From Candidatus Latescibacterota bacterium (GTDB lineage Bacteria; Latescibacterota; UBA2968), in NCBI GenBank assembly GCA_022821275.1, contig JAJEDY010000031.1:1-36160 (forward strand): DNA of 36,160 nucleotides, written 5' to 3'. Under the pieces are notes generated by a model. It saw only the letters and a program-made list of their open reading frames with translations. It was not told the origin of the DNA and did no database searches. Within the stretch, counting starts at the first letter, position 1. Every line of letters begins with the position of its first letter. Positions 1-36,160 of this stretch are shown here, in pieces. Made by a program: the position numbers and the translations under genes.

Positions 1-125
1 TTTTGGATGGTCTGAGCGGTCGGCTCAAACTCTCTGGCCAGTTCAGAAGGACTGCGACCAGCGCGCACAAGCTCCACGATCTGACGTTTCAACTCGGATG
101 GATAAGGGGGACGTGTTGGTGGCAT
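1..125 (-). CDS. IS3-family transposase OrfA, N-terminal part (runs off the window)
   Basis: The 41 visible codons begin MPPTRPPYPSELKRQIVELV and continue with RAGRSPSELAREFEP. This is the first helix-turn-helix of IS3-family OrfA proteins, which bind the IS ends and are fused to the OrfB catalytic part by programmed frameshifting. The start is an ATG preceded by AAGGAG with a suitable spacing, lying just inside the presumed left end of the element. The rest of OrfA and all of OrfB lie beyond position 1, so activity of the element cannot be judged. Confidence 0.75.
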   Translation of the reverse strand, partial: MPPTRPPYPSELKRQIVELVRAGRSPSELAREFEPTAQTIQ

Positions 126-180
126 AGTGGGTCTCCTTTCTAGTTACTGATAAGGTACCCACCCAAACGGGTCAAGTCCA
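1..180 (-). mobile_element. Left end of an IS3-family insertion sequence
   Basis: The window opens inside an insertion sequence that runs off the left edge. Its first reading frame (start codon at 123-125, minus strand) is a typical IS3-type OrfA. Upstream of that start lies a run that reads TGGACTTGACCCGTTTGGGT on the minus strand, ending at about position 180. It begins with TGG and looks like an IS3-family terminal inverted repeat. The serine recombinase remnant to the right changes character at this same point, so I place the IS boundary near 180. The other end is outside the window, so the repeat pair and any target duplication cannot be confirmed. Confidence 0.6.
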
Positions 181-703
181 GGCTTTTTTGTTCTTCCAGA
201 TCAATAATTTTCTGGCTTATAGTTTTTATTCCAACCCTCCTTCCAGCGATACTTTCCACCAGAGCATCCAGCTTATTGTCGATATCTTTGAGAAGCCTTT
301 GATAATTTTTCTGTGCTTGCATCAAGGATTTCATACGCTCTGAGTTATTTGTTGTCGCTTCAGCAACAAGGTCTTGGACACGTTTTTGATCATCACTGAG
401 TTGGATTAACCGATCAGCGACGACTTTTTCAAGGGCTTGTGCGGGCACAAGCTTCATTTTGCATTCCCTGTTGCCACGATGGATTTTACAGGTGCATTGG
501 TAGTAGAAATAGGGTTTTTTCTGGCGATTCATGCCGTAATAAGGTGTCATATAGGACTTGCACCATCCGCATTTTACCAGCCCTTGGAGTAAGAAGGTAT
601 GTAGGTTTTGTTTTCTGCTCCTTGAACCAGTGACCCGTTTGGTTTCTATAATGGCTGGATCTGATGATATTTCCGGACTGCTTGGCAATGGCGCGAGAAC
701 CAT
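140..703 (-). pseudogene. Large serine recombinase, C-terminal remnant
   Basis: The 187-residue frame carries a recombinase zinc beta-ribbon (GLVKCGWCKSYM, then YFYYQCTC, about residues 41-72) followed by a charged coiled-coil stretch (about residues 85-170). This is the layout downstream of the catalytic domain in large serine recombinases. The N-terminal resolvase domain with the catalytic serine is absent, and an in-frame TGA lies immediately upstream of the first ATG. The last dozen residues (LDLTRLGGYLISN) are encoded by the end of the neighbouring IS, so the true C-terminus is also lost. The remnant therefore lacks both ends and is not expected to recombine DNA. Confidence 0.7.
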
Positions 704-732
704 TGTAAAAGGGATTCAATAGATTATCAGCA

Positions 733-836
733 TCCATCAGACTGTTGATAATTTTGTCTTAACATTACGAATACGTTTTAGCCCTGACGGACAAACTTGC
801 GGAAGCCCTGACGCCTCCTATCAACAGTTTGATGGA
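733..836. repeat. 18-bp imperfect inverted repeat (733-750 / 819-836)
   Basis: Positions 733-750 read TCCATCAGACTGTTGATA, and 819-836 read its reverse complement with one mismatch (17 of 18). The left arm lies just upstream of the serine recombinase remnant, and the right arm lies inside the loop of the terminator-like structure at 781-855. It could be a recombination or insertion footprint, or part of an RNA fold. Confidence 0.6.
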
Positions 837-855
837 ACCGTCAGGGCTTTTTTCT
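781..855 (+). terminator. Terminator-like hairpin with two alternative left arms
   Basis: The right arm at 838-849 can pair with either of two left arms. GCCCTGACGG at 781-790 pairs perfectly with 838-847, and AAGCCCTGACG at 803-813 pairs perfectly with 839-849. A T-rich tract follows immediately (848-859). The hairpin would end transcripts moving rightward, but no plus-strand gene is visible just upstream. The interval 704-1023 holds no convincing gene. It also contains a second perfect 9-bp hairpin at 929-949 with no T tract. Confidence 0.5.
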
Positions 856-1023
856 TTTTCGCACGACACACACAACCACTCAGGCAGCCCGATCAGTCGG
901 GTAGCCTACTAAATAGAATAGCCAACCTAATGCCAGTGGCACTGGCATTGGATCAAATTCTTTTATTTTTATAAACACCTCAATTGAAATAATCCCTGAT
1001 CAGATTTTGCCACTGGTCGGGGG

Positions 1024-1377
1024 TTAAAGGTTTACTTTACAATCTCTCTTTGCCGACCATTCAACACCATCTTGACGCCCGTGAACCGTATGAACCCCAG
1101 GGGGCCAAATAACTGTGATATTTGTTATCTCCTGCAACCCCTTTTTTTCTTCTGCATCTTCTATCGCTGAAATTACAGACCGACCTAATTCACGGGTTGT
1201 TTTCTTTTTTCCATTCTTGCGGAAATGACTTACACTCAAACAGTTCGCGATGAACCGCAGTTTCTTAATCGTTGGCCTTGCAATCCTGCCGTTTTCGTCC
1301 CTTACTACAAACGTGCCGCTCTCAAATTCTTTTATGAGACACGATTCATACTCCACAGACCTGACAACTTTTGACAT
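1024..1377 (-). CDS. Small hypothetical protein, 117 aa
   Basis: I do not recognise the family. The protein is charged and soluble, with no signal peptide or membrane segment. It begins MSKVVRSVEYESCLIKEFES and has a basic centre (HFRKNGKKKTTRELGRSVIS, about residues 51-70) that could contact nucleic acid. The start is well supported: AGGAG lies seven bases before the ATG, and a sigma70-like promoter with an operator-like palindrome lies just upstream. It stands alone between recombinase remnants, which suggests a cargo or regulatory gene of a mobile element. The C-terminal tryptophan-rich part (VIWPPGVHTVHGRQDGVEW) is distinctive and would be a good search seed. Confidence 0.65.
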   Translation of the reverse strand: MSKVVRSVEYESCLIKEFESGTFVVRDENGRIARPTIKKLRFIANCLSVSHFRKNGKKKTTRELGRSVISAIEDAEEKKGLQEITNITVIWPPGVHTVHGRQDGVEWSAKRDCKVNL

Positions 1378-1409
1378 AATGTTTCTCCTCTAAAAAGGTG
1401 CGAAAAAGC

Positions 1410-1450
1410 CTAATTACACTAAATTAGCACATTATTAGAGGTATTGTCAA
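1410..1450 (-). promoter_or_regulatory. Promoter with overlapping palindrome for the 117-aa protein
   Basis: On the minus strand, TTGACA (1445-1450) is followed after 18 bases by TAATTT (1421-1426). An inverted repeat, CTAATT / AATTAG (1410-1415 and 1422-1427), overlaps the -10 box and would suit a repressor site. The start codon of the downstream gene is about 35 bases beyond the likely transcription start. Confidence 0.5.
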
Positions 1451-1545
1451 GAAAAAAAATGTTTTTATGGGTTTTTTATGCCATTCAGAACTTGAGGGGT
1501 AGTGACTGATATAGAGGATTTTACCCCTCAAAGTGCCGAGCTTTC

Positions 1546-2330
1546 TTGAACCACCTCGCCACTAGGATCAACCCTCGAACTGGTGAACCCGTGAGAATGA
1601 CGACCGTACATGCGTACGCCACCGCCATACGCGCAGACCTTAAAGCCTTCGGAAAAGAACATCTCTTTGGCACGAAGTCCCAGGCAGCCCTCAAACGCAT
1701 ACAGCGAGAGAAAAGCGACGCTGGCCAGGTCGCACTGCGCCAGGCAAAGGCTTTGAATTGGGCAGACGTGAACCTTTGCGCCCGCATTGCTGAAAAATCA
1801 GGGCTGACGGTTGGCTGGCGTGATAGCGCAATGATCCGCGTGATGTCTGACGGACTTTTGCGTATCTCGGAATTGGTCGCCCTCGATGTGGAGGATATTT
1901 CAGAGAACAACAACGGTACAGGTACCGCGATGATTAGACGCTCCAAAACCGACCAGGCCGGAGAAGGTGCATATATCGGCCTGGGAAAGCCCACAATGGA
2001 CGCCATACGCACCTACACCCAAAGAGCAGACATTCACGAAGGCGCACTGTTCAGAAGAATTTGGAAAGGCGGCAACCGCGTCAGTGATTACCGAATTTCT
2101 ATCAATGGCGCACGTCACGCTATTCAGGCGGTAACGCGCCAGCGGGCATTGACAGAATTTCAGGACACAGCGCACGGGTTGGAAGTGCCCAAGATTTGGT
2201 CAAGCAAGGGGCGACGTTGCCCGATCTGATGCAGGTGGGCAGATGGGAAGATGAGAAAATGCCGGCGCGGTATTCCAAAGCCCTCTCTGCTGAGGACAAC
2301 GCGATTATGCGCTTCAAGTACAGGAAATAA
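1546..2330 (+). pseudogene. Tyrosine recombinase (phage-integrase family), broken
   Basis: The first frame (1546-2229) covers the end of the N-terminal DNA-binding domain and most of the catalytic domain. The first active-site arginine is in LLRISELVALD and the lysine in RRSKTDQ. The remaining active-site motifs lie in a different frame from about 2130 to 2330: SGHSAR (His-x-x-Arg), GRWED (Trp in the second His position) and the tyrosine in ARYSKAL. A single frameshift between about 2120 and 2150 therefore splits the catalytic domain. The start is TTG with no clear ribosome binding site, and about 60 N-terminal residues expected in this family are missing. It was presumably the integrase of an element in this accessory region. 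Confidence 0.8.
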
Positions 2331-2382
2331 CGCCCTAATATCAGTAACACCTATATTCTCGCGCTCACGATCTGGAGAAAAC

Positions 2383-2658
2383 ATGTCAAAATCTAAACGT
2401 CCGGTCGGGCGACCAAAGACAACCGACCTGATAACGTTCTCGGTAAAGATTCCGTGCAAACTTCAAGCCACGCTGGACAAGGCAGCCGCCGATTCCTTGG
2501 ACTCTCGGAATATGGTCATAAGGCGCGAAGTTCCCAATGTGTACCCCCAGGAAAAATTTGAAATACAGCGAATAGGCACGCTCGCGCCCGCCTCGAGTAC
2601 AACACAAAAGCCCGTTGATCGGTTAAGACCAACGGGCTTTTGCTATTCGCTTTTTTGA
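2383..2658 (+). CDS. Ribbon-helix-helix type DNA-binding protein, 91 aa
   Basis: The start has GGAGAA placed six bases before the ATG. The N-terminus carries a basic AT-hook-like run (KRPVGRPKT), then LITFSVKIPCKLQATLDKAA and SLDSRNMVIRR. This follows the pattern of ribbon-helix-helix regulators: a short strand, then a helix with P-x-x-L-x-x-x-L, then an S-R-N-x-V-I helix. The second half (from about residue 50) does not resemble the family and runs through the terminator at 2606-2641, so the natural C-terminus is probably lost. Such proteins commonly act as antitoxin-like or plasmid-type repressors. It directly follows the integrase remnant. Confidence 0.6.
   Translation: MSKSKRPVGRPKTTDLITFSVKIPCKLQATLDKAAADSLDSRNMVIRREVPNVYPQEKFEIQRIGTLAPASSTTQKPVDRLRPTGFCYSLF
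2606..2641. terminator. Bidirectional intrinsic terminator
   Basis: AAAAGCCCGTT (2606-2616) pairs perfectly with AACGGGCTTTT (2631-2641) around a short loop. Symmetric A and T runs let it work in both directions. It lies at the end of the ribbon-helix-helix gene and just past the stop of the convergent membrane protein gene. Confidence 0.7.
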
Positions 2659-2690
2659 GGATGTGTTTGGCTATCTGATAGCTTGACTTG

Positions 2691-3113
2691 TTATTGTTGT
2701 CTATCATTGTCTGTGTCATCATCCGAAACAAAGGGCGGCAATGGAACGTTGGGATGGTTTTCCTCCAACCAGCTACGCCACTGGGCATTATTTTCTTTGA
2801 GCTTTCGATCCTGCCGCTCGCGGTATTTTTCGACTAAAAGTGACTTCATACCTACCCCCTGTATAACTAAAAAGGCAAAGACGACAGCAAAAATACCTAC
2901 AGATCCTATGGAGATAGCCAAGTCAATAATACCATCCCTATCGAGTCCGATAATTTTGTCCCAGTCACGCCAAAGAACCAGACCTAACAAGGGCACAAAA
3001 CACACGAGAGCCAACCCTATGATCCACTCTCTTTCCTCTGGCGTACAACTCCAAATATCTACTCGATCATCTGCGGGGCTTTGCCTCTGCTCCATTTGTT
3101 CCTTACTCTCCAT
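2691..3113 (-). CDS. Small two-span membrane protein, 140 aa
   Basis: Not recognised. The chosen start gives MESKEQMEQRQSP, an acidic leader, then two hydrophobic segments (IIGLALVCFVPLLGLVLW and IIDLAISIGSVGIFAVVFAF) separated by a short charged loop. The soluble tail includes KYRERQDRKLKENNAQWRSW and ends acidic. A longer reading from a TTG at 3191 would add 26 residues, but its leader overlaps the hairpin at 3190-3230, so I prefer the internal ATG. No clear function follows. Comparable small two-span proteins with a trailing charged helix are common cargo of mobile elements. Confidence 0.55.
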   Translation of the reverse strand: MESKEQMEQRQSPADDRVDIWSCTPEEREWIIGLALVCFVPLLGLVLWRDWDKIIGLDRDGIIDLAISIGSVGIFAVVFAFLVIQGVGMKSLLVEKYRERQDRKLKENNAQWRSWLEENHPNVPLPPFVSDDDTDNDRQQ

Positions 3114-3189
3114 TTCTCTAGGGAAATTTCCCCCACCTTCAAAAAAGGTAACGAAATAGAAATCTAACAGCAAGAATAATCTCCACCAC

Positions 3190-3230
3190 AAAGGCCACTG
3201 ATCCTCACCGATCGGCGGCCTTTTTATTTT
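3190..3230 (+). terminator. Intrinsic terminator upstream of the RadC-like gene
   Basis: AAAGGCC (3190-3196) pairs with GGCCTTT (3217-3223). The stem continues inward through CTGATC / GATCGG with one G-T pair, and T-rich sequence follows to 3230. It would insulate the following cassette from rightward read-through. Confidence 0.6.
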
Positions 3231-3354
3231 GTGCGATTATCAAAATTTCCTGGCACAAATACAATGACGGGGAATTCGTCCGCCCCAGTGAACGGGCAAA
3301 AAAATACCCTGGCAAGTGCCGACACACCCACCAGGGCAAAGGAAAACTTAATGC

Positions 3355-3374
3355 ACACCTTGACAGGTGTTTTT
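3355..3374 (+). promoter_or_regulatory. Small terminator-like hairpin just before the RadC-like start
   Basis: ACACCT (3355-3360) and AGGTGT (3365-3370) form a six-base-pair stem with a TGAC loop, followed by four T residues. It ends 17 bases before the start codon, right ahead of the ribosome binding site (AAGGGGAG). It may act as a small attenuator or may be chance. Confidence 0.3.
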
Positions 3375-3391
3375 CCAAGAAAGGGGAGTCT

Positions 3392-4270
3392 ATGGACACC
3401 GCAAGAGAAAAGCCGACCCCGCGACAACGGCATCGGCTCAATCAGTTGTTGCTTTCTTTGGTCTTCACCGCGGAAGAAGCCCACCGCATTGCTATTTGGC
3501 TGAACAGTCCACGCGCAACCAAAGAGAAGGCGAGCGAAATGATCGACAACGCACTGGCTCGCATCAAAAAGCGAGATGATGCGAAAAAAGCCAGTGCTGA
3601 GCGCAGGGCCGAATACCGCGCGAATAAAGAAAATGGTGGTGGCGAATATCCCCCCAAACGGTATTCCAACGAACACCCGCCCAATGGTGGAGATTCGGCC
3701 AATGGAGAGACCCCCGAAGATACACCAGCTCCCCCTTCAGTTCCTGCACCAGCTCGCAAAGCTGAAGTAGAAAAGCCGCCCGGGCAACTCGCTGACCGAA
3801 CCTTAAAGGGCAACGATCTGACCAAAGACCAACAACTGACCCTGCAAGCAGTCATAGAATTCTCCAGGCGAGTGCTTAATCAGGGCATGGGCACTGAGCC
3901 ATCCATAACAAGCCCGCTCGATGTAATCCCTGAGCTTCGCCACATAAAGGATCTGAAGCGTGAGCATTTCGTCTGTGTCTATCTGAATGCAAGAAATCAA
4001 ATCTTGAACGTCGCCACAATCAGCATCGGATCCCTCAATGCGAGCCTCGTTCACCCCAGAGAAGTACTAGGCCCGGCCATTGAATCATCCGTGGCCAGTA
4101 TGATCCTTGCTCATAACCACCCCAGTACGGATGTAACTCCCAGTAGAGAGGACATCGAGCTTACTCGAAGACTGGTGAAAGCCGGAGAGATCATGGGCAT
4201 CGAGATACTCGACCATCTCGTTATCGGAGGCGACCGTTTCTTAAGTATGAAAGAGGCGAATGTATTCTAA
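3392..4270 (+). CDS. RadC/JAMM-domain protein with an unusual N-terminal region
   Basis: The C-terminal 120 residues form a RadC-type JAB/JAMM metalloprotease-like domain. Its metal-site set is intact: E224, then H241-x-H243, S251 and D254 in AHNHPSTDVTPSREDIELTR. Such RadC proteins are frequent on mobile elements, but their biochemical role is unsettled. The usual helix-hairpin-helix domain is absent. Residues 1-75 are instead a helical, charged segment (TPRQRHRLNQLLLSLVFTAE onward). Residues 76-125 are a low-complexity Asn/Gly/Pro linker. The start has a strong AAGGGGAG. The reading frame stays open upstream to about 3209 without a standard start codon. It heads a cassette with the next two genes. 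Confidence 0.85.
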   Translation: MDTAREKPTPRQRHRLNQLLLSLVFTAEEAHRIAIWLNSPRATKEKASEMIDNALARIKKRDDAKKASAERRAEYRANKENGGGEYPPKRYSNEHPPNGGDSANGETPEDTPAPPSVPAPARKAEVEKPPGQLADRTLKGNDLTKDQQLTLQAVIEFSRRVLNQGMGTEPSITSPLDVIPELRHIKDLKREHFVCVYLNARNQILNVATISIGSLNASLVHPREVLGPAIESSVASMILAHNHPSTDVTPSREDIELTRRLVKAGEIMGIEILDHLVIGGDRFLSMKEANVF

Positions 4271-4273
4271 CCC

Positions 4274-4297
4274 CCTGGGCGGCTCTCGAAGTCGCCC
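4274..4297 (+). repeat. Intergenic hairpin, copy 1
   Basis: It starts CCTGGGCGGC and ends GTCGCCC. The stem is GGGCGGC / GTCGCCC with one G-U pair. The same design returns at 4727-4751, after the next gene. There is no T tract, so it is more likely an RNA processing or stability element than a terminator. Confidence 0.55.
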
Positions 4298-4351
4298 AAT
4301 TTCACACAAGAGGATCAAAACAATGTGGACGGAGTAGAAAGGAATCCCCCA

Positions 4352-4699
4352 ATGACAGACAAAACAACCCCCGATTACACGGACGCCCCGCCTGAAATTT
4401 CCCAGGCAATCCGGGAGTCCACAACCACACAGGAGAGACACATGCCACAACCTGAAATAACATTCCGTCATGGTCTATGCTCTGCGAGTGTTTTCGAGCA
4501 GGACTTTGAGCGAGACGGGGAAAAGCTGACCGTCCAAACCGTCACCTTCCAGCGCAGTTACTTGGACAAAGAGGGAAATTGGCAACAGACCAACAGCCTC
4601 AAAGTGAACGATATACCAAAGGCTGTTTTGGTACTTCAAAAAGCGTACGAATTTCTCACTTCAAACAGCTTTGCCGATCCCGGCGCCAATGGTGAATAA
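4352..4699 (+). CDS. Small conserved protein of the RadC cassette
   Basis: The core (ITFRHGLCSASVFEQDFERD, then a segment with GNWQQTNSLKVNDIPKAVLV) resembles a small family of conserved hypothetical proteins that I recall from mobile and recombination-rich loci. Those have a beta-rich front and a final helix rich in Leu and Lys. No enzyme motif is visible. Two starts are possible: the ATG at 4352 (AAAGGA nine bases upstream, 115 aa) or the ATG at 4442. The latter has the best ribosome binding site in the cassette (AGGAGAG) and gives an 85-aa protein beginning at the conserved core. The first 30 residues may be a poorly conserved extension. Confidence 0.65.
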   Translation: MTDKTTPDYTDAPPEISQAIRESTTTQERHMPQPEITFRHGLCSASVFEQDFERDGEKLTVQTVTFQRSYLDKEGNWQQTNSLKVNDIPKAVLVLQKAYEFLTSNSFADPGANGE

Positions 4700-4726
4700 C
4701 GTACCGCCGGTGCAGTCAACCGATCA

Positions 4727-4751
4727 CCTGGGCGGCCTCCTGCGGTCGCCC
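4727..4751 (+). repeat. Intergenic hairpin, copy 2
   Basis: It starts CCTGGGCGGCC and ends GTCGCCC, with the same stem as the copy at 4274-4297 but a different loop. It sits 27 bases after a stop codon and 23 bases before the next ATG, mirroring the placement of copy 1. Confidence 0.55.
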
Positions 4752-4774
4752 GCAACCATTGAAAGGATTACACA

Positions 4775-5033
4775 ATGGCAATCACAGAAGCCGATCTGCT
4801 TCCCGAAGTCGATGTTGAGGCTATCGTGGGCGAGTGTTATATGCCGTTTCCCAGTGACGTGATAAAGATTCGCAATGACGCTGGCACAGGTGGCAAAGAC
4901 TTGTCCTATGTGGGACACCCCGAATATACCCGGCGCCTCGACCGGCTCTTTCCCTTCGCCGCCTGATGGTGGGGTGCGTATCACTAAAAAAGAGGCATCG
5001 GATCTGATCAGCCGCGCATTTGGCGAGAAGTAA
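4775..5033 (+). pseudogene. Rad52/Rad22-like single-strand annealing protein, internally deleted
   Basis: The first frame (4775-4966, AAAGGA eight bases before the ATG) reads MPFPSDVIKIRN, then GGKDLSYVGHPEYTRRLDRL. This matches the N-terminal signature of bacterial and phage Rad52-family annealing proteins: a PFP-x-x-I motif, a GG-x-x-LSYV strand, and a helix ending RLN/RLD. The core that follows in the family is missing. From 4974, in another frame, the sequence reads VRITKKEASDLISRAFGEK and stops at 5033, which resembles the C-terminal tail seen on several such proteins. Most of the annealing domain has been lost by deletion plus frameshift. A RadC-like gene next to an annealing protein fits a phage- or plasmid-type recombination cassette. 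Confidence 0.5.
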
Positions 5034-5037
5034 AGGC

Positions 5038-5096
5038 GTCTGAGAGGCGATAATTAAAAACGTGCCTGGGGGAGACACGTCTATCGCTTCTCAGAC
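5038..5096. repeat. Nested 59-nt hairpin upstream of TnpB
   Basis: A 15-bp stem (5038-5052 with 5082-5096, one G-U pair in RNA) encloses a second hairpin, ACGTG / CACGT (5060-5064 and 5076-5080), with a purine-rich loop containing GGGGGAGA. It lies 113 bases before the TnpB start and immediately after the Rad52-like remnant. It could be the subterminal hairpin of an IS200/IS605-type left end or a structured RNA. No T tract follows. Confidence 0.6.
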
Positions 5097-5208
5097 AGCT
5101 TAAAAATAGAGGTTTCAGAGGTTTTTGTGCATCGAGGGCGTCAGGCGCGGTGAACAGTCCCCCAACCATCGGCGCCCAATGCTCGAGAACATTCACAAGG
5201 GATTACTG

Positions 5209-5752
5209 ATGGACTATTTGACATACAAATACAAGCTGTATAGCCGTTGCGACCGCAACAGGTATCTCCATCAGAACATAGACGCCTTTGCTGGCGTGTA
5301 TAATCACTTCATTGCTCTGCACAGGCGATACTACCGGCTATACAAAAAGTATCCGCACAAATTCGCCCTGATAAACCACCTGACAAAGCTGAAAAAGACC
5401 AGGCGTTTTTCTCACTGGCGACTGTTGCCGTCAACGGCATTGCGAAATGTGATTGAGCGCATAGACTTTGGCTATCAAAAGTTCTTTGCCAAACAGAACA
5501 AGCGACCGCCGAAGTTTCGCTCTCGATACAGGTATCAGTCTTATGCACTGAGAGAAAAAGAAGGCTACAAATTTCTGGATGGTAACAAAGTCCGGATCAG
5601 CTTCGGTTATCGCGGCAAAATCAAGCGCACATTCAGGTATCACAAAAGCAGGGACTTCGATGTGGAATGTGTAAAAATGGTCACAATCAAACGCGACCGC
5701 GTGGGCGATTTGTGGCTGTGTGTTGTCGCAAAGGCTGAAAGTTCCAGGTCGA
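5209..5752 (+). pseudogene. tnpB: TnpB (IS200/IS605 RNA-guided nuclease), N-terminal part only
   Basis: The ATG at 5209 has AAGGGA upstream, and the frame begins MDYLTYKYKLYSRCDRNRYL. About 180 residues match the N-terminal recognition and wedge part of TnpB: the YKYKLY opening, NHFIALHRRYYRLYKKY, PPKFRSR, and the strand RDRVGDLWLCVVAKA that precedes the first RuvC motif. All three RuvC acidic motifs and the zinc ribbon are missing. The frame passes into sequence that belongs to the opposite-strand gene ending at 5753. The nuclease is therefore inactive, and the right end with its guide RNA region has been lost. No TnpA is present. Confidence 0.75.
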
Positions 5753-6235
5753 TCATTTTATTTTCGGTGGAATTTTTACGCCTATTTGCTTCAGGTTGTC
5801 GATCACCTCGAAGTCGGTCTCAACTGCCTGGCCTGCGCCGAGCCGCTCAACGGCGTCCACAGCCGCCACGTAAAGCTGAATCATTGCCCGCTTTTCCTCA
5901 TTCTCTAACGCGACCTTCTCGGCCTTTAACTCGGTCGCCTTTGTCTGCGCCTCGGTCAATTCCTTCCGGGCTTTATAGACCGTGGTACGCGCCTCGACCT
6001 CGGCAATCTTCGCCTGTATCGGTAACAGGTTGATTCGTGCCCGTATCTCTGCCCCTGGATCCATATCCCGATAGACAGTAGCAGCCCTATTGAGCAGTTC
6101 GTCATAATCTCCAAAGGCGTCCCGCTCCCCTCGTTCGATCCGTTCCCTTTCCAAAATCTTGCTACATTCCCACAGTTTATTTTCCAAGATGTGGCAACGT
6201 GGGCATTTCTTTTCATCTCCGTTTGTCTCGGCCAT
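5753..6235 (-). CDS. Coiled-coil protein with an N-terminal zinc-binding CxxC
   Basis: Not recognised by family. The first residues hold a CPRCHILENKLWEC stretch (two cysteine pairs able to bind zinc). Residues 85-135 are an Ala/Glu/Lys-rich coiled coil (ELTEAQTKATELKAEKVALE). The ATG follows GGGAGA at eight bases. A 19-codon frame with a related CxxC start lies just upstream, and a strong promoter precedes both. The stop codon sits at the point where the TnpB remnant is cut off, so this end of the gene may itself be a junction. It is probably a cargo protein of the inserted DNA. Confidence 0.65.
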   Translation of the reverse strand: MAETNGDEKKCPRCHILENKLWECSKILERERIERGERDAFGDYDELLNRAATVYRDMDPGAEIRARINLLPIQAKIAEVEARTTVYKARKELTEAQTKATELKAEKVALENEEKRAMIQLYVAAVDAVERLGAGQAVETDFEVIDNLKQIGVKIPPKIK

Positions 6236-6288
6236 TGTAAAGTCTCCCTTGAAAGTGTAAGTGTTCCGTAAGTTGTCCTCTCAGTTTT

Positions 6289-6348
6289 CTATACCTCAAC
6301 CTCGCGCTCCAGAGCCGCGCACCTCTCACATTGGCCTTGCTCAATCAT
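6289..6348 (-). CDS. Possible 19-aa micro-protein with CxxC
   Basis: An ATG with a strong AAGGAG (six bases away) opens a 19-codon frame, MIEQGQCERCAALEREVEV, ending in TAG. Its CERCAALE resembles CPRCHILE at the start of the downstream 160-aa protein, so it may be a truncated duplicate or a leader peptide. It lies between the promoter at 6402-6431 and the 160-aa gene, 53 bases ahead of that gene's start. Only the ribosome binding site and motif support it. Confidence 0.35.
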   Translation of the reverse strand: MIEQGQCERCAALEREVEV

Positions 6349-6401
6349 GACGCTCTCCTTTCTCTGGATCCGCCCCCAATAATGCCCTGTCCTTTTTTGT
6401 A

Positions 6402-6431
6402 ATAATACGCGATAGTTGTCCCATCTGTCAA
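6402..6431 (-). promoter_or_regulatory. Strong sigma70-like promoter for the CxxC genes
   Basis: On the minus strand, a perfect TTGACA (6426-6431) and TATTAT (6402-6407) are separated by 18 bases. They lie about 55 bases upstream of the micro-protein start. This is the best consensus promoter in the accessory region. Confidence 0.65.
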
Positions 6432-6450
6432 GGTCTGGGCGAAATGAATT

Positions 6451-6484
6451 AGCCCGTCAATCGAATGAGATCAACGGGCTTTTG
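6451..6484 (+). terminator. Terminator-like hairpin
   Basis: AGCCCGT (6451-6457) pairs with ACGGGCT (6474-6480), followed by TTTG. The right arm and tail match those of the terminator at 2606-2641, which suggests the two share an origin. It lies upstream of the promoter at 6402-6431, so on the minus strand it separates the 66-aa gene from the CxxC genes. Confidence 0.5.
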
Positions 6485-6569
6485 TCTTATGCTTGGTCGA
6501 GCACCACAACACGTACCAGGGCATAGCCGACGACAGAAACCAAAATGCAAGTGTTTTATGAGGATGTAA

Positions 6570-6770
6570 TTACGTCATCCCGAAGTGTTTGAAAGCTGCG
6601 AATATAGATTCACGCTTATCAGGCGGACATAGATGTTTTCTCTCATCACCTTGTCGATTCCAGGCCCTTCCAACCTGGATGCCAGCCAGTTCCTTACAAT
6701 GGGCGATCCAACACGGTTTAGGAACCCAACCATAGTTCAAACGAATCCACTGCTGGATTTTTTTATACAT
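6570..6770 (-). CDS. Small conserved hypothetical protein, 66 aa
   Basis: The ATG is preceded by a near-perfect AAGGAGG. The protein has the pattern GWVPKPCWIAHCKELAGI, a short basic middle (AWNRQGDERKHL), and the end CPPDKRESIFAAFKHFGM. I recall this pattern in a family of short uncharacterised proteins: a CWIAH-K-EL helix, a CPP-x-KR turn and a final AF-HFGM. Conserved cysteines and histidines suggest a metal site or compact DNA/RNA-binding fold, but no function is known to me. It is a stand-alone gene in the accessory zone. Confidence 0.65.
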   Translation of the reverse strand: MYKKIQQWIRLNYGWVPKPCWIAHCKELAGIQVGRAWNRQGDERKHLCPPDKRESIFAAFKHFGMT

Positions 6771-6804
6771 TGCTATCGCCTCCTTTTGTTTTAAAATAAA
6801 ATCT

Positions 6805-6856
6805 CTGACCCCTATTTCACGGAACTACCTTTTTACAGAACTTTTTGGGCTTGACC
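6805..6856 (+). repeat. 52-bp dispersed repeat, copy 1
   Basis: From CTGACCCCTATTTCACGG to the final CTTGACC, this matches 36039-36090 in the opposite orientation with three mismatches in 52. In plus-strand translation it gives LTPISRNYLFTELFGLD, then stops after four more codons. It lies just upstream of the 66-aa gene. Identity ends sharply on the right side. Confidence 0.75.
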
Positions 6857-6973
6857 AAGCTACAATATAATATACGCGAGAAATTATTAACGGAGCTCAT
6901 TTTTTCAGTTACTACATCCTAAACTCTTTATTCACTCCAGCACTATCCTACATACTCCCCTTAACAAGGTAAC

Positions 6974-7093
6974 AGAGAACACACCATTGAGGGTTTTCTT
7001 GATATGCTGGAGATTCGCTTTGGTGAGCAACGCGCCCCTCCTATCTACCGCATTGCCGCTATCAACGATGTGCAACACCTGAAGCAGTTGCAT
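6974..7093 (+). pseudogene. Rpn/YhgA-like nuclease, C-terminal scrap
   Basis: The frame reads REHTIEGFLDMLEIRF, then IAAINDVQHLKQL. This matches the C-terminal region of the second Rpn-like remnant in this window (RERAIEDILDVLEIRF, then IAAIEDLQRLKQL at 11333-11457). That region follows the nuclease core in Rpn-family (PD-(D/E)XK, recombination-promoting) proteins. No catalytic part is present, and an in-frame stop lies just upstream. Confidence 0.6.
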
Positions 7094-7172
7094 GGTTGCG
7101 ATACAAGTTCCAGCATAATCACGCACCTGGCCAGAAAGACTTGCCGCTTGCCTTGTCGCCCCTCAATCTACT

Positions 7173-7555
7173 GTGTATATTGATAGATTTACGCAGATTA
7201 TCCAGATGCCTGTCAAGCTCGGCAAAGGAAGGGGGAGTGATATGTTCTACAACGAACTGATCAAACAAATAGATTCCATGCCTTACACGCATCGGCAGAT
7301 GTTGTTCAGGGGGGAACCTTTCAGACTGGAAAAGCGCGAAGAAGATCGGAGCAGATGAGGGACTTATTTCTTCCCTTTCTGAAGGGACTGTTGGCGATGC
7401 GCTCCTGGCCGATAATGTGCGGATGGTTGCCCGAGAAGGGATCCTCGCCTCGCCGACGGTAAGGATCAATGAGCAGGTTGTAAATCCTTATGATCCTGTG
7501 CTTATGGCCTCTCATTTGAACAGTGTACTTGTCCAAATGCATGGAGAGGGGGGCA
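7173..7555 (+). pseudogene. Frameshifted gene, possibly thioredoxin-fold (DsbA-like)
   Basis: Two frames join across the G run near 7309-7314. The first gives MFYNELIKQIDSMPYTHRQM, and the second continues GNLSDWKSAKKIGADEGLIS and later VAREGILASPTVRINEQVV. The last phrase resembles the strand and cis-Pro turn near the C-terminus of DsbA-like proteins (GI-x-x-SPTV-x-INE), with a preceding helical insertion. This is a tentative fold guess, because no CxxC motif could be placed with confidence. It is followed directly by the pair of small genes at 7556-8137. Confidence 0.3.
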
Positions 7556-7826
7556 ATGAGCCAGAGACGGTACGACCTGCCCAATGGATATGGAATGGTG
7601 TCGAGCATCAAAGAGGACGACCCTTTTCTCGGTATCAAGGTAGAAATAGAGACAGAAGGCCGCGACACGGCGATATTTCGGCCCGCGCGTCTATGTCTTT
7701 GAGCGCAGCACGGGACGCTTTAAGGGCACAGATATTGACGAGACGCGCCTGGTGATGCCCAAGAAGTTTCGCGCACGTCGCGCACGTCGGGCATTGAGCA
7801 AGGAAAAGAAAAGGAAGGAAAAATGA
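7556..7826 (+). pseudogene. Small basic protein, single-base frameshift, coupled to the next gene
   Basis: The ATG follows an AGGGGGG site. The frame begins MSQRRYDLPNGYGMVSSIKE and reaches a stop near 7700. If one C in the CCC run near 7683 is removed, it continues as RVYVFERSTGRFKGTDIDET, then a basic tail (FRARRARRALSKEKKRKEK), to a TGA at 7824. That TGA overlaps the ATG of the next gene as ATGA, the usual sign of translational coupling, so the second frame is the natural end. The family is unknown. The very basic tail suggests nucleic-acid binding. Confidence 0.5.
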
Positions 7827-8137
7827 GCGAAGTCAGTACTTTTAATCCCGAATGGGTCGTTTTAGAGCTTATGGGACACCGCCGATTGTTCGGACTGCTG
7901 CAATCGACGCCTTTCCCTGGGGGATTATACCGCATAATCTATCCAGGAAAGGCGAAAGAATCCGCCATGACGCAGTATTACAACCCGACGGCGATTTATT
8001 GCATCACGCCAGCCGGGGAAGCCTCTGTGCGCGAGATGGCTGACCGGGCAACACCACCGGCGGCACAGCTTCAGCTTATGCCCGTGACAGATTACGGAGA
8101 AGAAGACTATCGAGACCCGGATGATGAGGACTACTAA
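7823..8137 (+). CDS. Conserved hypothetical protein, 104 aa
   Basis: The protein has the pattern NPEWVVLELMGHRRLFGLLQ, then GGLYRI, then TQYYNPTAIYCITP and an acidic tail (DYGEEDYRDPDDEDY). I recall a widespread small family with a WVV-x-ELMGHRR-x-G opening and a TQ-Y-x-x-x-AIYC-x-TP strand, found in phages and mobile elements with no known role. The fold is probably a small beta barrel. The start overlaps the stop of the preceding gene (ATGA), with a purine-rich stretch upstream. It ends 19 bases before the convergent secreted protein. Confidence 0.65.
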   Translation: MSEVSTFNPEWVVLELMGHRRLFGLLQSTPFPGGLYRIIYPGKAKESAMTQYYNPTAIYCITPAGEASVREMADRATPPAAQLQLMPVTDYGEEDYRDPDDEDY

Positions 8138-8156
8138 TATCCGAAGTTGAAATGAG

Positions 8157-9149
8157 TTAAAATGCTTCTTCTGCTGGTGTATTATTTGGATTGCTTGGCG
8201 ATTCGGTCGGCGATTCGAGCAACGGTATATAATTTATTATAACGATATTGGATCCAGCTTCGTATATAAGTTCTATCTTTGTTCGTTTGTTGGCAGCCTG
8301 CCATCTCATTCCAGTATCTCCAAAGGTTGTGGCTTGGCCATATTTGTCTGACAGTGCGTTGGCTATATCGCCATACAGTTTCCTAAGCTCTGTGTTACTT
8401 AAATATTTGGTAAAAAAAGAATAGACTGCTCCAGCCAGTTTATCCAGAGTAAAATGGTATATCAGACTGCATTCTCTATTGAATATAGAACCACGATAAC
8501 TTATTGCTGTCAGGGCACTACTGGTGGGTAGTTGTGTGTTACTCAATTTCCATTTGGGATCTAATTTTTCTATCGCTTTGACTTGAGCAATAGACATACC
8601 CCATCGCACCTTTCTAAAATCATACTCGTCTGCTGATGTATTCTTTGAATTGCCTGGCGATTTGGTCGGCGATCTGAGCAACGAGTAAGATATCGTAACG
8701 AGACTGGATTCAGCATGGTATCCAAGTCTTACCAGTGTTCGTTTGTTGATGGTCCGCCATTCCATTCCAGTATTTTTAACGGGTGTGCCCTTGCCATATT
8801 TATCTGACAGTGTGTTGAGTATATCGTCGTACAGTTGTTTTAGATCCTGAGTGCTTAAATTTTCGACATCAAAAGTATAGAATCCTCCAATCAGTTTTCT
8901 ATAACTAAATGAGTACGTTATATCGCATTCTCTATTGAATATAGAACCATTATAATTTACTGTTAAGCGGCTGTCTGTCTCGGGTAGTTCTGCCATACCC
9001 CATCTCCATTTGGGATCATTTTCTATCTCTTTGACTTGAGTAATAGACATACCCCATCGCGTCTTTCTAAAATCATACTCGTCTGCACAGATATTGTGGG
9101 TTAATAGCAACATCCCTGCCAGCAAGGTTAAATATCGGATGTATTTCAT
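8157..9149 (-). CDS. Secreted protein made of two tandem copies of one domain
   Basis: A signal peptide (residues 1-22, MKYIRYLTLLAGMLLLTHNI then CADE) is followed by two copies of a domain of about 135 residues. Copy 1 begins DEYDFRKTRWGMSITQVKEI at residue 23 and copy 2 DEYDFRKVRWGMSIAQVKAI at residue 174. Each copy has a WGMS-x-x-QVK helix, a SIFNREC strand, a LSDKYG turn and a GM-W strand. Even the Ser/Pro/Asn-rich linkers are copied. DNA similarity between the copies is still obvious, so the duplication is fairly recent. The function is unknown. The cysteine after the signal peptide lacks a good lipobox. The start has AGAGAG. Confidence 0.7.
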   Translation of the reverse strand: MKYIRYLTLLAGMLLLTHNICADEYDFRKTRWGMSITQVKEIENDPKWRWGMAELPETDSRLTVNYNGSIFNRECDITYSFSYRKLIGGFYTFDVENLSTQDLKQLYDDILNTLSDKYGKGTPVKNTGMEWRTINKRTLVRLGYHAESSLVTISYSLLRSPTKSPGNSKNTSADEYDFRKVRWGMSIAQVKAIEKLDPKWKLSNTQLPTSSALTAISYRGSIFNRECSLIYHFTLDKLAGAVYSFFTKYLSNTELRKLYGDIANALSDKYGQATTFGDTGMRWQAANKRTKIELIYEAGSNIVIINYIPLLESPTESPSNPNNTPAEEAF

Positions 9150-9529
9150 GGGTCTCTCTTTTGGTGTATTTGGAGTATGTCAAGGCGCTATCTGATTGAG
9201 GAAGGCTTTCAAGCGGTCGTGCCTGTCGATAATCTCTTGTGGAATCTCTACCCGTTCACCGGGCGGGAGAACGGAAATGGCGGGCTTTGTGGCATCTGGA
9301 GTTACCCCGCTTTAGATGCTGTTGCCGAATTGGTCGAGAGGGAATTAGCGGTTGAAAAAATGGCTGTTTGTGGTCGGAATTCAGGCTCTGTATGGACAGA
9401 TTTGGAATTCGGCAACTGGAGTTACCCCGTTTCGGTGGATATCTGACAATATCTCTGTGTAAGAAAATACCACGCTGATGCCCAATGTCAATTAGCCTTT
9501 ATAGCGGTTCAACTATAGGGGCGCACACC
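9150..9529. other. Non-coding stretch with dispersed short repeats
   Basis: I see no convincing gene here. An 89-codon plus-strand frame exists but has no ribosome binding site. The stretch holds two copies of a 16-17-bp motif, CTGGAGTTACCCCG(C/T)TT (9296-9312 and 9416-9432). Between them lies a segment (9325-9395) that resembles 11940-12005. These look like pieces of a degenerate repeat family, with a further motif copy at 11759-11775. Confidence 0.5.
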
Positions 9530-10065
9530 TCATAACGCAACCTTCTCATAACTGGCACTTTGGTCTGGATATTGCTCCCCAATCATTTTCCAAAATTTCC
9601 TTCTTTGTCTCTCCTTGCTCTTAAGCCGGAGTAACGGCTGCAACCGATAGACCGCCAGGAAACTTAACCTTGGGTCTGAGTCATCCAATCCCAGGATAAA
9701 ATCTTTAATTTTCTCATCCAGCTTGAGTAACTGTAGAATCAAGTGGACTTTGGTCTGTGAAATTCCCACCTGTTGAGCAAGTGTTCTCTGAGATTGAACG
9801 TTGCCCTTTTCAAGAAGTTCTTGATAATACAGAGCCTTTTTAATATTATTGGGATGTTGCAGTTTTTGAGTAACTAAATGTTTTTGTGGCTTATGTCCGA
9901 TTGCGATAATGGGCCTGTTGTTACTGCGGAAGTGATAGATGGGGAAGTGATCCCATACGGTAAAAAGTTCAGTGAGTGCATCAGTCGGGCAACCAATTTT
10001 TTTTGCTGAACTTTAATTCTATCCGCACTCTGATGGGGTAAATATGAAAACATTAAATATCCCAT
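9530..10065 (-). pseudogene. ParB-like helix-turn-helix protein, frameshifted and truncated
   Basis: The main frame reads NRPIIAIGHKPQKHLVTQKL, then SQRTLAQQVGISQTKVHLIL and QLLKLDEKIKDFILGLDD. The LAQQVGISQTKVHLILQLLKL part is a ParB-type helix-turn-helix, followed by the hinge after which these proteins count results (LGLDD, RLQPLL). No start codon exists in this frame. An upstream frame (SADRIKVQQKK) joins if one base is changed in the run of eight A residues near 10001-10008. That frame overlaps the divergent UPF0175 gene, so the true N-terminus is probably gone. Proteins of this type accompany recombinases in mobile DNA. Confidence 0.5.
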
Positions 10066-10295
10066 ATTCTGAAGACCTGCTCTTGATCACCGGGCAAGAA
10101 CCCGAAGTCTTTGAACGAGAAGCGCGCTTTCTATTGGCGTTGAAATTTTTTGAACTCCGCCGGATTTCTGCTGGAAAGGCAGCGGAGTTATCCGGTTTAA
10201 GCAAGCCCGAGTTTCTCGCAAAGGTCAGTGCATTGAACATCCCTGTTGTTGATCTGGATGATGATCAACTCGATACAGAATTTGGTTATAAATGA
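10044..10295 (+). CDS. UPF0175 family antitoxin
   Basis: The 83-residue protein matches UPF0175. It has a short N-terminal strand (MKTLNIPYSEDLLL), a helix with EREARFLLALKFFELRRIS, then the conserved helix-turn-helix SAGKAAELSGLSKPEFLAKV and a short acidic end. In this family the gene is usually followed by a DUF3368 PIN-domain toxin, as here, and the product is taken to be the antitoxin and autoregulator. The ribosome binding site is weak (GGGG about seven bases ahead). The stop codon is separated from the next start (GTG) by one base, so the pair would be co-translated. Confidence 0.8.
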   Translation: MKTLNIPYSEDLLLITGQEPEVFEREARFLLALKFFELRRISAGKAAELSGLSKPEFLAKVSALNIPVVDLDDDQLDTEFGYK

Positions 10296-10296
10296 C

Positions 10297-10780
10297 GTGT
10301 TTCTAATCGCAGATTCCAGTCCTCTCATTGCATTGGCGGGCGTGAACCGACTCAACCTATTGCCCAGATTGTATTCTCGCGTTATTGCACCATCCGCTAT
10401 ATATAGATGAAATTCTGGCCGGAGGCGAAAATGCCTCTGGCCTTAACTTTTTAGATCGTGCTTCATGGCTTGAACAGTGGACATTGGAACAAACACCAGA
10501 ATTGATTTCTATTGCGTTGGGGCTTGGAGAAACTGAAGTAATTCAACTGGCAGAGCAATTACCCAATTCGCGTTTGTTACTGGATGATCACCGGGCGAGA
10601 AGGGTAGCAGAAGACCTGAATTTGGAAATTATTGGCTCAGCGGGTATTCTTGTTCAGGCAAAAAGAAAAATGTTGATTCGAGAAGTGGTACCCATTCTGA
10701 GAAATATGAAAAAGAATGGCTATTATATTGGAGACCGCGTAATCCAAAGGGCGGCACAGGCGGTGGGTGAAACGGTTTAA
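10297..10780 (+). pseudogene. DUF3368/PIN-domain toxin, frameshifted
   Basis: A GTG one base after the antitoxin stop opens VFLIADSSPLIALAGVNRL, the PIN opening with its first acidic residue (ADSSPLI). The frame stops at 10398 inside a TATATATA run. The next frame carries the rest: YIDEILAGG, then GLGETEVIQLAEQLPNSRLL and LLDDHRARRVAEDLNLEIIG, holding the remaining acidic residues, and the typical C-terminus RNMKKNGYYIGDRVIQRAAQ. A one-base difference in the TA run restores a full-length toxin. All catalytic acids remain, so loss is very recent or the shift is a sequencing error. Confidence 0.8.
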
Positions 10781-10831
10781 TATAGGATGTTGCAATCTTT
10801 AGAGCGGCATGATCTCGGATATTATGTCCTG

Positions 10832-10934
10832 CAGGACTTACGCAGTTTACAAAAAATTACGCCATTTTGTCACAACATCTTGTATATCTCATTTCAAATA
10901 AACCACAAGATATAGAGATGTTGCGTAAGTCCTG
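10832..10934. mobile_element. 103-bp MITE-like element
   Basis: Perfect 13-bp terminal inverted repeats (CAGGACTTACGCA at 10832-10844 and its complement at 10922-10934) bound a non-coding AT-rich body. The body contains a further internal inverted repeat (around 10873-10890 and 10904-10922). The termini resemble IS5-type ends I recall from other bacteria. It interrupts or truncates the Rpn-like gene that resumes at 10937. A clear target duplication was not found. Confidence 0.65.
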
Positions 10935-10936
10935 TC

Positions 10937-11515
10937 CAGGAGCGTCCCGGCTACCACATCGCAATTCAGTACAGGGTGATCAGGCTGATTGAGGTAGAAG
11001 GCCAGCACGTCCTCGAATCGGGGCAATCGGGTCTGATTCCCTTCACACCTTTGATGAAGCCCCCCGACGAGATGGCCTCGGATGCGTGGTTGCAGCAGTG
11101 TATTCACACGGCTCGGACGCGCCGCATCGCTCGGTCATATAGGGCGGATTATCTCGCTGGCATGGTGGCCCCCGTATAAAAGCATTACGGGGCAGGCTTG
11201 AGTGAGTTGGTATATGAAACTGAAACGATTTCTGATATTATTTTTAAGGAGGGCATCATGGATCTCATCCGCGAATCATCTCTTTTTCAATCCCTCACCC
11301 AACAAAGCAGAGAGGAAAGCTTTGAGCAAGGAGTTAGAGAACGCGCTATTGAAGACATCCTTGACGTGTTGGAGATTCGATTTGACCTCCGCGAGACTGA
11401 CCCTCTATCTGCTCGCATAGCCGCCATAGAAGATTTGCAACGCCTCAAGCAGTTGCTCCGCGAGGCGGTTCAGGTGTCCAGTCTTGAAGCATTTCAGCAT
11501 CTGTTAGATGAGTGA
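10937..11515 (+). pseudogene. Rpn/YhgA-like recombination-promoting nuclease, N-terminally truncated, with an in-frame stop
   Basis: After the MITE the frame reads ERPGYHIAIQYRVIRLIEVE, then LIPFTPLMKPPDEMASDAWL and ADYLAGM. These are phrases of the region that follows the PD-(D/E)XK core in Rpn-family proteins. A TAA at 11177 lies inside a small hairpin insertion. The same frame resumes with LSELVYETETISDIIFKEGI, MDLIRESSLFQSLTQQ and the C-terminal RERAIEDILDVLEIRF to LLDE. The nuclease core itself lies on the lost side of the MITE. A separate product from about 11257 (ATG after AAGGAGGG) could still be made from the C-terminal part. Confidence 0.7.
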
Positions 11516-11549
11516 CACGATTTCCAAAAGACCTGGCGTGTCCGTTGCC

Positions 11550-11572
11550 CAATGGATAATGTGGGCGTTGTT
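11550..11572 (+). repeat. 23-bp exact direct repeat, left copy
   Basis: The sequence starting CAATGGATAATGTGGGC is identical to 13365-13387, and identity stops at the neighbouring base on both sides. The two copies bracket the 1.8-kb segment containing the HEPN and NYN genes. Confidence 0.7.
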
Positions 11573-11601
11573 GGAGGTATTTCTGACAAAACACGGAAAT
11601 T

Positions 11602-11665
11602 GTCTCCATTGAGATAGACAATTGCGGAAGATAGTCTCTATTGAGACTGACAATTGTAGGATTAT
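11602..11665. repeat. Two tandem copies of a 32-bp unit
   Basis: Each unit begins GTCTC(C/T)ATTGAGA and contains GACAATTG, followed by nine variable bases. The second unit holds a perfect GTCTC-TATT-GAGAC palindrome. Two units only, with no adjacent cas genes. Confidence 0.5.
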
Positions 11666-11721
11666 GTCTATAACTTCTGGTACTTGAAATGCCCCCTATC
11701 TCACGCCGGTCCCTAGGATAA

Positions 11722-11753
11722 AAAATGCCTGTGCGATTTTTGACAGGCATTTT
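11722..11753. terminator. Bidirectional intrinsic terminator
   Basis: AAAATGCCTGT (11722-11732) pairs perfectly with ACAGGCATTTT (11743-11753) across a ten-base loop. It is followed on the plus strand by TTCTT. It is placed between the Rpn-like remnant and the convergent HEPN gene, so it could serve both. Confidence 0.7.
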
Positions 11754-12075
11754 CTTATTGGAGTTACCCCGCTTTCTGGCGTTCAATAGCGCACGTCAGC
11801 ATCGGTTTGAGCCTATTGCACAATATCGTCAGAGACTTTAGGACGGGGAGCTATGCGCGTTTGTCCGCTCTCTACTGTATCGTCTTTTCGTGCCATTTTT
11901 GTCCACCTCCTTATATTGAGTGGGATTGTTGAGTATCTTCAGAGCGAAATTGGTCAAGAGGAAGTCTGCGGTTGGCTATTTGTGGCCTGAATACAGGCTC
12001 TGTAAGTCCTATGTTCAGTATTAGTGTCACTGCCGCTTTCGTCTTTTCTTTCCCCTCCTTAGCACGGGCAATACC

Positions 12076-12678
12076 CTATGCTAACCGAGGGAACTCCTCC
12101 TGTAACAGACCAATTGGTACTGCCATAGGGAGACTCTCGAAGTTGGTAATTATTTCTCGTAAGTCATTATGTGAAAGATCTACTTTAGATCCATGCATAG
12201 CAGAATTACGATGATCAGCAACTTTTTTGATGCTTTTGTGAATTGATTGGTGTTTCTCTCTGTCCTCATGATAGCAGTGACTATTTGCCATGAGAGCTTT
12301 ATGGAGAGTAAGGATATTCTTCTTCTTGCCTGATTCATCCGTTATAGATTTGTATAGGCAGCGGAGATAACCTTCTATGATGACACAGATTTCACGAAAA
12401 ACAACATCTGTGTCATCATCGGAGTTGCCCTTTAACCTTGTTTTTAATGTCTTTAACTTCGATTGAAGATCAGGCTCCAACCACACAGAAGGTTTGTCAT
12501 CTTCCTTCAACTGCATATTCTTTGTCATGAACATTATATGTTCCTCACAATCTTCTTTTGACAAAAACATGCAACGCGAGGTAGCAACTATTTTTCCATC
12601 TTCACTGAGTATTATCCAAATCCACTGATGCTCTCCAGTGAATGTTGGAATTTGCATAGTGCGATATGCAGGTTGCAT
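12076..12678 (-). CDS. HEPN-domain protein with a DUF1508-like N-terminus
   Basis: The C-terminal part (about residues 90-185) is helical and carries DHRNSAMHG, an R157-x4-H162 motif typical of the HEPN RNase superfamily. It follows a helix with REICVIIEGYLRCLYKSI. The N-terminal 60 residues (HQWIWIILSEDGKIVATSRC, then SKEDCEEHIMF) resemble the DUF1508/YegP fold: a beta hairpin with a DG turn, then a helix. The start has a good AAGGAG at five bases. An NYN-domain gene lies upstream on the same strand, with a 77-base gap. A HEPN-NYN pair suggests an RNA-targeting toxin or defence module. The domain assignments rest on motifs only. Confidence 0.55.
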   Translation of the reverse strand: MQPAYRTMQIPTFTGEHQWIWIILSEDGKIVATSRCMFLSKEDCEEHIMFMTKNMQLKEDDKPSVWLEPDLQSKLKTLKTRLKGNSDDDTDVVFREICVIIEGYLRCLYKSITDESGKKKNILTLHKALMANSHCYHEDREKHQSIHKSIKKVADHRNSAMHGSKVDLSHNDLREIITNFESLPMAVPIGLLQEEFPRLA

Positions 12679-12755
12679 TTTTACTCCTTATTTTGGGGGT
12701 TATGTAGAATAGTGCCGAGAGGTTGGAGGATTTACTGCCATTGTATTGGACTTCT

Positions 12756-13113
12756 TTATTGCCATTCTGGTGGTCTGTGAAAAGTGCCGTTCGCATCAGT
12801 CAATGTATTAGGCAGTTGACTAAGTGAGAGAACACCAGGTCTAATTTGACGTATAAACGAGGCATATTTTAGAAGCGTTTGTGATTTTCGGAGTTTATAT
12901 CGAGTGCCAGTACGCGGATCAATCGCACCCGCAGGGAATACAACACCTACTTTCAAGTTTATATCTTGAGTCACAATGCGGATAGCCTCCCCTAAGTCGG
13001 AGTCATTTGATACCACAATAGCAACCTCATAATCCTTGTTATGAGCATCGTTTAATAGGTGAACAGCAAGGTTGACATCTGATCCTTTGTTTTCATTAAA
13101 TCTCCAAAATGCA
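12756..13113 (-). pseudogene. NYN-domain (LabA/DUF88-like) RNase, N-terminally truncated
   Basis: The frame reads FWRFNENKGSDVNLAVHLLN, then YEVAIVVSNDSDLGEAIRIV and KVGVVFPAG, ending QLPNTLTDANGTFHRPPEWQ. These are hallmarks of NYN/LabA-type PIN-like nucleases: the KGSDVNLA-x-HLL helix and the VVSNDSDL motif with catalytic acids, plus the conserved tail. The N-terminal DG-x-N strand with the first acidic residue is missing. The frame runs into a perfect 12-bp hairpin at 13114-13141 and reaches a stop with no usable start codon. A short product from the GTG at 13016 is possible but would lack half the active site. Confidence 0.65.
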
Positions 13114-13141
13114 GAAGCCGTATAGAACTCTATACGGCTTC
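13114..13141. repeat. Perfect 12-bp hairpin at the NYN breakpoint
   Basis: GAAGCCGTATAG (13114-13125) and its exact complement (13130-13141) are separated by AACT. Homology to NYN proteins fades exactly here. It may be a palindromic insertion or the scar of a deletion. Confidence 0.6.
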
Positions 13142-13364
13142 GCGCCCTGCTCCCGAAGCAACAGGGGTGGTTAATTATTTACAAATTCAACCCGGCCCCA
13201 CTGACGAGTCCGGGGGCTTCAGCACTGAATGTCTGAAGGGGCAATGCTCAAAATATATAGGAATATAAAAATAGTGTCAATTATTTTTGACACTGGGGCA
13301 TTCTTTATACGGAAATTGAGTACATGGGGCAATATAGCGTCTGTAAATTTTTCTGATATTATCT

Positions 13365-13387
13365 CAATGGATAATGTGGGCGTTGTT
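13365..13387 (+). repeat. 23-bp exact direct repeat, right copy
   Basis: Identical to 11550-11572 and in the same orientation. Together they flank the HEPN/NYN segment. Confidence 0.7.
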
Positions 13388-13677
13388 ACCTAAAAAATGA
13401 GGGGACGACAGGGAGGGATACCATTACCTTGCCGCCCCCGAAGACCGGGCTGGAGTGAAGGGATATCTCGGCCCGGTCGTTGTGTTCAAGGGGTTCCGTA
13501 TGAACACTGATCAAACGGCTGCAAACGTTTTTGGTGTCAAATTTCGAGGAAAAAAAATGGATCCCGGTACAAAAATATAGAGAGGTATAAAAAAGCTGAG
13601 TATTTGTGGGATTTTTCACTAAATTATGATACCAGAAATTCTCGTGTTATGTGTGACATGTGAGTGATACCTTTTCT

Positions 13678-13726
13678 TATTCACACTTCCTACTTCACAC
13701 TTCTTACTTCCTACTTCACACTTCTC
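13678..13726 (+). repeat. Heptanucleotide tandem repeat, about seven units
   Basis: Seven consecutive 7-mers of the form ACTTCNN (the first unit is degenerate) run from 13678 to 13726. They end two bases before the ribosome binding site of the NIPSNAP gene. Such repeats in a leader can change length by slippage. Confidence 0.7.
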
Positions 13727-13739
13727 CTGGAGATTTTCT

Positions 13740-14081
13740 ATGATTTACGACATGCGAACCTACGACCTGAATCCCGGTGCTTTGCAAGCCTATATGGATG
13801 CAGTGCGCGAAGTGGCACTTCCTCTGCGCGAAGATTATGGGATTAAACTTGCCGGGTGGTATTACACCGATATTGGGAAGTTAAATCGCGTTGTTCATAT
13901 CTGGGCGTATCGCGATTATACCCATTTTGATCAGGCGCGGCAGGCGGTGCGTAGCGATCCCCGGTGGGTTAATGACTATCTGCCCCGCGTTAAAGGGCTT
14001 GTGGCGCGCCAGCAAGATCAAATTATGCTCGCGTCCGATTTTTTTGAGGCCCGGGTTCCAGCGCTGTCGGAAGATGCGTGA
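13740..14081 (+). CDS. NIPSNAP family protein
   Basis: The 113-residue protein begins MIYDMRTYDLNPGALQAYMD and contains GIKLAGWYYTDIGKLNRVVH, then IWAYRDYTHFDQARQAVRSD. This is the ferredoxin-like NIPSNAP fold, a dimeric alpha-beta barrel domain with an R-x-Y opening, a GW strand, an N-R-V-x-H-x-W-x-Y strand and a following helix. The length is that of a single domain. Bacterial members are largely uncharacterised and often sit near catabolic genes. The ATG has GGAGA at six to seven bases, directly after a heptamer repeat. The gene converges on the next one, with eight bases between stop codons. Confidence 0.85.
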   Translation: MIYDMRTYDLNPGALQAYMDAVREVALPLREDYGIKLAGWYYTDIGKLNRVVHIWAYRDYTHFDQARQAVRSDPRWVNDYLPRVKGLVARQQDQIMLASDFFEARVPALSEDA

Positions 14082-14089
14082 TTCTGTCC

Positions 14090-15043
14090 TTAGTCGTCAT
14101 CCCGGCCTGGAGTGTTCAGGCGGAACAGCACGGGGTGGTGATCTGAATAGTATTGTGGAAATAGGTTCCTATCGTATGGGTCGCCGGGATAGGTTTCGGG
14201 ACCTTGCCATGTACTGCGCATCTGGTCGATGAGGTTGATGACTTGAAAATCAAACGCTTCATCTATTTCGTCTAACTTAGCCGGGCGATACATGACGTGG
14301 TCATAGGGTTTGCTGCTTTTGACTGCTGTGTTCGTCTTTCGGCATTCGTCGTTGAGCGATACAAATCCCCGTGGTGTTACTGCTTTAAGTTCTGCGGGAT
14401 TTTCGATGTTCATATCCCCTACGATGTAGAAGTCCTGTTCCTGCGCGTCGTGTTGGTCGATCCAGTCAGCGATGTTCGAAAGCTCAGTCTTGCGTTGTTC
14501 GTCTTTGCTTTTGCCGGGAGACAAATGGACGTTGATTACGACAAAGTCCATTTTGCCATTCAATGTGCGGAAGCTGTGGGCGTGTGGTACGCGGGGATAT
14601 ACGGGATGGGCAGAGCGGTCTTCTGCGAGGAATGCATTGGGTAGATCATTGGCAATTTTCAGTTTGTCGGGTTTGTAAAAGACGACGGACCATTCGGTGC
14701 TCGATCCTCTGTTGTGGATGTTTTCGCCTCTTCCCGTGTCTTCACAAGATAGAGAGTAATCAAAGCCCTGTGTGCTCATGGCATCGAAGAATGCATCGGC
14801 TTCGAGGTCTTCGCTATAGGATGTGCCATCGCAGTATTGGCTGTTATCGGGTGGTGCGACGAGTTCTTGGACGACGACCATGTCGTATTTTCCGACCAAT
14901 TGGGCAAGTGCTTCGTTGTCCTTTTTTTTGTATAGTCCGAGGAATTTGATGTTGAAAGAACAGATCGTGATTTGTTGGTCAGAGACTTGTGATCGGCAAC
15001 CGAATAACAACAGTAGCATGGAGAATAAAAGATATTTTTTCAT
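14090..15043 (-). CDS. Endonuclease/exonuclease/phosphatase family lipoprotein
   Basis: The chosen start gives MKKYLLFSMLLLLFGC, a lipoprotein signal with lipobox LLFGC, so the product is probably membrane-anchored and faces the periplasm or outer surface. The body has the EEP fold signatures: ICSFNIKFLG at the start, VVVQEL (metal-binding Glu), DFVVINVHLSPGKS, the acidic turn YIVGDMNIENP (catalytic Asp-x-Asn), and the final SDHHPVLF (catalytic Asp-His). All active-site elements look intact, so it is probably a secreted nuclease or phosphodiesterase. A longer TTG start at 15091 would bury the signal peptide and is less likely. Confidence 0.85.
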   Translation of the reverse strand: MKKYLLFSMLLLLFGCRSQVSDQQITICSFNIKFLGLYKKKDNEALAQLVGKYDMVVVQELVAPPDNSQYCDGTSYSEDLEADAFFDAMSTQGFDYSLSCEDTGRGENIHNRGSSTEWSVVFYKPDKLKIANDLPNAFLAEDRSAHPVYPRVPHAHSFRTLNGKMDFVVINVHLSPGKSKDEQRKTELSNIADWIDQHDAQEQDFYIVGDMNIENPAELKAVTPRGFVSLNDECRKTNTAVKSSKPYDHVMYRPAKLDEIDEAFDFQVINLIDQMRSTWQGPETYPGDPYDRNLFPQYYSDHHPVLFRLNTPGRDDD

Positions 15044-15245
15044 TTTAATTGTCAGGTTCTTATTAAAGTTCTGGGAGGTCGCGATTTGCAATGGCGTTTT
15101 TGAATATAAAGGTAATTATACGCAAAAAGTAACGTCTTCAAAATCGGTATCCCGGGGAGGGGTGAAAAAAAATACTTGAAGTTCGCTTGCAATTTCTCGA
15201 CCATGAGCGCGGGAACATCTGACAATTCTGAACAGGAGATTTATG

Positions 15246-15803
15246 ATGAGCGATGGACAAATCATTTTTCAAGATACATTTGACGGCGGTCTGGATAGCG
15301 GCTGGTCGTGGTTGCGGGAACAGCCCGATGATTGGCGGATTCGGGATGGCGGTCTGGAGATTTGCGTGCGTCCCGGTGTGAAGGATACGGTGCAAAATGC
15401 CCTGCTCAGGTCTGCGCCGGATCGGGGTGAGGGTGCTTATGCGGTCGAGGTTACGATTACCAATCACAGCCAGCCGACGCAACAATACGAGCAGGCGGGT
15501 ATTACGTGGTATCACGATGGGGAACCGGTGTTCAAAGAGGTGAAGGAGCTCATTGACGGCGATCTGTACATTATTCCAGGGAAGCAGCCGATGCCGACGC
15601 AGAGCGTTCGTTTGCGGCTTATCGTTACCGCGAGTACATGGGAAGCGCAGTTTCGTGCTGAGGGTGAGACCGTATTCCAGACTGCGGCTTCGGGTGAATT
15701 GCCTCCTCCGGGGGATGATCAGGTGAGTATTCAGTGCTATAATGGTCCAGAAGAAGGCGATCACTGGATACGGTTTTCGGATTTTTGTATTAGGCGCGTA
15801 TAA
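15246..15803 (+). CDS. DUF1349 (concanavalin-like) domain protein
   Basis: The 185-residue protein is a single beta-sandwich domain. Its signature phrases are DTFDGGLDSGWSWLRE and WRIRDGGLEICVRPG near the start, YEQAGITWYHDGEPVFKEVK in the middle, and VSIQCYNGPEE with WIRFSDFCI at the end. The family is related to laminin-G/concanavalin-like folds and is thought to bind or act on carbohydrates, but its chemistry is unknown. No signal peptide is present. Two adjacent ATGs follow AGGAG. The second, at seven bases, has the better spacing. A perfect terminator follows the stop at once. Confidence 0.8.
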   Translation: MSDGQIIFQDTFDGGLDSGWSWLREQPDDWRIRDGGLEICVRPGVKDTVQNALLRSAPDRGEGAYAVEVTITNHSQPTQQYEQAGITWYHDGEPVFKEVKELIDGDLYIIPGKQPMPTQSVRLRLIVTASTWEAQFRAEGETVFQTAASGELPPPGDDQVSIQCYNGPEEGDHWIRFSDFCIRRV

Positions 15804-15837
15804 AAAAAGCACCATCTCGAAAGAGATGGTGCTTTTT
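15804..15837. terminator. Strong bidirectional terminator with GAAA tetraloop
   Basis: GCACCATCTC (15809-15818) and GAGATGGTGC (15823-15832) pair perfectly around GAAA. The stem is extended by A5 and T5 runs on either side. It serves the DUF1349 gene on the plus strand and the cold-shock gene on the minus strand. Confidence 0.9.
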
Positions 15838-15861
15838 GGTTAATTCTGAATTTATTTCAGA

Positions 15862-16062
15862 TTACTGCTTTGTGACATTCGCCGCCTGGAGGCCCTTGGG
15901 TCCCTGGGTAATATCAAATTCGACAACGTCACCTTCGGACAAAGACTTAAAGCCTTCAGCCTGAATCGCCGAGAAATGGACAAAGACATCTTCGCCATCG
16001 TCTTGCTCGATAAAGCCGAATCCCTTGGCGTCGTTAAACCATTTAACTCTTCCTTCTGCCAA
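15862..16062 (-). CDS. cspA: Cold-shock protein
   Basis: The 66-residue protein is a complete single cold-shock domain with both nucleic-acid-binding motifs, RNP1 (KGFGFIEQ, residues 13-20) and RNP2 (DVFVHFSAI, residues 25-33). It would bind single-stranded RNA or DNA and melt mRNA structure. The start codon is TTG, preceded by AGGTGGTG, and no ATG is available in frame at this position. The promoter is about 165 bases upstream, giving the long structured leader typical of cold-shock genes. That leader contains a terminator-type hairpin 46 bases before the start. Confidence 0.95.
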
Positions 16063-16107
16063 CGTACTTCACCACCTTTCTACATCGAAAATTGCACTAT
16101 CAGAACG

Positions 16108-16142
16108 AAAAAAGGCAAGAATCAGAAGTTTCGATTCTTGCC
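16108..16142 (-). terminator. Terminator-type hairpin in the cspA leader
   Basis: On the minus strand, a perfect 10-bp stem (GGCAAGAATC / GATTCTTGCC) with a nine-base loop is followed by six T residues. It lies downstream of the promoter at 16227-16255 and 46 bases before the cspA start. It therefore either ends the upstream 1508-aa gene or acts as an attenuator of cspA. Confidence 0.8.
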
Positions 16143-16226
16143 ATACCGTCTTTTCAAGCCGATTGTACAGGAAACAAAACAACACATTCTTAATACTTGG
16201 GCACAAATACCCATTATACAAGGGCA

Positions 16227-16255
16227 AAGATACCCTTTCTTATCTCAGAAGTCAA
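16227..16255 (-). promoter_or_regulatory. Promoter of the cspA leader
   Basis: TTGACT (16250-16255) and TATCTT (16227-16232) are separated by exactly 17 bases. Downstream are two similar segments, GGGTATCTTTGCCC and GGGTATTTGTGCCC, which could be regulatory half-sites or parts of the leader fold. Confidence 0.6.
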
Positions 16256-16281
16256 CGTTTTTTCAGAAAAAAAGTTCCATT

Positions 16282-19200
16282 TTAAACTGTAGCCCCGGCG
16301 AGTAACACCTGTCCCTTTTCCGTGTACTGCGCTTTATCTTCTGGTGCTACGGTGCGCCAGATGAGGAATTGTTTGCGCAGTGCGTTCATAAAGTTCTGGT
16401 TGACCCGCCGCCATGACGAGGCGTCGCCGGAGAGCCGATCTATGGTCAATGTCATGGCAAAAATATTGTGCTCACCTGTGGGTAGTGCTTCAAAATGCAC
16501 TTGCTGGCTTACGCCCAGATCATAAGGTGCCAGCCAGATTGTTGTGTCAATTGTATGTCCCCGTCCGGTTTCGGTTTCAACCGCGCCAAACCGCGCGCCA
16601 TCGGTGTAAAATGTACCCAGGCTCTCACCTGCATGTGCCTGGAAATAATCGACCAGGAATACGGACAGGCCAAATACGTCTTTGCCGCCCACGGTAAATG
16701 GAAATTCAAAATGCCAGCGGTCGCCTTCAGGCTCGGGAAATTTCCAGCGGCGCGTTACATCGGGGACAGCCATCATGGATGCCTGACGCGCGGGATAGAG
16801 CGATGAGAGCAAAACCACCAGCATGACCAGCATGGAGGAGGCCACGGTTGAGAGTGCCGAGTAGTTCACGGTAAGCCCTTGTAGGGCATCTTGCCACAGT
16901 AAAATTTTGACGATGCTTTGTCCCAAAAGATACCCGGCCACGGTTCCCAGGACAGCGTAAACACATGCCTCGGCTATAAATAAGAAGGCGATGTGTACAG
17001 GTGCTAACCCCACGGAAGAATAGATGCCGATTTCGCGGAAGCGCTCGTACACCGATCCCATCATGGTGTTGAGTACGATGAGCGCGGCGACCAGAATGGG
17101 GATAAACAAATTGGCCATGCCCTGCAAAGACGTATCGCCCAGGGAACTGTAAACCGCGACGCGTATGCCGCCATCTGCTGTTGGTATGCCAGCGAATAAT
17201 ACCACGGATAATCGCGACAAAAAAGACTTGATCTCGGCTTCTACATCCACTTCTTCGTGAAATCGCACGGCTACGGATTGCAGTGGACTGCCCACATCGC
17301 GCAGCAGGGCATAGGGTACGATCAAGATGTCATCGGGGTCCAGATGCTCAAATGGTACGGTATCGACTTCGGGGCGCTCCAATCCCTGTCGCTCGCGGTT
17401 CTCGGTCTGCGACATGGCGGTGATGAATTCGTCTTCGGTGACTTGAAAATCTGCGGGTGTTATTTGTTCTTCATCCAGATCGGCAAATAGGCGCATTTTT
17501 TCGGAGTTGATCAGGCCGATTACCGTGAGTTGCTTGCCAAAGAGGCGAATGTGCGCTTTGCCGATGTCTTGTTCTGTGACACCTAAAATCTCCGCTGTTC
17601 GATCGGGCAAAATACAGGCTGACTCGCCGGGTTGAAACCAGCGTCCGATCCGCAGCAGGGTATCGACCTGCGTTACCTGGGCTTCTTCTGGCGCCAGTCC
17701 CAGGATCCCCTGAATGCGGGAATTTTTCTTTTGATATCGGACTACGGCTTTTGATTTTTTGTCTTCTCTTGTCGCAATATACCAGCTTCGAGGCGTTACG
17801 GTGCCTCTGTCTTTGAAATTTATCCGCGCGTAATCATAAGCTGTGTCTTCCAGTGGTCCCCAGAATTTGCTTCTGATCAGTATGCCGGGATATGGACCTT
17901 CCACATCGCGGTGAAGCTGGTGAAATTCCAGTGCCGATTTTATAGAGGTGAAGGACAGCACGGTAAAGGTGAGGAGTACCAGGGTTGCAAATGTCAACCA
18001 GGTGCGCATTTTGCGCTTTTTCATGTTGGCAATGCCCAGTTGGAATGCCGCTACGGATGCGCTGATGCGTCCCACGTCGGTTTCGTGCAATAATACTTCG
18101 GCGCTGCGGAGCCGCCGGATATTTTCGTTGAACCGGCCCGATAGTATCGAGATGACGAAGATCGCCAGTGCCAGGATGACAAAAGCGAGTAAGATTACAA
18201 AGGGATTGGAGAGGTCAAATGCGGGGTGTACCTGTGAGAGGAATATCCAGATGACGAGAAAGACCGCGCCGATCCCGCCAATTTGCATGCGAATATCGGA
18301 GAAGGTGAAAATCAGCCGTTCGAGGAAAAACGCACAGGGGATGACCAGGAGCATGAAGAAGATCACGCCGCGGATGACGTCGTTTTGCGTTGTTTTTACG
18401 TCTGGATATGCCCGCGATTCAATGCCCATGCCCGCGCGCGTGTGTTTTACAAAGGCATCCCATTGTTTTGCGTGCAGTGCGGTTTCTGCCTGGTCTAAGT
18501 GTTGTTTGGCCTGTGCGTGCAAGACTTCCAGTCGCTGGTTTTCAATTGAGTACTGACGCAGTTTTCGCATGCGCGATTCGTTTAGCATCCACATATCTCG
18601 CGCCGCCTGATAGGGCGTGCGGATTAAGGAGCCTGAGGATAGGGTTTGAAATCCCTCGCCGCGGGCATCCCACTCGTTATCCGCACTTTTTGAGTTGAGT
18701 AGCAAAAAGCGCACGCCGATTGCGCCTGCGCGCATCGCTATTTTCACTTTTTCACCCGGGGAGGTATAGACGACGCCGACGGGTTCGTCTGGTCCAAATC
18801 CGATGTCATAACCGTATTCTTGCGGTGCGGTATTGCCCACCCCATAGACGCTGATGTTGGATAAGGTGTTCAAATATCGGGGATCGACTGTGCCGTAGAA
18901 ATCGGTTGCCACGCAGGGGAATAGGATGACGGTTTGTTTTGTGATCCACCAGTTCATGTTGAAGTGGCCGCTGTAAATTTTGCCCTGTCGTCCCTGGTTG
19001 GGCGCGTACGTGATTTCGCCGCTGTGTGGGTCGATGTAGTATGCCCGCACGTGTACGCGGCGCTCTGCTACGCCCGGGATATAGTATTCGCCGTTTTCGT
19101 CTGCGAGGTCGTAATAAATGCGCCGTACGCCTTTTATCGATTTTTCCAGGCCCATTCGCATGGCGGCTATGGCACCTGGGCGCGCTTTATCGGGTGTGAT

Positions 19201-20808
19201 GCTGCGTCGGGGAAAGGTGCGCACATATCCTTTGAGGCCGCGCATGCGATCGTCGGGGTCCAGTTTGTAGTCGGGTAAAAAATCACCGCTGTTGAACGAG
19301 AGATCCAGCATGCCTGCGAGTACGCGAATCTGTTTGGTCAGGTTGGTGTAGTTTATATACTCTGCCCGGTCCAGGGGGGTATCTACGCGGAATCGCGCGT
19401 CGTTTACGGTTGTCAATGAGAGTGCGGGGGTGCCTGCGTAGAGTACGACTTCGCTGTCGCTTTTGATATTTTCGCCGGGGATGTACATGTCCCAGGTCAT
19501 GCCGCCTTTGGGGTTGATGCCATCGACCATGACGTCTTTTGACGGCACGCCCATGCCTTCGGCAATGGCGGTTGCATAGCGTACAAAGGATTTGCTAAAT
19601 GTGGCAAAGAATCGCGTGGAGAAGTAATTGACCGCTGTGTTGACACCAAATCCCGCTGTTTGGGTGGATATGCCTATTTCATCGGTTTGGCTCGAGAGGT
19701 CCAGGCCGATGAACAGGTCGATGTCTATGGGTTCGGTCATGAGCGCGGCAAAGTGTTCTTCTTTGCGCGAGTGCCGGTTCAGGAAGTCGCATATACCCCG
19801 GAAGCCCAGGTGGTGTGCGGACGATGCGAGGAAGAGGACGGTGTATTTGGGGCGGTGTGCTTGAAAGTATTCGGCAAGGCGCATGAGCGCGACGATACCA
19901 CACGCCATTTCAGCACCGGGTGCCTGTGCGGGTACGACGGACATGGCGTCGTAGTAGGCATTGATGACGACGATTTTTTTGCTCTGTTCTGGATCCGATC
20001 CTTTGACCCAGCCCAATACGTTGGAGGCGTCGTTTTTCTTCCAGGGCATCCGGGATTCGAGTTGTACTTCTATTTCGCCCTGGTCTGATAGGCGCGCGCG
20101 CAGTTTTTTTCCGTGTTCGCGGTCGATCCAGTATCGCTCTACGCTGTTGGGTACTTGCAAAAATTTTGTTTCGGCTTGTGTGTAAGACGTGGTATCTGGC
20201 GCGATGAAGATGATTTGTTGCGCGCCCAGTACTGCGGCGTTGAGCCATTTGTTCCAGGTGTTGAAGTTCAGGAGTACGACGGTGTTTTCCACGTCTTTGC
20301 CGTCGTAGGCTTTAAATTCGCCATCGCCGCCGTCGATCAGGCGCGTTCGTATGCCGCCCGGCGGCAAGGTGGAGGTTTTTACCAGGTTGGGCCATAGTCC
20401 GGAGAGTGGAAAGACTTCGCCGGATGAGACGATGGTCAGTTGGCTGCCTTCATCTACGGGTGAGGTTACGCCGTAGGTTTCTGTTTCTACATTTTCCAAG
20501 CCGAGTGATCGGAAGCGTTGTTCGATAAATTGTGCGGCGGCATCGTGTCCCGGATAGCCCGGTACGCGGGATTTGTACCGGGTGAAGGTCGCCATTAATG
20601 CGCGTACTTCTGTTTCTGTGATTTTGCGTTTGACGCGATCAGCTACGACTTCGGCTCCCGGTACAGGGGCTGGCTCTACGGGTTCAGGAGTTTGTAATCC
20701 CAGCATATTACGCAGCAAAGGATCAACTGTATCGGGTCCTGAGATGACCGCGCCAAATCCAAATACGGCGATCCCGAGCAATGCCAACCAACCGATGCGA
20801 CGATCCAT
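16282..20808 (-). CDS. Giant membrane protein: inactive M28-like domain fused to an FtsX/MacB-type permease
   Basis: 1508 residues. A membrane anchor (residues 6-24) is followed by an M28 aminopeptidase-like domain (about 55-530) whose metal ligands are gone. The HYD motif is NAYYD (283-287), the D-N-x-S-G motif is EMACG (300-304), and the E-E motif is SAHH (330-333). A beta-rich linker (RRIYYDLADENGEYYIPGVA) precedes three hydrophobic helices (about 850-940). Then comes a MacB/FtsX-type permease: QLGIANMKKRKMRTWLTF, a periplasmic loop, VLNTMMGSVYERFREIGIYS and further helices. No ATPase gene adjoins it. The dead peptidase may bind a peptide or amino sugar ligand for the permease. The start has AAAGGA. 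Confidence 0.8.
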   Translation of the reverse strand: MDRRIGWLALLGIAVFGFGAVISGPDTVDPLLRNMLGLQTPEPVEPAPVPGAEVVADRVKRKITETEVRALMATFTRYKSRVPGYPGHDAAAQFIEQRFRSLGLENVETETYGVTSPVDEGSQLTIVSSGEVFPLSGLWPNLVKTSTLPPGGIRTRLIDGGDGEFKAYDGKDVENTVVLLNFNTWNKWLNAAVLGAQQIIFIAPDTTSYTQAETKFLQVPNSVERYWIDREHGKKLRARLSDQGEIEVQLESRMPWKKNDASNVLGWVKGSDPEQSKKIVVINAYYDAMSVVPAQAPGAEMACGIVALMRLAEYFQAHRPKYTVLFLASSAHHLGFRGICDFLNRHSRKEEHFAALMTEPIDIDLFIGLDLSSQTDEIGISTQTAGFGVNTAVNYFSTRFFATFSKSFVRYATAIAEGMGVPSKDVMVDGINPKGGMTWDMYIPGENIKSDSEVVLYAGTPALSLTTVNDARFRVDTPLDRAEYINYTNLTKQIRVLAGMLDLSFNSGDFLPDYKLDPDDRMRGLKGYVRTFPRRSITPDKARPGAIAAMRMGLEKSIKGVRRIYYDLADENGEYYIPGVAERRVHVRAYYIDPHSGEITYAPNQGRQGKIYSGHFNMNWWITKQTVILFPCVATDFYGTVDPRYLNTLSNISVYGVGNTAPQEYGYDIGFGPDEPVGVVYTSPGEKVKIAMRAGAIGVRFLLLNSKSADNEWDARGEGFQTLSSGSLIRTPYQAARDMWMLNESRMRKLRQYSIENQRLEVLHAQAKQHLDQAETALHAKQWDAFVKHTRAGMGIESRAYPDVKTTQNDVIRGVIFFMLLVIPCAFFLERLIFTFSDIRMQIGGIGAVFLVIWIFLSQVHPAFDLSNPFVILLAFVILALAIFVISILSGRFNENIRRLRSAEVLLHETDVGRISASVAAFQLGIANMKKRKMRTWLTFATLVLLTFTVLSFTSIKSALEFHQLHRDVEGPYPGILIRSKFWGPLEDTAYDYARINFKDRGTVTPRSWYIATREDKKSKAVVRYQKKNSRIQGILGLAPEEAQVTQVDTLLRIGRWFQPGESACILPDRTAEILGVTEQDIGKAHIRLFGKQLTVIGLINSEKMRLFADLDEEQITPADFQVTEDEFITAMSQTENRERQGLERPEVDTVPFEHLDPDDILIVPYALLRDVGSPLQSVAVRFHEEVDVEAEIKSFLSRLSVVLFAGIPTADGGIRVAVYSSLGDTSLQGMANLFIPILVAALIVLNTMMGSVYERFREIGIYSSVGLAPVHIAFLFIAEACVYAVLGTVAGYLLGQSIVKILLWQDALQGLTVNYSALSTVASSMLVMLVVLLSSLYPARQASMMAVPDVTRRWKFPEPEGDRWHFEFPFTVGGKDVFGLSVFLVDYFQAHAGESLGTFYTDGARFGAVETETGRGHTIDTTIWLAPYDLGVSQQVHFEALPTGEHNIFAMTLTIDRLSGDASSWRRVNQNFMNALRKQFLIWRTVAPEDKAQYTEKGQVLLAGATV

Positions 20809-21015
20809 GGGGTTCCTTTCAAAAATGCGATAGTTCAGAATTCAAATACTATCATGCACAAAAAGACAGCTTGTTCCAAATAAAATTAAGGCTACTAACC
20901 TTTATAAAAAAGACAGTCCAGGTCGCGGTTTGATGATCCGTACGAACAAGTCTGCCTTATTTATCAACGTCTGAGATTATTCCTCAGAATCCGGCTTTTG
21001 ATTTGAGTATTCTAC

Positions 21016-21411
21016 CTATGACACCATTGTGGATATAGTTTGTGGCTCTGTATCGATGTTGTCATCTGAAAAGCTGGCAACGTTAAAGGTTTCTGGATTA
21101 AATTCTGATTCTCGGCGAACTAACTCGCTGAATGAGACAAATTGAACGAGTAGCCCCACATCAAACGCTGCACAGAGTTTGTGCAATATTTGTACTGATG
21201 GTGGACCACAATTTGGGTCCTCTAATTCGGCTATTTGGCTCTCGGGAATGCCGCTGTACTTTGCGAGGTCCTCTTGTGTCCACCCTCTCGCCCTCCGAAG
21301 TGCTCGGATTTGGAAAGGTACCTCAATATCAAACTGCCCTTCGACGTAACCTTCTCGATATTCTTTATTTTTCAATTCTTCCCAAAGTTCAGAGCTTGAG
21401 TTCAAGGTCAT
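21016..21411 (-). CDS. XRE-family transcriptional regulator
   Basis: A 131-residue protein with a Cro/XRE helix-turn-helix at about residues 32-85: IRALRRARGWTQEDLAKYSG, then IPESQIAELE and a dimerising helix, ILHKLCAAFDVGLLVQF. The first 30 residues (SELWEELKNKEYREGYVEGQ) resemble the leading helix of HigA-type antitoxins. No toxin gene is adjacent, so it stands as an orphan between the FtsX-fusion and GWxTD genes and could regulate either. The ATG has AAGGGA about eight bases upstream. The acidic C-terminal tail is unremarkable. Confidence 0.85.
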   Translation of the reverse strand: MTLNSSSELWEELKNKEYREGYVEGQFDIEVPFQIRALRRARGWTQEDLAKYSGIPESQIAELEDPNCGPPSVQILHKLCAAFDVGLLVQFVSFSELVRRESEFNPETFNVASFSDDNIDTEPQTISTMVS

Positions 21412-21578
21412 GAGCTTATTCCCTTGTGCAATTAAATGATGACGAGGTGAAATAAATTAGCCAAGCGCATATCTGAAGGCAAGGGAATAAAATTTGACAT
21501 GGTATAGCTACAGTTGCGAACAGAGAAATGAATAGTTTTTAATTATTGTTCCATAGCTCTTTCCACAGAGAAGATCAT

Positions 21579-23963
21579 TTACTCTACAACGCGAAAATAG
21601 ACGTATTTTCTATCCGTCTGATCCGTCTGTTTGTCCTTTGCCAGCACGGTCAATTGATAAATGCCTTCAGGCACCTGGTTCACATCGATTTGCAAATACG
21701 TGAAGTCATCTTCTCGATTGCCTTCATAATTCGCTGTCACGGTTCGCGTTAAATCACCATGGCGTGACCGCTCGATCTTCAAGCTCTCAGCAGCGATGTG
21801 ATGGACTTGTCCACCACTCGTATAAACCTTCGTCTCTCCCCACATAAGGCTGTCGGCAAATACTCTACTGGGCACCTCGCTATCCGTTGAAAGACCAGTC
21901 TGCAAACCCTGAGCCTCTATATCATCTATTTTTCTACTCCGCAGATCAATCTCTGTTTTGCCCCTCGTCTCAATCAGACTTTGAGATGTGAATAAGGTTG
22001 GAGACACGGTATCCACCTCTGGCTTGCCGATGGTGTAGGAAATCTCATACTGTGTGCTGCCAAAATCGTCGCGTTGGAGATCGTACAGTTCCAGATAGAT
22101 AAAGACTGGTTCAGATGGAGAAAATGTTCGGACAGGATTGGGTGTGATGAGCAGGTCGTCACGGCTTTCTATCAACGCATTCCGCGTTTGAATATCGCTG
22201 CCAACCAACAGATCACTCAGATGAAAGGTTTCCCGATCATACACGAAGGATTTCTCAGTGCGTGCTATACCAATTGCTCCCGATGTTTGATCCATTAATT
22301 CCACCGAAAAATGGTATTTCCCCTGAGACACAGACAACAATCGCGAGATCAACAAGTGATCTTTGCGATGCCGTGCAGCGGCGTTTTGGACCGGCTTCTG
22401 CGGCGACAAAGTGAAAGTCTCGGATTTGCGATCGTTATACACATCCTGCCACTGGTCATCAAAGAGGAACACGCCATCCCAAAAACTCACCTTGCCCGTT
22501 TCGGGATTTTCTGTTAATCGGTCTTTTGGAATCATATAGCTGAGTTCGACCCGCATGCTGTTACGTTCTTCAAAGGCGGCGATCTGATAGGGCAAAGTAT
22601 ATTTTCGATTGAGATAAGGATCGACAAATTGCTGCGCTGTCTTTCTGAAGATATGATGTGGTGCTTCTGTAAGTGTACGTGGTATGCGAGAAAAATTAGT
22701 GTATCTCATCGCGAAACTGGGATACTGAGCACCGAAGTAGAATTCACGAAAGGCACTTGCTCCTATAGGCAGACGCTGTCTGACACCATACCAGGAACCG
22801 CCGCAAAAATGCCAGATATCATCCGTAGTGCCACAAAATTTGAACTGAAAGTTTTCGTAATACCAGAATTCCATCATTGCGGCAGTCAAAGCCTCTTTAG
22901 AATCCCAGGCCCCTTTATAGGTTGTCATACGACGTCTGTATCTTCCAAATTTGATATAAGTCTTCCCCATGTCTGTCTGCCAGCCTTCCACATCATCCAA
23001 AAATCGCCTGAATCGCAAATTTGCATACGCCATACGCCCAAAGTGCGCCATCTTTCTTTCGTTAAAATCAGACAAATAGAGCGGGTCCTGACGCTTCCAA
23101 AACATCTCGCGTTCCAAGAGCGCATCAAGCGTCTGGGTTGTATCGCGAGATGCATGCTCTTCTTCGGACACAAGCAGGTCAATTGATTCGAGTAACTCGC
23201 GTTCTTCAATACTCATCAAGTCAAGGGCGCGTTGATAGTATTCATGTGATTCATAGAATTCGCCAATCTGATAGGCGGCAAGTCCACAGAATAACAGCGC
23301 GTTTTTGTCATCTGGATATTGTGCGTGCAGAGCTTGCATCAAGGCGTGAAAGGCATCCCAGTATTTATCTTCAAAGTAGAGTATGCCCAGCAAATAATAG
23401 GGTTGCTGATTGGTCTCATCCAATTGGATGCTTTTTCGCAAGACCTGAATGGCTTCTTGTTTGGCTTCCTGGGCAAATCCTCTAAAATCTCGGGTTTGGG
23501 AATTATCTTTTATTTTGAGAAACTCATATACCCAGAACATACCTATACTATTGAGGACATCCGTATTTTTGGGATGTTTTTCCATCACGTCCTCGTATTG
23601 GTGGAATGCCCGTGACCGAAAGCCCTGCGTCCACCAGATTTTTCCTCGTGTCAGCCGATACGCAATATTGTCGGGGTCAATCGCGATTGCCTGCTGTATC
23701 CTCCGCATTGCGCGCTGTCGGCTATTTACGCTGTGGTTCAGCAGGTGCAGTTTGGCCAATTCATTATATGCAGGGGCATAATCTTTCTCTTTGGAAATAA
23801 TCTCCTCGAAAGCTTTGATACTTTCCTTGTGACTCACCTGACCAATTTGCTCCAGTGCATTCTGAAACAGCGCGTCTATTGCGGTTTCCCCTCTGGACGA
23901 GACAGGTCCCAAAAGGCAAGCCAACGCGATCAATCCCATGCGAATTGTAAATCGCTTCTTCAT
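21579..23963 (-). CDS. GWxTD-domain protein with TPR repeats (third of three)
   Basis: The chosen ATG (AAAGGG upstream) gives a signal peptide, MKKRFTIRMGLIALACLLGP. The N-terminal third has TPR helices (YAPAYNELAKLHLLN, IAYRLTRGKIWW, NQQPYYLLGILYFEDKYWDA). The centre holds the defining region: WKRQDPLYLSDFNERKMAHF, then VEGWQTDMGKTYIKFGRYRR, the only copy here with a true GWxTD sequence. The C-terminal third is beta-rich and ends in a domain shared with the two paralogues (a VFIYLELYDLQRDDFGSTQY segment). GWxTD proteins are FCB-group exported proteins of unknown role. The usual GPPDEI after the motif is replaced by GRYRRR. Confidence 0.85.
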   Translation of the reverse strand: MKKRFTIRMGLIALACLLGPVSSRGETAIDALFQNALEQIGQVSHKESIKAFEEIISKEKDYAPAYNELAKLHLLNHSVNSRQRAMRRIQQAIAIDPDNIAYRLTRGKIWWTQGFRSRAFHQYEDVMEKHPKNTDVLNSIGMFWVYEFLKIKDNSQTRDFRGFAQEAKQEAIQVLRKSIQLDETNQQPYYLLGILYFEDKYWDAFHALMQALHAQYPDDKNALLFCGLAAYQIGEFYESHEYYQRALDLMSIEERELLESIDLLVSEEEHASRDTTQTLDALLEREMFWKRQDPLYLSDFNERKMAHFGRMAYANLRFRRFLDDVEGWQTDMGKTYIKFGRYRRRMTTYKGAWDSKEALTAAMMEFWYYENFQFKFCGTTDDIWHFCGGSWYGVRQRLPIGASAFREFYFGAQYPSFAMRYTNFSRIPRTLTEAPHHIFRKTAQQFVDPYLNRKYTLPYQIAAFEERNSMRVELSYMIPKDRLTENPETGKVSFWDGVFLFDDQWQDVYNDRKSETFTLSPQKPVQNAAARHRKDHLLISRLLSVSQGKYHFSVELMDQTSGAIGIARTEKSFVYDRETFHLSDLLVGSDIQTRNALIESRDDLLITPNPVRTFSPSEPVFIYLELYDLQRDDFGSTQYEISYTIGKPEVDTVSPTLFTSQSLIETRGKTEIDLRSRKIDDIEAQGLQTGLSTDSEVPSRVFADSLMWGETKVYTSGGQVHHIAAESLKIERSRHGDLTRTVTANYEGNREDDFTYLQIDVNQVPEGIYQLTVLAKDKQTDQTDRKYVYFRVVE

Positions 23964-24045
23964 AGCACATCCCTTTCTTTTTTCGTCTCGATTGCCAAGA
24001 TAGTCCACCGTTATTTTATACGGCATTATACAGCAATAGTTTCGA

Positions 24046-26031
24046 TCAATACCATTTGTGAACGGTGTGTCCCTGGGGCATGAACCATATCGCATCTACG
24101 ACGAGGCCCAGGGCGGTTGACAGGACGTATGCCACGAGCATGCCGACGAAGAACGGCTTTGAGCGGCGGTAAAAGGGCGCTCCGCCTATGCGCAACAATG
24201 TGAATTTGATCAGCCAGGCTACAAAGATGGTGAAGCTGGTGAGGCGGGCGAGCCCGGTGCCCGATAGGGCGAGTCCAATGGGGTGCAGGGGCCACCAGGT
24301 GAATTGGTATCGCAGGAATAACAGGGCGTACATGGCGAGTGCCCCGATGAGAAAGAAATAGTAGTCGATCTCTTCCATTGGCTGGGGGGATATGATCGCG
24401 TTGACAGAATTTTGATATCCGCCCACGCCTGCGCGAATGATGAGCCAGTTTGGCGAGAAATTGTACCCGCCAATGCGATAGCCCAGCCAGATTGTAAAGA
24501 GGGTGGATGAGATGATGCCGACTACAAAAGCCACGCAGAGGCCGCCGAAGAGGGGGCGTTTGTTGCCGGGGATGAAGTCGGACAGACGGTTGATGTGCGT
24601 GCCCACGGAAAAGGTAAATCCGCGGAAGTGATCGATGGCGACAGATGCCGGATAGATCAGGGCATGAGACGCCGCTGGGATGGCGCGGGCACCGCCCATG
24701 AGCGCGGTTGTCAGTGTCCAGGCAGTAGATGGTGCCTTTATGTAAATAAGTCCGGAATCGGCCAGAATTTTCGATACGGCGCCATAGGACAAAAACATGA
24801 ATGGCAACAGGATGGCGAGGACTTTCCACGCCATGCCCGATGCGGATAACCAGACCAGTGTGTAGGCAATTGAGGCGGCGAGGCAGCAGAAGGCTGCGCG
24901 ATAGGATATGAGTTCTCGGCTGTCGTCTATGTGCTCGCTTTTTGGATGGAGCGCTTTTTGAAATGCCTGTTTCAGATGCGCCCGCGCTATCCACACCCAC
25001 CACAGAGATAGGGCGATAAATGCGCCCGTTGTTTGCCAGAGATAGCGTTTGGAGGCGTAGTAGCGGTTAAAGGCCGTTATGCCCAGTTGATCGAGGATGC
25101 CGGATTCTACGATGAATACGAGATCAAAGAGCCACATGCTGAACAGTAATTCCAGGCTCGCAAAATACGAAAAGCATATTCCCACGGTGCTTATGAATAC
25201 CCACTGCGGTGGAAAGTTCCGGCCAATAGGGACCCAGGTGCCAGCGGCGGTTGGAAATTTTGGCAGTGCGGGATGAAACCACGCGATGATGTTCCACGTA
25301 AATATTACGCCCACGACGCCGAATCCGGTCCAGAACATCCGCCCCTGCATAAATTCGGGCAAATAGGTGCGTCCGGTGCCGGGTTGTGTGGTTAGTTCGA
25401 TGATGGGTTCCATCGCGGGATAGACCAGTTTTTCGTGCTCTGCCCATTGTTTGCGCATGATGACCGAGGCACAAAAACAGGCGAGTGCCACTGCACATAT
25501 AAAGGTGAACCACCAGAAGAGGGGACCGAGCCAGGTGGCCCAGGGTACGGGCGCGCCCGCGGGCAAGCCGTCGTAGAACCAGGATATTGCGCCGTCGCGA
25601 TTGGACGGTATGATCCATTCGGGCAGGTAGGGGTGCAAAAACTCTGCCCATCGGTTTTCGGGTGTGGAGAAATAATAGGGGGTTACGATGACGCCGACCA
25701 GATATCCACTTACGCCGTATGTGGGACCGAGCGAACAGATAAAGCCCATTGAAAAAATCGCGAGCCATTCGCCCGGGGAAAAGGCAAAGCGTTTGCCAAA
25801 GTAGCGCGCGAGCACACTGCAGACGATCAAACACAGCAGTGTGAGCATCAGATTGCCCATGGGCATGTGGCTGTAGGCCATGAAGGAGCTGTGCATGATA
25901 TATCGCGCGACTGTTGCCAGTGCGTTGATTGCAATGACCAGCACAAGCCCAAAGATCAGCGACCGCACGGTTACGCCTCTGTCTGTGTGAGCCGCCGGGT
26001 CTGCGATTGGATGTGTTTGTTCTGCGGTCAT
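24046..26031 (-). CDS. DUF6785-type polytopic membrane protein
   Basis: 661 residues with about a dozen or more hydrophobic helices spread evenly over the length (for example SLIFGLVLVIAINALATVA, LMLTLLCLIVCSVLARYF, LFWWFTFICAVALACF). Signature phrases include FAFSPGEWLAIFSMGFI, EHEKLVYPAMEPIIEL and FMFLSYGAVSKILADSGLIY. I recall this layout in DUF6785/DUF6784 proteins, which resemble oligopeptide-transporter (OPT)-like carriers; substrates are unknown. The gene starts 27 bases after the second GWxTD gene stops, with no good ribosome binding site, so it is probably translationally coupled. The third GWxTD gene follows after 82 bases. Confidence 0.75.
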   Translation of the reverse strand: MTAEQTHPIADPAAHTDRGVTVRSLIFGLVLVIAINALATVARYIMHSSFMAYSHMPMGNLMLTLLCLIVCSVLARYFGKRFAFSPGEWLAIFSMGFICSLGPTYGVSGYLVGVIVTPYYFSTPENRWAEFLHPYLPEWIIPSNRDGAISWFYDGLPAGAPVPWATWLGPLFWWFTFICAVALACFCASVIMRKQWAEHEKLVYPAMEPIIELTTQPGTGRTYLPEFMQGRMFWTGFGVVGVIFTWNIIAWFHPALPKFPTAAGTWVPIGRNFPPQWVFISTVGICFSYFASLELLFSMWLFDLVFIVESGILDQLGITAFNRYYASKRYLWQTTGAFIALSLWWVWIARAHLKQAFQKALHPKSEHIDDSRELISYRAAFCCLAASIAYTLVWLSASGMAWKVLAILLPFMFLSYGAVSKILADSGLIYIKAPSTAWTLTTALMGGARAIPAASHALIYPASVAIDHFRGFTFSVGTHINRLSDFIPGNKRPLFGGLCVAFVVGIISSTLFTIWLGYRIGGYNFSPNWLIIRAGVGGYQNSVNAIISPQPMEEIDYYFFLIGALAMYALLFLRYQFTWWPLHPIGLALSGTGLARLTSFTIFVAWLIKFTLLRIGGAPFYRRSKPFFVGMLVAYVLSTALGLVVDAIWFMPQGHTVHKWY

Positions 26032-26058
26032 ATGAAGGGGGCTGGGGGCTGGGGTTGC

Positions 26059-28425
26059 TCACCTGTTTGCAATTCGGAATATGCCTTCTCGAACAGTGGT
26101 CTGGGCGCTGTTGAGGTCTTTTACCGTCATGATCAAACGATACCGCCCGGGTTCAACGCGGCCGATGTCCAGTTCGACGTAGTCGGCTATCCAGAGTTCG
26201 CGGCCCGTTTGTTCGTATTGTACGGTGATGAGTTCCCCGTCTCTTCGCTTTATTCTGGGTTGCGAGGCGAGTTCGCGCCCTTTTTCCGGTGCTATGGCAA
26301 AGGCGACTTCGTAGCGCGTTTGTCCAAATGTGTCTCGCGTGAGGTTGTAAATTTCAAAATAGGCGAAGATGGGCGTGCCCTGAAAAAAGGTGCGGGATGG
26401 CGATGTTGTGATGCGCCATTTGTTGCGTGCAGATAAGGTATCGCTCTGGTTTTCGGTTGGGGATGGTTCTTCAATATGCTGTGCAATTTGTAGATCGCTG
26501 AGCATTAAGCTGTCACCTGAAAAGTCGTGCAGGCGGACCTTTTCCCGATAATTGCCCAGGCGGTTGGTGTGGATCCGCCACATTTGTACGGCGAGGTCGT
26601 ATTCGCCAGGGGATAGGGGGATGTCGATGCGGTCTCTGGCGATCAGGCTTTTTCCCCGAAGTCCGGGGGGTAGGGGTATGGCGACATTTTCTCGCAGGCG
26701 TTTTGCTTCGCGGTTCTGGTCATCTACGAGGGCGATGCGTCGCTCGACTACGACTGTGGTGTCCGGGTCGCTGGACATCGCCACTTCGTCTATTGGGAGG
26801 CCGATGTTGATCTGGAGGTCTGTTTTGCCATTTTTCCCGCGAAAGGACAGGGCCTCGTAGTAAAAGTTGAGCGGGTCGAGGTCGGATGTGTCGTAGCGTT
26901 CGGGTTTTTTCGCTGCTGCTGTTGCGACTTGCGATGCGGGTGAGTAGTCGTTCATCAGTTGGAGGAATCTGAGTGGGGATCCGCGGGAAGCGACATCGTA
27001 AGCGTCTTCTCTATCGATGGTCGGTACGGGGGCGTAGCCGTAGATATTCGTGTGCATTTCGTCGGTGAATACGACTTCTATGCCGTGGTTGATGTCGGGA
27101 TAGATCCACACTTCCCAGGGTACGCTGGAGAAATCGTTCCCGGCTGTGACGGGTTTCCATCCGCGCAGGCCGAAGGTGCCGTCGTCTTCTTCGAGGGGGA
27201 GGTTGCTTTCGACGTTCCGAAGCGCGATGCGGACGGGAAATACGGGTCCGGTATAGGTCGCGGTTGTGCCGGGACGGCCGTAGAGTTGAAATGCGAGTTT
27301 TTCCTGGATGCGTTGTACGGGGATCGGCACGCTGGCATTGGGTTCTCGCCAGGTGGAGCGGTAGTCCGGTTCGCCGTATCGGATATAGATTTCGCCCCGC
27401 TGGTCAAAGGGGTATTTGTAACGCCCGAAGAAGGTTCGCGCATGCCAGACGCGGCGGTAGTGTTCCGCGCGTCTCTGGCTTCCGCCAGTTGTGCCAAAGG
27501 GGTCTTTGCGGATCCAGAAGGCGTTCAGAAAAGCGTCCACATCTCGGTCTGGGATTGCGCGATACGATGCGATCTCTTCCGGGGTGGCGATCAGGGAAAT
27601 ATCTTCATAGATTGCTTTTTCTCGTTGAGATAGGGTGTCCAGATATTTTTGAAATACGGATAGAGCGTCTTCATAACGCCGTGAGGCCAATAGTACCTGC
27701 GCCAATAGCGGAAGTCTGCGCGCATCGGACATGTGCGCGGCAATCTGGGTCACGATGTTGTAGCGTTTTTCGGTCAGGAATTCAAGGGCGAATTCAAGGG
27801 CGGGCGTTTCGTCCTGTGCGCCATGGGACAGGTAGGTGTTGTAGTGGGATAGTGCTTGAAGGGTATCGCCTTTTTTGCGATAGAGACGCGCGAGTAACAA
27901 ATGGGTGGGACCATAGCGGGGGTTGATTTGCAGTGCTCTGTTGGCCGCTTCCATTGCGTCTTTTTCTTTGCTGCGTGCCAGATAGGTTCTGCCGAGGACT
28001 TCGTAGCTTTCAGCGCGGTTGGCGTCGGCCTGTATCGCCTGTTTGAGGTGGGAGGTCGCGCGTTTGAGTTTGTTGCGATATTCCAGAAGGACGCGTCCCA
28101 ATCCGAGGTGGGCCTCTGCTTGATGCGGGTCGTTTTTCAGGGCGCGAACAAATGCGGCTTCGGCACTGTCGGGCAGTTGGAGTCGGAGATAGAGATGGCC
28201 GATACGAGCGAGTAGCAGGGTGGAGTCCGCTGAACTCGGCACGGCTGCGTTTAATGTTTTGAGGGCTTCTCTGATCAGGGTTTTTCGACCAAGAGTCTGA
28301 GCTTTGAGATACAGGGCGTCCAGGTCTGTGTCTTCGGCGGAGGCAGGTCCAAATGGGATCAGACATAAAATCCCGATACAATACATCCGCGATAAGAAAC
28401 TATTTATCCGAATATTCATAATCAT
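26059..28425 (-). CDS. GWxTD-domain protein with TPR repeats (second of three)
   Basis: Signal peptide NIRINSFLSRMYCIGILCLI, ending PASAED. The N-terminal 280 residues are TPR repeats (LLLARIGHLYLRLQLPDSAE, AEAHLGLGRVLLEYR, AESYEVLGRTYLARSKEKDA). The core domain has NAFWIRKDPF, then AEHYRRVWHARTFFG and YKYPFDQRGEIYIRYGEPDY, so the GWxTD sequence is replaced by YPFDQ while the RG-x-IYI-x-YG-PD strand is kept. The C-terminal beta domains match the paralogues (IFAYFEIYNLTRDTFGQTRY). The start is uncertain: ATGs at 28464, 28425 and 28419 all lack a strong ribosome binding site. The best signal peptide comes from 28425 or 28419. Confidence 0.8.
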   Translation of the reverse strand: MIMNIRINSFLSRMYCIGILCLIPFGPASAEDTDLDALYLKAQTLGRKTLIREALKTLNAAVPSSADSTLLLARIGHLYLRLQLPDSAEAAFVRALKNDPHQAEAHLGLGRVLLEYRNKLKRATSHLKQAIQADANRAESYEVLGRTYLARSKEKDAMEAANRALQINPRYGPTHLLLARLYRKKGDTLQALSHYNTYLSHGAQDETPALEFALEFLTEKRYNIVTQIAAHMSDARRLPLLAQVLLASRRYEDALSVFQKYLDTLSQREKAIYEDISLIATPEEIASYRAIPDRDVDAFLNAFWIRKDPFGTTGGSQRRAEHYRRVWHARTFFGRYKYPFDQRGEIYIRYGEPDYRSTWREPNASVPIPVQRIQEKLAFQLYGRPGTTATYTGPVFPVRIALRNVESNLPLEEDDGTFGLRGWKPVTAGNDFSSVPWEVWIYPDINHGIEVVFTDEMHTNIYGYAPVPTIDREDAYDVASRGSPLRFLQLMNDYSPASQVATAAAKKPERYDTSDLDPLNFYYEALSFRGKNGKTDLQINIGLPIDEVAMSSDPDTTVVVERRIALVDDQNREAKRLRENVAIPLPPGLRGKSLIARDRIDIPLSPGEYDLAVQMWRIHTNRLGNYREKVRLHDFSGDSLMLSDLQIAQHIEEPSPTENQSDTLSARNKWRITTSPSRTFFQGTPIFAYFEIYNLTRDTFGQTRYEVAFAIAPEKGRELASQPRIKRRDGELITVQYEQTGRELWIADYVELDIGRVEPGRYRLIMTVKDLNSAQTTVREGIFRIANR

Positions 28426-28487
28426 CTTATACCAATGAAAAAATATATTAACCTTGCCCATCAATCAGTCCCATCAATAGAGCTGTC

Positions 28488-28512
28488 ATCGCGGCAGGAT
28501 GTTAGCCGCGAT
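28488..28512. repeat. Hairpin between two GWxTD genes
   Basis: ATCGCGGC (28488-28495) and GCCGCGAT (28505-28512) pair perfectly with a nine-base loop and no T tract. In an operon transcript it could stabilise or cap the upstream message. Confidence 0.5.
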
Positions 28513-28529
28513 CCAGTGGTTTTGACCGC

Positions 28530-31500
28530 TCACTGTACGACAAAAAGGGCATTTTTAGAGGCGGTTTGTTCGCTGTTCAAATCGGTTATCACGACTTCCA
28601 GCGCGTAGCGTCCCGGTTCTCGGTCGCCCAATTCCAGTTCTGTATAGACGGTTTCCAGGTTCATTGTTCCGACCTGTTCGTATCCCAGTAATACTTTTTC
28701 TCGTTTGCCGCCGAGCGTTCTCACCAGGCGAGATACGGCACCGCCCACGCCTTTGCCTTTTGGCGCGATTGTGTATTCTACCTGGTATCTGGTCTGGCCG
28801 AATTCATCGCGTTTTAGATTGTAGATTTCGTAATAGACAAAGATGCTCTGTCCCTTTGGATAGGTTCGCGTGGGCATGGGTACGACGTGTAACTCGCCTT
28901 TGCGGAATTTGTCCTGGGGACCGCCTTCTGCGACGCGCCATGCCAGTTCCAGGTCGCTCACTTTCATTGAGCGGGTCTGATATTTTTCCAGTTCGATTAT
29001 CTGGCGATAACGCCCCTGTCGCCCGGACAGACGGTCCATCAGATGTACTTCCAGCTTGTAATATCCCGGCGGGGCGTCCAGGCGCACGACGTCGGGGATA
29101 AACGCGCCCTGTATGCTGGTTTGATCGCCTTCATTGCGATATCGCACATCGCCTGTGCGTCGATACACATCGCCGGTCTGTTCGTTTAAGAGGGATACGG
29201 TTCGCTCTACGACCATCTCGGTGGTATTGTTTTCGGCAAAATACCGCCCCAGTGTCTGCGGGATTCCGGTATAGACTTCCAGCGCGCTTACGTCATTTTG
29301 GAGGCTTTGAAAATCCGCGAGGTCGTAATAAAATTCCAGGGGGCGGGTGTTTTCTGGGGTTGCGTAATAATCCGGTGTTACCCGCGCGGCAAATTCGGTA
29401 ACCCTGCGGGGATTGTACCGGTTCAACAGGGCAAGTGTGCGGATGGGGATATTGGGATCCAGAGGCGCGGGCGCGTAGTCGAAACTGCCCGTCATGGCTT
29501 CGTCGGTGAAGGTTATTTCGATGCCGCCGTTCACATCGGTATAGATCCAGGTCTCCCACCGCACCATAGAGGCGTCTTCCGGAACGGAGACCGCGTTGAA
29601 ATCCGGCTGGAGATCAAAAAATCCACTTCCCATGTTTCCGGCGTTGACGACTGTATTTGCCAGCCGTTCAAAAGCGCTGATGTCTTCTCCGGTCTGGTCA
29701 TCGCCTGTTGCCTGTCCCGTACGCACAGTGCGCCGCTCTTCATCGCCAGATTCCAGTTGTTGTCGATCCCGTTCCTGTGTCTGTTCAATGGCTTCCTGCA
29801 GATATTCGGCTTCGAGTTGCGCCCTCACATCGGTTGTGCCACTTAGTCTGGCTTGAAGTCCCCGCACGGGATATACCGGGCCAAAGTATGTCTGTTGTGC
29901 AGCCTCGCCACCAAATAGCGTTTGGGCTACGCGTTCTTTTACACGCTGTACGGATAGGCTTTGTTGCAGGTTTAACATGTTGGACCGGGATTTGTAATCC
30001 GGCTCTCCGAAGCGGATATAGACCTCACCGCGCCGGTCAAAGGGTTTTTTCCCCTCTGAGAAATTGGTCAGGGCATACCACACCCGTCTGTAGTGTTCGA
30101 GTTTGCGCTCGTTGGTCGCGGTGATCAGATTTGGATCTTTCAGTGCCCAGAATTGTCGCAAAAATGAGGAACGCGCCGTTTCTGTGTCGAGGCTGTTGTA
30201 TTCTTCGAGCTCTTCGACGGATGCGAGGAATTGGATGTCTTCGTATAGTGCGCGGTGTTGCGGGTCCAGGTGCGCCACATAGCGGGAAAAATAGGTTTGT
30301 GCCCAGTTCGGACGCTTCAGTTCGAGACACGCCTGCGCCAGGATGGGCAGGGATGTTATTTCTTCGGGGTACTCGCGGATGTGGTCTTCCAGCAACTGTA
30401 CGATGCGGTCGAAGTTTTTGCTGCGTAAATAGGCTCTTGAGAGCAGTTCTCTGCCTTCCGGGTCTTCGGGCGCGAGTGTTATATAGCGGGCATAGGCCAT
30501 GGCCGCCTGTTCGTAATTTTCTTCCTGTTCTTCCCACCATTTGCCCAGGAGCTTGTAGGCCGGCGCGTAGGTCGGGTCCAGTGCGATGACGTGGTCGAGG
30601 TCGCGTTTGGTGTCGTATTCTTTGAGCTTATATCGCGTCTGCGCCATGTTGAAACGGGCATCGCGGTGAATATTGTATAGCTGCGACAGCCGTTCATCTG
30701 GAGGCCACTGCACGGCTTTTCTGAAATAGCGGATGGCACTGTACAGGCCTTTGGGGCGATTTTGGAAGACGAGTCCCAGCCCGTTGTACGCCTCGGAAAG
30801 GCGGTGGTTGAGGTCTATGGCTCGTTCAAAAGCGTTTCGCGCGCGGTCGTAATCGCGTACGCCCAAATAGGCATAGCCCAGGAGACAATGCCCCAGTTCC
30901 AGATCGGGTGCCACGCGCGTGAGGACGGTTAGTATGGGCACGGCGAGGGAGTCGTTTTGGGAGAGGAGCGATTTGCCCATTTCCACGAGTGAATCTACTT
31001 GTGTTTGTCCAATGGACCGATCCTGTATGCGATAGTTTTCGGTGTGTTGGACCAGTTCTACGAGGCGACCGGGATAAAAGTAGCTTACGACAACGGCTTC
31101 ACCTGTAGCGGCGTTGGGTCTGTAAAAATAGCTGATGGGCCGCGTGTTGTCCCGATCTGCGGGTGCGCGGAACAGGCGGGCGATGGCCCCGGGATCTGCC
31201 CGGGATTCCGCGATGGCCCATTTTTGAAGCGTGGCGAGTTGGTCGGGCATTTCTCCGCGATGGTCGCGGCGATATGCGGTTAATAGTCTGGAGATTGCGG
31301 TGAGGTGGTCTCGGCAAACCCAGCGGGATCCGTTTTTCCGAATTTCTTGCGCGGCGGTTTGAAATGCCTGCACGTAGTCCTGCATGGGGGATTCGGATAG
31401 GCCGTTTTTCGCGGATTGTCTGGCCAGGGATTCAAAATGGCGCGCGGCTTGTTTGTAATAGGCAGCGGCTTGTTTGAACTCCCAGCGCGAGAGGCTCAAT

Positions 31501-32003
31501 TGCGCCAGACGCACGGCGTTGAAGCCCGATGTGAGGTTGGGTAGGGCTTCTTCATCGATGGCTGGCGCGACCGGTTTTAATCCTTTTATCGCTTTTTCAG
31601 TGGTCCAGATGATGGATTCCATGTCCGGATCATCTATCACGAGGATATCGCGTCCAGGTGACGTCAGTTCCCAGTATCGGGATGGGGCCAGAGAGATGGT
31701 GTGTCCCCGGTGCAAGATGTCGCCGGGTGCGGGCAATAATAGGGGGATGGATTGGTAGATAATGGTTCCGGTTTCTGTTATTCCCAGTTGGCCCGGTCGC
31801 CCGGGGAATATACCGAGACACTGTTCCCGTTCCGCACCATCGGTCCATAACTCTGTCAGTGCGATGCCGCTCATCTCTCGAGAGATGGTCCACACCTGAC
31901 TGGTCGCGCCAGTGCGGAGGATGAGATCCTCCTGGGCGTCTGCGGTGCTCCAGAGCACGACAGCCATGAGCAATGCGTATCTGACCATTGGTGAAGTGAA
32001 CAC
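28530..32003 (-). CDS. Large GWxTD-domain protein (first of three)
   Basis: 1157 residues. A GTG start with AGGAGA at seven bases opens a signal peptide (MVRYALLMAVVLWSTADAQ). Residues 25-340 are a private N-terminal region. It ends in a pilin-like stretch, ISRLLTAYRRDHRGEMPDQL. TPR repeats follow (about 355-600: LGHCLLGYAYLGVRDYDRAR, AYNGLGLVFQNRPKGLYSAI). The core is FLRQFWALKDPNLI, then KLEHYRRVWYALTNF and KPFDRRGEVYIRFGEPDY, again without a literal GWxTD. The C-terminal beta domains end in a 100-residue segment common to all three (IFVYYEIYNLKRDEFGQTRY). Acidic, Gln-rich insertions sit near residue 740. It probably acts at the envelope. Confidence 0.85.
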   Translation of the reverse strand: MFTSPMVRYALLMAVVLWSTADAQEDLILRTGATSQVWTISREMSGIALTELWTDGAEREQCLGIFPGRPGQLGITETGTIIYQSIPLLLPAPGDILHRGHTISLAPSRYWELTSPGRDILVIDDPDMESIIWTTEKAIKGLKPVAPAIDEEALPNLTSGFNAVRLAQLSLSRWEFKQAAAYYKQAARHFESLARQSAKNGLSESPMQDYVQAFQTAAQEIRKNGSRWVCRDHLTAISRLLTAYRRDHRGEMPDQLATLQKWAIAESRADPGAIARLFRAPADRDNTRPISYFYRPNAATGEAVVVSYFYPGRLVELVQHTENYRIQDRSIGQTQVDSLVEMGKSLLSQNDSLAVPILTVLTRVAPDLELGHCLLGYAYLGVRDYDRARNAFERAIDLNHRLSEAYNGLGLVFQNRPKGLYSAIRYFRKAVQWPPDERLSQLYNIHRDARFNMAQTRYKLKEYDTKRDLDHVIALDPTYAPAYKLLGKWWEEQEENYEQAAMAYARYITLAPEDPEGRELLSRAYLRSKNFDRIVQLLEDHIREYPEEITSLPILAQACLELKRPNWAQTYFSRYVAHLDPQHRALYEDIQFLASVEELEEYNSLDTETARSSFLRQFWALKDPNLITATNERKLEHYRRVWYALTNFSEGKKPFDRRGEVYIRFGEPDYKSRSNMLNLQQSLSVQRVKERVAQTLFGGEAAQQTYFGPVYPVRGLQARLSGTTDVRAQLEAEYLQEAIEQTQERDRQQLESGDEERRTVRTGQATGDDQTGEDISAFERLANTVVNAGNMGSGFFDLQPDFNAVSVPEDASMVRWETWIYTDVNGGIEITFTDEAMTGSFDYAPAPLDPNIPIRTLALLNRYNPRRVTEFAARVTPDYYATPENTRPLEFYYDLADFQSLQNDVSALEVYTGIPQTLGRYFAENNTTEMVVERTVSLLNEQTGDVYRRTGDVRYRNEGDQTSIQGAFIPDVVRLDAPPGYYKLEVHLMDRLSGRQGRYRQIIELEKYQTRSMKVSDLELAWRVAEGGPQDKFRKGELHVVPMPTRTYPKGQSIFVYYEIYNLKRDEFGQTRYQVEYTIAPKGKGVGGAVSRLVRTLGGKREKVLLGYEQVGTMNLETVYTELELGDREPGRYALEVVITDLNSEQTASKNALFVVQ

Positions 32004-32018
32004 GGTATGTCTCCTGGC

Positions 32019-32042
32019 GAATCAGCGAATCAACGAATCAAC
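32019..32042. repeat. Three tandem 8-mers in the leader of the first GWxTD gene
   Basis: GAATCAGC, GAATCAAC and GAATCAAC follow one another just upstream of the ribosome binding site (32011-32015) on the minus strand. Like the heptamer repeat at 13678-13726, it could vary in length. Confidence 0.5.
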
Positions 32043-32096
32043 GGCGGAGTTTGTAGCAACTTTGGGGCGGAGCGGGGTTCGTCTATTCGCGCTTTT

Positions 32097-33515
32097 TCAA
32101 TGCAGTTTGCGAAAAGCAGTCCAGCACACGCGCAATAATAAAAAGCCGTGCCGAAAGCGGTGGATCTGCGTGGTTCCGTACACCCGATCCCGATAGCGCA
32201 CGGGTACTTCTACGATTTTGCGAACGAGTTTGGACGCGCCGAGGAGGAGATCGAAGTCGCCAAAGGGGTCGAAGTCACATACGTCTCGACGCGCTTTTGC
32301 CAGTTTTTTGTAGTCCGAGGCGAATAGGACTTTGGTGTCGCACAGGGTATCTATAATGCGTTGCCCCAACAGGCAACTCAATACCCAGCCGAAGAACCGA
32401 TTGCCCAGAAGGTTCAGGAATCGCATGGCTTCTTGCTCCATGGGATACACGAGGCGAGATCCCACTGCGAGTTCGGCGCGGCCGGATACGAGGGTGTCGA
32501 AGAATTTGGGCAAGTCCTCTGGCGCGACGGTCAGGTCGCCATCCAGGATCATCAATACGTCGCCTCTGGCTGCGTCAAATCCCCGTCGTACGGCGTCCCC
32601 CTTTCCAACGCCGGTTTGACGGATCAGGCGGATGTCTGTTCCACTATGTACCGCCATGCATCGCTCGACTTCTTCGGCGGTGCCATCTGTCGAATTGCCT
32701 ACGACAAAGATCAATTCTGTGTGCGCTCCCATTACGGGTGTGCGCGCTATAGCTGCTTCTACTGTCCCGCGCTCGTTTTTGCAGGGGACTATGACCGAGC
32801 AAGTGACTGCGGATGCTTCCCGCGCGGGAAAGATGGGGCGTGCGACGAGTGTTTGTATGAGACACAGGCGTCTCAGTCCCGGTACTCTCGCCAGGAGGCG
32901 ATTTGCAAGATATGCGAGTAGCGGCACGCGGCGGGGCAAGAGCAGGCGGCTCTCTCGCCGGATTTCTTCAAAGTTTGATAGATAAAGTAAATTCTGAATG
33001 TCCCGGTGTGTCAACCAGTTTTGTACGGGCTCGGGCATTTTTAAGCGGAATATTTCCGCGGTTTTTAGTACGGGTTTCCACAGGGGATTGTAGTGCGTGA
33101 TCAGAACGCGGGAGCCGGGGAGTACGACTTTCCACAGTTCGCTGAATACGCGCTGGATGTCCGGCAAAAAACCCAGGAGATCCGATAAGATGATCCATTC
33201 GAATCGCTCCCCTTCGGGCAAGTTCTCGGCGCGACCCACGCGAAATTCGAGGTGGGGGTATTTTTTGCGCGCGCGTTTTATCATTGCTTCGCTGAAGTCA
33301 ATGCCGAGTCCCCGCCCCGGTTTCAGGCCCGCGAGCAGGTCGCCGGTGCCGCATCCAAGGATGAGTACAGACGCCCCTTCGGGTATCGCGCAACGGCAAA
33401 ACCGCAGGATTTCTTCGTGATAGGTGCGGTTGCGCCTGCGCCAACGGTCCCGGTTTTCGGCGGCTTTGTCGAAAGCTTTCCGAATGACACGGCTATCGGG
33501 AAGGGGGTTTTTCAT
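32097..33515 (-). CDS. Fusion of a SAM methyltransferase and a family 2 glycosyltransferase
   Basis: Residues 1-190 are a class I methyltransferase: motif I VLILGCGTGDLLA (50-62), GIDFSEAMIKRARKKYP, and IILSDLLGFL. Residues 235-472 are a GT-A family 2 transferase: CSVIVPCKNERGTVEAAI, VVGNSTDGTAEEVERC, ILDGDLTVAPEDLP with the DGD metal motif (325-327), and FDLLLGASKLVRKIVEVPVR, as in polyprenyl-phosphate sugar transferases (DPM-like). No C-terminal membrane helices are seen. The start lies inside the upstream gene (23-base overlap), so translation is coupled to the GT-C protein. It probably makes or modifies a lipid-linked sugar used by that protein. Confidence 0.85.
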   Translation of the reverse strand: MKNPLPDSRVIRKAFDKAAENRDRWRRRNRTYHEEILRFCRCAIPEGASVLILGCGTGDLLAGLKPGRGLGIDFSEAMIKRARKKYPHLEFRVGRAENLPEGERFEWIILSDLLGFLPDIQRVFSELWKVVLPGSRVLITHYNPLWKPVLKTAEIFRLKMPEPVQNWLTHRDIQNLLYLSNFEEIRRESRLLLPRRVPLLAYLANRLLARVPGLRRLCLIQTLVARPIFPAREASAVTCSVIVPCKNERGTVEAAIARTPVMGAHTELIFVVGNSTDGTAEEVERCMAVHSGTDIRLIRQTGVGKGDAVRRGFDAARGDVLMILDGDLTVAPEDLPKFFDTLVSGRAELAVGSRLVYPMEQEAMRFLNLLGNRFFGWVLSCLLGQRIIDTLCDTKVLFASDYKKLAKARRDVCDFDPFGDFDLLLGASKLVRKIVEVPVRYRDRVYGTTQIHRFRHGFLLLRVCWTAFRKLH

Positions 33516-35343
33516 TGAGTTTTTCCAATTCTCGCCGCGCCAGTTGCGCGACTTGCGGGTCTCCCCGCCAGAGTTCTATGAAGCGCGTGTACGCCTGTAT
33601 GGCTGCGGTTTTTTCGCCGTTGTCCCGATGGGCTTTGCCCAGGTTAAAATACGCTTCAGCCCAATTTGGGCGCAGTGCGATGGCGTGGGCATAAGCAGTG
33701 GTTGCCCGTGCGGGAAGGCCCAATTTTTCGCGGACGATGCCGAGGTTGTAGTAGATCTCCGCGTTGGTGGGGTCGCGTATGGCAGCTTTTTCAAAGGCCG
33801 AGTGCGCGTCGGTTATTTGTCCGGCTTGCATTGCTGCGAGGCCCTTGTTCATATAGGCTTCGACGTAGTCCGGTTCTATTTGTACTGCTTTTTGGTACGC
33901 TGATGTGGCGTGCTTGAAACGACCTGTTGCAGCGTAGAGATTTCCCAGGTTGTTATAGGTGAGGGCGCTTTTTCGCACTGATAGGGCATTTCTATAAGCT
34001 GTTTCTGCTTCGGATATCCTGCCGCGTTCGGATAGGGCGTCGCCCAGGGCGTGTTGCATTTTCGCACTTTTGGGATGCGCTGTGACGGCACTCTGATAAA
34101 GTGTTAAGTCATTTCGCCAGTCCGCGTTTCGGATAATGGTTCGGGCGCTATAGGCCACGAGGATGAGGGCGGCGAGGGCAATGGCGATCGCTTTGCGGTG
34201 TTTTTCGAGGTGTTCAAATCCCAGGCCGCACAGTGCGAATAATCCGAGGACGGGGATGTATAGAAATCGCTCCTGGAAGATGGCGTTGATCAGGACGAGC
34301 GTTTGCGATACGGCTGAATAGGGTACAAAGAATAATGATAGAGCAAAAAATACGCAGGGCCAGCGCCAGCGAAAAGCACCCGTCCATAATAATAGTCCTG
34401 CGATGCCGAGGGCGATGCCCGCTATTGTTTTGGGCGCGAGTATCGAGGTGATGACGGGTATGGCGTTGTAAGAGTAATCTACGGAAAGTTTGAAGGGAAA
34501 CAAAATGAGAATGCAATATTTCCAGAGTAGTCCGGCTGCTGTCAAGAGTCTGTGGTCGAGGGGCTGGTTTATTAGTGGGTTGTTGAGAGATAGTATGTTT
34601 TCGGCTGAGAATCCCAGGCCCGCAGCGACTTTTCGAATGGTTAGATAGATGGCAAAAATCCCGATGAAGCCAGCCCAGCGCGCGGCGCGTTGCCACACGA
34701 GATTGCGTATCCCATTTCCGTGGGACAGGACAAAGGTCAGGTCGATGGCGATGACCAGTCCCAGTACGGTTATCGCACTTTCTTTGGAGAGCAAGGCGAG
34801 AAAGAATCCCGCGAGGGCCAGTCCGTAGTACTTTTCTGCGCCCCGATTGTGCCACAGGATGTACAGGAGCAGGGTTGCTATAGAAAACAGGCCAGTCAAT
34901 AAATCCGCGCGTCCAAATGTGATGCCGGCGACGACTTCGGCATGGATGGGGTGTACGGCAAATAGCAATGCGGCGAGGATCGCGCCCCGCTTCAGGCCCA
35001 GGTTCAGGCAGAGCAGATAGGCGAGGAGGCTGTTGACCATGTGCAAAAGTACATTGGTCAGGTGATATCGGAACGGCCAGATCCCACCCAGGCCATCCAG
35101 CATAAAAGACAGGACTGTGAGGGGACGATATTGCCCGTTGATATTGGCTTCACCTTCGTATCCGGCCCAGTAGTGCGTGGTTAAAATGCCCCACACATCG
35201 GCTTCGCGAAGCAAGCGGTTGCGCTCGATCAGAAAGTGGTCGTCATAGACCAATCCGTTGCTCAGGCTGTTTGCGAATACCAGAAGGGCCGCCAATCCCA
35301 CCGCGACGAGAGGCCAGGTTTTCCCGCGTTGATTTGTAGGCAT
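33493..35343 (-). CDS. GT-C-like membrane protein with TPR tail (TMTC-type)
   Basis: The N-terminal 400 residues hold about ten membrane helices. The first loop carries VYDDHFLIERNRLL, the acidic motif expected after helix 1 of GT-C glycosyltransferases (ArnT/PMT/TMTC type), and later LFAVHPIHAEVVAGITFGRA and LLSKESAITVLGL. The last 200 residues are five to six TPR repeats (for example YNNLGNLYAATGRFKHATSA, AEIYYNLGIVREKLG, AEAYFNLGKAHRDNGEKTAA). TMTC-type proteins mannosylate exported proteins from a polyprenyl-phosphate sugar. The next gene could supply that donor. The start at 35343 places the first helix correctly. An ATG at 35421 would add 26 residues. Neither has a clear ribosome binding site. 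Confidence 0.8.
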   Translation of the reverse strand: MPTNQRGKTWPLVAVGLAALLVFANSLSNGLVYDDHFLIERNRLLREADVWGILTTHYWAGYEGEANINGQYRPLTVLSFMLDGLGGIWPFRYHLTNVLLHMVNSLLAYLLCLNLGLKRGAILAALLFAVHPIHAEVVAGITFGRADLLTGLFSIATLLLYILWHNRGAEKYYGLALAGFFLALLSKESAITVLGLVIAIDLTFVLSHGNGIRNLVWQRAARWAGFIGIFAIYLTIRKVAAGLGFSAENILSLNNPLINQPLDHRLLTAAGLLWKYCILILFPFKLSVDYSYNAIPVITSILAPKTIAGIALGIAGLLLWTGAFRWRWPCVFFALSLFFVPYSAVSQTLVLINAIFQERFLYIPVLGLFALCGLGFEHLEKHRKAIAIALAALILVAYSARTIIRNADWRNDLTLYQSAVTAHPKSAKMQHALGDALSERGRISEAETAYRNALSVRKSALTYNNLGNLYAATGRFKHATSAYQKAVQIEPDYVEAYMNKGLAAMQAGQITDAHSAFEKAAIRDPTNAEIYYNLGIVREKLGLPARATTAYAHAIALRPNWAEAYFNLGKAHRDNGEKTAAIQAYTRFIELWRGDPQVAQLARRELEKLNEKPPSR

Positions 35344-35362
35344 TTTTTGTACAGAATACAAA

Positions 35363-35397
35363 GGGCGATTGCCAGGGTGCAACCCCGGCAGTCGCCC
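35363..35397 (-). terminator. Possible terminator after the PorV-like gene
   Basis: GGGCGA / TCGCCC (35363-35368 and 35392-35397) is extended inward by a TGCC/GGCA pairing. It is followed on the minus strand by TTTGTATT. A second perfect hairpin (35420-35436, ATCGCAG / CTGCGAT) lies between it and the PorV-like stop. The T tract is weak. Confidence 0.45.
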
Positions 35398-35445
35398 GAA
35401 AAATGTACAAACTGTGGTCATCGCAGAAACTGCGATAGCCGTTTG

Positions 35446-36141
35446 TTAGAACGTGCCGCCTATTGATATGCGCAATGGCGAGTCAAATAGAGCTACGCCG
35501 TCAATATCCTTTAGCAGTGAATAGGACACATCTACCGCGAAGGTGCGCCCACCCACTGTCTGCTTGACGCCAGCGCCAAGGGCAAAGGATTCGAGGTCGT
35601 AATTCCACTTATAGCCCGCGCGCACAGCTACCATGTTCTGGACCCAGAGTTCGGCTCCAAAGTGATAGCGTTGCTCGAAATCTACGGGGAATACGCTCTC
35701 GGCTGCCAGCGTCAAATAGGTCGGATCGCCCTTTTCGCCATAGACTTCGGCTGCCAGGCCCATGTTGTAAGTCAAGGGCATCAGGTAGGAGAATGCCTCT
35801 TCCCTGGCTTTCTGATCTGGGCCGAAGTTCTTGAACGACATTGCCACGCGCAGGCTTCTGAACCCGGTGTAGAAATGACTGCCCAGATCTATGGTAAATG
35901 TGCTGGTTTTTTGCGTGTAAAGCTTTTCCTGCACATAGTTGGCTTTGGCACTGAACGAGAATTTGTCTGTGAATTTTATGGCGTAGAGCAAGCCCACCGC
36001 CATGTAGTTCACATCGACAAACTGACCCGTTCTATAGAGGTCAAGTCCAAAAAGTTCTGTAAAAAGGAAGCTCCGTGAAATAGGGGTCAGTGATTCTGTT
36101 TCAAATGCCTCATGTCCAGATATCGTCTGCCGGTGATCCAC
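35446..36141 (-). pseudogene. PorV/PorQ-like outer-membrane protein, N-terminally truncated
   Basis: From FVDVNYMAVGLLYAIKFTDK the protein follows the PorV/PorQ beta-barrel family: strands such as FSFSAKANYVQEKLY, TSTFTIDLGSHFYTGFRSLR, VAMSFKNFGPDQ, LAAEVYGEKG and AVRAGYKWNYDLE, with an aromatic C-terminus (LRISIGGTF) suited to outer-membrane assembly. The signal peptide and first barrel strands are absent. In their place the first 32 codons include LTPISRSFLFTELFGLD, encoded by the 52-bp dispersed repeat. An in-frame TGA lies seven bases upstream of the GTG. The gene was cut by inserted DNA and is probably not exported. PorV-type proteins serve type IX secretion in relatives. Confidence 0.65.
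36039..36090 (-). repeat. 52-bp dispersed repeat, copy 2
   Basis: Matches 6805-6856 in inverted orientation with three mismatches. It sits at the 5' end of the PorV-like remnant. Just upstream, a minus-strand frame (MEWSEEWITGRRYLDM and on) enters from the window edge and stops with the TGA at the first bases of the repeat, as the end of a mobile-element gene might. Confidence 0.75.
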
Positions 36142-36160
36142 TCTTCAGACCACTCCATAC

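Follow-up and report, generated by a model that had tools for sequence, protein, structure and literature searches.

The M28 aminopeptidase fold also occurs in non-catalytic proteins, among them transferrin receptor 1 and nicalin. In group II ECF transporters, one energising module is common to several substrate-side subunits. The type VII ABC machines described so far act by moving periplasmic parts instead of carrying substrates through the membrane (PMC5985334, PMC12646458), and a Porter subdomain was described as present in every type VII member known to the authors of PMC5985334. In MacB, the amphipathic and major coupling helices, which meet the ATPase, occupy the positions ahead of TM1 and between TM2 and TM3 (PMC5985334).

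Here we describe M28-FtsX, a protein of the Latescibacterota in which an M28-type domain is fused to an FtsX-type permease. In the literature searched, with subscription journals largely outside its scope, neither this fusion nor DUF6785/DUF6784 was found described. On balance, M28-FtsX probably serves as the larger half-permease in a type VII ABC machine that is split, powered in trans and equipped with a non-catalytic binding head.

Anatomy and surroundings of M28-FtsX

The window, i.e. the whole stretch of 36,160 nucleotides that was analysed, contains the following features of the gene, its protein and a conserved neighbour:

16282..20808, minus strand: M28-FtsX gene, 1508 residues, exact open reading frame with ATG start, Pfam matches, genus orthologues at 87-96% identity
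20809..20820, minus strand: ribosome-binding-like site GAAAGGAACCCC (AAAGGA), seen by eye just upstream of the gene
20731..20799, minus strand: N-terminal transmembrane or signal anchor, residues 4-26 (hydropathy)
19294..20628, minus strand: pseudo-peptidase head, M28 with PA insertion, residues ~61-505 (Pfam, PDB profile, model, Foldseek)
18574..19281, minus strand: beta-rich middle domain (residues 510-745), with a weak likeness to CarboxypepD_reg in part of the family
18124..18384, minus strand: three extra transmembrane helices, residues 809-895 (hydropathy)
17929..18003, minus strand: FtsX TM1, residues 936-960, with conserved NMKKRKMRTWLTF directly before it (hydropathy, conservation)
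17134..17928, minus strand: MacB-like periplasmic core domain, residues 961-1225 (Pfam, model, Foldseek)
16774..17133, minus strand: FtsX TM2-4 with coupling-helix-like YERFREIGIYSSVGLAPVHI, residues 1226-1345 (Pfam, hydropathy, conservation, PDB profile)
16285..16761, minus strand: conserved cytosolic domain at the C-terminus, residues 1350-1508, with a tentative SRPBCC/START likeness (Foldseek)
24046..26031, minus strand: DUF6785/DUF6784 polytopic membrane protein, Pfam E 4e-93, conserved neighbour

The fusion of an M28 domain and a MacB/FtsX permease in one chain of 1508 residues, as described in the earlier note, was borne out by the exact reading frame and by Pfam, which matched M28 at residues 263-497 (E 2.6e-8, above cut-off), FtsX at residues 1235-1344 (E 7.3e-15) and MacB_PCD at residues 1004-1118 (E 4e-4, below cut-off). 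According to hydropathy, an N-terminal helix is followed by a long periplasmic stretch up to about residue 808, and the periplasmic domain between TM1 and TM2 comprises 265 residues. Pfam gave no firm match for the middle and C-terminal domains. The C-terminal domain (159 residues) is strongly conserved, and its several unrelated SRPBCC/START-fold matches in Foldseek (E 7e-3 to 2.5e-2) make a tentative, model-based assignment to this fold.

In the permease half, the order of TM1, periplasmic core domain and TM2-3-4, placed after four extra helices, is the type VII layout as judged by hydropathy. The segment before TM1 and the one between TM2 and TM3 rank with the best-conserved stretches of the protein and contain invariant residues. 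Profile searches against the PDB returned YtrF, MacB and LolC, and an AlphaFold2 model of residues 780-1508, although modest (pLDDT 66, pTM 0.41), placed MacB and LolCDE on top in Foldseek. M28-FtsX scored far below all the curated NCBIfam cut-offs for LolCDE, ADOP and MacB. In its sequence and predicted topology, M28-FtsX resembles a type VII ABC half-permease. Altogether 74 FtsX-domain matches were counted in the genome of the window, many of them paired in reading frames of about 800 residues that are ADOP-like by layout.

The earlier note had stated that no ATPase adjoins the gene, and indeed no ABC-ATPase-like reading frame was found in the window, which extends 16.3 kb to one side of the M28-FtsX gene and 15.4 kb to the other. 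The reading frame at 15138-15815 was considered as a concealed ATPase and rejected, having neither a family match nor ABC motifs. Positions 1-16000, on the 3' side of the M28-FtsX gene, hold few and short reading frames, some of them recombinase/integrase-like or transposase-like by eye; this flank is possibly mobile or decayed DNA. At 14090-15091 (minus strand) a lipoprotein-like protein of the endonuclease/exonuclease/phosphatase type is encoded, with a weak match, below cut-off, to the MnuA family of membrane nucleases.

On the upstream side, a DUF6785/DUF6784-type gene often adjoins M28-FtsX genes in relatives as well. In the window it is flanked by three large TPR and GWxTD proteins (21579-24095, 26059-28464 and 28530-32003, minus strand), and TPR/GWxTD-like genes are located upstream of M28-FtsX in several relatives of the genus too. 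Further on, all on the minus strand, follow a reading frame with a methyltransferase domain and then a GT2 glycosyltransferase domain (32097-33515), a TPR protein with a match of the TMTC O-mannosyltransferase type (DUF1736; 33493-35421) and, at the window edge, a PorV/PorQ-family outer-membrane protein (35446-36141).

Fold and altered site of the M28 head

In the PDB, a profile of the head, built from residues 50-520 of 30 family members, matched an Aneurinibacillus aminopeptidase (E 1e-16) as well as BSAP, transferrin receptor and nicalin. AlphaFold2 modelling of residues 40-845 (pLDDT 86.7, pTM 0.86) likewise gave an M28 fold with PA insertion, with BSAP, TfR1 and GCPII as Foldseek matches; the structure prediction called for in the earlier note therefore assigned the head to M28 plus PA. 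For the alignment of the site, canonical M28 proteins from the same phylum served as reference; weak PF04389 matches outside the M28-FtsX family in the genome of the window had been tried as controls and were dropped, since they looked M20/M42-like by eye. The alignment placed the site as follows:

19948..19956, minus strand: Y285-Y286-D287, replacing the M28 H-x-D motif (NAYYD; His to Tyr285)
19909..19911, minus strand: E300 at the position of the bridging Asp (PGAEMACG), in a loop one residue shorter
19810..19815, minus strand: H332-H333, replacing the Glu-Glu pair (SAHH), H332 in 33/33 members
19699..19701, minus strand: D370, the sole ligand position kept
19381..19383, minus strand: D476, replacing the last ligand His (HTPED in BSAP versus dTPlD here)

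The zinc ligand set of M28, H, D, E, D and H, thus corresponds to Y285, E300, H333, D370 and D476, which leaves one identity. The losses reported in the earlier note, namely the His in NAYYD, the bridging Asp in EMACG and the Glu pair in SAHH, were all recovered when its five-ligand check was carried out against canonical M28 proteins; D370 proved to be the only identity retained. Beyond that note, the last ligand His is replaced by Asp476, one ligand Asp (D370) is kept, and the bridging Asp is not just missing but has been swapped for another acid, Glu300.

The replacements are themselves conserved. Among the 33 family members that cover the M28 site, H332, Y286, D287, R345, R348, W439, R472 and D480 are invariant, so that the position of the catalytic general base, a Glu in M28, is His332 throughout; E300, D370 and D476 are kept in at least 31 members. 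Position 285 is Y in 30, F in two and H in one of the 33 members; at position 333, 19 members have H and 14 have F. Between genus orthologues, dN/dS of the head was 0.07-0.11, similar to the permease half. Random decay of the peptidase domain is ruled out by this site conservation together with dN/dS, and since the replacements are conserved under purifying selection (dN/dS about 0.1), the alignment identifies the head as a repurposed pseudo-peptidase without canonical di-zinc M28 catalysis. A site that was swapped and then held points to a new role. The protein is M28 by fold and lacks both the full ligand set and the catalytic residues, and 'peptidase' is therefore the wrong name for it. The claim that the head is not proteolytic is accordingly upheld for canonical di-zinc M28 catalysis, with sites replaced family-wide, while the set of E300, H332, D370 and D476 could still bind metal.

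Far longer M28-FtsX relatives of 1943-2148 residues were also seen (L092:5258-11089, L067:5190-11456 and L100:2-6448); by pattern, the head motifs are absent from L092.

Candidate partners and their distribution

The distant relatives L072 and L073, from families f5 and f9, carry M28-FtsX in a one-strand cluster in the order DUF6785, TPR, M28-FtsX, OPT-like, C293, PqqD-like, a mini-FtsX of 228 residues and a LolD-like ATPase. Here C293 is the 293-residue protein of this cluster, the PqqD-like protein matches PF05402 (E 7.5e-12), and 'OPT-like' is a working name only for a membrane protein related to DUF6785. The DUF6785 and OPT-like families share a distant relationship; neither matched any PDB entry, so the resemblance to OPT is one of name only. 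In mini-FtsX, about 40 residues lead from TM1 to TM2, without a periplasmic core domain. Parts of the cluster recur in other families, with M28-FtsX, OPT-like, C293 and PqqD-like linked in f4 and PqqD-like, mini-FtsX and ATPase linked in f7; in most f1 and f2 genomes the parts are unlinked.

The genome of the window has three M28-FtsX copies, one on contig C82, one on C90 and one apparently split over C16 and C67. In the tree of the permease half, the window copy is sister to the second copy of the genus (L061, L063), a split which the tree places as a duplication at about genus level, and the C90 copy sits on an old, separate branch. The search for an ATPase partner in this genome, proposed in the earlier note, yielded a candidate pair next to trp genes on C20, a contig other than that of the window:

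L080:6867-7568: mini-FtsX
L080:7577-8359: LolD-like ATPase, directly behind mini-FtsX, with Walker A, LSGGQ and Walker B all intact by eye

C293 and the PqqD-like gene are on C97. The ABC ATPase adjoining the PqqD-like gene there was rejected as a partner, since it sits in a suf operon and is SufC by context. LolD-like ATPases of a second class, at about 62% to that of L073, are encoded near and upstream of paralogue 2 (L084:5631-6443, L036:5244-6053, L054:2346-3104), including on C67; no adjoining mini-FtsX appeared in the gene tables for L084, L036 and L054. Given this second class, the pair on C20 counts as a candidate partner for each paralogue.

Co-occurrence was assessed in 50 genomes of the phylum with a completeness of at least 85%. 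M28-FtsX was present in 47 of them, with 1-9 copies each. Exactly the same 47 genomes had mini-FtsX, with one strong full-length match each, and the same 47 had the OPT-like protein. C293 and the PqqD-like protein were each detected in 45/50, both being absent from G013 and G021 also. All five parts were missing from G048, G052 and G056, which belong to one family (f6) and do have canonical M28 peptidases and other FtsX proteins. As the absences are confined to one family, they amount to about one independent evolutionary event, and stronger evidence than co-occurrence comes from the linkage seen in four families. The architecture and the substitutions of M28-FtsX recur throughout the phylum and are therefore not due to chance. 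The contig scan for orthologues covered close relatives, and its matches titled 'Gemmatimonadota' include at least one genome of the class of the window (L050, the same place as G043).

A proposed shared motor for exchangeable heads

By analogy with known type VII machines, M28-FtsX would form, within the inner membrane, the large half of a split, asymmetric machine of the MacB/LolCDE/FtsX (mechanotransmission) type. The FtsX half, which carries the MacB-like core domain, may pair with the separately encoded mini-FtsX (about 230 residues), and two copies of the LolD-like ATPase, whose gene directly follows that of mini-FtsX, would complete the assembly. ATP-driven movement would be relayed to the periplasmic head, which would move with each round of ATP cycling; with its M28 aminopeptidase fold, canonical catalysis lost and altered pocket conserved, the head presumably binds a ligand. 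Candidate ligands, periplasmic or in the membrane, are a peptide or protein end, a glycopeptide or a lipid head group. The single mini-FtsX compared with 1-9 copies of M28-FtsX suggests that one module drives several paralogues; one mini-FtsX/ATPase copy might thus serve two to several of them in trans, and a polytopic partner of the DUF6785 type is usually encoded alongside each paralogue. That this is a phylum-level envelope machine, in which several pseudo-peptidase-headed half-permeases share one mini-FtsX/ATPase motor together with DUF6785-type, PqqD-like and C293 partners, is a more tentative proposal that we hold to be possible.

The earlier note had taken the missing adjacent ATPase as a sign of sensing instead of ABC work, and a pure ligand sensor, whose FtsX part relays a signal with no ABC ATPase involved, would fit the absence of any ATPase from the 15 kb around the gene in the window, the additional cytosolic C-terminal domain and the non-catalytic head. 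That argument fails, however, on the ATPase and mini-FtsX in the clusters of relatives, on the presence of both on C20, on the co-occurrence of M28-FtsX and mini-FtsX in 47/47 genomes and on the conserved ATPase-facing FtsX motifs of the coupling region, and we consider a pure sensor quite improbable. A binding or sensing role of the head inside an ABC machine, as in BceAB, is possible by analogy. It is unlikely that M28-FtsX uses other ATPases or homodimerises and that mini-FtsX, PqqD-like and C293 are co-distributed by common ancestry instead of forming one complex. The absences all fall in one family, the parts are unlinked in most f1 and f2 genomes and the second LolD-like ATPase is close to paralogue 2, as such a reading would have it, but overlapping subsets of the parts are linked in four families and mini-FtsX is strictly single-copy in all 47 genomes.

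The head might also be a rewired active hydrolase, in which E300, H332, D370 and D476 hold a single metal or work without one and the machine hands substrates to the enzyme fused to it, as has been proposed for YbbAP-TesA, where a type VII ABC machine and a hydrolase are coupled (PMC12646458). All four residues are conserved. A His at the position of H332 is also present in the leucyl aminopeptidase structure 2anp_A (AYAAHE), which we take from its title to be an engineered mutant that is still functional. Nevertheless, Tyr or Phe takes the place of the first metal His in 32/33 members, the second Glu is Phe in 14/33 and the last His is Asp; we know of no M28 peptidase with a ligand set of the E/H/D/D type and consider a rewired hydrolase quite improbable.

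If the split machine with a non-catalytic binding head is correct, type VII ABC machines would no longer be limited to dedicated permease pairs but would include a shared motor whose heads can be exchanged, a modular design inside this superfamily. It would also provide a bacterial example of the M28 fold turned binding module, comparable to transferrin receptor and nicalin, and testable roles for DUF6785/DUF6784 and for a gene set kept in nearly all Latescibacterota examined.

With MacB, LolCDE and FtsEX, M28-FtsX shares the FtsX-type helices, the MacB-like core domain, the conserved coupling region and, as candidate partner, a LolD-like ATPase. In contrast to these, its 1508 residues add a fused pseudo-peptidase head, four extra helices, a middle domain and, at the C-terminus, a cytosolic domain. 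The candidate second half, mini-FtsX, has no periplasmic domain, unlike the type VII members surveyed in PMC5985334 with their Porter subdomain. An asymmetric type VII permease with one half devoid of a periplasmic domain is likewise found in BceAB(S); there, however, BceB unites 10 helices in one chain, whereas the two candidate halves here are separate genes. YbbAP-TesA also combines a type VII ABC machine with a periplasmic module of hydrolase fold (PMC12646458), but TesA is a separate, active esterase, and the module of M28-FtsX is fused, of M28 fold and without the canonical active site. The solved structures closest to the head, BSAP and the Aneurinibacillus aminopeptidase (M28 plus PA), keep the zinc ligands and the catalytic Glu. 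TfR1 and nicalin reuse the M28 fold as a binding module and both match the head profile, TfR1 also by fold; they differ in being eukaryotic and in lacking an ABC permease fusion. Group II ECF transporters have an unrelated fold, and their likeness to the proposed machine is limited to the copy-number pattern of one mini-FtsX and 1-9 M28-FtsX.
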